From: Cyanobium usitatum str. Tous
GTDB taxonomy: Bacteria; Cyanobacteriota; Cyanobacteriia; PCC-6307; Cyanobiaceae
NCBI RefSeq assembly: GCF_003011885.1
Contig: NZ_PXXO01000001.1
Location: 124,001 to 188,000 of the forward strand
Reading direction: 5' to 3'
Length of the DNA: 64,000 nucleotides
A program made the position numbers and the translations under genes. Positions 1-64,000 of the stretch are shown piece after piece (positions within the stretch are counted from its first letter, which is position 1; every line of letters starts with the position of its first letter). The notes beneath the pieces are model-generated. The model made no database searches. It worked only from the letters and a program-made list of their open reading frames with translations, and was not told where the DNA came from.

Positions 1-188
1 GCCTGCTCCAGCAGCCGGCCGCCATGTACGGCCATGCGCCGGGCCTCCTCGCCGAGGTGGTCGCAGCGAGGGGCCACTAGGCGCAGCTCACCTACGTCGA
101 AGTTGGCGCAGAGGCGAGCAACGCTGCCGACGTTGAGCGGCCCGGAGGGTTCCACCAGCACTACGGCCAGCTGGGCGGCGCCGCTCAC
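1..188 (-). CDS. TrmH/SpoU-family RNA 2'-O-methyltransferase, N-terminal fragment
   Basis: The minus strand, read from a GTG at 188 to the window edge, gives about 62 residues with the start of a SpoU (SPOUT) methyltransferase: the stretch VVLVEPSGPLNVGSVAR near residues 9-25 is the usual N-terminal motif, followed by a CANFDVGELRLVAP segment. These enzymes transfer a methyl group from S-adenosylmethionine to a ribose 2'-OH in tRNA or rRNA. The catalytic C-terminal half lies outside the window, so TrmJ, TrmL or another subgroup cannot be chosen. The GTG overlaps the TGA of the upstream cytochrome gene as GTGA, which suggests translational coupling. Confidence 0.8.
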   Translation of the reverse strand, partial: MSGAAQLAVVLVEPSGPLNVGSVARLCANFDVGELRLVAPRCDHLGEEARRMAVHGGRLLEQ

Positions 189-616
189 ACAAGACCGTTC
201 AGATAGGCCAGCAGGTCCGCCATGGCCTGGGGTTCCGGTTGGAAGCGGGGCATCGGCGGCGTGCGGCCACTCACCACCTGCTGGATCAACTGGCGGGAGC
301 TCTTGCGGGCGGCGACCCCGTGGAGATTGGGGCCCACCAGCCCTTGGGCGGCGATGCCGTGGCAGCCGGCGCAATTGAGCCGAAACAGCCGGCCGCCCTT
401 CTCGCTGGAGCCGCTGAGCTCAAGGGTCTGACGGCTATAGGGATCGGCCTGGGCTGCAGGCAGCACCAGCAACACCGCCACGATGCAGGCCGCGGCCGCC
501 ATGCCCACCAGGGCAGCGATCAGGCCGCGGCGCCCTTTTGCGGCATCTGGGTTTAGGGGTTGGCCGGTCACAGTTGGTGCGGGGCGCTCGCGATAAGGGG
601 GATGGGCGTGGAACAA
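185..616 (-). CDS. membrane-anchored c-type cytochrome (cytochrome cM-like)
   Basis: A 143-residue protein with an N-terminal hydrophobic anchor (about residues 31-56) and a single haem-binding site CAGCH at 82-86. Met122 in PPMPRF is the likely sixth haem ligand. Size and layout match small cyanobacterial mono-haem cytochromes such as cytochrome cM, which act on the lumenal or periplasmic face of membranes in electron transfer. The start shown is TTG at 616 with an AAGG five bases upstream; a GTG at 571 would give 128 residues. It is divergent from petG, 30 bp away, and overlaps the downstream methyltransferase by 4 bp. The exact family name is inferred. Confidence 0.75.
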
Positions 617-646
617 TTGTGCCTTGAACGCCTTGTCAGTGCTCCC

Positions 647-757
647 ATGATCGAACCCCTGCTCTGCGGCATCGTGCTCGGTCTGATCCCCGTGACCCTG
701 GCTGGTTTGTTTGTAGCCGCCTGGAACCAGTATCGCCGTGGCACCCTGCTCGACTGA
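647..757 (+). CDS. petG: cytochrome b6f complex subunit PetG
   Basis: A 36-residue single-helix membrane protein starting [15 protein letters not shown] and ending in a positively charged NQYRRG tail, which is the signature of PetG. PetG is one of the small subunits at the periphery of the cytochrome b6f complex in the thylakoid membrane and is needed for complex stability. An upstream in-frame ATG at 560 exists, but the family begins exactly at MIEPLL, so the ATG at 647 is chosen. The gene is convergent with rsmD, with only 3 bp between the stop codons. Confidence 0.95.
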
Positions 758-760
758 GCT

Positions 761-1351
761 TCAGTCGACACTTCGATCGGTGCTGCAGTGGACTTGGTCC
801 AGTAGCAGCAAGCTGGTGCTGCCGTAGCGCCGTTCATCGAGCTTGCTCCACCCGGCTGGAATCGCTGGCAGCTTGGAGCTGGCGCATTCCCAGATCAAGG
901 TGCCGCCTGGCTTGAGCCAGCCTCCTGCCAGTACAGCACTGGCTATCTGGGCATAAAGGTCTGCGGCGTAGGGGGGGTCGGCATAGATCAAATCAAAGGC
1001 TGCATGTTGATTTGGCTCCGCAAGCCAACGCCCCACCTCGCGGCAGTGCACCGCCCAGGCGGTCGCTTGGCGGCCGGCGTCACCCAGCCCCTGATGCACC
1101 GCTTCGAGATTGGTGCGGGTCACGGCGGCGATGCGGCGGTCTTGCTCGATTGCCACAACTCGGTTAGCACCCCGATGCAGGGCTTCGCAGGCCATAGCGC
1201 CGCTGCCGCTGCATAGATCCAGCCAGGCGCAGCCGGGCAGCTCGGCTGCCAGCAGGTTCATTACCGCCAGCCGCACCCGGGAGCTGGTGGGGCGGGCGAT
1301 GCTGCCCGGCGGACTCTGTAGCCGCCGGCCCCCGCTAATCCGCAGGCTCAT
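761..1351 (-). CDS. rsmD: 16S rRNA (guanine966-N2)-methyltransferase RsmD
   Basis: A 196-residue Rossmann-fold methyltransferase. The SAM-binding motif I, LDLCSGSG, is at 44-51 and the catalytic DPPY of N-methyltransferases is at 125-128; the N-terminal LRISGGRRL and RPTSSRVR segments are typical of RsmD. It methylates G966 of 16S rRNA during 30S assembly in the cytoplasm. Its start overlaps the hisH stop by 4 bp (ATGA), placing it as the last gene of a run hisH-rsmD on the minus strand. Confidence 0.93.
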   Translation of the reverse strand: MSLRISGGRRLQSPPGSIARPTSSRVRLAVMNLLAAELPGCAWLDLCSGSGAMACEALHRGANRVVAIEQDRRIAAVTRTNLEAVHQGLGDAGRQATAWAVHCREVGRWLAEPNQHAAFDLIYADPPYAADLYAQIASAVLAGGWLKPGGTLIWECASSKLPAIPAGWSKLDERRYGSTSLLLLDQVHCSTDRSVD

Positions 1352-1971
1352 AAGGCAGCGAGCCAGGCCAGCCAGCGGCGCAGGATTGCTTCGCCGTGGG
1401 GGCCTGATTTTTCCGGGTGAAACTGGCAGGCGCCAATGGCGCCCTGCCAGACAGCGGCGGTGACAGCGGTGTCGGCGAAGCGCACCAGGGCGGTGCTGCA
1501 GGCCGGATCACTGGGCTCGGCGGCGTAGGAGTGCACGAAATACACCCAGCTCTCCGGGCTGCCGGCCGGTAGCAGGGGACTGGGGTTTGCTGGCACCAGG
1601 GGCTCCCAGCCCATGTGCGGAATCGGGTGGCCAGGCCGGCGGGGCAGGGCCCGCACCCGCCCCTTAAGCAGGCCCAGGCCTTCGGCTTCGCCCTCGTCAC
1701 TGGCCTCAAACAGCAGCTGCAGCCCCAGGCAAATGCCCAGCAGGGGCCGGCCGGCATCGCACCAGGTCGTGATCGCCTCTGCCAGACCACCCTGGCGCAG
1801 GCGCTCCATCGCCGGATCAAAGGCTCCGACCCCTGGCAGCACCAGGGCCTTGCAGCCCTCCATTTCGGCGCCGCATTGAACGGTCTGGACCGTTGCGCCA
1901 AGCCGTTCGAAAGCCCGCTGCACAGAGTGCAGATTGCCCATGCCGTAATCGATCAAGCCGAGGCGACTCAT
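1348..1971 (-). CDS. hisH: imidazole glycerol phosphate synthase, glutamine amidotransferase subunit HisH
   Basis: A 207-residue class I glutamine amidotransferase. The nucleophile Cys81 lies in GICLGLQLL, and His185 and Glu187 in FHPEKSG complete the triad. The opening IDYGMGNLHSV is diagnostic for HisH. With HisF it makes imidazole glycerol phosphate and AICAR in histidine synthesis, passing ammonia from glutamine to the cyclase. It overlaps rsmD downstream and the LOG-family gene upstream by 4 bp each, so the three are probably translated from one transcript. Confidence 0.96.
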   Translation of the reverse strand: MSRLGLIDYGMGNLHSVQRAFERLGATVQTVQCGAEMEGCKALVLPGVGAFDPAMERLRQGGLAEAITTWCDAGRPLLGICLGLQLLFEASDEGEAEGLGLLKGRVRALPRRPGHPIPHMGWEPLVPANPSPLLPAGSPESWVYFVHSYAAEPSDPACSTALVRFADTAVTAAVWQGAIGACQFHPEKSGPHGEAILRRWLAWLAAL

Positions 1972-3002
1972 GGGGCCGAAGAACTTGGTTGGCGGCGGCC
2001 GGGCTCCGTAAGCAGCTGCTCTGGAGGCACCTCTAGCCCGTTGAGTGTGTCGAGCAGCTGGTAGAGCCGGCCGATGCGGCGGCGATTGAAGTGGAAATTC
2101 AGGCAGGGGCGCAGCAGGCCGGCATCGTCGACGGTCTCGCTCGCCTGGATAACACCCTCATCCACCAGATCATCGAACTGCAGGTTGAGGGCAGATAGCT
2201 GAACTGGCTGCAGGGCGCAGTTGAGCAGCAGCTCGATGCGGTTGTCGCCCAGCCTGGCGGAGTGAAAAAGGCGATAGAAGCGGCTGATGTGGGCCACTGC
2301 CTCCTCGGCACTGTGGGCCTCCCTCAATATGTCGCCGTCTTCGGGGGAGATCAGGCCGCTGGCGGCCAACCCCTGGCTGACATCGCGCTGCCAGCCGCTC
2401 CAGAAGGGGTTGCCGGGGGGAGCAAGCAGCACCAGGGGAATCGGTGGGGTGCGGCCGGTTTGGATCAAGGTGAGCGATTCGAATAGCTCGTCGAGGGTGC
2501 CGAAGCCGCCTGGCATCACCACCAGGGCATCGCTCTCACGCAAAAAGAAAAGTTTGCGGGTGAAGAAATAGCGGAAGTGGAGCAGCCGGCCATCGCAGCT
2601 GCTCACAAAGCGGTTGGCGTGCTGCTCAAACGGCAGGTCCACGTTGAGGCCGATGCTGGCCTCACAGCCGGCACCGCTGTTGGCGGCCTCCATAATGCCG
2701 CCGCCGGCGCCGGTCATTACGTCAAATCCAGCGGCCACCGCATAGCGGGCCAGCTCTTCGGCCAACGCGTAGCTGGGGTCGCTTTGCACCGTACGAGCTG
2801 AACCGAAGACGGTGATCTTGCGGGTGTTGCGGCGGGGACGAAAGACCTCAAGGGCCTCACTGATGTCGGCTAGGGCGCCACTGATAAGCCGCCATTCATC
2901 CAGGCCACGCTCGTGGCGACCCACCTGCAGCAGGGAAACCAGGGAGCGCTCGATCAGATGCCGCTGGGGGTGGTTTTCGAGCTCATGGGCCAGAACCTGC
3001 AA
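1968..3002 (-). CDS. LOG family (lysine decarboxylase-like) protein
   Basis: A 344-residue protein with the LOG motif PGGFGTLDE at 164-172 and a Rossmann-type core (ITVFGSAR at 63-70, GAGGGIMEAAN at 98-108). LOG proteins are cytokinin-riboside 5'-monophosphate phosphoribohydrolases or related nucleotide-hydrolysing enzymes; older annotations call them lysine decarboxylase. The start is uncertain. The codon at 3002 is TTG, and the same frame stays open upstream into the 3' end of trxA, with protein-like sequence (HLVLSDPSHFGQSP) just before it, so the true N-terminus may be a non-ATG codon further up. Its stop overlaps the hisH start by 4 bp. Confidence 0.85.
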   Translation of the reverse strand: MQVLAHELENHPQRHLIERSLVSLLQVGRHERGLDEWRLISGALADISEALEVFRPRRNTRKITVFGSARTVQSDPSYALAEELARYAVAAGFDVMTGAGGGIMEAANSGAGCEASIGLNVDLPFEQHANRFVSSCDGRLLHFRYFFTRKLFFLRESDALVVMPGGFGTLDELFESLTLIQTGRTPPIPLVLLAPPGNPFWSGWQRDVSQGLAASGLISPEDGDILREAHSAEEAVAHISRFYRLFHSARLGDNRIELLLNCALQPVQLSALNLQFDDLVDEGVIQASETVDDAGLLRPCLNFHFNRRRIGRLYQLLDTLNGLEVPPEQLLTEPGRRQPSSSAP

Positions 3003-3055
3003 AGGGCTCTGGCCGAAATGGGATGGGTCGCTCAGGACTAGATGCTCAACTGCGC

Positions 3056-3379
3056 TCAGAGGTACTTGGAAATTGTGGACGACAGGGTTGTTTTAGGCAC
3101 GGCACCAACCACCGTGTCGACCTTCTGGCCCCCCTTGAAGATCATCAGGGTGGGGATGCTGCGGATGCCGTACTGGCTGGCGACGTTGGGATTTTCGTCG
3201 GTGTTTAGCTTGAACACTTTGATCTTGCCTTCGAATTCGGTGGCGATTTCGTCGACGATTGGCGCCACCATGCGGCAAGGGCCGCACCAGGGGGCCCAGA
3301 AGTCGATCAGCACGGGCAAATCACTTTTGAGCACGTCTTGCTCAAAGGAGGCATCAGTGACAGCAGCGGCGCTGGACAT
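3056..3379 (-). CDS. trxA: thioredoxin
   Basis: A 107-residue classical thioredoxin with the redox-active WCGPC at 31-35 (Cys32, Cys35), the cis-proline segment [11 protein letters not shown] and the C-terminal helix. It reduces disulfides in cytoplasmic proteins, in cyanobacteria notably Calvin-cycle regulators, using electrons from ferredoxin- or NADPH-thioredoxin reductase. The ATG at 3379 is preferred over an in-frame TTG at 3412 because it gives the usual family length. The gene follows Yfr1 and guaB3 on the same strand, a linkage known from marine picocyanobacteria. Confidence 0.95.
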
Positions 3380-3430
3380 CCTTGCAGGATCAGGGTTTGG
3401 CGAATCTAGCAAGGTTGTTTAAGGCCTACC

Positions 3431-3450
3431 CACGACCGTTGCAGGTCGTG
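3431..3450. other. perfect 7-bp hairpin between trxA and Yfr1
   Basis: CACGACC at 3431-3437 pairs exactly with GGTCGTG at 3444-3450 around a six-base loop. There is no T-run on either side, so it does not look like an intrinsic terminator. It could be an RNA structure in the trxA leader or an operator. Confidence 0.4.
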
Positions 3451-3474
3451 ATCCGGTGAGCCTGGGAGGGAGAA

Positions 3475-3500
3475 GACAAAAGGCCCGGACGCGCCGGGCT
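3475..3500 (-). terminator. Rho-independent terminator of Yfr1
   Basis: GCCCGG at 3483-3488 pairs with CCGGGC at 3494-3499 around a five-base loop. On the minus strand the stem runs directly into CTTTTGTC. It forms the 3' end of Yfr1 and would also stop any transcription reading through from guaB3. Confidence 0.85.
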
Positions 3501-3540
3501 GGAGGGTGTGAGGAGTGTGAGAGCCGAAGCTCGCACCTAC
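3476..3540 (-). ncRNA. yfr1: Yfr1 small regulatory RNA
   Basis: Read on the minus strand, 3516-3506 is ACTCCTCACAC, the ultraconserved unpaired element of the cyanobacterial sRNA Yfr1. It is preceded by a GAGC-TTCG-GCTC stem-loop (3532-3521) and followed by a strong GC stem with a T-tract. This two-hairpin design with the single-stranded element between, and the position between guaB and trxA, are both described for Yfr1 in Prochlorococcus and Synechococcus. Yfr1 is known to base-pair with mRNA leaders, including porin mRNAs. The 5' end is estimated at 3535-3541. A TAGCCT hexamer just upstream (3548-3543) could be its -10 box. Confidence 0.88.
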
Positions 3541-3589
3541 TGAGGCTAACGCTGCAGTCTGTCCCGCCTGTAGAAACAACCGCCCTTGC

Positions 3590-4753
3590 TTATTTGCCCA
3601 TGCCTAGCTGCTGGGCTTTTTGGTAGACCTTGCCTTCAGTGAGCAGGGAGGGGGCGACCACCACCTCCACTTTCTGCATGTCTTTGATGGTGCGGGCGCC
3701 GAGGGTGCCCATCGAGGTGCGAATGCAGCCCAGCAGGTTCTGGGTGCCGTCATCGAGACCGGCCGGACCCCGCAGAATTTTTTCCAGGCTGCCGGTGGTG
3801 CCAACTTTGATGCGGGTGCCGCGGGGCAGCACCGGGCTAGGGGTGGCCATACCCCAGTGGAAGCCCCGGCCGGGGGCCTCGCTGGCGCGGGCAATGGGGG
3901 AGCCGATCATCACGGCGTCGGCGCCGCAGGCCAGGCACTTGCAGATGTCACCGCCGTTGACGATGCCGCCATCGGCCACGATCGGCACGTAGCGGCCGCT
4001 CTCGGTGAAATATTCGTCGCGGGCGGCGGCACAGTCGGAAACTGAGGTGGCTTGGGGAATGCCTATACCCAGCACACCGCGGCTGGTGCAGGCAGCACCT
4101 GGGCCGATGCCCACCATCACGCCGGCGGCGCCGGCCCGCATCAACTTCAGTGCCACCTCATAGGTGACGCAATTGCCAATGATCACGGGCACCCCGAAGG
4201 TGCGGCAAAGGTGCTCAAGATCGAGGCTCTCCTGGCCCTCAGGGCCGATGTGCTCGGTGCTGACCACCGTTGCCTGCACGAAGAAAAGGTCGGCGCCGGC
4301 TTCGGCGATGGCCTTGCCGAATCGCAGGGCGGCCACTGGAGTGGCGCTCACCGCCGCGATGCCGCCCTGCTGCTTGATCTCGGCAATCCGCTGACGGATC
4401 AGGTCTTCCCGCACCGGCTGGCTGTAGAGCTCCTGCATCAGGGGCACGAAGTCCTCCTTGCCCACCGCTGCGATGCGGTCGAGGATGGGATTGGGGTCGT
4501 CGTAGCGGCACTGGACGCCCTCCAGGTTCAAAACGCCTAGGGCTCCCTGTTTGCTCAGTTCCACCGCCATGGCCACATCGACCACCCCGTCCATGGCACT
4601 GGCGATGATCGGAATCTCGCGACTGATGCCGCCGAGGCTCCAACTGCTGTCCGTGATAGCTGGATCAACCGTGCGGCCACCCGGCACCAGGGCGATCTCG
4701 TCGATGCCGTAGGCACGACGCACAGTGCGGAAGCGACCGAGCTGAATGTCCAC
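3590..4753 (-). CDS. guaB3: GuaB3-family IMP dehydrogenase
   Basis: A 387-residue TIM-barrel IMP dehydrogenase without CBS (Bateman) domains, the length and architecture of the GuaB3 subfamily found in cyanobacteria and actinobacteria. The catalytic-loop Cys222 lies in GAACTSRG, and the phosphate-binding VADGGI segment is near residue 260. IMP dehydrogenases oxidise IMP to XMP with NAD+, the committed step to GMP. The start is the GTG at 4753 (MDIQLGRF); the frame is open to 5125, but that extension runs over the neighbouring CAAD gene and has no family similarity. Yfr1 and trxA follow on the same strand. Confidence 0.92.
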   Translation of the reverse strand: MDIQLGRFRTVRRAYGIDEIALVPGGRTVDPAITDSSWSLGGISREIPIIASAMDGVVDVAMAVELSKQGALGVLNLEGVQCRYDDPNPILDRIAAVGKEDFVPLMQELYSQPVREDLIRQRIAEIKQQGGIAAVSATPVAALRFGKAIAEAGADLFFVQATVVSTEHIGPEGQESLDLEHLCRTFGVPVIIGNCVTYEVALKLMRAGAAGVMVGIGPGAACTSRGVLGIGIPQATSVSDCAAARDEYFTESGRYVPIVADGGIVNGGDICKCLACGADAVMIGSPIARASEAPGRGFHWGMATPSPVLPRGTRIKVGTTGSLEKILRGPAGLDDGTQNLLGCIRTSMGTLGARTIKDMQKVEVVVAPSLLTEGKVYQKAQQLGMGK

Positions 4754-4818
4754 CTGGAGCCAACTAATTCGGGACAAGCTATCAACCAGCCGCCCGCAGG
4801 CCGCGGAGCAAGGTGGGA

Positions 4819-5379
4819 TCAGGCCTTGCCGCGGAAGGCTTTCCAGCTTTGGCTCAGACCGCCCAGCAGCCGTTCGCGCTCGCTGCTGCGCAGCAGTTTG
4901 GGAATGCCGTAGCGCACCGCCCACACCACCCCAGCTAGCTCGAGCAGGCCGGGCACCAGGGGCAAGCTGTCGAGGGCACCCAGCACGGCGCTGTAGACCC
5001 GCAGCACCAGCAGCAGGCCCACAAGGCCAGCAAGGATGGTGACCGGTTTGCGGGCCTGGGCCCACAGGTTGTTGAGCTCGTTTTGATCGAGCCACTGGCG
5101 CAGCTTGCCCAGCAGCAGTTCCCACTCACCACCTTCGCCGCTTTGGGGCTCGGCTTCGTCACTGAACGACTTGGAGCCTGCGCTGGGACTGGCTTCAATT
5201 ACCAGGGTGGCGGCAATGCTGGGTTCGGGGGGCGCCGCCTCTGGAGCGGGCTGTTCAACAACCTGTTCAACGACCTGCTCAACAATCTGTTCCACTGGCT
5301 GTTCGACTGGCTGTTGAACAGCCCCGTCGGGGCTGGTGTCGGGGTTGGTGTCGGGGTTGGTGATGGTGTCGTCGGCCAT
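4819..5379 (-). CDS. CAAD/CURT1-type thylakoid membrane protein
   Basis: A 186-residue protein. The N-terminal half is a low-complexity, acidic region with DTNP and VEQ/VVEQ repeats (about residues 6-47). The C-terminal half is a CAAD domain: an amphipathic helix, a transmembrane hairpin around LAGLVGLLLVLRVYSAVLGA and SLPLVPGLLELAGVVWAVRYG, then a basic tail. CAAD domains relate to the plant CURT1 proteins, which oligomerise and bend thylakoid margins. The ATG at 5379 is chosen because the upstream extension overlaps the neighbouring gene and looks non-coding. Function is inferred from the domain. Confidence 0.85.
   Translation of the reverse strand: MADDTITNPDTNPDTSPDGAVQQPVEQPVEQIVEQVVEQVVEQPAPEAAPPEPSIAATLVIEASPSAGSKSFSDEAEPQSGEGGEWELLLGKLRQWLDQNELNNLWAQARKPVTILAGLVGLLLVLRVYSAVLGALDSLPLVPGLLELAGVVWAVRYGIPKLLRSSERERLLGGLSQSWKAFRGKA
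5246..5364. repeat. 12-bp tandem repeats inside the CAAD gene
   Basis: Three near-identical 12-bp units GGGG(C/T)TGGTGT/A at 5329-5364 encode the DTNP repeats. A second set of degenerate 12-bp units at about 5246-5318 encodes VEQ/VVEQ. Both periods are multiples of three, so unit gain or loss keeps the reading frame. Confidence 0.7.
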
Positions 5380-5461
5380 GGCGGGCGGCGCGGCGGGGAT
5401 AGGAATGTGGCGGGAGCTTAGGTGCGGTTGGCCAAGACTCCAAGCCCTGGGACTCCAAGCC

Positions 5462-6622
5462 CTAGGCCTCAATCGGCAGCAGGCTGGGGCGGCTGCTCAG
5501 TGGCACAACCGGTAAGCGCAGGGGGAAGCTGCCGTCGATCAGGGCTGCTATCAGGGCCTCGCAGGCGGCGGCGGCCAGCCGCGGGCTGTGGGAGGGCGCA
5601 CAGGCCACCGAGCGTCCTGCCACCTGGATCGTGCCGCTGAGCAGCTCGGCGTAGGTCACCGAGCCCAGGCTGGGTTTGATCCGCCGCGGCACCGACAGGT
5701 CGAGCACGGGCGCCTCGAGCTCCTGGGGGCCAGCGGCGGCCTGGCGGGCTACCTCGGCATTGATCAGGGGCACCGGCGCCGCAATCGCAATCAGTAGGGC
5801 GCTGCCATGGCCCTCAAAAAAACAAGGGCGCACCCACTCGGGTCGCAGTCCGTGCAAATCCACGCTCACGGCGGCGGCCGCGCCGGGGGTGCGGGCGTGG
5901 CCGCTGGCCTGGCGCCGGCAACCGGGCTGGTGGCCGCTGCCAGCCCCTATCACCCAGCCGATGGCGCCGCCCACCAGCACCGGTGAGCCAGGCCCCAGCA
6001 GCGACAACCCCGGCATGGTGAGGCCGATGCTGCCGGCGCCGCCGCAGGAATAGAGGGCGTTGGCGGCTGGACCCAGCAGGGTGCCGTAGGGGCTGGGGCA
6101 GGGCCCTTCCGCCTGGCTGAGGGCAACTACGCCGTTTTCACTGATGGCCCGATGCAGCAGCAGCCGGCCAGCGCCGATCTGCTCCAGCCCCAGCTCCGTG
6201 TGCAGCTCCCGGCGCGGGTGCAGGGCGGTGGCCTCGCCGCTGGCGTTGAAGGGCAGGGCCCGGCCCTGCAGCAGGGCTCCGAGCAGTTGGGCGCCGCCCA
6301 TCGCATCGCCTAGGCCGCCTCCGATCGGCAGCACCAGCTCGCCGCTGCCGCAGCCCGCTAGCCCCGCCACTCCGGCCAGCTGGCCGTCGCGCAGGCGGAT
6401 CGGTGGATCCGTGGGGCCGAGGCTTAGGAGCAGGCTGGCCTGGTCGCTGAAGCCCGCATCGGCTGCCACCACCACATCAGTGCTGGCGTAGGCCTCGGCC
6501 AGCCCGGCTTGCAGCACCAGGCTGCGAAATTCGGCGGCGGCGCGCACCTGCAGCTGGCCCCGTTGCTGCTTGAGCCTTAGCTCCGCCTCCTGGCGTGGCG
6601 GGAATGGATCGGATTTGGGCAT
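5462..6622 (-). CDS. DUF39 (HcyBio, homocysteine biosynthesis-type) protein
   Basis: A 386-residue protein with features of the DUF39 family: an ALYSCGGAGSIGLT segment mid-protein, a glycine-rich VLVGGAIGWVIGAGSGHQ stretch, a C-terminal RPCFFEGHGSALLIAIAAPVP and the final conserved SYAEL-like block (VTYAELLSG). In methanogens and some bacteria the family is tied to sulfur insertion into aspartate semialdehyde to form homocysteine. In cyanobacteria it is conserved but, as far as I know, of unproven role. No ferredoxin-type cysteine cluster is visible, so an electron-donor partner would be separate. Divergent from gyrA, 47 bp away. Confidence 0.75.
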   Translation of the reverse strand: MPKSDPFPPRQEAELRLKQQRGQLQVRAAAEFRSLVLQAGLAEAYASTDVVVAADAGFSDQASLLLSLGPTDPPIRLRDGQLAGVAGLAGCGSGELVLPIGGGLGDAMGGAQLLGALLQGRALPFNASGEATALHPRRELHTELGLEQIGAGRLLLHRAISENGVVALSQAEGPCPSPYGTLLGPAANALYSCGGAGSIGLTMPGLSLLGPGSPVLVGGAIGWVIGAGSGHQPGCRRQASGHARTPGAAAAVSVDLHGLRPEWVRPCFFEGHGSALLIAIAAPVPLINAEVARQAAAGPQELEAPVLDLSVPRRIKPSLGSVTYAELLSGTIQVAGRSVACAPSHSPRLAAAACEALIAALIDGSFPLRLPVVPLSSRPSLLPIEA

Positions 6623-6645
6623 TCCCCCTGGGCTTCAGATAAACT
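6615..6645 (+). promoter_or_regulatory. candidate gyrA promoter
   Basis: TTGGGC at 6615-6620 and TAAACT at 6640-6645, with a 19-bp spacer, lie 25 bp upstream of the gyrA ATG at 6670. The spacing is slightly long, and the -35 lies inside the start of the divergent DUF39 gene. This is a weak pattern match. Confidence 0.3.
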
Positions 6646-6669
6646 GACCATTGCTAAAGACGGTCATCC

Positions 6670-9366
<2,697 letters not shown>

Positions 9367-9370
9367 TTCG

Positions 9371-10687
9371 GTGGCTGCCGCTTCGGACCCAGGGTCTGTT
9401 GCAGTGGGCTTGATTGATGTGCTGGTGGTGGGCGCAGGCCCGGCGGCCCTGGCCATCGCCGCTGAGCTGGCGGAGCAGGGGCTGGCGGTGGCAGTGCTGG
9501 CGGCGACTGATCCTCGCGAACTCTGGCCCAACACCTACGGGATCTGGGGAGACGAGGTGGATGCCCTCGGCCTGGGCCACCTGCTGGAGCACCGCTGGAG
9601 CGACACCTGCAGTTACTTCGGCTCCGGCAGCAGCGACCCTGCCGATCCAGCCGACAGCCCCACGCGCCACGGCCGCGACTACGGCCTGTTCGACAAAACG
9701 CGCTTGCAGAAGTTCTGGCTGGAGCGTTGTGAGGCCGCCGGCGTGCAGTGGCTGCGCGGGCAGGCACAGGAGCTGAGCCATGGGAGTGGCCGCAGCCAGG
9801 TGCGCTATGCCCCTGCTCGTGCTGCCGATCTTGCGGTGATCGAGGCGCGGCTGGTGGTGGATGCCAGCGGCCACAAGGCGGTGTTTGTGCAGCGGCCTGA
9901 GCGGGGGCCGGTGGCGGGCCAGGCTGCCTACGGCGTGGTGGGACGCTTCACGGCGCCGCCGGTGCAGTCGGGGCAATTCGTGCTGATGGATTATCGCGCC
10001 GATCACCTCAGCGAAGCGGAGCGGCAGGAGCCCCCTACTTTTCTCTACGCGATGGATCTGGGGCAGGGAAGGTTTTTTGTGGAGGAGACCTCCCTGGCCC
10101 TGGCGCCGCCGGTGCCCTACGCCAAGCTCAAGCAGCGCCTCGAGCGGCGGTTGGCCCATCGCGGTGTGGCGATCGAGCAGGTGGAGCACGAGGAGTTTTG
10201 CCTGTTTCCGATGAACCTGCCGCTACCGGATTTGGATCAGCCCGTGCTGGCCTTTGGTGGGGCTGCGGCGATGGTGCATCCGGCCTCCGGCTACATGTTG
10301 GGGGCGCTGCTGCGCCGGGCGCCGGTGCTGGCGGCGGCGGTGGCGGCGCGGCTGCGGGCTGAACCGGCCGCCGACTCGCTGCAGCTGGCCGCAGCTGGCT
10401 GGCAGGCGCTCTGGCCCCCGGAGCTACGCCGTAAACACGCCCTCTACCAATTTGGGCTGGAGAAATTGATGCGCTTCTCGGAGCCCCAGCTGCGCAGTCA
10501 CTTCACCAGCTTCTTTTCCCTGCCCAGCGCCCAGTGGTATGGCTTTTTGACCAATACGCTCAGCCTGGGCGAGCTGTTGGCGGCGATGGTTGCCCTATTT
10601 GCCACGGCACCCTGGAGCGTCCGTTGGGGCCTGATGGGCATGCGGGGCCGGGAGTTGCAGCTGGGCCTTCGCATGCTGGCCCCCTAG
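9371..10687 (+). CDS. crtL: lycopene cyclase, CrtL type
   Basis: A 438-residue FAD-dependent cyclase. The dinucleotide-binding VLVVGAGPAALAIAAELA is at about 17-34. The conserved NTYGIWGDEVDALGL, the VMDYR-like LMDYRADH and the FFVEETSLA motif of plant/cyanobacterial CrtL follow in order. It cyclises lycopene ends to beta- or epsilon-ionone rings for carotene and zeaxanthin synthesis. CrtL-b and CrtL-e cannot be separated by eye. The start is GTG at 9371, 4 bp after the gyrA stop, so it is probably co-transcribed with gyrA. It is convergent with the GH57 gene, 8 bp apart. Confidence 0.9.
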   Translation: MAAASDPGSVAVGLIDVLVVGAGPAALAIAAELAEQGLAVAVLAATDPRELWPNTYGIWGDEVDALGLGHLLEHRWSDTCSYFGSGSSDPADPADSPTRHGRDYGLFDKTRLQKFWLERCEAAGVQWLRGQAQELSHGSGRSQVRYAPARAADLAVIEARLVVDASGHKAVFVQRPERGPVAGQAAYGVVGRFTAPPVQSGQFVLMDYRADHLSEAERQEPPTFLYAMDLGQGRFFVEETSLALAPPVPYAKLKQRLERRLAHRGVAIEQVEHEEFCLFPMNLPLPDLDQPVLAFGGAAAMVHPASGYMLGALLRRAPVLAAAVAARLRAEPAADSLQLAAAGWQALWPPELRRKHALYQFGLEKLMRFSEPQLRSHFTSFFSLPSAQWYGFLTNTLSLGELLAAMVALFATAPWSVRWGLMGMRGRELQLGLRMLAP

Positions 10688-10695
10688 CTTTGTGC

Positions 10696-12276
10696 CTAAG
10701 ACTGAACCGGCGCCGGCAGCCAATCGGCCGCATTGAGCAGGGGGAATAGGCCGTCTTCGATGGCTATCGCTTTGAGCCATTTGGCGGGTAGCTCGGTGCC
10801 GTTGTCGATCGCATCCAGCAGGCGCCAGAAGCGATCCAGGTGGCGCTCGATCCTTTCTTTGGCCAGTCCGGTGGTGGTGCCCGCCCTCAGGATGAAGCTC
10901 CAATCAGAGCTTTGGGCCAGCAGCAGCTCCCGGCCCGCCTGGGTGAGCAGGTCGCGCTGGGCTGGGCTGCCAACGCCGCGCTGCACCCGAGCCACCATGG
11001 CCTGGGAGGCCCGCTGCCACTCGGCCACCACCCAGGCGTTGGTCTCGTTGAGCCAGTAGTCGTGATAGCCCCCCTGGCCCCAGCTGCTGGGGGAGGGGCG
11101 GCACACCTGCAGGGGGTCGCTGCCGCCGAGGGCCTCCCGCAGGGTCACCAGCCGCACGCCGGCCCCATCGGCCTGGCGGAATAGGGCCGCCAGAAACTGG
11201 GGCCCCTCAAACCACCAGTGGCCAAACAATTCGGCGTCAAATGGAGCCACCAGTAGGGGCCGGCGCTCCATCGAGCGGGCCAGGCTGCCTAGCTCCTCGG
11301 CTCGGCCCTGCAGGTAGGTGGCGGCATGCTCCTCGATTCGCTCGGCCGCAACTGCGGGTTCGTAGGGCTGTTTCTGGTCGAGGGGGCAGCCCTGGGCCGT
11401 GACCCGATGCAGCTTCAGGCCGAGGGGCCGGCGGCTGGCGATGGCATGGCTGGCTAGTTCGCTATCGGGCAGATCCCAGCCCAGGTCGCGGTGGAATTCC
11501 CGGTAGGCGCCATCGCCGGGGTAGCCCTCGCGGGCGCTCCACACCGGCAGGGTGGCGCTGCTGTCGCGGCCGAAGAAGGCGGCCCCGGCCGGTGAGCAGA
11601 TCGGAGCGAATACGCCATAGCGGGGGCGGGGCAGGGCGTGCAGCAGCCCGTGGGCATCGAGCACCGAGTAGCGCAGACCGCAGCCCACCAGCTGCTGGTC
11701 GAGGCCTTCGTAGTAGGCGCATTCCGGCAGCCAGATGCCCAGGGGCCGCTCACCCAGCAGGCGCTCGTGCTCGCGCACTGCGGTGACCAGCTGGGCCCGC
11801 ACCGCCTCCGGCACCTGGCGCAGCAGGGGCAGGTAGCCGTGGGTGGCACCGCAGGTGATCAGATCCAGCACCCCCTGTTGCTGCAGCCTGCGGAAGCGTG
11901 GGATCAGTTGCCCTTTGATCTGACGCCACTGGCTCACCACCGCTTCCAGTTGAGCTGCTAGGTGGCTGGCGGCTGGGCCTTGGGCTTGCGGGGCTTGCAG
12001 CAGCAGCTCCTGGCGAACGGCGATCCAGGCCAGGAAGCGGCCATTGAGCTGGGGATCGGCCAGCAGGGAAAGCAGGGTGGGCGAGAGGCCGAGGGTGAGC
12101 CGGGGGCGCTGGCGCCGGTCAGCGGCGGCGGCCTCCAGCACGGCCACTAGCGGCAGGTAGCACTCCTGGAGCGCCTGGAAATACCAATCTTCTTCCAGCG
12201 AACCGGGCTCGCTGGAGCGCACGTAGGGAAGATGGGCGTGGAGGACTAGGGCCAGATCGCCTGCGGCCATAACCAT
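10696..12276 (-). CDS. GH57 family 1,4-alpha-glucan branching enzyme-like protein (DUF1957)
   Basis: A 526-residue glycoside hydrolase family 57 protein. It opens with ALVLHAHLPYVR (GH57 motif 1, HAHLP). The predicted nucleophile Glu185 lies in IWLPECAYYEG and the acid/base Asp347 in PFDAELFGHWW. A helical DUF1957 C-terminal domain includes SSDWSFI. GH57 enzymes of this layout branch alpha-1,4-glucans, so a role in glycogen metabolism is likely. The ATG at 12276 or 12270 is preferred; a longer start at 12312 would intrude into the leuA promoter region. Confidence 0.85.
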   Translation of the reverse strand: MVMAAGDLALVLHAHLPYVRSSEPGSLEEDWYFQALQECYLPLVAVLEAAAADRRQRPRLTLGLSPTLLSLLADPQLNGRFLAWIAVRQELLLQAPQAQGPAASHLAAQLEAVVSQWRQIKGQLIPRFRRLQQQGVLDLITCGATHGYLPLLRQVPEAVRAQLVTAVREHERLLGERPLGIWLPECAYYEGLDQQLVGCGLRYSVLDAHGLLHALPRPRYGVFAPICSPAGAAFFGRDSSATLPVWSAREGYPGDGAYREFHRDLGWDLPDSELASHAIASRRPLGLKLHRVTAQGCPLDQKQPYEPAVAAERIEEHAATYLQGRAEELGSLARSMERRPLLVAPFDAELFGHWWFEGPQFLAALFRQADGAGVRLVTLREALGGSDPLQVCRPSPSSWGQGGYHDYWLNETNAWVVAEWQRASQAMVARVQRGVGSPAQRDLLTQAGRELLLAQSSDWSFILRAGTTTGLAKERIERHLDRFWRLLDAIDNGTELPAKWLKAIAIEDGLFPLLNAADWLPAPVQS

Positions 12277-12356
12277 CCTGCGATTGCGGCACTCTAGGCG
12301 TAGTGCCCGCATACAATGGGCTATCTCATAGTCATTCCGCCTAGAGGGGCTCCCCT

Positions 12357-14000
12357 ATGGCCCGCGATCCCGGCCGCGTATTGATCTTCGATACCACCTT
12401 GCGCGATGGCGAGCAGTCGCCTGGCGCCAGCTTGAACCTCGAGGAGAAGCTGGCGATCGCCCAGCAGCTGGCCCGGCTGGGGGTGGACATCATCGAGGCC
12501 GGCTTCCCCTTTGCCAGCCCCGGCGACTTCAACGCCGTGCAGCGCATTGCCGAAACCGTGGGCACCCCCGATGGGCCGGTGATCTGCGGCCTGGCTCGGG
12601 CCGCTGCCGGCGACATCAAGGCCTGCGCTGAGGCGGTGGCGCCCGCTGCTAGGCGGCGCATCCACACCTTTATTGCTACCAGCGACATCCATCTCGAGCA
12701 CAAGCTGCGCAAGAGCCGCGCTGAGGTGCTGGCGATCACCGCCGAGATGGTGGCCTACGCCCGCTCGCTGGTGGACGATGTGGAATTCTCTTGCGAAGAC
12801 GCCGGCCGCAGCGATCCGGAGTTCATGCATCAGGTGATCGAGGCGGCGATCAGCGCCGGTGCCACCACGATCAACATCCCAGACACCGTTGGCTACGCCA
12901 CCCCGGCGGAATTCGGCGAGCTGATCGCCGGTATCAATGCCCAGGTGCCCAACATCGACCAGGCGGTGATCTCGGTGCACGGCCACAACGACCTGGGCCT
13001 GGCGGTGGCCAACTTCCTCGAGGCGGTGAAAAACGGCGCCCGCCAGCTGGAGTGCACGATCAACGGCATCGGCGAGCGGGCTGGCAATGCCTCGCTCGAG
13101 GAGCTGGTGATGGCCCTGCACGTGCGGCGCAGCTACTTCAACCCCTTCCTGGGGCGGCCAGCCGAGAGCACCGAACCGCTCACGGGCGTGCGCACCGAGG
13201 AGATCACCAAGACCTCGCGGCTGGTGAGCAACCTCACCGGCATGGCGGTGCAGCCCAATAAGGCGATCGTGGGCGCCAATGCTTTTGCCCATGAATCGGG
13301 CATCCACCAAGACGGCGTGCTCAAAAACCGCCTCACCTACGAAATCATTGATGCCCGCACGGTTGGTTTGGCCGACAACCGCATCTCCCTTGGCAAGCTG
13401 AGCGGCCGCAGCGCCTTCCGGGCCCGGCTCGAGGAGCTGGGCTACACGCTCGAGCGGGAGGACCTCGACGATGCCTTCGCCCGCTTCAAGGAGCTGGCGG
13501 ATCGCAAGCGGGAAATCAGCGACCGCGATTTAGAGGCGATCGTGAGCGAGCAGGTGCAGCAGCAGGATGGCGGCAGCTTCACCCTCAAGAGCGTGCAGGT
13601 GAGCTGTGGCACTGGCTTGCAGCCCACCGCCACCGTCACCCTGGTGACTGCAGATGGCGCCGAGCTCAGCGAGGCGGCGATCGGCACCGGGCCGGTGGAT
13701 GCGGTGTGTCAGGCGCTCAATCGGCTGGCCCAGGTGCCCAATGAGCTGGTCGAATTTTCGGTGAAATCGGTGACCGAAGGCATCGATGCCATGGGCGATG
13801 TGACGATCCGGCTGCGCCACGAGGGTGTGCTCTATTCGGGCCACTCAGCCGACACTGACATCGTGGTGGCCGCCGCCCAGGCCTTCGTGAACGCCCTCAA
13901 TAGGCTGGTGGCCGGTGGGCGTCACCAGCCGCTGCACCCCCAGAAGGCGCCACTGCCCGTAGTGGGCGACCTGCCCTTGGCCGACCGGCCGCGGGTTTAG
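12357..14000 (+). CDS. leuA: 2-isopropylmalate synthase
   Basis: A 547-residue HMGL-type synthase. [15 protein letters not shown] near residue 12 is the metal- and acyl-CoA-binding signature, HGHNDLG supplies the metal-binding histidines, and HESGIHQDG marks the subdomain. The C-terminal roughly 130 residues form the leucine-binding regulatory domain. It condenses acetyl-CoA with 2-ketoisovalerate, the first step of leucine synthesis, and is normally feedback-inhibited by leucine. The divergent GH57 gene lies upstream. The 174 bp after the stop hold a short AT-rich segment with repeated CTAAGC words and a GC-only run (14,107-14,140), with no clear terminator. Confidence 0.96.
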
Positions 14001-14174
14001 GCAGCTGGGTGGGTGTGGCGTTTCAGCTTGGGATCACGCCCTGGGCCATGTGTTGTTTTTATTGATTAGCTAAGCCAAGACTAAGCTAAGCGCCAAAACA
14101 CTTGCTCCCCGGCCCGGCCCGCCCCGCCCCGGCCCGCCCCACTGAGTCATCTGATTCCCTTCTGTCCCCCCGCC

Positions 14175-15023
14175 ATGAGCCTGCCCCTCTCCGGACCGCG
14201 CCGCTCACGGCTCAGTGCCGCCGCCCAGCTGATTTTGCTGTTGCTGGTGGCCCTGGCGATGTTGGTGCCGCTGCTGTGGCTGGTGAGCACCTCGCTTAAG
14301 GGTCCGGCGGAGGACATTTTCACCAGCCCGCCAGCCCTCTGGCCCAGTCAGCCCAGCTTTGAGGCCTACAGGCGCCTTTTTGCCGACAATCCAATCGGCA
14401 CCTACCTGCTCAACAGCACGATTGTGAGTGGCCTGGCGGTGCTGGCCAACGTGCTCTTCTGCTCGCTGGCGGCCTATCCCCTGGCCCGCATGAATTTTCG
14501 CGGCCGGGGCTTAGTGCTGGCCCTAGTGGTAGCAACGATTTTGATCCCCTTTCAGGTGGTGATGATTCCGCTCTACCTGCTGATGGTGCAGATCGGCCTA
14601 CGCAACACCCTTTGGGCCCTGATCATTCCCCAGGCGGCCACCGCCTTTGGCATCTTCCTGCTGCGGCAGAGCTTCCTGGGGGTGCCGGTGGAGCTGGAGG
14701 AGGCGGCCCGTTGCGATGGCTGCACGCCGGTGGGGGAGTGGTGGAACGTGATGATTCCGGCGGCCCGGGCCGACCTGATCACCCTGGCGATGTTTGTGTT
14801 TATCGGCACCTGGAGCGATTTTCTCTGGCCCCTGGTGATCCTCGATGAACCCGAGCTCTACACCCTGCCCCTTGGGCTGCAGCAGTTGGCCAGCAGCTTT
14901 TCACTCGACTGGCGCCTGGTGGCAGCCGGAGCAGTGATTTCGATCCTGCCGGTGTTGGTGGTGTTTATCGGCCTGCAGCGCTACATCCTGCCCAGCGCCG
15001 CCGGCGATGCAGTCAAAGGTTGA
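14175..15023 (+). CDS. carbohydrate ABC transporter permease (MalG/GgtD type)
   Basis: A 282-residue inner-membrane permease with six predicted transmembrane segments. The cytoplasmic EAA loop, EEAARCDGCTPVGEWWNVMIP (about residues 175-196), docks the ATPase. The closest recognisable class is the second permease of sugar or osmolyte importers, such as the glucosylglycerol transporter subunit GgtD. No binding protein, second permease or ATPase gene lies next to it, so its partners must be elsewhere in the genome. A 16-bp direct repeat overlaps its stop codon. Confidence 0.85.
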   Translation: MSLPLSGPRRSRLSAAAQLILLLLVALAMLVPLLWLVSTSLKGPAEDIFTSPPALWPSQPSFEAYRRLFADNPIGTYLLNSTIVSGLAVLANVLFCSLAAYPLARMNFRGRGLVLALVVATILIPFQVVMIPLYLLMVQIGLRNTLWALIIPQAATAFGIFLLRQSFLGVPVELEEAARCDGCTPVGEWWNVMIPAARADLITLAMFVFIGTWSDFLWPLVILDEPELYTLPLGLQQLASSFSLDWRLVAAGAVISILPVLVVFIGLQRYILPSAAGDAVKG

Positions 15024-15049
15024 AAACCAGTCCAAGGTTGAAAACCAGT
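15016..15049. repeat. 16-bp direct repeat spanning the ABC permease stop codon
   Basis: AAGGTTGAAAACCAGT occurs at 15016-15031 and again at 15034-15049 with an 18-bp period. Each copy contains the small inverted pair GGTT/AACC. The first copy contains the permease stop codon. Confidence 0.75.
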
Positions 15050-15068
15050 GAAAAGATCCTCTGGTTGA

Positions 15069-15509
15069 TCAGTTAGCAGTTGCAGGGGGGCGCACAGGCG
15101 GAAGAGGCGGCACTCCCAAAGGCAGCTCATCGGTTTTCGGGGGAGCCGCTTTGCTGGGGCGGGCTGCGCGCAACTTGCTGAGCTCGGCCCGCAGGTTGGC
15201 GGTTTCGCGGCTCAGCCCATCGATGCGGGTGCCGTTGCGCTCCACCGCCTGCAGCCGCTCCACCGTGGAGCGCAGCTGCTGTTCCAGGCCAGTGGTGCGA
15301 TCAAGGGCCCGGCTGTTCTCCAACCCCTGCACCCGCTCCTGCAACTGGCGGATGGTGTCGTTCTGCTGGCGGGACTTAACCACGATCACCAAAAAGAGCA
15401 CCACCAGCATTGCCGTGACGCCGGCCTGCAGCCAGGGCACCCAGGCGAGGGAAGCGCCGTTGGGGCTGGCTTCGGTGCTGATCGCGGCCTGGTCAGGGGC
15501 TGGGGTCAT
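15069..15509 (-). CDS. hypothetical single-span membrane protein with coiled coil
   Basis: A 146-residue protein of unknown function. It has a short N-terminal segment, one transmembrane helix (WLQAGVTAMLVVLFLVIVV, about 26-44), then a long charged helix with heptad-like spacing (about 46-112) and a proline-rich C-terminal tail. The layout suggests a membrane-tethered coiled coil that may oligomerise. It is convergent with the ABC permease and divergent from the MFS gene. Confidence 0.65.
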   Translation of the reverse strand: MTPAPDQAAISTEASPNGASLAWVPWLQAGVTAMLVVLFLVIVVKSRQQNDTIRQLQERVQGLENSRALDRTTGLEQQLRSTVERLQAVERNGTRIDGLSRETANLRAELSKLRAARPSKAAPPKTDELPLGVPPLPPVRPPATAN

Positions 15510-15614
15510 CAGGCAAGCTGCCGAGGATGCTTCGATCCTGCCGGCAAGCAGGACTTTTGTCAGGGATGTGAACTCCTATGGGAGGTTGAATGTATTGGAA
15601 AAGGAGAACCGACT

Positions 15615-16925
15615 GTGCCGGTGGCTGGCCCAAAACTTAGGTCGCTGCCAAGGCCATTTCTGGTCATGTGGGCGGGCCAGCTGCTCTCAAACCTCGGCAC
15701 TCAGGTGAGTCTTTACGGCTTGGGGCTGTGGCTGTTCCAGCAGCATGGCCAGTTGAGTGCCTTTGCTGCGGTGGCGGTTGTGGTGCAGTTGGCCAAGTTG
15801 GCATCCCTTTCGCTAATGGGCCGTCAACTGGATCGTTGGCCGCCGCGACGGGTGATGCTTGCCGCTAACGGCCTCGGCAGCACCTGCACTTTGGGCCTGG
15901 CCTTCACCTTGATGATGCGTCCAGCCACCCTGTCACCGGTGTTGCTTTGCATTGGGCTGGCAGCAGCAGCAGAGGCGGCTCTGGTGGTGACCTGGTCCAG
16001 CCAACTGGCCAGATTTGTGTCTACAGAGCAGCTGGGAGCGGCCAGCGGGCTCTTCGCTGGATCGGATGGAGCTGTGGTGATGGCAGCCCCCCTACTCGGC
16101 GCTGTGCTGGCGGCGACGGCCGGGTTGCCGGGTGTACTCGTCACTGACAGCCTTACGTCACTTATTGCTGCGGCCTGCACGCTTCTGGTGGCCTGGCCGC
16201 AGTCGTTGTCAGCCCCACTCACTAAGGCTGCTGGTCATGAGGCTTCCTATCAGCTAGGGGTGCGCCATGCCTTGAGCAGGTTGTGGAGCAATCGGCGCTG
16301 GCGCCCCCTGTTGCAGATCAACAGCGTGGTGGTAGGCGTGTTTGCTGCCATTGAGATCGCTTTCCCCGCCTGGGTGGTGGCGGCAAGCGGCTCCCAGCGT
16401 CTGATCCTGGCTCTGGCCCTGGCCGGATTGGGCTATGCCGGTGGGCTCTGGCTATGGGCCCGGGTGCCTCGCTGCCATTGGCTGGACTGGCTGCGCATCG
16501 TGTTGCTGCTCCAGGCGGTGCTGCTGACCGGGGCTGGGCTGGTGTGCTTTCAGCAGTGGCAGGGGGTGTGGTTTTTGGCCGTGGGCCTATTTGCTGCTGC
16601 GGTTCCGGTTGCTCTAGGCGCCCTCCAGAGTCTTTGGTTGTGCTGGGTGCCGTTGGCTTTACAGCCGCGGCTGTTTGTCGGCCGTTACGGCCTGGAGTGG
16701 ATCTCCCGTCTAGTAGCTCTGCTGGGGATGAGTTTGCTGGCCGATAGGGTGATAGCCCCGCTGATCCGGGGGGGCTACTGGCCCGCTTGGCTGCTGGACG
16801 CCCTTGGCCGCGGCCCGGGGCGCCCGACGGCGATGGCGATCGGCCTGCTTGGCTGGGTTTTGCTGATTCCTCTTTGGCGGCTCTGGCGTCCCCTCGGGCG
16901 CCTTCACCTGGATGAAAATAAATAG
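15615..16925 (+). CDS. MFS transporter, possible cluster exporter
   Basis: A 436-residue major facilitator superfamily protein with about 12 hydrophobic segments and the loop 2-3 signature as GRQLDRWPPRRVM (about 69-81). It resembles the MFS_3 (macrolide efflux/enterobactin exporter) type. The start is GTG at 15615, supported by a strong AAGGAG at 15601-15606. Its stop overlaps the next gene's upstream GTG (TAGTG), and the PKS follows, so the three genes form one operon. Export of the cluster product or an intermediate is an inference from position. Confidence 0.82.
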   Translation: MPVAGPKLRSLPRPFLVMWAGQLLSNLGTQVSLYGLGLWLFQQHGQLSAFAAVAVVVQLAKLASLSLMGRQLDRWPPRRVMLAANGLGSTCTLGLAFTLMMRPATLSPVLLCIGLAAAAEAALVVTWSSQLARFVSTEQLGAASGLFAGSDGAVVMAAPLLGAVLAATAGLPGVLVTDSLTSLIAAACTLLVAWPQSLSAPLTKAAGHEASYQLGVRHALSRLWSNRRWRPLLQINSVVVGVFAAIEIAFPAWVVAASGSQRLILALALAGLGYAGGLWLWARVPRCHWLDWLRIVLLLQAVLLTGAGLVCFQQWQGVWFLAVGLFAAAVPVALGALQSLWLCWVPLALQPRLFVGRYGLEWISRLVALLGMSLLADRVIAPLIRGGYWPAWLLDALGRGPGRPTAMAIGLLGWVLLIPLWRLWRPLGRLHLDENK

Positions 16926-16927
16926 TG

Positions 16928-18031
16928 ATGAAAGTTCTGATTTATACATCCAGTGGCGGCACTGCTCACGACTCGGCCGCCGAGGCAATTCGGCAATGGC
17001 TGGAGCGTGAGCGCCCGAATATCGAAGTGCGTGTCGATCAGGTGTTGGAGCGCTCGAGTAGCACCTATCGAGGTGGCGTAGAGCTCTACAACTGGATCCA
17101 ACGCCGACGCCCCTGGCTGCACCAGATCTACTGGCGGGCTATGGAACTGGAAGATCTGGTGAAGCCAGGCACCGTTCTATTCGGGCGCCAATACTTGATT
17201 CGTGAGCTTCAGGACTTCCGCCCGGATGTGCTGATCTCCACCCACCCTCACACCAATCGTGGCCATTTCGATTTGGCTAAAAGGGTTTTGGGTAACCAGC
17301 TTCGTTGCATCACTTGCTGCACTGAGCTCGACGGCGGTTTTGGCTTTAGCCGCAACTGGCTCAGTCGCAGAACCGACCTGTTCTGGGCCCTTACATACGA
17401 GGTGGTCAGGGAAGTGCGACGACGACGTCCAGGGGTTCCAGTGGAGCTGCTTGGGCCCCTCCTTTACCCGGACTATCACGATGGTGGGCCGGCGCCTGCT
17501 GCTGTTGAAGGCCTACCCCTGTTGGTGCTCGGCACCGGCTCAAATGGCGCAAATAACCACATCCCCCTGCTGGAGCAGCTACTGCCGTTTGCTGGTCAGC
17601 TGACGGTGGCGGCCCTATGCGGCCGACGACAGATTGTGCGGGAGGAAGTGCAGGCCTGGGTAGATCGGCACCCAGCGCTGGCCGTTCAGGTGCTCGACTA
17701 TCAGGGACCGGATGCGATGGCTGATCTTTATCGTCGCGCCTGGGCCATGGTTAGCCGCCCAGGTGCCCGGACTGCCACTGAGGCTCTGTTTATGGGATGC
17801 CCACTGGTGTTCAACCATTACGGCACAACCATGCCTCAGGAATTGATAGCCCCCCGGTATTTTCATGCCCGAGAATTGGAGTCTGCCATTAGACGGCCTG
17901 TAGAGCTGTCATCCTTGGTGCACCAATGGCTGACCAATCCACCTGCGTATTTGGCCCTACGGCATCGCTATCAGCAGCACCTCCTGACGGCCGATCCGAG
18001 CACAATCCTCGAGCGCTTAGCCCTTGAGTAA
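16928..18031 (+). CDS. MGDG-synthase/MurG-type glycosyltransferase (GT28-like)
   Basis: A 367-residue GT-B glycosyltransferase. The N-terminal half has the MGDG-synthase-type motif SSGGTAHDSAAEAI and DVLISTHPHTN. The C-terminal half has the nucleotide-sugar site VSRPGARTATEALFMGCPLVFNH (about 273-296). Relatives transfer sugars to diacylglycerol or other lipids at the membrane. The ATG at 16928 or the GTG at 16925 is the start. The gene end overlaps the region of the PKS start, so it is translated with the PKS. A lipid or polyketide acceptor is likely but unproven. Confidence 0.8.
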   Translation: MKVLIYTSSGGTAHDSAAEAIRQWLERERPNIEVRVDQVLERSSSTYRGGVELYNWIQRRRPWLHQIYWRAMELEDLVKPGTVLFGRQYLIRELQDFRPDVLISTHPHTNRGHFDLAKRVLGNQLRCITCCTELDGGFGFSRNWLSRRTDLFWALTYEVVREVRRRRPGVPVELLGPLLYPDYHDGGPAPAAVEGLPLLVLGTGSNGANNHIPLLEQLLPFAGQLTVAALCGRRQIVREEVQAWVDRHPALAVQVLDYQGPDAMADLYRRAWAMVSRPGARTATEALFMGCPLVFNHYGTTMPQELIAPRYFHARELESAIRRPVELSSLVHQWLTNPPAYLALRHRYQQHLLTADPSTILERLALE

Positions 18032-18038
18032 CGTTGGG

Positions 18039-21000
18039 ATGCATCCGATAAACCCAATGCCAGAGCCGATTGCAATCGTGGGCATGGGATGCCGGCTTCC
18101 GGCGGGTATCAATTCACCTGAAAGTTTTTGGCGATTTCTAAGGGAAGGTCGTGAGGCGATCACAGAGGTGCCCCCCGACCGCTGGAACTTGGATCTCCAC
18201 TACAACCCTGACCCTGGCCATCCGCTCACTCAGCATGTGCGCCACGGCGGTTTTGTAGAGGGCATCGATCAGTTCGATGCGGCCTTTTTCGGCATTACGC
18301 CCAGGGAAGCGGTCTGTATGGATCCCCAGCAGAGACTTTTGCTTGAAGTGGCTTGGCGGGCCCTCGAGGATGCAGGCAAGCCCCTCGAGCATGTGCGCGG
18401 CACGGCGGTGGGGGTGTTTATGGGCATATCCAGCGCCGACTACAGCTCCTTGCTTTGGGCTTCGCGGGAGCGCTTCGTTACTCCCGACAACGAGCCATTC
18501 GTGTTGCCAGGTAACACAGGCTGCATTGCTGCAAACCGGCTCTCCTATTTCTTTGATTTCAAGGGCCCTAGCTTCACTGTCGACACCGCTTGCTCCTCCT
18601 CCCTGGTGGCGGTGCACTTGGCCTGCGAAAGCATCTGGCGGGGCGAATCCGAGGCTGCCCTCGCCGGTGGTGTGCAGGCGTTGATACACCCCGGCATTCA
18701 GATGAGCTTTTGCAAGGCCGGCCTGCTGGCGCCGGATGGGCGTTGCAAGAGTTTTGATGCCAGTGCTGACGGATATGTGCGTTCGGAGGGAGCCGGGGCG
18801 GTGCTGCTCAAGCCCCTAGCCGCTGCCGAATCAGAAGGAGATTCGATCTACGCGGTGATCCATGGCTCAGCTGTCAATTCTGATGGCCGCAGCAATGGCA
18901 TGGTTGCTCCCAATGCTCGGGCCCAGATCGCCTGCGTGCGCGCGGCCTTTGCCAAGGCAGGCATTGACCCATCGGCTACCCAGTACGTCGAGGCTCACGG
19001 TACGGGCACGCGCCAGGGAGATCCGATTGAACTTCGGGCTCTCGGCACCGTGCTTGGCGAAGGGCGTCCTGAGGGGGAGTCCTGTCGCGTGGGTTCGGTG
19101 AAAACCAACCTTGGCCACTCGGAAACCGCTGCTGGCATAACCGGATTGATCAAGGCGGCCCTTTGCGTAGCTAAGCGACAACTACCCCCCAGCTTGCATT
19201 GCCTCCGCCCAAATCCTTCCATTGATTTTGCCGGCCTAAAGTTACAGGTTCAGACCGAACTGGAGCCGTTCCCCCATCAGGATCGAGCCTTGGTGGTGGG
19301 GGTTAGTTCCTTCGGTTTCGGTGGAACCAATGCCCACGTCGTGCTGGCAGATGCTCCCCGCCAGAGCGCGCCTATTCGCTTTGGCGCGCGCATGCCGCTG
19401 CAGCTAATCACCCTCTCGGCTCGCACCCCTGAGGCTCTCAACAGGATTGCCTTCGAGCTAGTTCAGCAGTTGCAGGAGAAGCCCAACATAAAGCTCACCG
19501 ATCTGGCTGCTTCCGCAAACCTAGGCCGCACTTGCTTTCGAAAGCGGGCGGTCTTTCTGGCTCGAGATAAGGATCATCTGGTGTCCCAGCTCCAATCCCT
19601 GGCAAGCGACCGACGTCCTCTTCCTGAAGGCGTCTACTGCTCTACCGCATCAAGACGCCTTGGCAAGCTGGCTTGGCTATTTACTGGACAGGGTTCTCAG
19701 GCCCTTGGCATGGGCCAAGAGCTGCTGGCCCATCCCACTTTTCTTGAGGCTTTTGAAAGGGTTGCGGTTCTGCTGGATCCACAGCTAGATAAACCCCTGC
19801 GCGAGTTTTTGACGCCCCGGGATGGGGATGAGGCCGAGGCTGCGGCCCTGCTTAATCAGACCGGAGTTACCCAGCCAGCTCTGTTTGCGGTGGGCTATGC
19901 CCTCAGCCAGCTCTGGCAAAGCTGGGGAGTGCGACCTGATCTGCTGATGGGTCACAGCATTGGCGAGGTCCTCGCCGCTCACTTGGCTGGTGTTTTTTCG
20001 CTGGAGGATGCCTGTCGCCTGGTGTCTGCTCGTGGCCGACTAATGCAGGCTTTGCCTACAGCGGGCGGGATGGTGGCTTTGCTGGCTCCGCTTGACCAGG
20101 TCCAAGCCTTGCTAGCGCGCCACCCAGAGTTGGTGGTGGCGGCTTACAACGGCCCGGTAAACACGGTGGTGGCTGGACCCAGCGCTGCCTTGCGGCAGCT
20201 GCTGGCGGATGCTGATGCAGTTGGCTGCAACGCGCGCCAGCTGTCTGTTTCCCATGCCTTTCATACCCGGGCAATGGCTCCGATGCTTGAGGCCTTCGAG
20301 CTCGAACTGCGCCAGCTCAGCTTTGCGCCCCCCAGTAAGCCGCTGGTGAGCAACCTCACTGGTTTGCTAGCTGGCGCGGAGATTGCCCAGCCGGACTACT
20401 GGTGTGACCAAATACTCAGCCCTGTGCAATTTGCCAAAGGTATTGACACCCTTGTCTCACAAGGTGCCCAGGTGTTTCTTGAGATCGGTGCTCGCCCCAC
20501 GCTCATTGGCATGGCGCGTCAATGCACTCAGGATCAATCCCTCACTCACTGGCCTTCCCTGGAGCAGGGAAAGTCTGACTGGCAGGTGCTTTTTACGAGC
20601 CTCGGTGGCCTCTGGCGCGGTGGCTACGGCATTGACTGGGCCGGATTCCATCGCCCCTTCCCTGCCCTTCGCATCACCCTGCCCGGCTACCCCTTCGAGA
20701 GGCAGCGCCATTGGTGGAGCCGCGAGGGAGAGTCCCAAGCCCCAGGTGGCTTCTGGCTGAACCATTTGGGGATCACGGCTCTAAACAGCACGCCTCAAGC
20801 CCCTGTTTTCCAGCCTGGAGTGGATAGTTCATCTTCCAGTGGTTCGCGTTCTGCTGCTGAGAGGTTCACTCGGATCGATCTGCCTGGCGAAACGGAGGTG
20901 CACCAGACGCGTTTATGTAGTGAGGGAACCGACCTAAGCGACCACCGGATTCGCACTCAAGCGGTGTTTCCGGCCGCGGGGTTCATTTTGGCGGGACTGG

Positions 21001-24000
21001 CGTTACTGGACCAGGCCGAGCAGCCCCTGAAGCTGGGTTCGATGAAACTGGATCAGCCGCTGAAGTTGGTTGCTCCAGGTTCAGCGGCCTGGCTCCAGGG
21101 CCATTGGTGCACTGATGGACTGACTTTCTACAGCCGGCCCGATGCTGCCGTGCTCTCCCCCTGGCAGCGTCATGGCGAAATGTCCCTAGCTGGGGACTTG
21201 CCGGTAGAGCCGCCATTTGCCCTGTCGCCGGCGCCGGACTCGGTGCAGCAGGTGGAGCCTGATAGCTTCTACGAAACTTTGGCGCAGGTGGGTCTGGAGT
21301 ACGGCCCTACTTATCGCGGCCTGCGGCAACTCAAGCTCGCGGAAGGTCAAGCCTGGGCTGAGCTGGAGCGACCGGAGAGGGGCCAGGACCGGGGGCTACT
21401 CGACAGTTGTTTCCAGGCTGTGGCTGTGCTCCTGGATCCAGCGGCCCGGGAAGGCCAGCTGCTTCTCCCCGTGGGGCTGGAGCAGCTTTGGCTGGCGGCC
21501 TTGCCCCTACCTGATCGTTTGCAATGTCAGGTGCGGCTTCAGCCGAGTCAGGAGCCGGCCTTCGTTCTCGCTGACCTAGTGCTCCATGAGGGCGGCGCTC
21601 CCTTGGGCTGGATTCGGGGCTTCAGGCTGCGGCGCCTGCCTAGGCAGGCTATGGAGTGGTTGTTTCCCCTGCCGGAAGTTAACCCTAAGCCAGGCGCGCA
21701 GAACTGGTTGCTGGAAACAAACTGGCAGGAGGCAACGAACTTCAATTCACAGCCGCTGTTAGGCCCCGCACCGCTGAGACTTGCTGAAGGCGAGGTGATC
21801 CCCCCAGGAGTAGGGCCGCTTTTGCTCTGGCCCGATCTCACTAAGCCTGCCTGTGAGTTGGAGGCGTTGGCAGCCCAAATGCTGCTTTGGGCCCAGCAGC
21901 TGGCAGCCGTCCCGCCCAGGCCTGTTTGGCTTGTGCTGCAGGGAGAGGGGCCTCTCGCTGCCGGCTTGGCAGCGTTTGGGCGTTCGGCTGCGCTTGAACA
22001 GCCCGCCCTGGGTTGGACAGTGCTTCTTATTCAAGAAGGCAGCCCGCCAGCTGCTGGCGATTGGTCAGCCCTGTTTGCGCTAGGTGAGCGCGAACCTTTG
22101 CTGGCCTGGCGTGATGGCAGGGCCTGGGTGCAGCGTCTTAAGCCCCTGGCCGATGCGCCCTTCCTCTTGGAAAGCGGTTCGTTGGGCAGCCTGGAGACGC
22201 TGCGGGCAGTGCCCCTGGAGAGGCGGTCGCCTGGCCCCGGGGAACTGGAACTGGCGGTGGAGGCCACGGGCCTCAATTTCCGCGATGTGTTGAACGCTCT
22301 GGGACTGCTGGTGGGCTACAGCCGTGAACTTGGCATGGATGCTGATGCCCGCATGCCCTATGGCGGCGAATGTGTGGGTCGGGTGGTGGCCGTTGGCCCT
22401 GGTGTGGATCCGGGGCTGGTGGGTGAGCGGCTGCTGGCCGCCTTGGCGGTGGGCAGTCTTGCTAGCCACGTTGTTTGCCGTGCCGCCCTTTGTGTGCCAC
22501 TGCCACCGGCGCTAGATCCGGCCCTGGGGGCGAGCGTCAGCACGGCTTTCCTCACAGCTATCTACGGCCTCCAGACCCTGGCCCAGCTGCTCCCTGGCGA
22601 CACTGTGCTGATCCATGCGGCCGCGGGGGGGGTTGGTCAGGCGGCCCTGCAGGTGGCCCGACGCTGCGGTGCGCGGGTGTTCGCTACCGCCAGTGCGGCT
22701 AAGCAGGCGGGTCTGCTGCAGCAGGGGGTTGAGGCTGTGTTTGATTCCCGCAGCCTCGACTTTGCCGAGCAGGTGCTGGCCGTCACCGGCGGTCGGGGAG
22801 TGGATGTGGTGCTCAACAGCCTGAAGGGTGACTGGGTGGAGGCAAGTTTTGCTGCTCTGGCTGACGGCGGCCGTTTTGTGGAGCTTGGCAAAATTGAGAT
22901 TTGGAGTCGGGAGGAGGCACTCCGCCGCCGGCCCGATAGCAGTTACCTGCCCTTCGATCTGCTGGAGGTGGCCGCTGCCGACCCCGGCCTTGTGCGCGGC
23001 TTATTGCTGGAGCTGCTGGCCGATCTTGAGGCCGGCCACTACGCCCCCATCCCGCTGCAGGCGTTTCCGATCGAGCGCGGCGTGGAGGCTTTCCGGCTGA
23101 TGGCCCAGGCCCGGCATGTGGGCAAGGTGGTGATCATCCAGCCGGAGCGTCCGGCGGCCTGGACGATCCGCCCAGAGGCTTGTTATTTAGTGACGGGGGC
23201 CTTCGGTGGGATCGGCCAGCAGCTCTGTATCTGGTTGGCTGAGCAAGGTGCTCGTTCCCTGGTGCTCTTAGGACGCAGACCCGACCCCATTTTGGTGGAG
23301 CGCTTGCAGGCCCAAGGGGTTGGCTGCGAAGTGATCGCCTTCGATCTGGCTGCAGATCCGGTAGAGCGGTTAGCCGAGGCTCTGCGGGGCCAACCTTTGG
23401 CTGGCCTATTCCATGCCGCCGGTCATTTGGATGACGGTCTTCTGGAGGGGCAGACCCCCGCCCGCCAGGCCGAGGTGATTGCGCCCAAATTGGCTGGCTG
23501 GCAGCGGCTGGAGTTGGCCTGCCGGCTGGCCAACTGCCAGCCCGAGTTTGGTGTGGCCTTTTCATCGATGGCCGCTTTGCTCGGATCCCCCGGGCAAACC
23601 AGCTATGCCACGGCAAATGGCGCTCTCGATGGCTTGGCTGCAGCTGCAAACGACTGGCCTCTGCTCTCGGTGCAGTGGGGGCCTTGGGGCGGTGCCGGCA
23701 TGGCAGAGGGGCTTGAGCGCCGCTTTGCCGCCCTGGGGGTTGGCCTGCTTCCACCTCCCCAGGCATTTGGGGCCTTGGGATTGCTGTTGGAGCGGGGCAG
23801 GTCTGGTTGCGTAGCCGTGCTCAACAATGACTGGCCCAAGCTGGCAGCCCAGCTAGGTAACCGTCAGGCGTCCATGCTGCAACCGCTGCTTGATGTTGAC
23901 GGCCGCGGCGGTCAAGGGGGCGAGGGTGAGATCCTGCGCCGCCAGCTCGCCGAGGCCGACTCTGACCAGCGCTCGGCGCTGGTGGTTGCGCTGCTGCAAC

Positions 24001-25436
24001 AGCGCTTGGCGATTGTGATGGGGCTGGAGGATGGGCGCAGTCTTGATTCCGGTGATTCCCTGTTCCACATCGGCCTTGATTCGCTCATGGCTGTGGAGCT
24101 GGCTGCAGGGATCCAGCGGGACCTGGGGGTGAAGTTGGAGCTTGAATCCCTCGCTGGCGATCCCACGATCGAAGCTCTGGCGGCGGTATTGCTAGAGGCT
24201 CTGGTAGATCCCCAGGCTGGGGCAGAGCGGGTGTTGGATTTGGGCCGGGAAGCCCAGTTGGCATCTCACTGGAGCTTGCCAGCGGTCTCCACCACTAGCT
24301 CCTCAGCAGCAGCAGGCCCCAGGGAGGCGATTTTGGTTACGGGCGCTTCCGGCTTCCTGGGGGCTTACCTGCTGGCGGGCCAGCTGCAGCGCTGGGATCA
24401 AGTGCGGGTGCGGTGTCTGGTGCGGGCCAGCGATCCCTCCCAGGGGCTGACGCGGATTCGCGCCAACCTCGATCACTACGGACTCTGGCAGGACAGCTGG
24501 AGCGAACGTCTGGTAGCAGTGCCCGGCGATCTGGCCCAGCCCCGCTTCGGTCTCTCGGAGGATGGCTTTGCTGAGCTGGCTCAAGGCCTAGGGGGCATCC
24601 TGCACAACGGTGCCCAGCTCAGCCAGATGGCCCCCTACAGCCAACTGGAGGCGGCCAATGTGGGCGGCACCAAGACGGTGCTCGACCTGGCGGTGCATCC
24701 GGCCGCCGTCCGGGCCCTGCCTGTGCAGCTGATCTCCAGCGTGGCGGTCTTTGAGGCGGCCGCCTACCGCAACCGGGCGGTGCTGGAAAGTGACGACGTG
24801 TCGGAGTGGCGCGGCATCCATGTGGGCTACTCCCAAACCAAATGGGTGAGTGAGCGGCTGGTTCTGGCCGCTGGGGCTGCCGGGTTGCCGGTCACGGTGT
24901 ATCGCCCGCCGCTAATTGGTGGCCATTCCCAGACAGGCGCTTGGCACCAGGACGACCTGCTGCACCGGCTGCTGCGGGGTTGCCTAGCTCTGGGTATGGC
25001 GCCCGATCTGCCATGGGAGCTGGATCTGGTGCCGGTGGACTACGTGGCCGATGCGGTTACGGCTCTGGCCTGGACGGCGGAAGCGGTGGGCCGCAACGTG
25101 CACTTGCAACACCCCCAGCCGATGCTGCTCGCCGATCTGCTTGGCAACCTGATCGAGCGGGGGGCACCGCTGGAGCTGGTGTCGATGGAGCGCTGGCTGG
25201 AGGCGATCGATGCTGATCCGGCCAACCCCCTGCACGGCATTCGCGCCTTCTTCGTGCGGCGCTGGGGCGACGAGCAGCTCACCTACCCCGAGCTCAATCA
25301 GGCCGGGGTGCGGGCCCGGCCCAGCTGCCTGGCCACCGTGGCGTCCCTGGCGGCCCATGGCGTGCGCTGCCCGGGCTTCGAGGAACTGATCGGCCCCTAT
25401 GCCCGCAGCCTGATCACCGGAGCCGCAGCTCTGTGA
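18039..25436 (+). CDS. type I polyketide synthase, KS-AT-DH-ER-KR-ACP-thioester reductase
   Basis: A 2465-residue single-module, fully reducing PKS. KS (about 8-440): Cys185 in DTACSSS, His320 in EAHGTGT and His360 in NLGHSE form a complete triad. AT (about 545-900): Ser640 in GHSIGE, and HAFH at 739-742 indicates malonyl-CoA. DH (about 935-1215): His969 in DHRIRTQAVFP, with the usual Gly replaced by Thr, and DSCFQ at 1122-1126. ER (about 1375-1700): HAAAGGVGQAAL from 1526. KR (about 1714-1930): Ser1843 and Tyr1856. ACP: Ser2015 in GLDSLM. The terminal reductase (about 2096-2420) has GASGFLG and YSQTK (Tyr2264, Lys2268), which releases the chain as an aldehyde or alcohol. There is no loading domain. 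A TTG at 18024, overlapping the upstream gene, is an alternative start. Confidence 0.93.
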   Translation: MHPINPMPEPIAIVGMGCRLPAGINSPESFWRFLREGREAITEVPPDRWNLDLHYNPDPGHPLTQHVRHGGFVEGIDQFDAAFFGITPREAVCMDPQQRLLLEVAWRALEDAGKPLEHVRGTAVGVFMGISSADYSSLLWASRERFVTPDNEPFVLPGNTGCIAANRLSYFFDFKGPSFTVDTACSSSLVAVHLACESIWRGESEAALAGGVQALIHPGIQMSFCKAGLLAPDGRCKSFDASADGYVRSEGAGAVLLKPLAAAESEGDSIYAVIHGSAVNSDGRSNGMVAPNARAQIACVRAAFAKAGIDPSATQYVEAHGTGTRQGDPIELRALGTVLGEGRPEGESCRVGSVKTNLGHSETAAGITGLIKAALCVAKRQLPPSLHCLRPNPSIDFAGLKLQVQTELEPFPHQDRALVVGVSSFGFGGTNAHVVLADAPRQSAPIRFGARMPLQLITLSARTPEALNRIAFELVQQLQEKPNIKLTDLAASANLGRTCFRKRAVFLARDKDHLVSQLQSLASDRRPLPEGVYCSTASRRLGKLAWLFTGQGSQALGMGQELLAHPTFLEAFERVAVLLDPQLDKPLREFLTPRDGDEAEAAALLNQTGVTQPALFAVGYALSQLWQSWGVRPDLLMGHSIGEVLAAHLAGVFSLEDACRLVSARGRLMQALPTAGGMVALLAPLDQVQALLARHPELVVAAYNGPVNTVVAGPSAALRQLLADADAVGCNARQLSVSHAFHTRAMAPMLEAFELELRQLSFAPPSKPLVSNLTGLLAGAEIAQPDYWCDQILSPVQFAKGIDTLVSQGAQVFLEIGARPTLIGMARQCTQDQSLTHWPSLEQGKSDWQVLFTSLGGLWRGGYGIDWAGFHRPFPALRITLPGYPFERQRHWWSREGESQAPGGFWLNHLGITALNSTPQAPVFQPGVDSSSSSGSRSAAERFTRIDLPGETEVHQTRLCSEGTDLSDHRIRTQAVFPAAGFILAGLALLDQAEQPLKLGSMKLDQPLKLVAPGSAAWLQGHWCTDGLTFYSRPDAAVLSPWQRHGEMSLAGDLPVEPPFALSPAPDSVQQVEPDSFYETLAQVGLEYGPTYRGLRQLKLAEGQAWAELERPERGQDRGLLDSCFQAVAVLLDPAAREGQLLLPVGLEQLWLAALPLPDRLQCQVRLQPSQEPAFVLADLVLHEGGAPLGWIRGFRLRRLPRQAMEWLFPLPEVNPKPGAQNWLLETNWQEATNFNSQPLLGPAPLRLAEGEVIPPGVGPLLLWPDLTKPACELEALAAQMLLWAQQLAAVPPRPVWLVLQGEGPLAAGLAAFGRSAALEQPALGWTVLLIQEGSPPAAGDWSALFALGEREPLLAWRDGRAWVQRLKPLADAPFLLESGSLGSLETLRAVPLERRSPGPGELELAVEATGLNFRDVLNALGLLVGYSRELGMDADARMPYGGECVGRVVAVGPGVDPGLVGERLLAALAVGSLASHVVCRAALCVPLPPALDPALGASVSTAFLTAIYGLQTLAQLLPGDTVLIHAAAGGVGQAALQVARRCGARVFATASAAKQAGLLQQGVEAVFDSRSLDFAEQVLAVTGGRGVDVVLNSLKGDWVEASFAALADGGRFVELGKIEIWSREEALRRRPDSSYLPFDLLEVAAADPGLVRGLLLELLADLEAGHYAPIPLQAFPIERGVEAFRLMAQARHVGKVVIIQPERPAAWTIRPEACYLVTGAFGGIGQQLCIWLAEQGARSLVLLGRRPDPILVERLQAQGVGCEVIAFDLAADPVERLAEALRGQPLAGLFHAAGHLDDGLLEGQTPARQAEVIAPKLAGWQRLELACRLANCQPEFGVAFSSMAALLGSPGQTSYATANGALDGLAAAANDWPLLSVQWGPWGGAGMAEGLERRFAALGVGLLPPPQAFGALGLLLERGRSGCVAVLNNDWPKLAAQLGNRQASMLQPLLDVDGRGGQGGEGEILRRQLAEADSDQRSALVVALLQQRLAIVMGLEDGRSLDSGDSLFHIGLDSLMAVELAAGIQRDLGVKLELESLAGDPTIEALAAVLLEALVDPQAGAERVLDLGREAQLASHWSLPAVSTTSSSAAAGPREAILVTGASGFLGAYLLAGQLQRWDQVRVRCLVRASDPSQGLTRIRANLDHYGLWQDSWSERLVAVPGDLAQPRFGLSEDGFAELAQGLGGILHNGAQLSQMAPYSQLEAANVGGTKTVLDLAVHPAAVRALPVQLISSVAVFEAAAYRNRAVLESDDVSEWRGIHVGYSQTKWVSERLVLAAGAAGLPVTVYRPPLIGGHSQTGAWHQDDLLHRLLRGCLALGMAPDLPWELDLVPVDYVADAVTALAWTAEAVGRNVHLQHPQPMLLADLLGNLIERGAPLELVSMERWLEAIDADPANPLHGIRAFFVRRWGDEQLTYPELNQAGVRARPSCLATVASLAAHGVRCPGFEELIGPYARSLITGAAAL

Positions 25437-25515
25437 TTATTTCTCTGTGATCAGTTCTCAGTGATCAGTTCTCAGTGATCAGTTTCCAGTGATCAATTGC
25501 CTGTGATCGCAGCGC
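25432..25515. repeat. six tandem 14-bp units joining PKS stop and GT2 start
   Basis: Units begin at 25432, 25446, 25460, 25474, 25488 and 25502, each opening with (T/A)GTGAT. The middle ones read close to AGTGATCAGTTCTC. Unit 1 contains the PKS stop TGA, and units 5-6 contain the GT2 start codons. Each unit carries the overlapping start/stop word GTGA, and four carry the palindrome TGATCA. Confidence 0.85.
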
Positions 25516-26732
25516 TTCTAGCCGGCGCCCTGCTGGCCACCCTCGGCTTGCAGCTGCTGCTCACGCTCGCCTTCGCGGTGGTGGTGCGGCGGCGGCTGCG
25601 GCGGCTCCCCGGCCTGGCCCAGCCAGCGCCGGCGGCCGAAGTGGTGTTGTGCCTGCGGGGAGCCGACCCCAGCCTGGCTGATGCTCTCATGGCTCTGGCG
25701 GGGCAGACCTACCCGGGCCCCTGGCGACTGTTGGTGGTGGTCGATTCCCGCCAGGATCCGGCCTGGCCCATGGCCCAGCAAACGATCGCCCGGCTGGAGG
25801 CGGCGGGCCAGGCTGGCTGGCAGGCGGCCCGGCTCACCCCCCTGGCGGCACGGCCGGCCCAGGGTTCGCTCAAAAGCGCCTCGCTGCGCCAGGCCTTCGG
25901 CGAGCTGGATGCCGCCACCGAGCTGGTGGCCCTGGTGGATGCCGATGCGGTGGTGGCGCCCGGTTGGCTGGCGGCCCTGGCGGCGGGCTGCGGCCCGGAT
26001 GGCGTCGGGGCGGTGTCTGGCAACCGTTGGTATGCCCCGGAGCAGGGCAGTGGCCCCGGGCTGGTGCGGGCGATCTGGAATGGCGGCGCCCTGGTGCTGA
26101 TGACCCTGCTGGGCATCCCCTGGGGGGGATCGCTGGCGGTGCGCCGCCAGCTGATCGAGCCGAGCGGCTGGCGGGAGCTGCTGGCTACCAGCCTCTGCGA
26201 GGACACCGCCCTGTCCGCCCCGCTGGCCCGCTGCGGTTGGCGCTACCAGTTTCGGCCGGAGCTGATCGCCCTCGACCGCGACGACGGCATCGCCCTGCGG
26301 CCGCTGCGGCGCTGGATCAGCCGCCAGCTGTTGACGGCGCGGCTGCACCACTCGGCCTGGCCCCTGGTGGCCCTGCACGGCCTGGGCAGCGCCCTGCTGG
26401 TGCTTGTGGCGTTGCTGTCGTTGCTAGCGGCGTTGCTTGTGGGACGGCTGGCCGAAGCGGGCCTGCTGCTGGCGGCGCTGATCGGCTACGAGCTGGGTTG
26501 TGTGGCGCTGCTGCTGCTGATCGAAGCGGTGGCCGCCCGTGCCCTGCAGCCCCTGGGTGGCCGCCTGCCTCCTCCGAATCTCGCCCATGCTTGGCGGTTG
26601 CTGCGCTGGTTGCCTCTCACCCAGTGGGTCTATGGGCTGGCAACCCTGCGGGCGGCCTTGGCCCGGCGGGTGGAGTGGCGCGGGGTCCACTACCGCGTGC
26701 GGGGCCGCGGCGTGGAGTGGCTGGAGGGTTAG
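25497..26732 (+). CDS. membrane GT2 family glycosyltransferase
   Basis: A 411-residue GT-A glycosyltransferase with an N-terminal transmembrane helix (about 4-30), a catalytic domain and two to three C-terminal membrane segments (about 285-345). The metal-binding DxD is DAD at 148-150, and the catalytic base region is CEDTAL (Glu235, Asp236), followed by LRRWISRQL. The topology resembles ceramide-glucosyltransferase-like GT2 enzymes and the heterocyst glycolipid enzyme HglT, but identity is not claimed. The start is TTG at 25497 or GTG at 25503. It lies 60 bp after the PKS, across a tandem repeat, and may glycosylate the PKS-derived alcohol. Confidence 0.82.
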   Translation: MPVIAALLAGALLATLGLQLLLTLAFAVVVRRRLRRLPGLAQPAPAAEVVLCLRGADPSLADALMALAGQTYPGPWRLLVVVDSRQDPAWPMAQQTIARLEAAGQAGWQAARLTPLAARPAQGSLKSASLRQAFGELDAATELVALVDADAVVAPGWLAALAAGCGPDGVGAVSGNRWYAPEQGSGPGLVRAIWNGGALVLMTLLGIPWGGSLAVRRQLIEPSGWRELLATSLCEDTALSAPLARCGWRYQFRPELIALDRDDGIALRPLRRWISRQLLTARLHHSAWPLVALHGLGSALLVLVALLSLLAALLVGRLAEAGLLLAALIGYELGCVALLLLIEAVAARALQPLGGRLPPPNLAHAWRLLRWLPLTQWVYGLATLRAALARRVEWRGVHYRVRGRGVEWLEG

Positions 26733-26745
26733 CCCTGGCGCGGCT

Positions 26746-27357
26746 TTAGCCCTTCAGCATGAGCTTGGCGAGGATCTGCATCGACTGGCGCAGGTTGGCT
26801 TCGGTGAGGTCGTAATACGAGCCGATCAGGAAGCCGGGAATCTCGGGCACCACCTCGATCTGGTGTTTCACGATCACGCCGCCCTTGACGGGGGTGATCG
26901 TCCAGGTGCCCTGCAGCTTCTTGATGCGGTCGCCGCTGATCAGCTCATAGCTCATCTGGCTGGGGGCCGTTTCCTGCACACGCAGCAGCGCCTTGATGCG
27001 CTGGCCGAAGGTATAGGGGGCTTGGTAGATCTGGGCTAGCTCCAGGCTGCGGCCCGAGCGGCTCACCACCTTGGCCTGTTGGATGTCCGGCATGACACCG
27101 GCCATCGACTCGTAGTTGGTGAGTACGTTCCAGGCCTTCTGGGCCGACACCGGCACCTGCACCGAGGCGGTGTAGCGCCCCTGCTTGCCCTGCAGGTTGA
27201 CGCGGCCAGGGGCGGGGCTGGCGGCGGCCAGCCGCACGGGTGCCGGAGGCACGGCAGCGGCAGCCGGTAGGACCGCCCCTGGCAGCGCCTGTAAGGTGGC
27301 AACAAGCGCCAGCGTGCCGGGGAGATTGCGTCGTTGCAGCAGGCGGAAGACCAGCAC
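26746..27357 (-). CDS. SRPBCC (polyketide cyclase/START-like) secreted protein
   Basis: A 203-residue protein with an N-terminal signal-like segment (about 13-38, ending in an AAAAV-type region) and a C-terminal SRPBCC domain: VQVPVSAQKAWNVLTNYESMAGVMPDI, then the IEVVPEIPGFLIGSYYDL block and a long terminal helix. SRPBCC folds form a hydrophobic cavity for lipids or polyketides. The start is the GTG at 27357; the frame is open upstream to 28056, but that part lies opposite the hydrolase gene and is not protein-like. It is the only opposite-strand gene within the cluster, so membership is uncertain. Confidence 0.7.
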   Translation of the reverse strand: MLVFRLLQRRNLPGTLALVATLQALPGAVLPAAAAVPPAPVRLAAASPAPGRVNLQGKQGRYTASVQVPVSAQKAWNVLTNYESMAGVMPDIQQAKVVSRSGRSLELAQIYQAPYTFGQRIKALLRVQETAPSQMSYELISGDRIKKLQGTWTITPVKGGVIVKHQIEVVPEIPGFLIGSYYDLTEANLRQSMQILAKLMLKG

Positions 27358-28515
27358 GGTGTCCAGGCGGATCACTTCATTGTCGATCAGTACCAACCGC
27401 GGCGTCGTGTCTATTTCTTCAGCGGTTTTGATCCCCGCGGCGCCAGCTTCTATTACCGCCTGTTCAGCGAGCAGGTGCGCCAGCTCAAGCGCCGCAGCGG
27501 CCGGCGGCTGCAGGTGGGCCACCGTCGCGGCCAGCAGGTCGACCGGTTGCTGAGCCGCTGGCAGGTGCGCGAGGACGGCGCCTTGGGCCTTGATTTCTGT
27601 TTCCTCCACTGGGATGACATCGCCCGGGCCCATTGGCCCCGGAGCCCGCTGCGGATGCTGGCGGCGGTGCTCTCCTTCGCTGGCTGGTATGTGGGCCAGG
27701 CCGGCGTGCTGCGCATCGCCCGAATGTCGGGGCGGGTGGCGCTGTGTGGCCTCTACCCGGTGCTGTTCACCGCCGGTTCGCTGATCGCCACCGCGGCGGT
27801 CACAGCTGTGCTGCTCTGGCCCCTGCAGCTGCTGGGCATCGGTGGCTGGCTGCTTGGAGCGATCGGAGCCCTGCTGGTGCTGGGTCAGCTGATGCTGGCC
27901 TGGCGTCTGGCTAACCAGGTAGGTGTGGTTTGGCTGTTCCGCTCGATCCGCTTCACCCACCGGCTCGGCCAGGCCCGCGATGGCGATCTGCGGGGGCGGG
28001 TGGCCGAGCTGGCCGAGCGGATCCTCAGCCTCGAGCAGCAGGACCCGGCAGACCAAGTGTGGCTAACAGGCCACAGCAGCGGCTCGTTTGTGATGACGAT
28101 GCTGGCGGCCGAGTTGCGGCGCCAGGGCGCCGACCAGCAGCTGGCCGGGCGGCTGCGGTTGCTCAGCCTGGGCCAGAACCTGGCCAACCTGGCGGTGCAC
28201 GGCAAGGCCCGCGGCTTCCACGCCGACCTGGCCTTGCTGGCCCAGGAGCCGCGGCTGCCTTGGCTCGACATCACCTCCCGCGACGACTACCTCTGCTTTG
28301 CGGCGGTGGATCCCTACCAGAGCTGTGGGGTGCACCGCCCGGGGGCTGGGTCCTATCCGGAGCTGCGGCTGATCCCGCTGGCCCAGCGCCAGGGGCTCAC
28401 CAGCCTTGGGGAGCTGCTCAGCCACCAGTTTGATCTGCACTTCGAATATTTGCGCACGGCGCCGCCGGAGCGCAGCGGCGGCTTCGACCTGATCGAGGAG
28501 TTGCTGGCGCCATGA
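27334..28515 (+). CDS. membrane protein with serine-hydrolase (GHSSG) motif
   Basis: A protein of up to 393 residues. The N-terminal RRVYFFSGFDPRGASFYYRLF segment begins an alpha/beta-hydrolase-like region, and two or three transmembrane helices occupy about 125-195. The nucleophile elbow is TGHSSGSFV at about 248-256. It may be a lipase- or esterase-like enzyme anchored in the membrane. The start is uncertain: TTG at 27334 overlaps the divergent SRPBCC gene by 24 bp, while ATT at 27379 is also possible. The end overlaps the P450 start by 4 bp (ATGA), so the two are co-translated and probably act on the same compound. Confidence 0.68.
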   Translation: MQQAEDQHGVQADHFIVDQYQPRRRVYFFSGFDPRGASFYYRLFSEQVRQLKRRSGRRLQVGHRRGQQVDRLLSRWQVREDGALGLDFCFLHWDDIARAHWPRSPLRMLAAVLSFAGWYVGQAGVLRIARMSGRVALCGLYPVLFTAGSLIATAAVTAVLLWPLQLLGIGGWLLGAIGALLVLGQLMLAWRLANQVGVVWLFRSIRFTHRLGQARDGDLRGRVAELAERILSLEQQDPADQVWLTGHSSGSFVMTMLAAELRRQGADQQLAGRLRLLSLGQNLANLAVHGKARGFHADLALLAQEPRLPWLDITSRDDYLCFAAVDPYQSCGVHRPGAGSYPELRLIPLAQRQGLTSLGELLSHQFDLHFEYLRTAPPERSGGFDLIEELLAP

Positions 28516-29966
28516 CCAATCCCCCCACCTCGCCGGAGGCGAAAGAACCGATTTATCCGCTGCCAGAGCCCTACACACCGAATTTTCTGCGCCGCATCCG
28601 ACGCGGCCTGTATTCCTGGTTTGGCCTGCTGAACGAATGGGACTTCCGCATCCCTGTGGGGGCGCTGCGGTTTATGGGGCTGAACCTGCTGCTGGTGAAT
28701 GACCCGGCGGCGGTGCGCCAGGTGATGGTGAGCGAGGTGGAGGCCTTCCCCAAGCACCCCTACACCTTGTGGATCCTGGAGCCGCTTATCGGCCGGGCGA
28801 TCTTCTCGGTGAACGGTGAGGAGTGGGCCCAGCAGCGGCGGCTGGTGGACCAGGCCTTCCAGGTAGCCCAGCTGCAGCGGGTGTTGCCCCAGATGGAGGG
28901 GGCCGTGGAAGCCCTGATGGAGCGGCTGGAGGCCCAGGTGGATGGCTGCACGGGTGATGGCGGCTCCATTGATGGCTGCCCCGTTGATGCAGACGCCGAG
29001 ATGACGCTGGTGACGGCCGATGTGATCGTGCGCACGATCCTGTCGCGGCCGCTGGAGGGGGCCGAGGCTGAGGCGATCTTTGCGGCGTTTGCCCGCTACC
29101 AGAAACGGGCGGGCCGGGCCCTGATGCTGCGCTTTCTGCGGTTGCCGCGCCGCCGGCTGCAGGGCTACCTGGCCACCCATGCCGCCCCGATCCGCGCCTG
29201 GATCGCCGCCGCCATCGAGGCCCGACTCGACACCGGTGACGACAGCTCAGAGCGCTCTAGCCCTCAAGACCTGCTGCAGGCCCTGATCGAGGCCCGCGAT
29301 CCCCAGAGCGGCGCCCGCTTCAGCCGTGATGGTCTGGTGGATCAGGTGTGCTTCCTGTTTCTGGCGGGCCACGAAACCTCCGCCAGTTCCCTGGGGATGG
29401 CGGTGTATTTGCTGGGCTGTTTCCCCGAGGTGCAGCAGCGCCTGCGCGCTGAGGTGCTGCAGGCGCTTGGCTCCCGGGCCGGCGCGCCGGATCGGACGCT
29501 GGGCTTTGATGATCTGCGCCAGCTCTCTTACGGGGCCGCGATTTTCAACGAAACCCTGCGGCTATACCCGCCGGTGAGCTTCTTTATCCGCGAGTCTCAG
29601 GCCAACACCGAGCTGGCAGGTAGCCGCTGCCCGATGCGCGCCCTTGTGACGCTGTCTCCCTGGGTAGTCCAGCGCCACGAGCAGCACTGGAGCGATCCCA
29701 ACGCCTTTAGGCCCGAGCGCTTCCTGAGTGATGCCAATGCAGACGATCGGCGTTGGGCCCGTGATGCTTTTCTGCCCTACGGCCTGGGGCCGCGCAAGTG
29801 CCCGGGGGCGGCGTTTGCCCAGCAGGAGGCCCTGCTGGTGCTGGCGGAGCTGGTGCGCCGCTTTGAGGTGCTGCCGGATCCGGAGCACGAGCCGGAGCTG
29901 GTGGCGCGGCTCACCCTGCGCTCTCGCAATGGCATCCGGGTGCGCCTGCTGCGCCTCAGAAGCTGA
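28512..29966 (+). CDS. cytochrome P450
   Basis: A 484-residue cytochrome P450. The I-helix oxygen-binding motif is AGHET at 285-289, the K-helix ExxR is ETLR in FNETLRLYPPVSF, and the haem-thiolate loop is YGLGPRKCPG with Cys430 as axial ligand. The canonical first Phe of the haem motif is Tyr here. It has no long N-terminal membrane anchor. P450s insert one oxygen atom from O2, so this enzyme is a candidate hydroxylase for the reduced chain made by the PKS. It overlaps the hydrolase gene by 4 bp and runs 11 bp into the convergent barrel gene. Confidence 0.93.
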   Translation: MTNPPTSPEAKEPIYPLPEPYTPNFLRRIRRGLYSWFGLLNEWDFRIPVGALRFMGLNLLLVNDPAAVRQVMVSEVEAFPKHPYTLWILEPLIGRAIFSVNGEEWAQQRRLVDQAFQVAQLQRVLPQMEGAVEALMERLEAQVDGCTGDGGSIDGCPVDADAEMTLVTADVIVRTILSRPLEGAEAEAIFAAFARYQKRAGRALMLRFLRLPRRRLQGYLATHAAPIRAWIAAAIEARLDTGDDSSERSSPQDLLQALIEARDPQSGARFSRDGLVDQVCFLFLAGHETSASSLGMAVYLLGCFPEVQQRLRAEVLQALGSRAGAPDRTLGFDDLRQLSYGAAIFNETLRLYPPVSFFIRESQANTELAGSRCPMRALVTLSPWVVQRHEQHWSDPNAFRPERFLSDANADDRRWARDAFLPYGLGPRKCPGAAFAQQEALLVLAELVRRFEVLPDPEHEPELVARLTLRSRNGIRVRLLRLRS

Positions 29967-31893
29967 AGCCGAGCCGGGCCCCGACGCGCACTTGGTCGTT
30001 GCCGAGTAGCTGGCCGAGGTCGTAGAGGCCGGCGGCGTTCGACACGTAGACGTCCACGATGGTGGAAGGCGAAGCCAGCCAGCGCAGGGCCAGGCTGCCG
30101 TTGGTGCCATTGCCGCCGCCCAGATCGGTGGCCACCAGATTCAATTCGGGGATCAGCTGGAAGCGCTTGCCCAGCTGGAGGTTGGCCCCCAGGCCCACGC
30201 CCCAGCTGGTGCCGGCGCCATTCCAGGCCAGTTTCGGGTTGAGGTTGAAGGCCAGGGTGGGGGTGGCCTCCCAGGTGTTCATGGTTTCAAAGAACAGGTA
30301 GCCCTGCTTGCTGCTGGCGTCTTCGTTGCGGCCGAGGCTGATGCGGCCGGCGGCCCAAACCGGCAGGGATTTGCTGGGCCGGAACACCATCGCCTTGCCA
30401 CCGAAGCGCAGGTTGAGGCCGCCATCGCTGGCGAAGGTGTTCACGAAGCTGTTGCGGGGCTCGATGCCGTTGAACATGCCGGCCGCCAGCTGGAACTGGA
30501 AGTCGTTGGACACCGAATAGCCGCTGCCGGCGAAGAGGTTGCCGCGGCTATCCCCGTTTAGCCATATTTGCGTGGTGCCGTTGGCGGGGGTGAGGGCGGT
30601 GTTGACGAACAGGCCACCGAGGGCCAGGGAGGCCTGGCGGGCCGTGTAGCGGGGGCTGGGGGAGTCGGGGGCGCCGGGCGTCCAGGCAAAGCGGGCGCTG
30701 AGCATGGGCTCGTTGGGCGCGCTGGGCAGGGCCAGGATGGCGGTGGCCGGGCTGAGGCCAAAGCCATTTGTGACGCTAGCCTCCAGACCAATGCGGGGGT
30801 TGACGGCGATGCGGGTGCCGAGGCTCAGGATCGGCACGCGTGAATACACCAGATCGCCATCGAAGGCGTTGTTGCCCGGGCCCAGGGGCACCATGGCCGA
30901 GCCAAACAGCTGCACCTGGTTGCCGATGCGGTAGTTGGCGCCCACCCCGAGGCTGACGTTGGTGCCGTAAAAATCACCGGCGCCGCCCTGGTCGGCCCCC
31001 TGACTGCCAGGCAAAAAGCTCACCGCCGGCACAAAGGAGAGCTGCAGGTTGCGGTTGGCCTGCCAGGAGAGCGGCAGGGAGAGGGCACCCACCCAGTTGC
31101 GGGTGAACACCTTCTGGCCGGAGTTGTTGAAGATGTTGGCTGTGCCGGCGTCATCGCAGCTCACAGGGCCGCCGCAGCCGCTGCCCACGGTGAAGAGCTC
31201 CAGGGCCCCCTCGGCGGCAAGTTGCCACTTGTTGCTACCGGCCAGGCGGGCGCGGAGGCTGCCGCCGTAGATGGTCCAGAGGTTGGCGGGCTGGGAGGGC
31301 CGGCTGGGGATCGGCGTGAAGAGGGGGTCGTCGGCGTAGGTGTAGTAGCCGCTGAGCATCAGGTTGCGGTTCACCACTAGGTCGGCGCGGAAGCCGTAGT
31401 TCTGGTTGCCGGAGCCCCCGGCGGCGCCGCCATCGCCCGGGCTCACCTGCTGGAAGTTCACCTGGTCGCCGCCCTCGGGGGGGAGCACGGCGGTGGGCAG
31501 CTGACCCAGGCGCAGCAGGGTTGGGTAGTCGTCCCAGGTGGGGATCAGCTCGGCCAGGCGGGCCTCCGCTTCGGCGTAGCTGGCGGGCGGCAGCTGGGTG
31601 GCGGTCTCAGCAGCAGCTGGGGCGCCTGGTTGCACTACCACCCAGCTGGGCTGGGCAGTGGTGGTGGTGGGGCCTTCATCGACGGGGGTCCACACCACGG
31701 CAGGCCCACCCGTTTCGAGGCTGGTGGCAGGGCCGGCAGGATCCAGCGGTACAAACTGCACCGCTGCCGGTGGGGCACCGGTTGCAGGCGGCAGGGGCTG
31801 CCACAGTACCGGTTGGGCGCCTGCGGCGGCAGTCAGCCCGAAACCGATCAGGGCGGCCGCTGCAGGGGTCATCCGACGCCGATCAGGCCGCAT
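29956..31893 (-). CDS. outer-membrane beta-barrel protein of the exopolysaccharide locus
   Basis: About 644 residues from the ATG at 31893. The basic start MRPDRRRM plus the hydrophobic TPAAAALIGFGLTAAAGA gives a good signal peptide; an ATG at 31872 would lose the basic residues. A proline/threonine-rich linker (to about 130) leads to a long region of alternating beta-strand patterns ending in VRVGARLGFSF, the C-terminal aromatic typical of barrel proteins. It follows the Wzz-like gene with an 11-bp overlap, suggesting a role in polysaccharide export. The product and specificity are unknown. Confidence 0.75.
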   Translation of the reverse strand: MRPDRRRMTPAAAALIGFGLTAAAGAQPVLWQPLPPATGAPPAAVQFVPLDPAGPATSLETGGPAVVWTPVDEGPTTTTAQPSWVVVQPGAPAAAETATQLPPASYAEAEARLAELIPTWDDYPTLLRLGQLPTAVLPPEGGDQVNFQQVSPGDGGAAGGSGNQNYGFRADLVVNRNLMLSGYYTYADDPLFTPIPSRPSQPANLWTIYGGSLRARLAGSNKWQLAAEGALELFTVGSGCGGPVSCDDAGTANIFNNSGQKVFTRNWVGALSLPLSWQANRNLQLSFVPAVSFLPGSQGADQGGAGDFYGTNVSLGVGANYRIGNQVQLFGSAMVPLGPGNNAFDGDLVYSRVPILSLGTRIAVNPRIGLEASVTNGFGLSPATAILALPSAPNEPMLSARFAWTPGAPDSPSPRYTARQASLALGGLFVNTALTPANGTTQIWLNGDSRGNLFAGSGYSVSNDFQFQLAAGMFNGIEPRNSFVNTFASDGGLNLRFGGKAMVFRPSKSLPVWAAGRISLGRNEDASSKQGYLFFETMNTWEATPTLAFNLNPKLAWNGAGTSWGVGLGANLQLGKRFQLIPELNLVATDLGGGNGTNGSLALRWLASPSTIVDVYVSNAAGLYDLGQLLGNDQVRVGARLGFSF

Positions 31894-33649
31894 CGACTTC
31901 GAAATTGGGCTCTGCCTCGGGGGTGGGCTCGGGCAAAACCAGCAAAAGGCCCGCCACGGGGTGGCCCTGGAGCTGGAGATCCTGCTGCAGCTTGCGCAAA
32001 CCGCGGCGGCTGGCGGCACCCGGTGCCGTGATTAGCAACTGCACCTGGCAGCGGCCAGCAACGGCAAGATCTGTAGTGAGTAGCACCTGGGCGGCTGGAT
32101 CCTGCTGCTGCAGGGCGGCCTGGAGGGCCTTGGCGATGGCTGGGCCCTCGGGGATGGCGCCCACGGGCACCAGGGCCACCTGGGGCGCCCCGGCCAGGGG
32201 CCCCTGGGCCAGCAGGGTGAGGCTGGGATCGGAGGAGTTGCGGAGCTCCGCCAGCAGGGGGTAGGGCAGCAGGCCACGCAGCTCATCGCTGGCAAACACC
32301 AGATCGGTGCGGCGATCCACCACCAGGGCGGCGCCGCTACCGAGCACCAGGCCAGCCAGCAGGCCCAGGGCCAGGTTGCGGGCCGGGCGTGGGGCCACGG
32401 GTTTGTCGAGCAGGGTGGGGGTGGAAATCAACTCCCACGGGTCGGTCTGGCGGGCCTTCTCCAACTGGAATTTGGCGCGGTTGTTCTCCAACTCCACCAG
32501 GGTGGCCTCTAGGCGCAGGGCCTTCTGGGTGAGCTCGCGGTGGCGGAGCACAACCGCCTTCGGCCTTTCCAGAGACTGGAGATTCGCCTGGTTGAGGATG
32601 ATCTCCCCTTCCAGCAGGGCAATGGTCTGCTGGTTGATGTACAGGATCAGGCTCTGGCGTTCGCGCTCCAGCCGCTGCACGATCGGGTCGTTGGGCCGCA
32701 GGCGGGAGCGCTTTTCGGCCAGCTCGGTCTCCACCAGGGTGAGTTGGTCGAAGCTGGAGCCCTTGTCGGTGCGGGCGGCGGTTTCGGAAGCGATGTAGAG
32801 CACCTGGGCACCAGCCTTGCGGGCCTGGCTGATCTGCACCTCCAGGGCATTGAGGCGTTGTTGCAGGGCCGTGCGACGCGCCTCCAGGTTGGCGCCCCCT
32901 TCGATGTCGATGCTGCGGCCCTCCTGCTCGGGATCAACACCACCAGCCGCCTTGAGGCTGCCGCTGAGCGGCAGGCCATCGGCCACCGACAGAGAGTGGT
33001 CGGCGGCATAGCTCTGGGCCGCCCGGGTGGCGGCTTCCGAACGGGGCCTGAGCTGGGCGATCTGGGCGTCCAGGTAGGCCTCGAGCTGGCGGATCTCGCG
33101 GCTGCGGGAGCGGCCTGAATAGGTCTGGTAGGCCTGGGAAATACGGCGGCTGATTGGCAGCACCAGGGCCTGGTCCGTGTCGCGGAAGCGCACGGTGAGC
33201 ACGGAGGTGCCCTTTTCCGGTTCCACCTCCACGGCACCCTTCACCCAGGTGTCAAAGCGCCAGTCGGCGGTGTCGCTGACGGGTTTGCTGGCCTTCACCG
33301 CGGTGTAGATCGGCAGCAGCACCGAGGGGCTTTCGAGGATCTTCACCTCGGTGGCCTGCTGGTCGGCCCCGCCGCTACCGGCACCGGCACCCAGGAGGCT
33401 GGCCAAGCCGGCGTTCTGGCTCAGAAGGGCGGCGGCCAGGCCCGAGCCCTTGCTTTGCTCGTTGGAGAGCACGATCTGAAATTCGGCCTCCCAGGTGGGT
33501 TTGGTGAAGGCGGTGCTCTGGGCCGCCAGCAGGCCACCGGCCACCATGCCGCCCAGCAGCACGGGCCAGCGGCGGCGGAGTGCTGCCGCCAGCTGACCGA
33601 GGTCGATTTCATCGTCGGCGGGAACGGGGAGGGCTCGAGACTCGGTCAC
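31883..33649 (-). CDS. Wzz/Wzc-type polysaccharide co-polymerase with vestigial kinase domain
   Basis: A 588-residue inner-membrane protein. It has a first transmembrane segment (about 30-50), a large periplasmic coiled-coil region (about 190-400), the proline-containing second segment (KPVAPRPARNLALGLLAGLVLGSGAALVV, about 412-440) and a C-terminal cytoplasmic domain. In Wzc-like proteins this domain is a tyrosine autokinase with a Walker A GxGKS/T; here the matching stretch reads VALVPVGAIPEGPAIAKAL, so the nucleotide site is lost, and there is no tyrosine-rich tail. It likely sets chain length without kinase activity. The GTG start overlaps the Wza stop by one base (TAGTG). Confidence 0.85.
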   Translation of the reverse strand: MTESRALPVPADDEIDLGQLAAALRRRWPVLLGGMVAGGLLAAQSTAFTKPTWEAEFQIVLSNEQSKGSGLAAALLSQNAGLASLLGAGAGSGGADQQATEVKILESPSVLLPIYTAVKASKPVSDTADWRFDTWVKGAVEVEPEKGTSVLTVRFRDTDQALVLPISRRISQAYQTYSGRSRSREIRQLEAYLDAQIAQLRPRSEAATRAAQSYAADHSLSVADGLPLSGSLKAAGGVDPEQEGRSIDIEGGANLEARRTALQQRLNALEVQISQARKAGAQVLYIASETAARTDKGSSFDQLTLVETELAEKRSRLRPNDPIVQRLERERQSLILYINQQTIALLEGEIILNQANLQSLERPKAVVLRHRELTQKALRLEATLVELENNRAKFQLEKARQTDPWELISTPTLLDKPVAPRPARNLALGLLAGLVLGSGAALVVDRRTDLVFASDELRGLLPYPLLAELRNSSDPSLTLLAQGPLAGAPQVALVPVGAIPEGPAIAKALQAALQQQDPAAQVLLTTDLAVAGRCQVQLLITAPGAASRRGLRKLQQDLQLQGHPVAGLLLVLPEPTPEAEPNFEVDAA

Positions 33650-34842
33650 TACTGGAGAATGCTGTAGAGGGAATACACCGAGAGGAAGGGGCCAGTTACT
33701 TCGTTCAGCACCACCACACCGGCGGAGAGCAGGGAGTCGTTGACTCGCACCACATCACCCGCCATCAGCACCGGATTGTTGGGTGAGCCGGCCGGGGCGC
33801 CGGGGGAATAGCCAAACTGGCGGTGATCGGTGCTGCCATCGCGGTAGAAGCGCACGAATTCCACCCGGCCGCGCAGCAGCATCGGCCCTCCGGCCGCCAC
33901 CAGGGCCTGGTTGAGGCTGGAGCCCTGGGGCAACACCACCGCTCCCGGAGATTTGACGCGGCCGCTCACGAACACTTCAAACTGGTAAGGAGAGAGGTTG
34001 GTTTCGGCGGCCCTCAGGATCTGCTCACGCAGCACCACGGAGGATTTGGCCACCACCACGGTGTCGCCATCGAGCAGGCGAATGTTCTGGGATTCATCGC
34101 CTTGGGTGATCAGGGAGAGGAAATCGAGGTTGGCCCGCACCTTGCCGCCACCGCTGCCGAGGGGCTGGCGCCGGGTGACGCTCACCTCCTGCAGGTTGGA
34201 GAAGGGGGTCACCCCGCCGCCGGCCCGCAGGGCATCAAACACGGTGGGAAGCTGCAGCGGCCGGTTGCTGACCTGGGGGGCCACCAGGGGGTTGGCCTCG
34301 GCCACCTGGGCGGTTAAGCGGCCGCTGCGGCTGGCCTGGGGCAGGCGGGTGAAGCCGCCGGAGGCCTCCGGCAGGGCCTGCTCACCGGAAAGGTAGTAGT
34401 AGCCAGGGCGAGCCACCTCACCACCCACATACACCCGCACGGGCCGGAACACCACGGGGTTCACGAACACCTGGGGATCGCGCACGTAGGCGCGGAACTG
34501 CTCGGTGAGAAACCAGCTGAGCTCGGGCACCGTGAGCCCCTCCACATAGAGGGAACGCAACCGGGGCAGGTAGAGGGTGCCGTCGGGCCCGATGGTGAAG
34601 ACGCCGGAATATTCGGGGATGTCGAGCAGCTCCACCTGGAGGCTGTCGCCGGGGCCCAGGATGTAGCTCCCAGCCACCACCGGAGCCGGTGCAGGCGGCT
34701 TGGGTGAGGCGCTCGGTGCTGGCGCCGGAGCCGCCCGCAAAGGCTCCGGGGCGCCGGCAACGCTGGATGCCGCCAGCAGCCCGGCACCCAGGCCCCCCGC
34801 AAGCTGGAGAAGCGTTGATCGCAACCGCGCGTTTTGGTTCAT
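33649..34842 (-). CDS. Wza-type polysaccharide export outer-membrane protein
   Basis: A 397-residue secreted protein. After a signal peptide (about 8-28, no lipobox seen) and a Pro/Ala linker comes the Poly_export domain, opening YILGPGDSLQVELLDIPEYSG. SLBB-type domains follow (VYVGGEVARPGYYYL; VFVSGRVKSPGAVVL). Such proteins form the periplasmic and outer-membrane channel for capsule or exopolysaccharide and dock on the Wzz/Wzc partner encoded next. The ATG at 34842 is chosen because upstream in-frame sequence lacks protein character and runs into the divergent sugar transferase. Confidence 0.9.
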   Translation of the reverse strand: MNQNARLRSTLLQLAGGLGAGLLAASSVAGAPEPLRAAPAPAPSASPKPPAPAPVVAGSYILGPGDSLQVELLDIPEYSGVFTIGPDGTLYLPRLRSLYVEGLTVPELSWFLTEQFRAYVRDPQVFVNPVVFRPVRVYVGGEVARPGYYYLSGEQALPEASGGFTRLPQASRSGRLTAQVAEANPLVAPQVSNRPLQLPTVFDALRAGGGVTPFSNLQEVSVTRRQPLGSGGGKVRANLDFLSLITQGDESQNIRLLDGDTVVVAKSSVVLREQILRAAETNLSPYQFEVFVSGRVKSPGAVVLPQGSSLNQALVAAGGPMLLRGRVEFVRFYRDGSTDHRQFGYSPGAPAGSPNNPVLMAGDVVRVNDSLLSAGVVVLNEVTGPFLSVYSLYSILQ

Positions 34843-35018
34843 TGGGATTGAACTTACCCGCCTGCTCCCGCCAAGCAGGGGGTAGCAGACGATTTTCGCG
34901 GCGGCTGGAAGCCGCCCGGGTATAGCCATGAGATAGTCGACTCGATCTGGCGAGATGGTTGAGCCCAGCTCCCGTCCCCGGTTGTTGTTCGGGGAGTTGG
35001 TGTGCGCTGGTAACTGAC

Positions 35019-36362
35019 ATGTTTCTGCGATTTCCTTGGCTGATTTCACGCAGGCGGTTGTTGATCGCGGTGCTGATCGACAGTGCCCTGTTTTCCCTGC
35101 TGTATTCCCTGGCCTTTCATGGCCGATTTGACAGCTGGCCGGGCTTTTCCCTTCCCCTCACCTGGTTGCTGGAGGTGTGGTTGCTGGCCAGTTATGTGCT
35201 GGGCCGGTATCACAGCCACCGCGAATCAAGCTGGGCCCGCGCAGTCGACCAACTGAGCCGCAGCCTGGCCGCGCTGCTGCTCTGCATTGGCCTGTATCTG
35301 GCCTATTACTGGCTCACGGCTACGGCATTCGGCGCTGAAGACTCGCGTGGGTTTCTGCTACCGGTGCTACTGGGCTTTGCGGCGCTGAGCTCCCTGTCCC
35401 AGGCCGTGCTGGCGGCAATAGTGCAGGGAGGTCAAAAGGCGACACACCAGTGGTTGCTGCTGGGGTCTCCCGATTTGGCCTCCGAACTACAGCGCCAGCT
35501 GGCCTGGAGCCGGCTGCGTGTGGACGTGGGCCATTGCGACTCCCCATCACTGGTCAACAGTGCTTCTTCAGCCTCCGGGGTGGTGGTAGCTAACTTCCAA
35601 GCTCTCGATTCTCACCAGCTCCAGCAACTCTTGCTGCTTCAAAATGGTGGGCTGCCCGTGCTCAGCCTGCTGGGGTGGTCGGAGAGGGTGTTGCAGCGGT
35701 TTCCGCCGGAGTTGCTGAATCCGGCCGATCTGTTGCGCGGCGACTTCACCATTCCCCAGGGATCGATCCAGTTGCGGCTCAAGCGCCTTGGAGATGTGCT
35801 GTTGAGTGCCGTGCTGCTGGTGCTGGCTTTGCCCTTGCTCGGGCTGGCTTGCCTGCTGATCTGGCTGGAGGATAGGGGCCCGGTGCTCTATTCCCAGTTG
35901 CGCAGCGGCCTGGGTGGCAACCCCTATCGGGTGTGGAAGCTGCGCAGCATGCGGGTGGATGCGGAGCGCCATGGAGCCCAGTGGGTGGGCCAGCGGGATT
36001 CCCGCATCACCCGCATTGGCAGGGTGCTGCGGCTCACCCGCATCGATGAGCTGCCCCAGTTGTTGGCGGTGCTCACCGGCGAGATGAGCCTGATCGGCCC
36101 GCGGCCCGAGCGCCCCGAATTCGAAGCCGAGCTCGAGCGCCAGATCCCCCACTACCGCCTGCGCCATTGGATGCGGCCTGGCCTGAGCGGCTGGGCCCAG
36201 GTGAACTACCCCTACGGAGCCTCTGTTGAAGATGCGGCCAACAAGCTCAGCTACGACCTCTATTACCTGCGCAACTTCTCCTTCTGGCTGGATCTGCTGA
36301 TCCTGTTCAAAACCATGCGGCTGGTGTTCAACGCCCAAGGGGCTATCCCTCAGACCCTGTGA
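35019..36362 (+). CDS. WbaP/WcaJ-type undecaprenyl-phosphate sugar phosphotransferase
   Basis: A 447-residue polyprenol-phosphate sugar-1-phosphate transferase. It has four N-terminal transmembrane helices, a CoA-binding-like middle domain, then a membrane-associated catalytic domain beginning [23 protein letters not shown]. Catalytic-domain motifs include [41 protein letters not shown] and [12 protein letters not shown]. It starts repeat-unit assembly by loading the first sugar phosphate on undecaprenyl phosphate. It is divergent from wza and followed 10 bp later by the broken gmd. Confidence 0.92.
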
Positions 36363-36372
36363 TGCATCTTTG

Positions 36373-37533
36373 ATGACCACTTCTCAGCCCCACAACAGCA
36401 AAACCGCCCTGATCACCGGCATTACCGGGCAAGACGGCAGTTATTTAGCGGAGCTGCTGCTGGAGAAGGGCTACGCGGTGCACGGCATCAAGCGCCGCGC
36501 CAGCAGCTTCAACACCAGCCGGATCGATCATCTGTATCAGGACCCCCATGAGAGCGACCCGCGGCTGGTGCTGCACTACGGGGATCTGACGGACAGCACA
36601 AACCTGATCCGGATCATCCAGCAGGTGCAGCCCGACTAGATCTACAACCTCGGCGCCCAGAGCCATGTGGCGGTGAGCTTCGAGGCGCCGTAATACACGG
36701 CTAACAGCGATGCGCTTGGCACCCTGCGCATCCTCGAGGCGGTGCGGATGCTGGGGTTGACCCAGAAAACCCGGATCTACCAATCCAGCACCTCCGAGCT
36801 CTACGGCCTGGTGCAAGAGATCCCCCAGAAAGAAACCACGCCCTTTTATCCCCGCTCGCCCTACGGGGTGGCCAAGCTCTACGCCTACTGGATCACGGTG
36901 AATTACCGCGAGGCCTACGGCATGTATGCCTGCAACGGCATCTTGTTCAACCACGAATCACCGCGGCGCGGCGAAACGTTTGTGACGCGCAAGATCACCC
37001 GCGGCCTGGCCCGCATCAATGAGGGATTGGAGGAGTGCCTCTACATGGGCAACCTTGATTCACTGCGCGACTGGGGCCACGCCCGCGACTATGTGGAGAT
37101 GCAGTGGCGGATGCTGCAGCAGGAGGGCCCCCCGGAAGACTTCGTGATTGCCACGGGTCGTCAGGAATCGGTGCGCCGCTGCATTGAGCTCGCGGCTGCC
37201 GAGCTGGGCTGGGGATCGATCGAGTGGCAGGGAACCGGCACCAGCGAGGTGGGCCGCCGCAGCAGCGGCGAGGTGGTGGTGCGGATCGACCCGCGCTACT
37301 TCCGCCCGGCGGAGGTGGAAACCCTGCTCGGCGATCCCAGTAAGGCCCACGAAAAGCTGGGCTGGACGCCCACCACCACCCTTGAGGAACTGGTGGCCGA
37401 GATGGTGGCTGCGGATCGCGAAGAGGCCCGCAAGGAAGCGATTCTGCGGCTCAAGGGCTTCAAGGTGGTGGGGTCGATGGAGAACCCGCCCACCAATCCT
37501 TCTGCCGTAGCGGCCGCTGGAGAGAAGGGCTGA
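36373..37533 (+). pseudogene. gmd: GDP-mannose 4,6-dehydratase gene with two in-frame nonsense codons
   Basis: The reading frame encodes a nearly complete GDP-mannose 4,6-dehydratase of about 386 codons ([16 protein letters not shown] at the N-terminus, [20 protein letters not shown] with the catalytic YxxxK), but it is interrupted by TAG at 36637-36639 and TAA at 36691-36693. Family members have glutamate at both places (QPDEIYNLGA and EAPEYTAN), so each is explained by one G-to-T change in a GAG or GAA codon. No frameshift is present. The intact enzyme makes GDP-4-keto-6-deoxymannose for GDP-fucose or rhamnose. A shortened product from the ATG at 36742 would lack the NADP site. Confidence 0.9.
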
Positions 37534-37538
37534 TGGTG

Positions 37539-37928
37539 CTACCAGAGAAGCCTGCAGGGGAACGCCTGAAGCGCTTGATCCACGGTCACCAGGGTGAGCC
37601 TGGCCAGCTCAGCCTGGGCGGCCAGCAGACGATCAAAGGGGTCGCGATGGGGCATGGGGTATCTGCCTGCATGCAGACCCTGTTGCAGGGTGATCGGCAA
37701 CAGCTGGAACCCTTGGGCTGCAAGCAACCCGGGCAGATCATCGAGCAATTCCCTGGCCGCTGGCAGCTTGCCCAGGCGCACCTTGGTGGCGATCTCCCAA
37801 CCGGAGGCGGCGCTCACATATACCGAATTGGCGGGATCGCTGATGGCGGCGTTGGCGGCAGGCGAGAGACGATCCGGCTCAGCCAGCCACCACAGGAGAG
37901 CATGGGTATCGAGCAACAGCTGCGTCAT
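37539..37928 (-). CDS. PIN-domain ribonuclease toxin (VapC-like, Sll0205 type)
   Basis: A 129-residue PIN-domain protein. The acidic residues are visible in LLLDTHALLWW, WEIATK, HRDPFDRLLAAQA and VTVD, arranged as in type II toxins related to Synechocystis Sll0205. These cleave RNA when free of antitoxin. The ATG at 37928 is preferred over TTG at 37937, leaving 11 bp after the antitoxin stop. It lies antisense to the flow of the fucose genes, between gmd and fcl. Confidence 0.88.
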   Translation of the reverse strand: MTQLLLDTHALLWWLAEPDRLSPAANAAISDPANSVYVSAASGWEIATKVRLGKLPAARELLDDLPGLLAAQGFQLLPITLQQGLHAGRYPMPHRDPFDRLLAAQAELARLTLVTVDQALQAFPCRLLW

Positions 37929-37939
37929 CACGGGCAAGG

Positions 37940-38218
37940 TCAGAGGAGAGGCTTCTCCAAGGCAGCAAGCTCCTCCTCCGGGAGAGGTTCCAGAAGCAGC
38001 TCCGGTGCTGGCAGCGTGATGCTGCCAGCCAGGACTCCGGCCTGGCGGCGTGGGCGAGGCTGCTCGAGAGGTACCAAGCGCGCCCAGGGCTTGCCTCCTT
38101 TGGCCACAAGGATCGTTTCGCCGGCGTGGGCGGCATCGATTAAGCGTGAAAAGTGGGTTTTGGCCTCATGCACATTCACAACACGTTCAACCGTCTGGGG
38201 GCGCCCGGGTTCAGTCAT
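37940..38218 (-). CDS. Phd/YefM-family antitoxin
   Basis: A 92-residue antitoxin. The N-terminal VVNVHEAKTHFSRLIDAAHAGETILVAKGGKPWARLVPL is the Phd/YefM DNA-binding fold, and the acidic C-terminal tail (ELLLEPLPEEELAALEK) would wrap the toxin. It is first in the operon, as usual. An ATG at 38233 adds five residues. A palindrome just upstream is the likely autoregulatory operator. Confidence 0.88.
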   Translation of the reverse strand: MTEPGRPQTVERVVNVHEAKTHFSRLIDAAHAGETILVAKGGKPWARLVPLEQPRPRRQAGVLAGSITLPAPELLLEPLPEEELAALEKPLL

Positions 38219-38243
38219 GGGGTGCGGATCCATCGGAAACCAA

Positions 38244-38265
38244 CTTAGTCCACTTGTGGACCAAG
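38244..38265. promoter_or_regulatory. palindromic operator of the toxin-antitoxin operon
   Basis: CTTAGTCCAC and GTGGACCAAG form 10-bp arms, 9 of 10 matching, around a TT centre, 26 bp upstream of the antitoxin ATG at 38218 and 17 bp before the fcl ATG. Phd/YefM antitoxins typically bind such palindromes to repress their own operon. Binding here is inferred. Confidence 0.7.
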
Positions 38266-38281
38266 CGGGAGGCATCGGCTG

Positions 38282-38974
38282 ATGGATTGCCTGATCAACC
38301 CAGCAGACCGCATCTTCGTGGCCGGCCACCGCGGCATGGCGGGCAGCGCCATCTGCCGGGCGCTGCAGAGCTCGGGCTACAGCAACCTGCTTACGGCCAG
38401 CCGCGCAGAGCTTGATCTGGAAGATGGCCCGGCCGTGCAGCGCTGGTTCGCCGAGCACCATTCCACGGTGGTGGTGCTGGCGGCGGCAAAGGTGGGCGGG
38501 ATCCAGGCCAACAACAGCTACCCGGCTGATTTCCTGCTCGATAACCTCAAGATCCAAACCAACGTGATCGAAACGGCCTGGAGCTCAGGCGTGCGACGCC
38601 TGCTGTTTCTGGGCAGCAGCTGCATCTACCCCAAGTTTGCCGAGCATCCGATCCGCGAGGAAGCATTGCTCACCGGGCCGCTGGAGCCCACGAATGAGTG
38701 GTACGCGATCGCCAAGATCACCGGCATCAAGCTGTGTGAGGCGCTGGGCCGGCAGCACGGCTTTGATGCCATCAGTCTGATGCCCACCAATCTGTATGGG
38801 CCGGGAGACAACTACCAACCCACCAACAGCCACGTGCTGCCGGCCCTAATACGGCGCTTTCATGAGGCGGCCGAAGCCAACGCCCCGAGCGTGACCTGTG
38901 GGGGCACGGGCACGCCGCTGCGGGAATTTCTGCATGTGGATGACCTAGGGAATCTCTGGACAAACGGGGTTTGA
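38282..38974 (+). pseudogene. fcl: GDP-L-fucose synthase truncated by an IS element
   Basis: 230 codons of GDP-L-fucose synthase (about 315-320 expected). The NADP motif [11 protein letters not shown] and the catalytic SSCIYPK and [10 protein letters not shown] (YxxxK) are intact. After [13 protein letters not shown] the frame enters the IS left inverted repeat and ends with the foreign residues GNLWTNGV at a stop inside the IS. The substrate-binding C-terminal part is gone and does not reappear on the far side of the IS. With gmd also broken, GDP-fucose synthesis from this locus appears lost. Confidence 0.88.
38948..38965 (+). repeat. left terminal inverted repeat of the IS5-family element
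   Basis: GGGAATCTCTGGACAAAC; matches the reverse complement of the right end at 14 of 18 positions. It lies directly after the last fcl-like codons. Confidence 0.85.
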
Positions 38975-39117
38975 GCAGCGGCAGTGAGCAGGAAAGAGTG
39001 CCTTTGGCCGTGAATTGCCTCTGAGGCCGTTTTCTGAGGACTTTTGGTCTCCTGTTCAGCCACTTTGGGCTGGTTTTGGAGGCTGAATCAAGGTGTTCAG
39101 ACACACCAAGCCCCTGG

Positions 39118-40102
39118 TCATACTGTCGTAAGTAAATGTCGTCGGGCCTGGAACAGGTTCGACAGCGCTGTCATCACATTGATCTTGCAGCGATTTTTGA
39201 CGAGGCCGCGCAGGCGGGTCTTCTGAAAGCCGAACTGCTGCTTGATCACCCGGAAAGGATGCTCAACCTTGGAGCGGATGTGAGCTTTGGCTGTCTCGAT
39301 CAGATCCTGCAGCTTTCCATCTGGTGTATCCGGTAAGGCTCGGCGTTTGCCGGGTCGCATTGCCACCCTGAATTCCATTGCCTTTCCTGCCATCTCAGGC
39401 CTTTTGGCGATGCCTTGGTAGCCGGCGTCGCCGTAAACCACTTCCTCTTCTCCATGCATCAGCTCAGCGACGGGGGTGAGGTCATGCACGTTGGCAGCGG
39501 TGACGACGACCGAATGGATCAGCCCTGAGTCCTTGTCCACGCCGGCGTGGACTTTCATGCCGAAGTACCACTGGATTGCCCTTCTTGGTCTGGTGCATCT
39601 CCGGATCCCGCTTTCCGTCTTTGTTCTTGGTGGAGCTGGGCGCAGCAATCAAGGTGGCATCGACGATCGTGCCCTGGCGCATCGTCATGCCTTTCTCACT
39701 GAGATGGGCTTTGACGGTCTCAAAGATCTGCTCGCCCAGCCCGTGCTTCTCAAGCAGATGGCGGAAGGTGAGGATTGTGGTCTCATCGGGGATCCGGTCT
39801 CTGATCAGCTCGATGCCGGCAAAGCGGCGCATGGTGGGCACCTCGATCAGAGCCTCTTCCATGGCCGGGTCACTGAGGGAGTACCACTGCTGCAGTAGGT
39901 GAATGCGAAGCATCGTTGCCAGCGGGTAGGGAGGCCTGCCGCCTTTCTTGCTCGCTTTTGGGTAGTGGGGCTCGATCAAGTCGATCAGCGCCTGCCACGG
40001 CACTACCACCTCCATCTCAGAGAGAAACTTCTCCCGTTTGGTCTGCTTCTTGGCTGTTGTGAGCTCGTAATCCGAGAAGCCAAGCTGCTTGCCGCCCATC
40101 AA
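39118..40102 (-). pseudogene. IS5-family (InsH-like) transposase, frameshifted
   Basis: The two halves together match the E. coli IS5 transposase layout: N-terminal KREKFLSEMEVVVPWQALIDLIEPHYPKA, first catalytic Asp in GTIVDATLIAAPSSTKNK, second Asp in YGDAGYQG, Glu near RSKVEHPFRVIKQQFGF. The frame breaks at about 39573-39574 in MHQTKKGN/QWYFGMK, where one extra C moves the continuation into the next frame. No slippery heptamer is obvious at this point, so this looks like a mutation or a sequencing error rather than programmed frameshifting. The element is probably not self-mobile in this form. Confidence 0.88.
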
Positions 40103-40150
40103 CCCAGTCCTGGCCTGCGGTTACAGGCTCATTTTCGCGCAGATAGGCTG

Positions 40151-40168
40151 GGTTTTCCAGAGTCTCCC
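40151..40168 (-). repeat. right terminal inverted repeat of the IS5-family element
   Basis: Read on the minus strand: GGGAGACTCTGGAAAACC. It pairs with the left end and lies about 50 bp upstream of the transposase start. Confidence 0.85.
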
Positions 40169-40177
40169 TAAAGCTGG

Positions 40178-40282
40178 GTGCTGCCGATCATTGCGATAGG
40201 TGCAGCCTTGCTACAGATCGCCCAAACGGTGTTGATTGCGATTGCAGCCATTGCTGCGGTGGGGCTATCAGTTGGGAGGTGA
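40178..40282 (+). CDS. possible 34-residue hydrophobic peptide
   Basis: A GTG-started frame just right of the IS encodes one hydrophobic helix (LPIIAIGAALLQIAQTVLIAI) ending in VGLSVGR. There is a stop immediately upstream in frame. It could be a small membrane protein or the end of a gene cut by the IS. No family is recognised, and chance cannot be excluded. Confidence 0.22.
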   Translation: MLPIIAIGAALLQIAQTVLIAIAAIAAVGLSVGR

Positions 40283-40325
40283 GACGTCTTGGATGTCTTG
40301 CAGGTGATCACCTTCCCGGACTGCG

Positions 40326-40778
40326 ATGCGGCCCCTTTCACCACAAGCGGCACTCAGCAGTGCTGTTCACGGCCCGCCGCGCCGCTGCCGCAGCCTTCCT
40401 GTGGTTCCTGCCCAGCAACTTGAAGTGGTAACTCGGGCTGCCCACTACTTCGCCCATCATTTTTCCGAGCAGATCGAGCTGGAGGTGGTGGCTGATTCGA
40501 TCGGGGTGAGTGCTGAGTGGCTCGATCTCTGCTTTGACCACTGCCGCGGTAAGACACCGTTTCAGACGCTCCAGCACATTCGACTCAGCCGGCTATTTGA
40601 GGGCATCGCAGCCCAACCGCAAACCACCCTTGATCAGCAGGTGCAACGCTGTGGCCTGGCTTCGGTGATGGCAGCCAATCGGCTGTTTGAGGAGTTGTTC
40701 GGCATTGGCCTTGCACCCTTTCGTCGGGTTTGTCGCCGAGCCGAGGCTGATCGCTTGCTGCGACAGCGGAGCTGCTGA
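40326..40778 (+). CDS. short AraC-type DNA-binding protein
   Basis: A 150-residue protein with an AraC C-terminal double helix-turn-helix domain (about 36-145): the first HTH is LEVVADSIGVSAEWLDLCF, the second is QQVQRCGLASVMAANRLFEELFGI, followed by the family-typical GLAPFRRVCRR. There is almost no N-terminal sensor domain, so it is either a naturally short regulator or a truncated one. It lies 157 bp right of the IS end, next to a decayed glycosyltransferase. Confidence 0.7.
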   Translation: MRPLSPQAALSSAVHGPPRRCRSLPVVPAQQLEVVTRAAHYFAHHFSEQIELEVVADSIGVSAEWLDLCFDHCRGKTPFQTLQHIRLSRLFEGIAAQPQTTLDQQVQRCGLASVMAANRLFEELFGIGLAPFRRVCRRAEADRLLRQRSC

Positions 40779-40799
40779 ATCCTGGGACCTTCCGCCTCC

Positions 40800-41104
40800 A
40801 TCTGGATCGCGCTGGCCAGTGGCTGGGGGCTGGTGCAGCCGATCATCGCCAGCTTGCTGGGACTGGGTTTTCCAATTGAGCGCGCTAACGATCCCTGCGA
40901 TCCCCTGGCCTTTGCGGTGACGTGACCCCCTTTGCTGCTCCAGTTCCTATGAGGGCTGGTGGGTTAGCCAGGCCTACAGAGCCATTGGTGGCCACGCTGC
41001 CGTGGCCGGCGAAGTGGTGGAGGATCTCGCCCTGGCTCGGGCGATCAAGGGCCAGGGCTTCAGGCTGCGCTATCTGCTGGGGCCGCGGCCGGGGCTGGAC
41101 CTGG
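40800..41104 (+). pseudogene. remnant of a GT2-type glycosyltransferase
   Basis: The stretch between the AraC-like gene and the SepF-like gene has no open gene, but translates in pieces to GT2 (HpnB-like) sequence. First comes ASGWGLVQPIIASLLGLGFPIERANDP and DPLAFA (about 40,816-40,918), then TGA stop codons at 40924 and 40951, then in another frame YEGWWVSQAYRAIGGHAAVAGEVVEDLALARAIKG (about 40,949-41,053) with the conserved EDLAL. One frameshift and two stops separate them. The N-terminal nucleotide-binding part and the membrane C-terminus are missing. Confidence 0.7.
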
Positions 41105-41177
41105 CGGGGTCGCTCCTTGCACATGTAGCAATAGCCCCATACGTTGAGTGCCCACCGCCAGCGGGGTTTCCCCAGGC

Positions 41178-41450
41178 ATGCCCAGCCCATTCAACGAATG
41201 GATGCCCGAAGTGGTGGTGTTTCACCCCACCCGCTTCGAGGAGGCGCAGTGGATCGTGCACCACCTGCGCGAGCGCAAGACCGTGCTGGTGCACGCCGGG
41301 GCGATGGAGCGCAGCGAGGCCCAGCGGTTGATTGATTTTGTGGCGGGTGGTGTCAGCGCTATCGATGGACAGGCCGAATGCCTCGACGAGCTCACCTTCG
41401 TTTTCGTCCCAGAGATGGTGGCCTTGCGGCGGGATCCCGCACCGCCTTGA
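41178..41450 (+). CDS. SepF-like (DUF552) protein
   Basis: A 90-residue protein matching the C-terminal SepF core: EVVVFHPTRFEEAQWIVHHLRERKTVLVHAGAMERSEAQRLIDFVAGGVSAIDG. SepF tethers FtsZ to the membrane and forms rings in cell division. The usual N-terminal amphipathic helix is absent, so membrane binding would need another protein. A GTG at 41148 would add ten residues. It is probably a paralogue of the main SepF. Confidence 0.72.
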   Translation: MPSPFNEWMPEVVVFHPTRFEEAQWIVHHLRERKTVLVHAGAMERSEAQRLIDFVAGGVSAIDGQAECLDELTFVFVPEMVALRRDPAPP

Positions 41451-41505
41451 TTCAGGCTGCACCGCTCTGCCTCCTAGGCTCAAACCCATTCTGGGAGTGG
41501 GCTGA

Positions 41506-42357
41506 GTGCCCCGTCTACGTCGCTTTCTGTACTCCATCGGGCCAGTCCTGACGATTGCGGCCCACCTCGGCTGCCTGCTGCTCTTTTGGACCGGTCTCAG
41601 CCTCGGTGCGGCCCTTTGGGCTTTGGGGCTCTACTTGGTGCGCATGCTGGCCACCACAGCCATCTATCACCGCCTGATCACCCATTCCAGCTACAAGGCG
41701 CCCCGTCCAGTTGCCTGGATCGGTGCCTTTGTGGGGGCTTCGGCAGGTCAGATGGGCCCTAGCTGGTGGAAGGCCCACCACCAAACCCATCACCGCCACG
41801 TCGACACTTGCGCCGACCCCCACACCCCCCTTGCTCCTTCAGCGGGATGGCGGGGCCTGTGGCGCTCCCAGGTTGGTTGGTTGTTGTCTTCAAGTTTTTT
41901 CCCCACAACCCTGCCGGCCGATGTGGAGGCCGATCCGGTGTTGCGCCTGATCGACAGGCTCCATTTTGTGCCCGTGCTGCTGCTGGCCGGCCTGTCTTGG
42001 CAGCTGGGCGGACTGCCGTGGCTGGCGGCCTTCTGCCTAAGCACAACTGTGCTCTATCACGGGGTGGCCAGCGTTAATTCCCTGGCCCATCTGCAAGGCG
42101 ATCAGCCCTTCGTCACCGGAGATGCCAGCCGCAACAACTTGTTTGTGGCCGTGATCACCCTGGGCGAGGGCTGGCACAATCTTCACCACGCTTTCCAAGC
42201 TTCGGTGCGTCAGGGAATCACCCTGCGGCAAGGGCGAGTGCGGCTATTGCCAGATCCCACCTACCGCTTTATCCGCCTGCTGGAGCGTTGCGGCTGGGCC
42301 TGGGATCTAAGGATCCCCAGTAATCACGCCCTGCTTGCCCGCGGCGCTGAGAGCTAA
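41506..42357 (+). CDS. desC: fatty acid (delta-9 type) desaturase
   Basis: A 283-residue membrane desaturase with the three histidine boxes HRLITH (55-60), HHQTHH (91-96) and GEGWHNLHH (about 223-231) that hold the di-iron centre, and four hydrophobic segments. DesC-type enzymes put the first double bond into C16-C18 acyl chains of membrane lipids. The start is GTG at 41506. The end overlaps the convergent small gene by 4 bp. The regioselectivity is inferred from family layout. Confidence 0.9.
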   Translation: MPRLRRFLYSIGPVLTIAAHLGCLLLFWTGLSLGAALWALGLYLVRMLATTAIYHRLITHSSYKAPRPVAWIGAFVGASAGQMGPSWWKAHHQTHHRHVDTCADPHTPLAPSAGWRGLWRSQVGWLLSSSFFPTTLPADVEADPVLRLIDRLHFVPVLLLAGLSWQLGGLPWLAAFCLSTTVLYHGVASVNSLAHLQGDQPFVTGDASRNNLFVAVITLGEGWHNLHHAFQASVRQGITLRQGRVRLLPDPTYRFIRLLERCGWAWDLRIPSNHALLARGAES

Positions 42358-42575
42358 AAAGCCCAGGCCACAAGGCTCAACTGCAGCCAGCAACCTCCTG
42401 GAGCCAGCTTTTCCACAACCACATTCTGGTGCCGATCGTGGGCTACCAAATGGGCGAAGGTTTCTGCGTCGTCTCTGGTGTTGAAGCGAGCTGCTTGCAC
42501 CTGCAGCGGCACGCTTTGCTCGCGCTCTACGGCAGCGCGTACGCGATAACGACCCGAAGCGATGGGATCAGCCAT
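42354..42575 (-). CDS. small conserved-type hypothetical protein
   Basis: A 73-residue protein starting MADPIASGRYRVRAAVE, with a middle segment RFNTRDDAETFAHLVAHDRHQNVVVEKL. Its length, clean composition and tail-to-tail 4-bp overlap with the desaturase support coding. I do not recognise a family. Confidence 0.55.
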   Translation of the reverse strand: MADPIASGRYRVRAAVEREQSVPLQVQAARFNTRDDAETFAHLVAHDRHQNVVVEKLAPGGCWLQLSLVAWAF

Positions 42576-42673
42576 AGGCGGATTCTGAATCCAATTGCTG
42601 GAAATTGCTCCAGCCTTCAGAGTTTCAGAGCAATTGATGGCTGGGGTGAGTAAGCCAGGGTGTGTAAGCCAGT

Positions 42674-43270
42674 TCAGGGGCGCAGCAATTCAGCAACCAG
42701 TGGCTCCAGCGCCGCGGGATGTTGCAGCAGCTGCTGGTGGGTGCGCACGGGCAAGGGCTGCCGCGGGCCCAGCGGTAATACGGCGCGCCAACCAGGCAGC
42801 ACCATCAGGTCGGCAGCGCAGTAGAAGCTGCAGCACTCCACGTCGTCTAGCCCCTCGAGATTTGTGTTGAGCTGGCGCAGCAGCGGGCTGCCCCATTTCA
42901 TGTCGGCAATGCCAGCCAGCAGCCAGCTTGGCCAGGGCTGAGCTGTGAGAGTGCCCTGCTGGGGGCTACCGACGCTGATGAAGCGGCGGGTGCGCGATCG
43001 GCCGCCCTGAAGTTGGATCCAGGTACGGCCGATCACGCCACCCATTGAGAAGCCCAGCAGGTCGATTTGGGTGTGGGGACCAAAGGTTGCTTCGATTTGG
43101 CGGCCCAGCCGGTGAGCTAACTCCAGGATCGGAGTGGCACCGAGGCGATTGGGTAGGTAGGGGATAAGCAGTGGAGATCGCCGCTCATCCAGCTGGATTT
43201 TGAGGCGATCAAACAGACGTGGCGTGTCCCACAGACCGTGCACCAGCACCAAGGGAGGAGCGCTTGCCAT
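42674..43270 (-). CDS. alpha/beta hydrolase, lipase-like
   Basis: A 198-residue alpha/beta hydrolase. PLVLVHGLWDT carries the oxyanion HG motif, the nucleophile serine lies in LLGFSMGGVIGR (GFSMG), and a late Asp and His (CAADLMVL, RTHQQLL) can complete the triad. It resembles compact bacterial triacylglycerol lipases or esterases. No signal peptide is visible, so it is probably cytoplasmic. It is downstream of the RRM gene on the same strand, behind a strong terminator. Confidence 0.8.
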   Translation of the reverse strand: MASAPPLVLVHGLWDTPRLFDRLKIQLDERRSPLLIPYLPNRLGATPILELAHRLGRQIEATFGPHTQIDLLGFSMGGVIGRTWIQLQGGRSRTRRFISVGSPQQGTLTAQPWPSWLLAGIADMKWGSPLLRQLNTNLEGLDDVECCSFYCAADLMVLPGWRAVLPLGPRQPLPVRTHQQLLQHPAALEPLVAELLRP

Positions 43271-43302
43271 GGGCTCAGGCTAAGAAGCTGGTTGGTTTGC
43301 AT

Positions 43303-43327
43303 CAAAAAGCCGCCCCCGAAGGGACGG
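43303..43327 (-). terminator. intrinsic terminator of the RRM protein gene
   Basis: On the minus strand GCCGTCCC pairs with GGGGCGGC (one G-T pair) around a TTCG tetraloop, followed directly by TTTTTG. It lies about 50 bp after the RRM gene stop and separates it from the lipase-like gene. Confidence 0.9.
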
Positions 43328-43375
43328 CCAATGGATCACCGGAGTGACCAGGAAATCAGCTTTTGCGAGCGGGGC

Positions 43376-43723
43376 TCAGTAGCGGCTGCCGCCACCGCCG
43401 TAGCCACCACCGTTGTAGCCACCGCCACCGCCGAAGTCGCGGCGACCGCCGCCACCACCGCCGCCGCCACCGCCACCGCTGCCGCGGGGCTCAGCTTTGT
43501 TGACGCGGATGGCGCGACCCATCCACTCAACATCCTGGAGATCTTCAATTGCCTTGGTCTCTTCGGCCTCGTTGGCCATTTCAACAAAGGCGAAACCGCG
43601 CTTGCGGCCGGTGTCGCGGTCGAGGGGGAGGCTGCACTTGCTCACCTGTCCGTACTGGCTGAACAGATGCTGGACATCTTCCGCTTCCGCATCGAAGGAA
43701 AGATTGCCGACGTAAATGGTCAT
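43376..43723 (-). CDS. glycine-rich RRM RNA-binding protein (Rbp family)
   Basis: A 115-residue protein with one RNA recognition motif: RNP2 IYVGNL at 3-8 and RNP1 RGFAFVEM at 42-49. A glycine-rich tail follows (about 81-115), with runs of glycine plus [10 protein letters not shown]. Cyanobacterial Rbp proteins of this type bind U-rich RNA, respond to cold and localise mRNAs to thylakoids. The roughly 200-bp upstream region (43,724-43,931) is AT-richer than average and probably contains a long leader. Confidence 0.92.
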
Positions 43724-43931
43724 GAACTCAGAAACTATGAATTGATCCTTCGACGGCCCAACAGAAAGTGGTCAGCTCGCTAGAGAGAAATCTTTGAATC
43801 ACTTTTTACCATACACGGCCGCCTAACGCTTCGGTCGAAACTGCCCCTCACAGGATGTGCCTTGACCAGCGGTGTGATGCCAAATCATCAAACCCTGGCT
43901 AGGGATGGGGTGTTCCAAGCCTTGCATCGCC

Positions 43932-44096
43932 ATGTCGAAAGCCCAGCTCACAGCCTTCATGGTCAAGGTTGATGCCGATACGGCCCTCAGGGCTCGGGTT
44001 GATGCCGCCGACAGTGTCGACGCGGTCGTGGCGATTGCCCTGGAGCAGGGCCATGCCTTTTCTCCTGCTTCCTGGTCCCGCGCCCAGCGCCCCTGA
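43932..44096 (+). CDS. Nif11-domain peptide
   Basis: A 54-residue protein, MSKAQLTAFMVKVDADTALR followed by ADSVDAVVAIALEQGHAFS, matching the Nif11/N11P domain that serves as leader in many cyanobacterial RiPP precursors. It ends eight residues after the domain, without a GG cleavage site or a core rich in Cys, Ser or Thr. No lanthipeptide synthetase or other RiPP enzyme lies in the window. It may be a stand-alone Nif11 protein or a precursor that lost its core. Confidence 0.75.
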   Translation: MSKAQLTAFMVKVDADTALRARVDAADSVDAVVAIALEQGHAFSPASWSRAQRP

Positions 44097-44112
44097 GCGC
44101 AGTCGCGCCTGC

Positions 44113-44562
44113 TTAGGGCCAGGGCGTGAAGGTGGCGGGCTGGTATTTGACGATGCCGATCCGCCAGCGCCGCTGGGCCAGTTGCTTCAGGCTGGCTAGC
44201 AACTCTTCAGTTGTGCCACCGGCGATCCAGTCGGCCTTGATCAATGGCAACCGCTCGCTCATCACTTCGAGCGGCATCTCCAACAGCAACAGGCTGTCTT
44301 CAGCAGCGGCCCGCCGCAGGGCACCCTCGTCACTGCGCTGCCACAGCCTCAGCAGCAGCTCCAGGGCAAGGGTGCGGCCTGCTTCGCCGGGTTCGCCGCC
44401 GCTGGCTTCCCTCTGGGACTTGCCGGTTAGGGGCAGGGCACGCTTGCCATCGAGTTCGACTAGGGCCAGGGCCACCAGGTATGGAGCGTCTGCCACGGAA
44501 ATCTCTGTGAGTCGCCACACCATGGCGAGGGGCGCGGATTCAGTGTGGAAACTGACACGCAT
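44113..44562 (-). CDS. conserved-type hypothetical protein
   Basis: A 149-residue protein of unknown function starting MRVSFHTESAPLAMVWRLTEISVADAPYLVALALVELDGKRALPL. It has a helical C-terminal half and ends in WRIGIVKYQPATFTPWP. There are no signal or membrane segments. The ATG at 44562 is preferred; an upstream start at 44607 adds 15 unlikely residues. Confidence 0.65.
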   Translation of the reverse strand: MRVSFHTESAPLAMVWRLTEISVADAPYLVALALVELDGKRALPLTGKSQREASGGEPGEAGRTLALELLLRLWQRSDEGALRRAAAEDSLLLLEMPLEVMSERLPLIKADWIAGGTTEELLASLKQLAQRRWRIGIVKYQPATFTPWP

Positions 44563-44665
44563 TAGGTCTTCTGTTGCCGTTGGCAGATGGGGCTGCCCCA
44601 CAGGCATTTGCCGGGACTAAATTTTCAGCCGTTCGCTCACAACCCCTTTCCAGGGAGCCAGCGCC

Positions 44666-44884
44666 ATGTCGAGCATTGTTGACCAGTTGGTGACCTATCG
44701 CTCAGCTCTGGCGGAGGCCACGGAGCGGGGAGATCAGGCCGTTGCCCGCAAGATCGAGCAGCAGATCAAGGAGCTGCAGGATTTTCAGGTGCGCCATCCG
44801 GAGGAAACCGAGGCTCCAACACCGTTTGAGGTGTTCTGTGACCTCAACCCATCGGATGTCAATTGCCTCGTCTACGACGATTGA
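44666..44884 (+). CDS. CP12-like protein lacking the N-terminal cysteine pair
   Basis: A 72-residue protein whose C-terminus, PFEVFCDLNPSDVNCLVYDD, matches the GAPDH-binding end of CP12 (Cys-x8-Cys then YD). CP12 links GAPDH and phosphoribulokinase in the dark and releases them on reduction by thioredoxin. Here the N-terminal half is helical but has no cysteines, so the PRK-binding loop disulfide cannot form and the AWD-VEEL core is not seen. It may bind GAPDH alone or do another job. The terminal cysteines remain possible thioredoxin targets. Confidence 0.7.
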   Translation: MSSIVDQLVTYRSALAEATERGDQAVARKIEQQIKELQDFQVRHPEETEAPTPFEVFCDLNPSDVNCLVYDD

Positions 44885-44921
44885 GCCCTGGCTCAGTTGT
44901 TCGTTTTTGTAGATCTAACGG

Positions 44922-46055
44922 TTAGGTAGACATCACGTCCACACTTTTAAGGGCAGTGCCAAGCAGCCTCGTGAATAGGTCCAGCTGCTCCTGACTGCCC
45001 ATCACAACAAGCATCTGGCCCGGGGCCAGGCGAGTGTCGCTACCGGGATTTGCCAGCAACTCCGGCCGCTGTTGGGAGTACTGGGAGCCCCGGTACTGCC
45101 TCTGCACATCGTTGGCTGCAGGCTGGGGCGGCACGATCGCCAGCACTAGGGCACCAGAGCGCGAGCCGAGCTGGAGCTCAGCCAGGGATGCCCCATTGAG
45201 GCTGCCCAGGTCGGCTGGGTCGCTACTCAGCAGAAATTCCTCCACCTCGCAACCAGAGCCAGCCAAAAGATCCATGAAGGTCACCGCCAGGGGGCGTAGG
45301 GCGGTGGCGGCCATGGTGCGCCCCCCACTGACGTACGGGCTCACCACTTGATCGGCGCCGGCCAGGCGCAGCTTGCGTTCCGCTTCTTCACTGTCGGAAC
45401 GGGCTATGAGCCGGCAGTTGGGCGCCATCCCCCGGGCGCTCAGCACCACGTAGAGGTTGGATGCGTTGTTGGGCAGTGCCGCCACCAGGGCACGGCAGCG
45501 GTGGATGCCGGCATCCAGCAGGGTTTCGTCGAGGGTTGCGTCGGCCATCAGCACGGCTAGCCCCCGTTCTTCGGCGGCCTCGCGGCGCTCCGCATCCATC
45601 TCCACCACCAGCAGGGGAACGTTTTCCCTGGCGAGTTGTTCGGCGATTTCACGGCCGATGCGGCCATAGCCGCAAAGGATCACATGGTTATGCATGGTGG
45701 ATAGCCAACTGCGGAATCGGCGCTCGCGCAGGCGCCGGAAGTACCCGGATTCAGACAGACCCAGCACCGCTTGGATACTGATCTGCACCACCACCAGTCC
45801 GCCAAGTATCAGCAGGGTGGTGACGACACGCCCGCTGGCGCTAAGGGTCTGGGTGTCCCCATCACTGAACCCCAGGGTGCTGAGCGTGATCAGCACCATC
45901 CAGTAGCAATCCCCCCAGTCCCAACCCTCACTGAGGTGGTAGCCGATGGCGCCAGCATTCACCAGCATTGCCAGCGACAGGGGAGCTCGCCAGGATTTGC
46001 GCGCTCGCCGAGAGGGTGGTCGTCTGGGGACTATTGACCGGAAGGGCTTAGGCAT
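44922..46055 (-). CDS. potassium channel with RCK/TrkA domains
   Basis: A 377-residue two-helix channel: transmembrane segments at about 24-42 and 75-97 flank a pore with a non-standard filter TLGFSD (60-65) instead of T-x-G-(Y/F)-G-D. A TrkA-N/RCK domain follows (ILCGYGRIGREIAEQLA, about 124-140), then a TrkA-C-like domain at the C-terminus. RCK domains gate the pore through nucleotide or ion binding. It is divergent from chlN across a 156-bp region that should hold both promoters. Confidence 0.85.
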   Translation of the reverse strand: MPKPFRSIVPRRPPSRRARKSWRAPLSLAMLVNAGAIGYHLSEGWDWGDCYWMVLITLSTLGFSDGDTQTLSASGRVVTTLLILGGLVVVQISIQAVLGLSESGYFRRLRERRFRSWLSTMHNHVILCGYGRIGREIAEQLARENVPLLVVEMDAERREAAEERGLAVLMADATLDETLLDAGIHRCRALVAALPNNASNLYVVLSARGMAPNCRLIARSDSEEAERKLRLAGADQVVSPYVSGGRTMAATALRPLAVTFMDLLAGSGCEVEEFLLSSDPADLGSLNGASLAELQLGSRSGALVLAIVPPQPAANDVQRQYRGSQYSQQRPELLANPGSDTRLAPGQMLVVMGSQEQLDLFTRLLGTALKSVDVMST

Positions 46056-46178
46056 GGGACCTGGACCCGGTGCTCCAGATCACGAATCCCAGATTATCGG
46101 CTGCAATTAGTTACGGCCTGTGGGCTGATCCCGAACATTTGTAGGGGTTGTCGACAGTTGGCCTGCCAGCTCCGTTAA

Positions 46179-47501
<1,323 letters not shown>

Positions 47502-47529
47502 CCACCCGTCCCCGTCCCATTAATCAGTC

Positions 47530-49152
47530 ATGGAACTCACCCTCTGGACCTACGAAGGCCCCCCCCACGTGGGTGCCATGCGCATAGCCGCCTCGATGGA
47601 GGGGGTGCACTACGTGCTGCACGCCCCCCAGGGCGACACCTATGCCGATCTGCTGTTCACGATGATTGAACGGCGGGACAGGCGCCCGCCAGTTACCTAC
47701 ACCACCTTTCAGGCCCGCGACCTGGGTGGCGACACCGCCGAGCTGGTGAAGAGTTCGATCGCTGCAGCCGTGGAGCGCTTCCAGCCCGAGGCGCTGCTGG
47801 TGGGCGAGAGCTGCACGGCCGAACTTATCCAGGACCAACCTGGCTCCCTGGCGGCGACCATGGACCTGGGCGGTATCCCGGTGGTGAGCCTGGAACTGCC
47901 GGCCTACTCCAAGAAGGAAAACTGGGGTGGCGCTGAAACCCTCTATCAACTGGTGCGAGGCCTGCTCAAGGCCCAGGTGCCGCCGCCCGGTGAGCCCAAG
48001 CCCGATCCGACTCGCTGGCGTGCCGAGGGCCGGCGGCCCCGGGTGAATCTGCTGGGACCAAGCCTGCTGGGTTTCCGCTGTCGCGACGATGTGCGCGAGA
48101 TAAGCCAGTTGCTGGCTGGCTACGGCATTGATGTGGCGGTGGTGGCGCCCCTGGGGGCCCGTCCGGCCGACCTCATGCGGATCCCCACGGCTGATGCCAA
48201 TGTGAGCCTTTATCCCGAGCTGGCGGGCCCGGTATGCAGCTGGCTGGAGCGCAGCTTCGGCATGCAGATGGTGAAGACAGTGCCGATCGGTATCGGCGCT
48301 ACGGCCGCCTTTTTGCGGGAGCTGCACGGGGTGCTGGGTTTGGAGCTGCCCGCTGAGCTTGAAACCGCAGCCGACGGCACCTGCGCCGCTGAACGGCGCT
48401 CGCGGCTGCCTTGGTATTCGCGCTCGGTGGATTCCACCTACCTCACCGGTAAGCGGGTATTCATTTTTGGCGATGCCACCCACGCCATCGCTGCAGCCCG
48501 CATCGCCAGCCGCGAGCTGGGCTTCAAGGTGGTTGGCCTGGGGAGCTACAGCCGCGAGCAGGCAAGGGAGGTGCGGGCGGCCGCCCAGGAGCTCGGGCTG
48601 GAGGCGTTGATCTCAGACGACTACCTAGCCGTGGAGGCGGCGATGGCGGAGGCGGCTCCGGAGCTGGTGCTGGGCACCCAGATGGAGCGCCACAGCGCCA
48701 AGCGCCTCGGCATCCCCTGTGCCGTGATCAGCTCACCGCTGCATGTTCAGGATGTGCCAGCGCGCACCTCGCCCCAGATGGGCTGGGAGGGGGCAAACGT
48801 GATCTTCGACAGCTGGGTGCATCCGCTGATGATGGGTCTTGAGGAGCACCTGATCGGCATGTTCCGCCACGATTTTGAATTCGTGGATGGACACCTCAGC
48901 CACCTAGAGGGTGCCAGTGCCCCCGCCAAGCACCCCACGGCCACGGCCACTGCTACTGCCCCTGCGCCAGCCAGCATTCCCGGCGATGGGGTGATCGTTT
49001 GGAGCCCGGATGGTGAAGCTGAGCTGGCCAAGATCCCCTTCTTTGTGCGGGGCAAGGTGCGTAAAAACACGGAGGCCTACGCCCGCGAGCAGGGCCTAGC
49101 TCTGATCGACAGTGAAGCCCTTTATGAGGCCAAGGCCCATTTCGCTCCATGA
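47530..49152 (+). CDS. chlB: light-independent protochlorophyllide reductase subunit B
   Basis: A 540-residue partner of ChlN starting [20 protein letters not shown], with the family-typical [16 protein letters not shown] and the C-terminal PCP_red helical domain (about 485-540, [32 protein letters not shown]). A variable Ala/Thr-rich linker precedes that domain at about 463-480. It completes the catalytic heterotetramer of the oxygen-sensitive dark-operative enzyme. It follows chlN closely; the 146 bp to chlL contain a small GC hairpin near 49,177 and an AT-rich stretch likely to be the chlL promoter. Confidence 0.97.
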
Positions 49153-49256
49153 TGGGTTGGATGGCAATAGCAGGCCCGCGCTGCGGGGGTGACCCTGACG
49201 CTCCTTCACTGATTCCAAAAGCCCAGGGCTAAGTCTTACGATCCTTAATTATTTAG

Positions 49257-50882
<1,626 letters not shown>

Positions 50883-50911
<29 letters not shown>

Positions 50912-53900
50912 GGTTGCCCCGCTCCCAGCCCTTGATGATGCGATACATCACGGGAACAACAAACAGGCCCAGGAAGGTAGACACCAGCAACCCAAAGAAC
51001 ACCACCGTGCCGATGCTCACCCTGCCGCCTGAGCCGAAGCCATTGGCGAAGAGTAGGGGTATGCCTCCTGCAAGGGCGGCGAGGGCGGTGAGCAGGATCG
51101 GCCGCAGGCGGGCGATCGCCGCTCCGCTGATCGCCGTGTCCAGGTCGAGGCCTTCGGCCATGCGCTGGTTGGCGAATTCCACTATCAGGATGGCGTTCTT
51201 GGCGGTAAGGCTCACCAGCATCAGCAGGCCCATCTGGCCGTACACGTCCAGCGGCAGGCCCCGCAGCATGAGGCCGCCGACCGCTCCCAACATGGCCAGA
51301 GGCACTGTCACCAGAATGATGAAGGGGTCGGCGAAGTTTTCGTAGAGGGCTGCTAGCACCAGCACCATCACCAGGATTGCCAAGGCAAACACCCGAATGT
51401 TGCCGCCACCGGCGCGCGATTCTTCCCGAGCCAGGCCGGCCCATTCCAATTCGGTGCCGCCGCCGACCTGCCGCTGCACTTCCATCAGGCTGGCCATGGC
51501 TTGGCCACTGCTCACGCCAGGGCGGGGCAGGGCCCGGATGCTGATCGAACGCACTAGCCGGGTGTGGTTGATTGTGGTTGGGCCAGTGTTTTGTTCGATC
51601 CGCACCAATTGGGCTAGGGAGATCAGCTGGCCGTCGCGGGTTTTCACCTGCAGAGCGAGCACGTCATCGGCGCTGCGGCGCGAGGCGCCGTCAAGTTGCA
51701 CGATTACCTTGCGCACCTGGTCGCTTTCAAAGCTGTCATTGACGTAGTCACTGCCGAAGCTGGCTCCGAGGGTGTCGACCACGGTGCTGAGATCCACCCC
51801 AAGGGAGGCCATCTGCAGCCGATCTGGCACCAGCTGCACCAGGGGGGCACCGGCGGTGAAGCGGGTTGAAACCCGTTCAAAGAGATTGGTGGCTTGGGCG
51901 GCGCGGATGAAGGCTTGGGCTTGCTGCTCGAAGTCAGGCAGGGTGAGTTGACCGTTGCTGTTGTCCAGCAGTTCAAGCTCGAGCCCCCCTTCTGAACTGA
52001 ACCCCCGCACGGAGGGGGCCTCGCTTAACTGCACCACTGCACCGGTGATGCGACGGCGCAACTTGCTCTTGAGGCGCTCCCCCACGGCTCGAGTAGATGC
52101 TTCGGAGCTGCGGCGCTGCTCGATTGGCGCCAGGCGCAGGAAGAAGTTGCCCTTGTTGGGGCTGCTATCGCCAAAGGAGCGCCCCGCATAGAAATTGGCG
52201 CGGGTGATCAGGGGTTCTTCAGCCACCACCTGGCGCACCTGGTCAAGCACCCGTTGGGTCTGCTGCAGCCCCAGGCCATCGGCGAGGATGACAACCCCCC
52301 GCAGCTGACCGTTGTCTTCCTGGGGGATGAAGGCTTTGGGCAGGGCTTGCAGGGCGAATCCTGTGATCAGTAGGCCGGCCAGCAGTAGGGACACCACCAG
52401 GCGCCGTCGCTCCATAGTCCAGGCCAGCCAGCGCCCGTAGGGCACCTCCAGCCCCTCGAGCCAGCGCCGCGGCGGGTCGATCCAACGCAGCAACCAGGCC
52501 GGTTCGCGTTGCTGGGGTTTTAGTAGTCGGCTGCCGGCCACCGGCGTGAAGCTCAGGGCATTGAGGGTGGAGAAGGCAATGGCGCCGCTGATCGTGATTG
52601 CGATCGGGGCGTACAGCCGGCCCAAGCTGCCTCCCAGGCTGAGCACCGGGATGAACACCACCACCAGGGCTATGGAGGTGGACACCACGGCCCCGCCGAG
52701 CTCGGCCATGGCTTCGCGGGCGGCCTGCAGGGGTGGCTTGCCAGCCTCCAGGCGGCGGCCAATGTCCTCGCTCACCACGATGGCGTCGTCCACCACCAGC
52801 CCAGAGGCCAGCACCAAGCCAAACAGGGTGAGGGTGTTCAGCGATTGGCCGGCAAGCTTCAGCAGGCTCAACGAGCCGATCAAGGCCACTGGCACTGCGG
52901 CAGCTGTGATCAGGGCCAGGCGGCTGTTGCCAAGGCCAAAAAGAAGCACCAAGAACACCAGCAACACCGCATCGCGCAGGCTGTCGAGGGTGCCCTGGAT
53001 GCTGCCGCGCACAAAGTCGGCCTCATCAACAATCAGCTGCTGATCGACCCCCGGCGGAAATTGGGGTGCGAGCTCATCTAGGGCTGCATTCACCGCTTTA
53101 CTCACGGTGATGGCGTTGCTGCCGTCGCGCTGGTAGATCACTACGGCTACCGCTGGCCTGCCCTGCAGGTTGGTGGCGATCGTGTCGTAGCTCTCGCTGC
53201 CCAGGCTCACCCGGCCCACATCCCGCAGCAGGGTGACGCCGCCATTAGCGCTGCGGGCCACCACCAGCTGTTCAAATTCCGCCGGACTGCGCAGGCGCCC
53301 CTCCATGCGCAGCGGCAGGGTGAGCTCCTGGCCGCTGGGGCTGGGGGCTTCGCCCGTTTGGCCCAAGGCAGCCAGCACGTTTTGCTGCTGCAGGGCCGCG
53401 CGCACCTCGGCGATGGTGAGGCCGCGCTCCTCGAGTTGGGCCGGGTTGAGCCAGAGCCTGAAGGCCAGGCTGTTGCCACCTGAAAGGGTGACGTTGCCCA
53501 CTCCAGGCACCCGCTGCAGTCGCTCTTTCACCACCTGATCGAGCCAACCGCTCAAAAAGGTTTCGCCATAGAGCTTGGGATCAGCACTGAAGCTCAGCAC
53601 CATCAGCAGGTCGTCGGAGCTGCGCCGCACCTGCACCCCGAAGCGCGCTACCGGTGCCGGCAGCTGGCGGGTTATCACCGCCACTTCGTTCTGGGTGTTG
53701 ATCTGGTTGAGCTCGGGGTCGCCGCCCTCGAATCCCAGGGTGATGGAGCTGCCGTTGGCGGAGCTGGTGGAGCGGATGCTGTCGAGCCGCTCAAGGCCAT
53801 TTAGCTGTTGCTCCAGCAGGGCGGTGACCCCCTGCTCCACCACCTCTGGGCCGGCGCCTGGGTAGGTGGCCCGCACCGTGACTCGGCCGGGAGCAATCGG

Positions 53901-54017
53901 TGGCAGGTTTTCCACCTGCAGCAGCGGTAAACACACCAGCCCTATCAACAGCACCAGCAGGCTCACCACCAGGGTGAGCACGGGCCGGCGCAGAAAGGGA
54001 TCTGAGATCGATTTCAT
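50883..54017 (-). CDS. RND-family efflux transporter (HAE1/AcrB type)
   Basis: A 1044-residue RND pump with the twelve-helix layout and two large periplasmic loops. The fourth helix has GLVLASGLVVDDAIVVSEDI with the proton-relay aspartate pair, and the duplicated half repeats the pattern near GLPLDVYGQMGLLMLVSLTAKNAILIVEFANQ. It expels hydrophobic compounds using the proton gradient. No adaptor (AcrA-type) or TolC gene adjoins it, so partners must be encoded elsewhere. The neighbouring upstream gene is a DUF3136 protein. Confidence 0.93.
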
Positions 54018-54057
54018 GGGAGCCTTTGCGTTGCGCTGCTCGGGCTGGGATGAATGA

Positions 54058-54273
54058 TCAGCCGAGATCGCGCTTCAGCACAACGCATAGATAGTCAGGG
54101 GCTTTATAGCGACTAGGCAGGCAGATATGCAGTTGCTCCAAACGGCTCCAGCAGACGGTGCGTTGAATGGCGGCTACGGTTTTTCCTTCCTTTAGGAGCA
54201 GCCTCAGGGCCTTGCAATAAAGCGAATAATTGGCTTCGAGTTCCCCGATGGTGAGTCCCTGACTGCTGCTCAT
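54058..54273 (-). CDS. DUF3136 small protein, copy 1
   Basis: A 71-residue cyanobacterial protein of unknown function: LTIGELEANYSLYCKALRLL then EGKTVAAIQRTVCWSRLEQLHICLPSRYKAPDYL. It is soluble and helical. A clear paralogue lies at 59,550-59,774. The ATG at 54273 is selected by comparison with that copy. Confidence 0.8.
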   Translation of the reverse strand: MSSSQGLTIGELEANYSLYCKALRLLLKEGKTVAAIQRTVCWSRLEQLHICLPSRYKAPDYLCVVLKRDLG

Positions 54274-54312
54274 CGCACGGGTGGGCGTCCAAGAGTTGCA
54301 AAGACGCACTTA

Positions 54313-55656
54313 TTACCCTACGGCTTCAGGTGGCGCCGAGATCAGGTTGAGCCGCCGGCAGAGCCGCGGCAGGGTGAGGCCTTGGGCTAGCAGGTTGATC
54401 AGCACTACAACGAACACGATGCTTTGGGCGTTGTGGGCTAGGGCAACGACGGAGCCTGGGTCGACACCGCGTAGCTGACTGATCTGATCGACCGCGCTGT
54501 AAGAGAGGGCCAAAGGCACTGCCCCCCTTAGGCCACACCAAGACACCAACACGCTGTCCTTCCAGCGGAAGGGAGAGAGGGGTTGAAACACCAAAACGCT
54601 TATTGGCCGCACCACCAGCATCAACACCGCCGCGGTTATCAAGCCAACAGGCAGGGCGGGAAGCAGGCTGCTTGGATTCACTAGTAGACCAAATATTAAA
54701 AAGATACAAATCTCGGCCATGGTATTGAAGGGCAGCAGCACCTCCTGAATCGATTCATGGTTGATATCGGCTTGGCGGTAGATCATGTTGGTCATCATCA
54801 CTCCAGTGATGTACACCGAAATCAATCCGGACCCGCCTAGAAAGTAGCTGCAGCCATAGTCTACAAAGGCGATAGACATGGCCACAATCAGTAGCTGGGA
54901 TCTGTCGTGGGCCAGCTCATTGATCACGAATTTGGCCACATAGCCAAACAGTGCCCCTATGACTAGGCCGCCGCCTACCTGTTGCACGAAGCTGCGCAGG
55001 CCGTTGAGCATCACCCCAACAGGTGCTGCTTGCTCGAGGCTGGCGCCGGCGCTGGAGGTGCTGAACAGCCCCACGATCAAGCCGAATAGCAGCAGGGCCG
55101 TTGGGTCATTGACCGAGGATTCGAATTCGAGCAGGTGCTTGAGCCGTTCTGGCACCAGGTGCCGCACCGAACTCAGCACGTTGATGGTGGCTCCGGCATC
55201 GGTGGAGCCCAGGCAGGCGGCAATCAGCAGGGCAGCCCCCAGGGGCATGGCGTCGCTGAGTCCTGGCGCTAGTTGGTTTCCACCAGCGGAAGAAAGCAGC
55301 CAGATCAGGGCGGCCAGCAGACCCGTGGCAATCGCCACCCCCCCTACCGCCAGGGCCAGGCCATACTCCAAAAAACCTCGGATAGTTTTGATATCCGTTT
55401 TCAGCCCCGCATAAAAAAGCAGCAGGGCCAGGGCGAATACATGCAGGCTTTCGGCCTGTTCATGGGTGACGTTGAGGCTTTGGATGTTGATCGCTAGGCC
55501 CAGCAGCAGCACCCCGAGAATCGCCGGGATCCCGATCTGGACCGAGAACCGGCTGATCGCCAACGTGCCTAAAAACAGCAGGCCGATGAACAGCAGCTGG
55601 CCCTCCAAGGGCACCCCACTAAGACCGGGTGCCTGAGCAAAGAGGGGTGCGATCAC
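54313..55656 (-). CDS. CPA1-type Na+(K+)/H+ antiporter
   Basis: A 447-residue antiporter with about 12 transmembrane segments. The ion-binding Asn-Asp pair is in LLEFESSVNDPTALLLFG, with a conserved Arg-containing SWCGLRGAVPLAL near the end, as in NhaP/CvrA-type electroneutral exchangers. It handles Na+ or K+ and pH homeostasis in the plasma or thylakoid membrane. No C-terminal TrkA domain is present. Its start overlaps the pyrFE stop by 4 bp. Confidence 0.88.
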   Translation of the reverse strand: MIAPLFAQAPGLSGVPLEGQLLFIGLLFLGTLAISRFSVQIGIPAILGVLLLGLAINIQSLNVTHEQAESLHVFALALLLFYAGLKTDIKTIRGFLEYGLALAVGGVAIATGLLAALIWLLSSAGGNQLAPGLSDAMPLGAALLIAACLGSTDAGATINVLSSVRHLVPERLKHLLEFESSVNDPTALLLFGLIVGLFSTSSAGASLEQAAPVGVMLNGLRSFVQQVGGGLVIGALFGYVAKFVINELAHDRSQLLIVAMSIAFVDYGCSYFLGGSGLISVYITGVMMTNMIYRQADINHESIQEVLLPFNTMAEICIFLIFGLLVNPSSLLPALPVGLITAAVLMLVVRPISVLVFQPLSPFRWKDSVLVSWCGLRGAVPLALSYSAVDQISQLRGVDPGSVVALAHNAQSIVFVVVLINLLAQGLTLPRLCRRLNLISAPPEAVG

Positions 55657-57146
55657 GGCCGGACTGGGTCGTCGTGACTCGATCCGAGGCTCGCGGCCTG
55701 GGCTGCGCTGAGGCGGCCGGCTCCCTGCAGCACAGCGGTGATCTGGGCGATGTCCAGCACTGAATGGCAGCTGTAGCCCGCCGCTGCTAGCCGCTCCCGG
55801 GCGCGGCGGTCATGGTCGCCGCCATGGTCGATGAACACCACCACGTCCTGCACCGTCAGGCCAGAGCTCTCCAGCTTGCCGATGCCCTCCAGGACGCTGC
55901 CGCCTGTGATCAAGATGTCGTCAACCACCACCACTCGGTCGCCCTCCTCAAAGTCGCCCTCGATCAGGCGCCGGGCGCCATGGGCCTTCACCTCCTTGCG
56001 GGGATAGATCAGGGGCTTGTGCAGTTGCAGCGAGAGCCCAGTGGCGGTGGGCAGGGAGCCGTAGGGGATGCCGGCGATGCGGTCAAATTCGAGGCCCTGC
56101 AGCTTGCCGGCATAGGCGTGGAGCACTCGGTGGAACAGGTTTGGGTCGGAGATGATCTGGCGCAGATCGACGTAGTAGTTGAAGACCGCACCCGAGGCTT
56201 GTACGTAATCGCCGAATAGCAGGCAGCCGATGTCGAATAGATCAACAATCAGGCTCTCGAGCGGGTCGGCGCTTGGTTGCTTCTCAGGTAGCCACAGGGC
56301 ACAGGTATCCGGGTTGCCCTTGTCGTGATTTTCCAACCACTGTTGCCGCTTGGCCGTGATCTGCTGTTTGAGCGCCTCGGCTCGGCTAGCCATGTCGTCT
56401 TCTACCAGCAGGTTTTGAGGTAGGGGCAGCAGCAGCCCATCGGCGGCGGCCCCCAGGCCGGCCTGCAGCATGGCGTCGAGCTTTTCCTCTTCCCCCCAGA
56501 GGCTGCGCAGGATCAAGAAGCGCTCCGGTGCTGCGGCCCGCACCCGCGCCAGGATTTGCGGATCACTGGTTCCCACCTCCAGCAAAAGCTGGTCGGGGGT
56601 GGCCCACAGCTGGGTCTCGCGCACAATCTGCAGGTATAGGGGTGTCTCCTCATTTGGGTAGTGCTGGATCTGGCGCGCCGCCTGGTTTGAGCTGTGGCAG
56701 GTCATCACCACGGCCTTGTCTGGATAGAGCAGGAAGGGGGCTGCGATGTCCTGGCCCGCCAGGGGGGAGAGGGTCACCGCATCGGCGCCCAGATCTTTGA
56801 ACAGGTAGTGGGCCAGGGCCGAGGAGGAGTTGAGATCGCCGTGTTTGGCGTCGATGATCAGGGGGAGATCGCGGGGCACCAGGTCCCGCACCTCCAGCAG
56901 CAGCTCCAGTCCCACCGGCCCAAGGGCCTGATAAAAACCAAGGCTGGGCTTGTAGGCGCAGACATGGGGCGCTGTGGCCTCGATCACCGCCTTGATCCAG
57001 TGGCGGGCCTGGCTGAGGAAGGAGCGGCCCGCCAGGCCCCGCCGCGCTGCCCAGCTCTGCAGCATCTCCGGGTTTGGATCAAGCCCGGTCACCAGCAGCG
57101 ACTGGCGGTCGGCGATGGCGTCGGTGAGTTTGACGAAGAAGCCCAT
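55653..57146 (-). CDS. pyrFE: fused orotidine-5'-phosphate decarboxylase and orotate phosphoribosyltransferase
   Basis: A 497-residue bifunctional enzyme. The N-terminal OMP decarboxylase (about 1-275) has VTGLDPNPEML and the catalytic IIDAKHGD (99-104). The C-terminal orotate phosphoribosyltransferase (about 295-480) has the PRPP loop VVVVDDILITGGSVLEG. It carries out the last two steps of UMP synthesis in the order decarboxylase-transferase, reversed from animal UMP synthase. The decarboxylase motif has His in place of the common Arg of DAKRGD. Dihydroorotase (pyrC) lies 1.2 kb upstream on the same strand. Confidence 0.92.
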   Translation of the reverse strand: MGFFVKLTDAIADRQSLLVTGLDPNPEMLQSWAARRGLAGRSFLSQARHWIKAVIEATAPHVCAYKPSLGFYQALGPVGLELLLEVRDLVPRDLPLIIDAKHGDLNSSSALAHYLFKDLGADAVTLSPLAGQDIAAPFLLYPDKAVVMTCHSSNQAARQIQHYPNEETPLYLQIVRETQLWATPDQLLLEVGTSDPQILARVRAAAPERFLILRSLWGEEEKLDAMLQAGLGAAADGLLLPLPQNLLVEDDMASRAEALKQQITAKRQQWLENHDKGNPDTCALWLPEKQPSADPLESLIVDLFDIGCLLFGDYVQASGAVFNYYVDLRQIISDPNLFHRVLHAYAGKLQGLEFDRIAGIPYGSLPTATGLSLQLHKPLIYPRKEVKAHGARRLIEGDFEEGDRVVVVDDILITGGSVLEGIGKLESSGLTVQDVVVFIDHGGDHDRRARERLAAAGYSCHSVLDIAQITAVLQGAGRLSAAQAASLGSSHDDPVRP

Positions 57147-57172
57147 CGCCCGCAGGCTGTTAGGGCTCGTTG

Positions 57173-58285
57173 TTAAGCCAGCCGTTGGCCTGTCCGCCGG
57201 CTGGTGACACAGCTCTTTGCAATCAGCCGCACCATCAACCCTTCCTCATCGGCGGCCACCCGCAGCCAGCGCAGCCCCGGCAACCAGGCCAGGGCCTGCT
57301 CCAGTTCGGTGGCGAGGGCGTCGTCGTGTTCGCCGATGCCGCCGCTGAGGGCAATGGCCTCCACTCCACCGAGGCTGGCTGCCATGGCCCCAATCCCTTG
57401 CAGTAGCCGGTGGCGGAACACCGCGATTGCCAGCTGGGCGCCGCGGTGCCCCTCGCCAGCCTGGAGGCGCAGCTCCCGCATGTCTCCGCTGAGCTCGGAT
57501 AGCCCCAGCAGGCCGCTCTGGCGGTTAAGGGCCGTATCCAGTTCGGAGACGCCAATTCCCTGGCGCATTAGGTGCAGCAGCAGCCCTGGATCGACGCTGC
57601 CGCTGCGGCTGGCCATCACCAGTCCCTCGAGCGGCGTGAAGCCCATCGTGGTGTCGACGCTGCGCGGCTGGCCCTGGGGATCGATTTCGATCGCGCAGAG
57701 GGAGCAGCCGGCGCCGAGCTGGCAGCTGATCAGGCGGCGGATGTCTGGATCTCGGGCCGCGACCGTTTCGCCCACGTGCTGGTGGTTGAGGCCGTGGAAG
57801 CCAAAGCGGCGCAGGCCCTGCTGGCGCCAGCTTGCTGGGATGGCGTAGGTGGAGGCGGCTTCGCTGAGGCTGGCGTGGAAGGCGGTGTCGAAGCAGGCCC
57901 ACTGTTGGATGGCGCTGCCCTGCAGCTGGCTCTCCAGCTGGCCCTGCAGCCAGTTGATTGCCTCCAGCGCTGGGCCGTTGTGCAGCGGGGCCAGGGGCAC
58001 CAGATTTTCCAGCTCCGCCAGCACCTGCGGGCTCAGCAGGGTGGGAGCGCTGAAGTGGGCACCACCGTGCACGATCCGGTGAATTACAAGCTGGGGTAGG
58101 GGCTCAAGGGCAGCGAGCAGGGGGGAGAGCCACTGCTCCAGCAGTTCAGCCAGTTGCTGGCCGCCCGCATCGGCTTGGGAAAGCCCCCAACTGCGCTGCT
58201 CTTGCCAGAGCCGTCGGCCGCTCGTATCGCAGAGGGCCAGCTTGACGCTGGAGCTGCCCGTGTTCACCACCAGGGCGTGGGTCAT
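57173..58285 (-). CDS. ackA: acetate kinase
   Basis: A 370-residue ASKHA-fold kinase starting MTHALVVNTGSSSVKLAL (phosphate-1 motif). It has VIHRIVHGG, the catalytic ACFDTAFH, GFHGLNHQHV and the adenosine motif ALSGGIGEHD. It interconverts acetyl phosphate and acetate with ATP/ADP. No phosphotransacetylase gene is in the window. The ATG at 58285 fits the family start; a longer frame to 58339 does not. It lies between pyrC and pyrFE on the same strand. Confidence 0.93.
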   Translation of the reverse strand: MTHALVVNTGSSSVKLALCDTSGRRLWQEQRSWGLSQADAGGQQLAELLEQWLSPLLAALEPLPQLVIHRIVHGGAHFSAPTLLSPQVLAELENLVPLAPLHNGPALEAINWLQGQLESQLQGSAIQQWACFDTAFHASLSEAASTYAIPASWRQQGLRRFGFHGLNHQHVGETVAARDPDIRRLISCQLGAGCSLCAIEIDPQGQPRSVDTTMGFTPLEGLVMASRSGSVDPGLLLHLMRQGIGVSELDTALNRQSGLLGLSELSGDMRELRLQAGEGHRGAQLAIAVFRHRLLQGIGAMAASLGGVEAIALSGGIGEHDDALATELEQALAWLPGLRWLRVAADEEGLMVRLIAKSCVTSRRTGQRLA

Positions 58286-58360
58286 GCGATCGGGTGCAGG
58301 CCTGTCTTGGCCATAGCGTTGCAAGTCTTGCCTTAACACTGCCGGCAGCAGCTCGGATTC

Positions 58361-59419
58361 TCAGGGCTGCAACAATCGCCAGGGCAGGGTTTCTCCAGCA
58401 TGGAAGGGCACCAGTTCGACGGCGGTGCCGGCCGCATCATTGAGGTGGAGCCGGCTGGGCACCTCCAGGGGCTGCCGCTCCAGGGTGATCGTGGCCTCGT
58501 TGAGCGGTAGCCCGTAAAACCGGGGCCCAAACTCCGAGGCGAAGGCCTCCAGCCTCTCCAGGGCATTCTCCTGCTCAAACACCGCCGCGTAGCTCTCCAA
58601 CGCAAATGGGGCATTGAAAATGCCAGCGCAGCCGCAGGCCGCTTCCTTGGCAGTGCGGGCGTGGGGTGCGGAATCGGTGCCCAGGAAGAACTTCGGGTTG
58701 CCGGAGGTGGCGGCGCCCCGCAGGGCGATGCGGTGCAATTCCCGCTTGGCCACAGGCAGGCAGTAGAAGTCGGGCCGCAGGCCGCCGGCAAACATGGCGT
58801 TGCGGTTGATGTGCAGGTGGTGGGGCGTGATCGTGGCCGCCAGGTTGGCCGGGCCGCTGCGCACAAAATCAACCGCATCACTGGTGGTGATGTGCTCAAG
58901 CACCACCTTCAGGCCGGGGTGGCGCCCCAGTAGGGGTTCCAGGTGGCGCTCGATAAATACCGCCTCCCGATCAAAAATGTCGATATCGGCGCTGGTTACT
59001 TCGCCGTGGATCAGCAGGGGCATGCCGATGCGCTCCAGGGTCTCAAAGACGGGCGTGATCGCCTCGATTGAGCTGACGCCAGCGGCCGAATTGGTGGTGG
59101 CATGGGCCGGGTAGAGCTTGCAGGCCACCCAGGCCCCCTGGCGGAAGCCCCGTTCGATTTCGGCGGGATCGATGGCATCGGTGAGGTACGCCGTCAGCAG
59201 TGGTTCGAAGCGACTGCCGTCGGGCAAGGCTTCGCGGATGCGGCGGCGATAGGCCTCGGCTGCCGCCGCCGTGGTTACCGGCGGGCTCAGATTTGGCATC
59301 ACGATCGCCCGGGCGAACTGGCGGGCCGTAGCCAGGGCGACGGCCTGGAGCATGGAGCCATCGCGCAGATGCACATGCCAGTCATCGGGTTGACGCAGGC
59401 TCAGCTGCTGGCTTGGCAT
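58361..59419 (-). CDS. pyrC: dihydroorotase
   Basis: A 352-residue amidohydrolase of the E. coli PyrC (class II) type. DDWHVHLRDG (12-21) provides metal-binding histidines, YPAHATTNS includes the carboxylated-lysine region nearby (CKLYPA), and TDSAPHARTAKE is the substrate loop with the catalytic Asp. It cyclises N-carbamoyl-aspartate to dihydroorotate. The ATG at 59419 matches the family length; the frame stays open 51 codons further without similarity. Confidence 0.94.
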   Translation of the reverse strand: MPSQQLSLRQPDDWHVHLRDGSMLQAVALATARQFARAIVMPNLSPPVTTAAAAEAYRRRIREALPDGSRFEPLLTAYLTDAIDPAEIERGFRQGAWVACKLYPAHATTNSAAGVSSIEAITPVFETLERIGMPLLIHGEVTSADIDIFDREAVFIERHLEPLLGRHPGLKVVLEHITTSDAVDFVRSGPANLAATITPHHLHINRNAMFAGGLRPDFYCLPVAKRELHRIALRGAATSGNPKFFLGTDSAPHARTAKEAACGCAGIFNAPFALESYAAVFEQENALERLEAFASEFGPRFYGLPLNEATITLERQPLEVPSRLHLNDAAGTAVELVPFHAGETLPWRLLQP

Positions 59420-59549
59420 GGCGCGGGATCGGTTGGGGGTGGAACTGGTAAGGATTCGTGTCTGGACGGCTTTGTTGCCGCGGGCACACAGCCTTCTGTT
59501 TAGCGTTGTATTGAGCTCGCCGCCGGGCTTCCTTCCGAACTTTCCCAGC

Positions 59550-59774
59550 ATGACCGTTGCCCCCAAGCCCACGATCGGAGAATTGGAAGCTGGTTATTCC
59601 GGCTGCTGCAAGGCCCTGCGGCTACTGATCCGGGAAGGGCGCAGCTTGGAGGCGATCAAGCGCACCGTGGCCTGGGACCGACTCAGCCTGCTCCACTCCT
59701 GCCTACCCACCCGCTACAAGGCACCCGACTATCTCTACGCCCTGCTCAAACGGGAGGTGACCGAAGCGGTGTGA
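59550..59774 (+). CDS. DUF3136 small protein, copy 2
   Basis: A 74-residue paralogue of the protein at 54,058-54,273. The shared segments are TIGELEA-YS--CKALRLL--EG, then RTV-W-RL--LH-CLP-RYKAPDYL and LKR. Its ATG at 59550 follows a weak upstream purine stretch. It precedes the SQR gene by 100 bp on the same strand. Function unknown. Confidence 0.8.
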   Translation: MTVAPKPTIGELEAGYSGCCKALRLLIREGRSLEAIKRTVAWDRLSLLHSCLPTRYKAPDYLYALLKREVTEAV

Positions 59775-59874
59775 ATCCTTAGCGGTGTGCATCCTTCGGG
59801 CTTGTCCATTTGACGCTTCCCGTCTAGAGCGGGAGGAATGGCATCCAGCCGCTGCTCCACCAGCGGCCCTTTTT

Positions 59875-61107
59875 ATGGCCCATCACCAAATTTTGATTGT
59901 CGGCGGCGGCGCCGCCGGCATCACCGCCGCCGCCCAGCTGAAACGGGCCCGTCCGGCCCTTGCGGTGACGATTCTCGAGCCCTCCAGCGATCACTACTAC
60001 CAACCGGGCTGGACCCTGGTGGGTGCAGGTGTGTTCAGCCTTGAGGAGACTCGCCGCGCTGAGGCCGATCTCATCCCAGCGGGGGTGACCTGGATCCGCG
60101 ATGCGGTGGCTGGTTTCGATCCGGATCGCAACCTGGTTAGCACGGCCAGCGGCCAGAGCCTCAGCTACGACGTGCTGGTGGTGGCCACCGGCCTGCAGCT
60201 CTGCTGGGACAAGATCAAGGGTCTGCCAGAGGCCCTTGGACAGGGCGGGGTGTGCAGCAACTACAGCCAGCACCACGCCGCCTACACCTGGGACACGCTC
60301 CAGGCCTTCAAGGGCGGCCAGGGGGAGGCCGGCAACGCCGTGTTTACTTGTGCGCCGATGCCGATCAAGTGTCCGGGGGCGCCCCAGAAGATCGCCTATC
60401 TGGCCGCCGATGTTGTTGCCAAGAAGCGACTGGCGGCAAAGGTGATCTATGCCACCGCCACGCCAGGCATCTTCGGGGTGCCCGTATATGCCGCACCGCT
60501 GCGGGAGGTGGTGAAGCGCAAGGGTATTGATGCCCGCTACAACCACGTGCTTTCGGAGGTGCGCCCCCAGAGCCGGGAGGCGGTGTTCAAGGTGACTGAG
60601 GGCGAAACCAGCCGCGAAGAAGTGATCGGTTACGGGATGCTGCACGTGACGCCGCCGATGGCTGCCCCCCAGGTGGTGGCGGATAGCCCGCTGGCAGCGG
60701 CGAGCGGCTTCGTCGAGGTCGACAAGTTCAGCCTGCAGCACACCCGCTACGCCAACGTATTTTCGCTCGGCGATGTAAGTGGCATGCCGAACTCCAAGAC
60801 GGCCGCGGCGGTGCGCGGCCAGGCGCCGGTGCTGGTGGCCAACCTGCTTGCCCTGCTTGATGGCCAGCCCTTAGCGGCGGCCTACGACGGTTACAGCTGC
60901 TGCCCCCTGATCACCGGCTATGGCAAGGCGATCATGGCTGAGTTCAACTATGAGCAGCAGCCGGTCCCCTCCTTCCCGCTCGACCCCACTAAGGAGCGCT
61001 GGAGCATGTGGTGGATCAAGCGCAAGCTGTTGCCGGGGCTTTATTGGAATCGCATGCTCACCGGTGCCCAGCATGAGCGGCGGTTTATCCCCGGACTGAA
61101 GGGCTAG
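59875..61107 (+). CDS. type II sulfide:quinone oxidoreductase-like flavoprotein
   Basis: A 410-residue flavoprotein starting MAHHQILIVGGGAAGITAAAQL (FAD-binding GxGxxG). The SQR cysteines are visible: Cys159 in FTCAPMP, Cys166 in IKCPGAPQKIAYL and Cys342/343 in SCCPLITGYGKAIMAEF. The C-terminal DPTKERWSMWWIKRKLLPGLYWNRML is amphipathic and suits membrane docking. This motif set resembles type II SQRs, including the mitochondrial enzyme, which oxidise sulfide to polysulfide or persulfide and reduce quinone. The upstream in-frame extension to 59785 lacks family similarity. Confidence 0.85.
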   Translation: MAHHQILIVGGGAAGITAAAQLKRARPALAVTILEPSSDHYYQPGWTLVGAGVFSLEETRRAEADLIPAGVTWIRDAVAGFDPDRNLVSTASGQSLSYDVLVVATGLQLCWDKIKGLPEALGQGGVCSNYSQHHAAYTWDTLQAFKGGQGEAGNAVFTCAPMPIKCPGAPQKIAYLAADVVAKKRLAAKVIYATATPGIFGVPVYAAPLREVVKRKGIDARYNHVLSEVRPQSREAVFKVTEGETSREEVIGYGMLHVTPPMAAPQVVADSPLAAASGFVEVDKFSLQHTRYANVFSLGDVSGMPNSKTAAAVRGQAPVLVANLLALLDGQPLAAAYDGYSCCPLITGYGKAIMAEFNYEQQPVPSFPLDPTKERWSMWWIKRKLLPGLYWNRMLTGAQHERRFIPGLKG

Positions 61108-62123
61108 CCGTGTAGGCGCCGCCCTTCACGCAACATCTCTGAGGGGCGAATGCCGTAGGTGTTGTGGAAGTCGCGGCTGAAGGCGGAGAGGTTGCTAAAG
61201 CCCAATTTTGAGGAGATGCCGGCCACGCTGTCGCTCGGCGAGGGGTTGAGCAGGTGCTGACGGGCCAGGCCAAGGCGCTGGCGGCGGACCCATTGGATTG
61301 GTCCGCAACCGAAGCGTTGGCGGAAGGCGAGCTGCAGGTTGCGCCTCGAATAGCCGCTGCGCTGCTCCAGCTGCGTGAGGTTGATTGGTGATTGCAGATT
61401 GGCTCCAATCCACTCCAGCAATTCTTCGAAGATCAGCTCCCTGGAGAGCCCCTCGCCATGCCCGCTACCCCGCTGCTCGAGTTGGGGGCAAAGGGCTAGG
61501 GCCAGGATGCGATAAATGAGGTCGTCGAGCTGCAGCACCTCCAGATCGCCACGGGCTTGCAGCTCCGGCGCATCCAGCAGGGCAAAGGCTCGACGCATGG
61601 TGAGCAGCAATTTGGCCTGCCGCTCCTCGGTCGTTGAGAGCACTTGGGGACGCTGCAGATCAGGGGCAAAGCGTCGACCGGAGAGCCCCATGCCGCCGAT
61701 GGCAGCGGCCGTGTCCTGCAATCGCTGTAGATCTACGTGCAGCACTAGTCCGTTGTAGTGCCCACTTGCGTAGGTGTAAGAGAAGCCTGGGTTGAAATAA
61801 AGGGGGGCTTCAGCGTGAATTTGGAAGGTGTTCCCGTCCACTCCGTAGGAAGATTCCCCCTGATAGCAGATGTTGATTGCGCCTACGCCGGGGTTATCAC
61901 CGATGCAGCCATGGATAGGGCTTGTATATCCACAGGTGAGGGTGAGGTCTCCCGCTACGGCAGTGCTGGCCCGGTGCCGAAACGGGTTGAGCAAGGGGTT
62001 GCGAGGGGCAAAATCCTGGAGAGGAAAGTGCTGGGCCAGCTTGGTCGCGAGGGCCTGGGGATCTAAATCCACCACCGCTTGCTGGTCGTGGAACACCAGG
62101 GGGAACTGGGAGACAGGATCCAA
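61104..62123 (-). CDS. AraC-family transcriptional regulator
   Basis: A 339-residue regulator. The N-terminal 220 residues form a ligand or sensor region with beta-rich segments (TLTCGYTSPIHGCIG). The C-terminal AraC domain has two helix-turn-helices, INLTQLEQRSGYSRRNLQLAFRQRFG and VAGISSKLGFSNLSAFSRDFHNTYGIRPSEML. It is convergent with the SQR gene, with a 4-bp overlap at the stops. Control of the SQR or of unlinked genes cannot be decided from sequence. Confidence 0.88.
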   Translation of the reverse strand: MDPVSQFPLVFHDQQAVVDLDPQALATKLAQHFPLQDFAPRNPLLNPFRHRASTAVAGDLTLTCGYTSPIHGCIGDNPGVGAINICYQGESSYGVDGNTFQIHAEAPLYFNPGFSYTYASGHYNGLVLHVDLQRLQDTAAAIGGMGLSGRRFAPDLQRPQVLSTTEERQAKLLLTMRRAFALLDAPELQARGDLEVLQLDDLIYRILALALCPQLEQRGSGHGEGLSRELIFEELLEWIGANLQSPINLTQLEQRSGYSRRNLQLAFRQRFGCGPIQWVRRQRLGLARQHLLNPSPSDSVAGISSKLGFSNLSAFSRDFHNTYGIRPSEMLREGRRLHG

Positions 62124-62213
62124 GCCAGACCAAAATCGTTGCCCACACCCTATGGAAAGACGGCTGCAGCGCCAGTAGCCGGGAAGCGGTATTAATGCTT
62201 AGTGATTTAGGGC

Positions 62214-62501
62214 TCAGCCCTGCTCCGGGAGATTGAGCAGGATGTTCTTGCTTTCCTTGAGATCGTTCCAGATGCGGCGGATTTCGTCGTAGGCCTGCTC
62301 CTGACTCATCTTGCCATTGCTTTGCAGGCCCACCACTAGCCCGACCCTCTCGGCAAATGATTCGAGGTTTTGGTGGAACATCAAACGCTCGGGAGTCCAA
62401 TCGGAGCCCCGGTAGGCGGAATGGGGTTCAAAAGGCGAGCTAATGCCGTTGGCTATGCCTTGCGGATCGGATGGGGTGGGCCTGGGCCCCGCACTGGACA
62501 T
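62214..62501 (-). CDS. small conserved-type cyanobacterial protein
   Basis: A 95-residue soluble protein. A variable N-terminus is followed by the orderly segment LMFHQNLESFAERVGLVVGLQSNGKMSQEQAYDEIRRIWNDLKESKNIL, which reads as two helices. Similar short proteins occur widely in cyanobacteria, but I know no function. It follows the AraC gene on the other side of a 90-bp gap, same strand. Confidence 0.7.
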   Translation of the reverse strand: MSSAGPRPTPSDPQGIANGISSPFEPHSAYRGSDWTPERLMFHQNLESFAERVGLVVGLQSNGKMSQEQAYDEIRRIWNDLKESKNILLNLPEQG

Positions 62502-62634
62502 TGAGATCTTCCAACCCTGGCCAACTTAGAAGAATTGGATTAAGGGGCGTTGAAGGGCGCTTCGGTGTCGTCAGGAGCACCGGCGGTATCAGGTCGGCGG
62601 CCGCAACATGCCAAACCATCAGATCTGCGCTCTC

Positions 62635-62781
62635 ATGGATCAGTCCACGGGTAGTAGGTGGCTACAGGTTGTGATGTGTCTGCTGATCCAGGCCAGCATC
62701 ATTGCCGGTGGCCAACTCTTGATCCGCTGGCAGGCTCCTGAACTGACCCCAACGTGCTGCGCCCCACCCCTGGTGCTCTGA
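62635..62781 (+). CDS. possible 48-residue single-span membrane peptide
   Basis: An ATG-started frame in the 252-bp gap before corA encodes MDQSTGSRWLQ, then a hydrophobic helix VVMCLLIQASIIAGGQLLI and a short tail. It overlaps the corA start shown here by 28 bp in another frame. There is no recognisable family and no clear ribosome-binding site. Confidence 0.25.
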   Translation: MDQSTGSRWLQVVMCLLIQASIIAGGQLLIRWQAPELTPTCCAPPLVL

Positions 62782-63854
62782 ATTCCCACCTCCTGGAGGA
62801 GCGGCCGGCCAATTTGCCAGCCCACCTCTACGTCTCTGGCGGGCGGCACCGCAGTTGTTTCAGTGCCGTGTTGTTTGAGCCAGACGGCCCCCGGCTGATA
62901 TTCCTGCACGATCCTGCTGAACTTTTGCCTCTGCAGGCGCTCGGCTATCCCATCTGGCTGAGGGTGATGGGCCTGGGGGATCCAGGGGCAGTTGAGGCCA
63001 TGCTCGACGTAGTCCAGGTGCCTCGCATGTTGCTGCCTCCCCTACTGGAGGTACCCCAGCGCTCACGGGTCGACGGGCTAGGGGAAGCCGTGATTGTGGT
63101 GCTGCACCGGCTCAGCTTTGCCCGTGATCCATTTCACCTGCTCAGCTCCCAGGTGGGTCTGCTGCTGCTGCCCAATCTGCTGGTCACCTTTGAGGAGGCG
63201 CCGGCGGGGGAGTCGTTTCCGGAGCTCACCGCTTGGCTGGAATCCAGGGTGGGTGAGGTGGAACATCGCGACCTTGATGACATTCTCCACTTCCTGGTGG
63301 ATGAGTTGCTCGATGCCCTCTTCCCCATGCTTGAGCAGATCGCCAATCGCCTCGACGATCTGGAAGAAGCTGCCTTGCGGGACCCCAAGCCGAAGTTATT
63401 GGCCCGGGCTTTTGTGTATCGCAGCAACCTGCGCACGATTCGCAACCAGGTGTGGCCCCTGCGCCACCAGATCCGGGTGCTGCTGCGCCAAAGGCAGCAG
63501 CTACTAGGCCCCGAAGCCCTGGTTGGCTTTCAGGAGATGGCAGATCTGGTGGAGTTGCTGTTTGAAAACTGTGAGTTGTTGCGACACCAATGTGATGCCA
63601 TCACCCAGGCCTATGCGGCCAGTGTGGGCAACAGGATGAACCAGGTGATGAAAACCCTCACCATCCTCACCAGCATCTTCGCGCCGCTCACCTTCATCGC
63701 CGGTATCTACGGCATGAACTTCGAGAATATGCCGGAGCTGCGTTGGCATCTGGGCTATCTCTACTGCATTGTTTTGATGGCGATCGTGTCGGTGATCCAG
63801 ACCTACTGGCTGTGGCGCCGTGGTTGGTTTGCGGATTGGACGGCACCGCGCTGA
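62754..63854 (+). CDS. corA: CorA-family magnesium/divalent cation transporter
   Basis: A 366-residue CorA-type channel. It has an N-terminal alpha/beta cytoplasmic domain and long stalk helices (about 185-300). Two C-terminal transmembrane helices follow; the first ends in the signature YGMNF within FIAGIYGMNFENMPE. The protein forms pentamers that admit Mg2+ and sometimes Co2+ or Ni2+. The start is GTG at 62754; a later start is possible because the first roughly 20 residues are not obviously conserved. Confidence 0.9.
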   Translation: MLRPTPGALNSHLLEERPANLPAHLYVSGGRHRSCFSAVLFEPDGPRLIFLHDPAELLPLQALGYPIWLRVMGLGDPGAVEAMLDVVQVPRMLLPPLLEVPQRSRVDGLGEAVIVVLHRLSFARDPFHLLSSQVGLLLLPNLLVTFEEAPAGESFPELTAWLESRVGEVEHRDLDDILHFLVDELLDALFPMLEQIANRLDDLEEAALRDPKPKLLARAFVYRSNLRTIRNQVWPLRHQIRVLLRQRQQLLGPEALVGFQEMADLVELLFENCELLRHQCDAITQAYAASVGNRMNQVMKTLTILTSIFAPLTFIAGIYGMNFENMPELRWHLGYLYCIVLMAIVSVIQTYWLWRRGWFADWTAPR

Positions 63855-63923
63855 AGCCACAACCTGGCCTTAACCCCCATAAGCCCTCCGATCACCCAGA
63901 GTTCTATTGCCGTTGTGATCGTT

Positions 63924-64000
63924 ATGCGCCCTACCTTGCGCTTTGCCTGGCTTGCCCCGATGGTGTCCCTCCTGCCGGCGGGCGCGCTGGCAGCACCGGA
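63924..64000 (+). CDS. exported protein, N-terminal fragment
   Basis: The frame from ATG at 63924 (or GTG at 63915) reads MRPTLRFAWLAPMVSLLPAG then ALAAP before the window ends. It is a typical Sec signal peptide with a basic start, a hydrophobic core and an Ala-x-Ala cleavage site. The mature protein lies outside the window. Confidence 0.55.
   Translation, partial: MRPTLRFAWLAPMVSLLPAGALAAP

Follow-up and report, generated by a model that had tools for sequence, protein, structure and literature searches.

Introduction

Heterocyst glycolipid (hgl) islands, like the C24 HG analogues that occur in non-heterocytous cyanobacteria, combine a long-chain (poly)ol built by a polyketide synthase (PKS) with reductive release and a sugar head group (PMC11804610). 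The hgl islands themselves are marked by HglE and its partners, which form a split Pfa-like synthase, by HglT and by the Hgd ABC exporter. Mycobacterial reducing PKSs of the MAS/Pks2 type follow the domain order KS-AT-DH-ER-KR-ACP, and yeast sophorolipid-type clusters contain a P450, two UGTs and an exporter. At the lipid terminus of Group 2 capsules, KpsS and KpsC act on phosphatidylglycerol (PMC10148158).

The window, a stretch of 64,000 nucleotides from Cyanobium usitatum str. Tous, contains at 15615–29966 a locus that would resemble the hgl systems in these features, but that relies on a single modular cis-AT PKS carrying a thioester reductase (TR) of its own, on two glycosyltransferases (GT28 and GT21), a P450, a hydrolase, an MFS transporter and an outer-membrane barrel. 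The domain order of the MAS/Pks2-type enzymes recurs here, whereas the AT is of the malonyl type, a C-terminal TR takes the place of Pap transfer, an acyl-AMP ligase is absent and the cluster carries glycosyltransferases and a P450; against the NCBIfam Pks2 profile the PKS scored 908 bits, under the cut-off of 2400. To the sophorolipid-type clusters the locus would be functionally alike by analogy, in chain hydroxylation, two sugars attached in turn and an exporter, although its chain would be made de novo by a PKS and released reductively, its glycosyltransferases are of the prokaryotic GT28/GT21 types and an acetyltransferase is missing. A literature search yielded no description of this cluster, or of the PKS lipid pathway, in picocyanobacteria. 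On the basis of its gene content we propose that it probably encodes an ancient picocyanobacterial cell-envelope lipid pathway, leading to an exported, hydroxylated and glycosylated reduced-polyketide lipid.

Results

The original prediction had grouped a PKS, glycosyltransferases, a P450, a membrane hydrolase, an SRPBCC protein and an MFS transporter at 15615–29966, and all genes named for this segment were found in place with intact frames: an MFS transporter, an MGDG-synthase-like glycosyltransferase, one reducing PKS, a GT2, an antisense SRPBCC gene, the hydrolase (HYD) and a P450. The MFS and GT28 genes overlap or abut at 16925, GT28 and the PKS overlap at 18024–18031, and HYD and the P450 at 28512–28515 (ATGA). 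A chance arrangement is excluded, because this layout, including the antisense SRPBCC gene, recurs across many Cyanobiaceae genera; the expected synteny was borne out, with PKS homologues consistently accompanied by MFS, GT28, SRPBCC, HYD and P450. The proposed limits, in turn, enclose the seven genes but are too narrow, as the unit continues past 29966 with an antisense gene for an outer-membrane protein (OMP).

The MFS exporter (15615–16925, + strand; PF07690, 6e-15; TIGR00900, 8e-16) is the first conserved gene, encodes about 12 hydrophobic segments and is related to drug/H+ antiporters by its NCBIfam profile match. The START-like SRPBCC protein (about 26746–27363, − strand, with an inferred start; PF03364/PF10604), whose antisense position is kept among relatives, has an amino-terminal hydrophobic signal (segment 3–21 of the analysed piece) and is probably exported.

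The PKS (18024–25436, + strand) is a monomodular reducing type I enzyme of 2470 amino acids with the Pfam/NCBIfam-defined order KS-AT-DH-ER-KR-ACP-TR, in which every catalytic motif is present and intact. The KS (18063–19349; PF00109/PF02801) retains the catalytic Cys and both His within TACSSS, EAHGTG and NLGH, and the AT (19665–20543; PF00698 and alignment) contains GHSIGE together with the malonyl-type HAFH. The catalytic His and DxxxQ are conserved in the DH (20859–21668; PF14765), GGVGQAA is found in the ER (22179–23135; PF13602/PF00107), and GxGxxG, LDD and S-Y-N in the KR (23172–23723; PF08659), which is of the B type in the window by its LDD, a motif not retained by every relative. The ACP (23979–24191; PF00550) carries GLDSL, here GLDSLM, and the TR (24321–25403; PF07993, 7e-58), with GxxGxxG and YxxxK, scored 278.6 bits against the thioester reductase profile TIGR01746 (cut-off 213); all domains lie on the + strand. 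With seven domains and all catalytic residues in place, the enzyme belongs to the type I reducing PKSs with reductive release, and we infer that its TR releases a fatty aldehyde or alcohol. The identity of the KS to that of the window was 68–91% across all genera. A freshwater variant has the PKS divided into two proteins and misses the GT21-like gene; its second protein, KS-KR-ACP-TR, is predicted to yield a 3-hydroxy product.

Both glycosyltransferases have lipid glycosyltransferases as their nearest solved relatives, which agrees with the lipid type assigned to them originally. GT28 (16925–18031, + strand), resembling MGDG synthase and processive diglucosyl-DAG synthase, contains the MGDG_synth and GT28_C domains (PF06925 and PF04101), both above the Pfam cut-offs, and is closest to the processive DAG beta-glucosyltransferase 9wde (2.6e-22) and the MGDG synthase 4wyi. 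The membrane glycosyltransferase of the GT2/GT21 type (25497–26732, + strand), similar to HpnI and ceramide glucosyltransferase, scored 41 bits for PF13506 (cut-off 21.7) and 62 bits for HpnI, under the cut-off of 310 for that profile; its nearest solved structure is the ceramide glucosyltransferase 26qf.

Alignment of the PKS orthologues revealed that the AT domain is absent from marine Prochlorococcus and Synechococcus, where every orthologue from the Prochlorococcus and g35 clades keeps 30–35 of 293 AT positions. In the g19 lineage the domain is decaying, with Ser replaced by Gly in L026 and L032. In four genomes that consist of a single contig and encode an AT-less PKS (G031, G052, G034 and G294), FabD or a FabD-like protein was the sole AT, and no dedicated free-standing AT was found in these complete genomes. 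Since the marine PKSs have no AT and these genomes offer FabD only, FabD probably loads malonyl in trans. Like trans-AT type I PKSs, the marine orthologues thus have no integrated AT, but they differ from them in that FabD only is available, the reducing enzyme is monomodular and orthologues with an intact AT exist.

HYD (27334–28515, + strand) is an alpha/beta-hydrolase with a membrane-type helical insertion (hydrophobic segments 135–184) and a GHSSG serine, as seen in the AlphaFold model (pLDDT 92). Residues 1–18 are disordered, and judged by the model the true start lies about 18–20 codons inside the 27334 frame, near codon 19. The nearest fold was TesA (VIA-align Z 11.4 over 171 residues, 3.6 Å), with a core that is generic for alpha/beta-hydrolases; HYD gave no Pfam or NCBIfam family match above cut-off, weak lipase matches only among the PDB sequences and no Foldseek structure match below 1e-3. 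Judged by the ATGA overlap, the cytochrome P450 (28512–29966, + strand; PF00067, 1e-64) is translationally coupled to HYD.

This pairing is widespread and was also found in 41 of 43 assessable non-cyanobacterial loci. Of 46 non-cyanobacterial loci, 12, belonging to three phyla, have the capsule lipid-terminus genes kpsC/kpsS on the flanks of HYD-P450, and in Cyanobiaceae these genes adjoin the pair in one genome, G032. In a Polaromonas plasmid locus a capsule protein, a lipid glycosyltransferase, HYD and P450 are consecutive. KpsC/KpsS were absent from G000 and the other HYD-bearing genomes searched, except G261 and G032. Compared with Group 2 capsule loci, the PKS cluster has no KpsC/KpsS partner, and its neighbours are Wzz and Wza. 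No paper describing HYD-P450 in capsule loci was found in a literature search.

The eighth conserved gene encodes the OMP (29956–31869, − strand), a predicted outer-membrane beta-barrel according to its beta-strand-rich model (pLDDT 70), and almost always adjoins the cluster where the flank is long enough. At E<1e-120 it was detected in 34 of 40 genomes with HYD versus 10 of 360 without, counts that are uncorrected for phylogeny; a divergent OMP also occurs in Prochlorococcus without the PKS. Next follow a Wzz-family polysaccharide co-polymerase without kinase domain (31883–33649, − strand; PF02706), a Wza-type polysaccharide export protein (33649–35049, − strand; PF02563, SLBB) and an initiating sugar transferase (34959–36362, + strand; Bac_transf, PF02397, 1.8e-61). 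Wzz/Wza-type genes are usually missing in picocyanobacteria (PMC4594306). In 15 of 19 genomes the Wzz gene lies 1.4–3.3 kb from the cluster, a proximity retained in G084 and G200 despite a rearranged internal cluster order and broken in G143, G214, G265 and G052. Wzz is likewise found in genomes without the PKS. Together, the kpsC/kpsS flanks and the Wzz proximity suggest, without proving, that the lipid is linked to surface polysaccharide; as OMP and Wzz exist without the PKS in some genomes, this link may be a mere shared genomic neighbourhood.

Forty of 400 Cyanobiaceae genomes have HYD, some of these being Prochlorococcus single cells, and the gene nearly always comes with the cluster; it was not found outside this family in 390 genomes sampled across the class. 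The complete seven-gene set was found at 24 loci in 23 genomes, and further genomes have truncated copies. Pairwise identities among the seven cluster proteins correlate with each other at 0.73–0.96 and with those of GyrA at 0.82–0.95, and the FastTree topologies largely agree. This co-divergence indicates that the cluster is old, mostly vertically inherited and patchily lost, and disfavours horizontal spread as the main explanation. For L020/G261 the PKS identity exceeds the GyrA expectation, so that transfer may have taken place there.

Discussion

In the proposed pathway, the KS would be primed by a fatty acyl-ACP, because the PKS has no loading domain and no acyl ligase is present, and the chain would be extended with malonyl, loaded by FabD in trans in the AT-less forms, each round being fully reduced by KR, DH and ER. 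The TR would set the product free as a fatty aldehyde or alcohol, the chain would be hydroxylated by the P450, HYD would edit an acyl group of this lipid or transfer one, and GT28 and GT21 would attach sugars; the P450 could also act on another substrate. Transport of the glycolipid to the outer membrane would then fall to MFS, SRPBCC and OMP. In the weakest step, suggested by the conserved Wzz/Wza position, the glycolipid may be placed with, or anchor, an exported polysaccharide. The hydroxylated glycolipid originally predicted thus finds partial support in the conserved gene company, the missing hgl synthase and the lipid-type relatives of the glycosyltransferases, but that prediction had overlooked the OMP, the PKS forms that lack an AT or are divided into two proteins, and the connection with genes for polysaccharide export and capsule; taken together, these favour a lipid of the cell envelope over a free secondary metabolite.

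That the locus is a reduced member of the hgl island family appears extremely improbable. The two share the general scheme of a PKS, release by reduction and a glycosyltransferase, and the KS-KR-ACP-TR end of the two-protein variant would give a 1,3-diol-like terminus comparable to hgl products (PMC11804610). However, the window KS falls outside the Pfa/HglE-type clade of the KS tree, and the PKS scored 339 bits against TIGR02813 (PfaA/HglE-type; cut-off 1010), for which Pfa/HglE-type proteins of other cyanobacteria reach about 1100–1456 bits. The own genome has only two KS (PKS and FabF) and two AT (PKS and FabD), so the hgl-island set of several KS/AT proteins (HglC, D, E and others) is absent. 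We also consider it improbable that the product is a secreted bioactive or allelopathic polyketide glycoside, exported by the MFS protein and carrying its sugar for solubility or self-protection. The patchy distribution and the kinship of the MFS protein to drug/H+ antiporters would fit such a role, but the largely vertical inheritance and the KS identities agree better with a core lipid than with a rapidly exchanged metabolite, the glycosyltransferases are of the lipid type, and the linked gene encodes an outer-membrane protein rather than resistance functions.

Rather unlikely, too, is a reading in which the PKS product serves as the membrane anchor or modified terminus of the polymer exported by Wza/Wzz, with HYD-P450 as a general tailor of capsule lipid termini. 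It draws on the genes for capsule glycolipid terminus enzymes that flank HYD-P450 in the non-cyanobacterial loci and G032, on the Polaromonas row and on the Wzz/Wza genes adjoining the cluster in a group that usually has none. Against it, KpsC/KpsS are lacking in almost every genome that carries the PKS cluster, and the examined flanks of many HYD-P450 pairs contain no capsule gene. Export of the Wza/Wzz type normally runs on undecaprenyl-linked intermediates and needs no further anchor. More speculative and doubtful is the extension that HYD-P450 is a general, undescribed module tailoring surface-polysaccharide lipid ends in Pseudomonadota, Campylobacterota, Verrucomicrobiota and Cyanobacteriota, around which picocyanobacteria built a PKS-made glycolipid anchor, the marine lineages running an AT-less PKS on borrowed FabD. 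The association of HYD-P450 with kpsC/kpsS is in itself a concrete lead to a lipid modification during capsule biogenesis that is so far unexplored.

Picocyanobacteria are the dominant photosynthetic organisms of the ocean. A conserved and largely vertically inherited PKS-glycolipid pathway that extends to single cells of Prochlorococcus would mean a new lipid of their envelope, which could serve as a biomarker or as a barrier to grazing or phage. The orthologue series from intact over decaying to missing AT, with FabD alone left, makes the transition from cis- to trans-AT directly testable. In the KS tree the AT-bearing forms are nested among AT-less forms, so that repeated AT loss and a single AT gain are both possible; repeated loss is favoured because the AT is decaying in the g19 lineage.

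Gene content and probable product of the cluster

The original prediction had placed a PKS, two glycosyltransferases, a P450, a membrane hydrolase, an SRPBCC protein and an MFS transporter together, and all seven were recovered in the window, which derives from a 2.5 Mb Cyanobiaceae genome. Domain profiles and motifs assigned on the plus strand the MFS (start 15615), an MGDG-synthase-like glycosyltransferase (GT28; start 16925), the PKS of 2470 residues (start 18024), a ceramide-glucosyltransferase-like membrane enzyme of the GT2/GT21 type (GT21; start 25497) and the P450 (start 28512), with the SRPBCC gene antisense (−) at 26746. The membrane alpha/beta-hydrolase (HYD; start 27334, plus strand) was assigned from its predicted model. 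The plus-strand genes overlap or abut stop to start, in the manner of a single operon. The PKS has a full domain set (KS-AT-DH-ER-KR-ACP-TR) with every catalytic motif intact, comprising a malonyl-type (HAFH) AT and a thioester reductase domain (TR) exceeding the NCBIfam cut-off. The HYD model (pLDDT 92), beginning at about residue 19, consists of an alpha/beta-hydrolase core into which a long stretch of helices is inserted; its closest folds are thioesterases and lysophospholipases (Z near 11), a resemblance too general to point to a function.

By established PKS logic, the product is most likely a hydroxylated, glycosylated, fully reduced chain that is exported. The PKS, whose ACP could be armed by the single PPTase of the host genome, would make the reduced chain, the TR would free it as aldehyde or alcohol, and the P450 would add a hydroxyl. 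GT28, closest to processive diacylglycerol glucosyltransferase and MGDG synthase, and GT21, closest to ceramide glucosyltransferase, would attach sugars; the MFS would export the lipid, with SRPBCC and the adjoining predicted outer-membrane protein (OMP) handing it on towards the outer membrane. The domain content is observed directly; which starter is used, how many iterations follow, in what order the steps run, which sugars are added and where the hydroxyl sits are inferred.

Identity with a heterocyst glycolipid (hgl) island was rejected: the window PKS scored 339 bits against the PfaA model (cut-off 1010), compared with 1100–1450 bits for Pfa/HglE-type proteins of other cyanobacteria, its KS falls in a clade separate from these, and the host genome holds no further PKS-type KS or AT. 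PKS glycolipids outside heterocysts are already known as a kind, since C24 1,3-diol glycosides are produced by non-heterocytous cyanobacteria that carry hgl islands (PMC11804610). Compared with those islands, the picocyanobacterial cluster is an independent, differently built example, of which no published description was found in the open-access literature searched.

Distribution and inheritance

Of 400 Cyanobiaceae genomes, 40 carry HYD, representing 16 of 59 genera; a class-wide sample of 390 genomes yielded it in no other family. Fetching and mapping the regions around its matches showed conserved synteny, with the complete seven-gene set in 24 loci of 23 genomes and further loci truncated at contig ends; gene order is constant with few exceptions and SRPBCC is always antisense. 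Carriers include Synechococcus sp. 8F6, Cyanobium sp. T1B-Tous, FACHB-13342, freshwater Synechococcus MAGs, marine Synechococcus AG-673-A03 and many Prochlorococcus single-cell genomes (e.g. AG-363, AG-409). Across the seven proteins, pairwise identities correlate with each other (0.73–0.96) and with GyrA (0.82–0.95, 20 loci), and FastTree topologies mostly agree, which argues for a cluster that is ancient in Cyanobiaceae, mainly vertically inherited and repeatedly lost.

Three forms of the PKS

The window-type PKS, a single protein with AT, is found in Cyanobium-like and freshwater lineages. All Prochlorococcus orthologues and those of a marine Synechococcus lineage (g35) are AT-less, retaining 30–35 residues in place of the 293-residue AT, with the remaining domains at full length. 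From sequence, the simplest reading is that FabD would load these enzymes in trans, since a FabD-like protein is the sole acyltransferase in four single-contig genomes with AT-less PKS. The AT of a freshwater Synechococcus lineage (g19) looks relaxed: Gly replaces the active Ser in two of the five copies (L026, L032), and part of the domain is deleted in L032. In addition, a frame change interrupts the L026 PKS, reflecting either an assembly error or a pseudogene.

The third form (G200, G244 (partial), G084 and G108; loci L140, L141, L143 and L065) comprises two proteins, the second being KS-KR-ACP-TR with no AT detected; GT21 is absent from these loci. The final round, carried out by this second protein, would be expected to stop at a 3-hydroxyl and so to give an end resembling a 1,3-diol.

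Association with surface-polysaccharide genes

Conservation, linkage and modelling identify OMP (29956–31869, −), a frame without Pfam match, as a conserved, predicted outer-membrane protein and the eighth gene of the cluster. Its homologues (39–82% identical) adjoin the other seven genes at almost every locus with sufficient flank, including L037, whose Wzz gene is about 200 kb distant; blast did not detect OMP in four Wzz loci without PKS. Strong homologues occur in 34 of 40 HYD-bearing genomes versus 10 of 360 others (Fisher 3e-34, ignoring kinship of genomes), and divergent ones in Prochlorococcus without PKS. The model is mostly beta strands at middling confidence (pLDDT 70); structure aligners placed stretches ~120–398 and ~408–637 on separate 12-stranded barrels, tentatively suggesting two in tandem.

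In 15 of 19 genomes a Wzz-type co-polymerase gene, in most the only strong copy, is located 1.4–3.3 kb away from the cluster, although a phylum-wide study found that picocyanobacteria usually lack such genes (PMC4594306). Strong Wzz occurs in 24 of 40 HYD-bearing genomes versus 20 of 360 others (400 genomes), and in G084 and G200, although the cluster is internally rearranged, its PKS end abuts OMP-Wzz. In non-cyanobacterial genomes, HYD and P450 are paired as a unit at 41 of the 43 loci that could be assessed. Genes kpsC and/or kpsS, whose products make the lipid terminus of group 2 capsules (PMC10148158), flank this unit at 12 of 46 loci (among L088–L135) from several phyla, and L100, L108, L110 and L135 show the order kpsC-HYD-P450-kpsS. 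Both kps genes also lie beside HYD-P450 in G032, a Cyanobiaceae genome that lacks the PKS (L050, 10247–16739). This grouping of HYD-P450 with kps genes, in the several phyla and in G032, is apparently undescribed. A Polaromonas plasmid encodes a capsule protein, lipid glycosyltransferase, HYD and P450 consecutively. Because of these associations, we consider it a serious hypothesis that HYD-P450, perhaps the whole cluster, acts at the lipid side of surface polysaccharides.

In two Zavarzinia loci (L132, L133), LpxR precedes HYD-P450 and a GT21-like glycosyltransferase follows, a second combination with a lipid glycosyltransferase outside cyanobacteria; in Methylorubrum extorquens pCMU01 (L149) a glycosyltransferase directly follows the HYD homologue, with no P450. 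The polysaccharide locus of the window looks disrupted by a mobile element, with GDP-mannose dehydratase and epimerase frames split or shortened (36742–40102) beside a DUF772 transposase. Consecutive chlN, chlB and chlL (dark-operative protochlorophyllide reductase; 46212–50198), recognized by eye, are ordinary.
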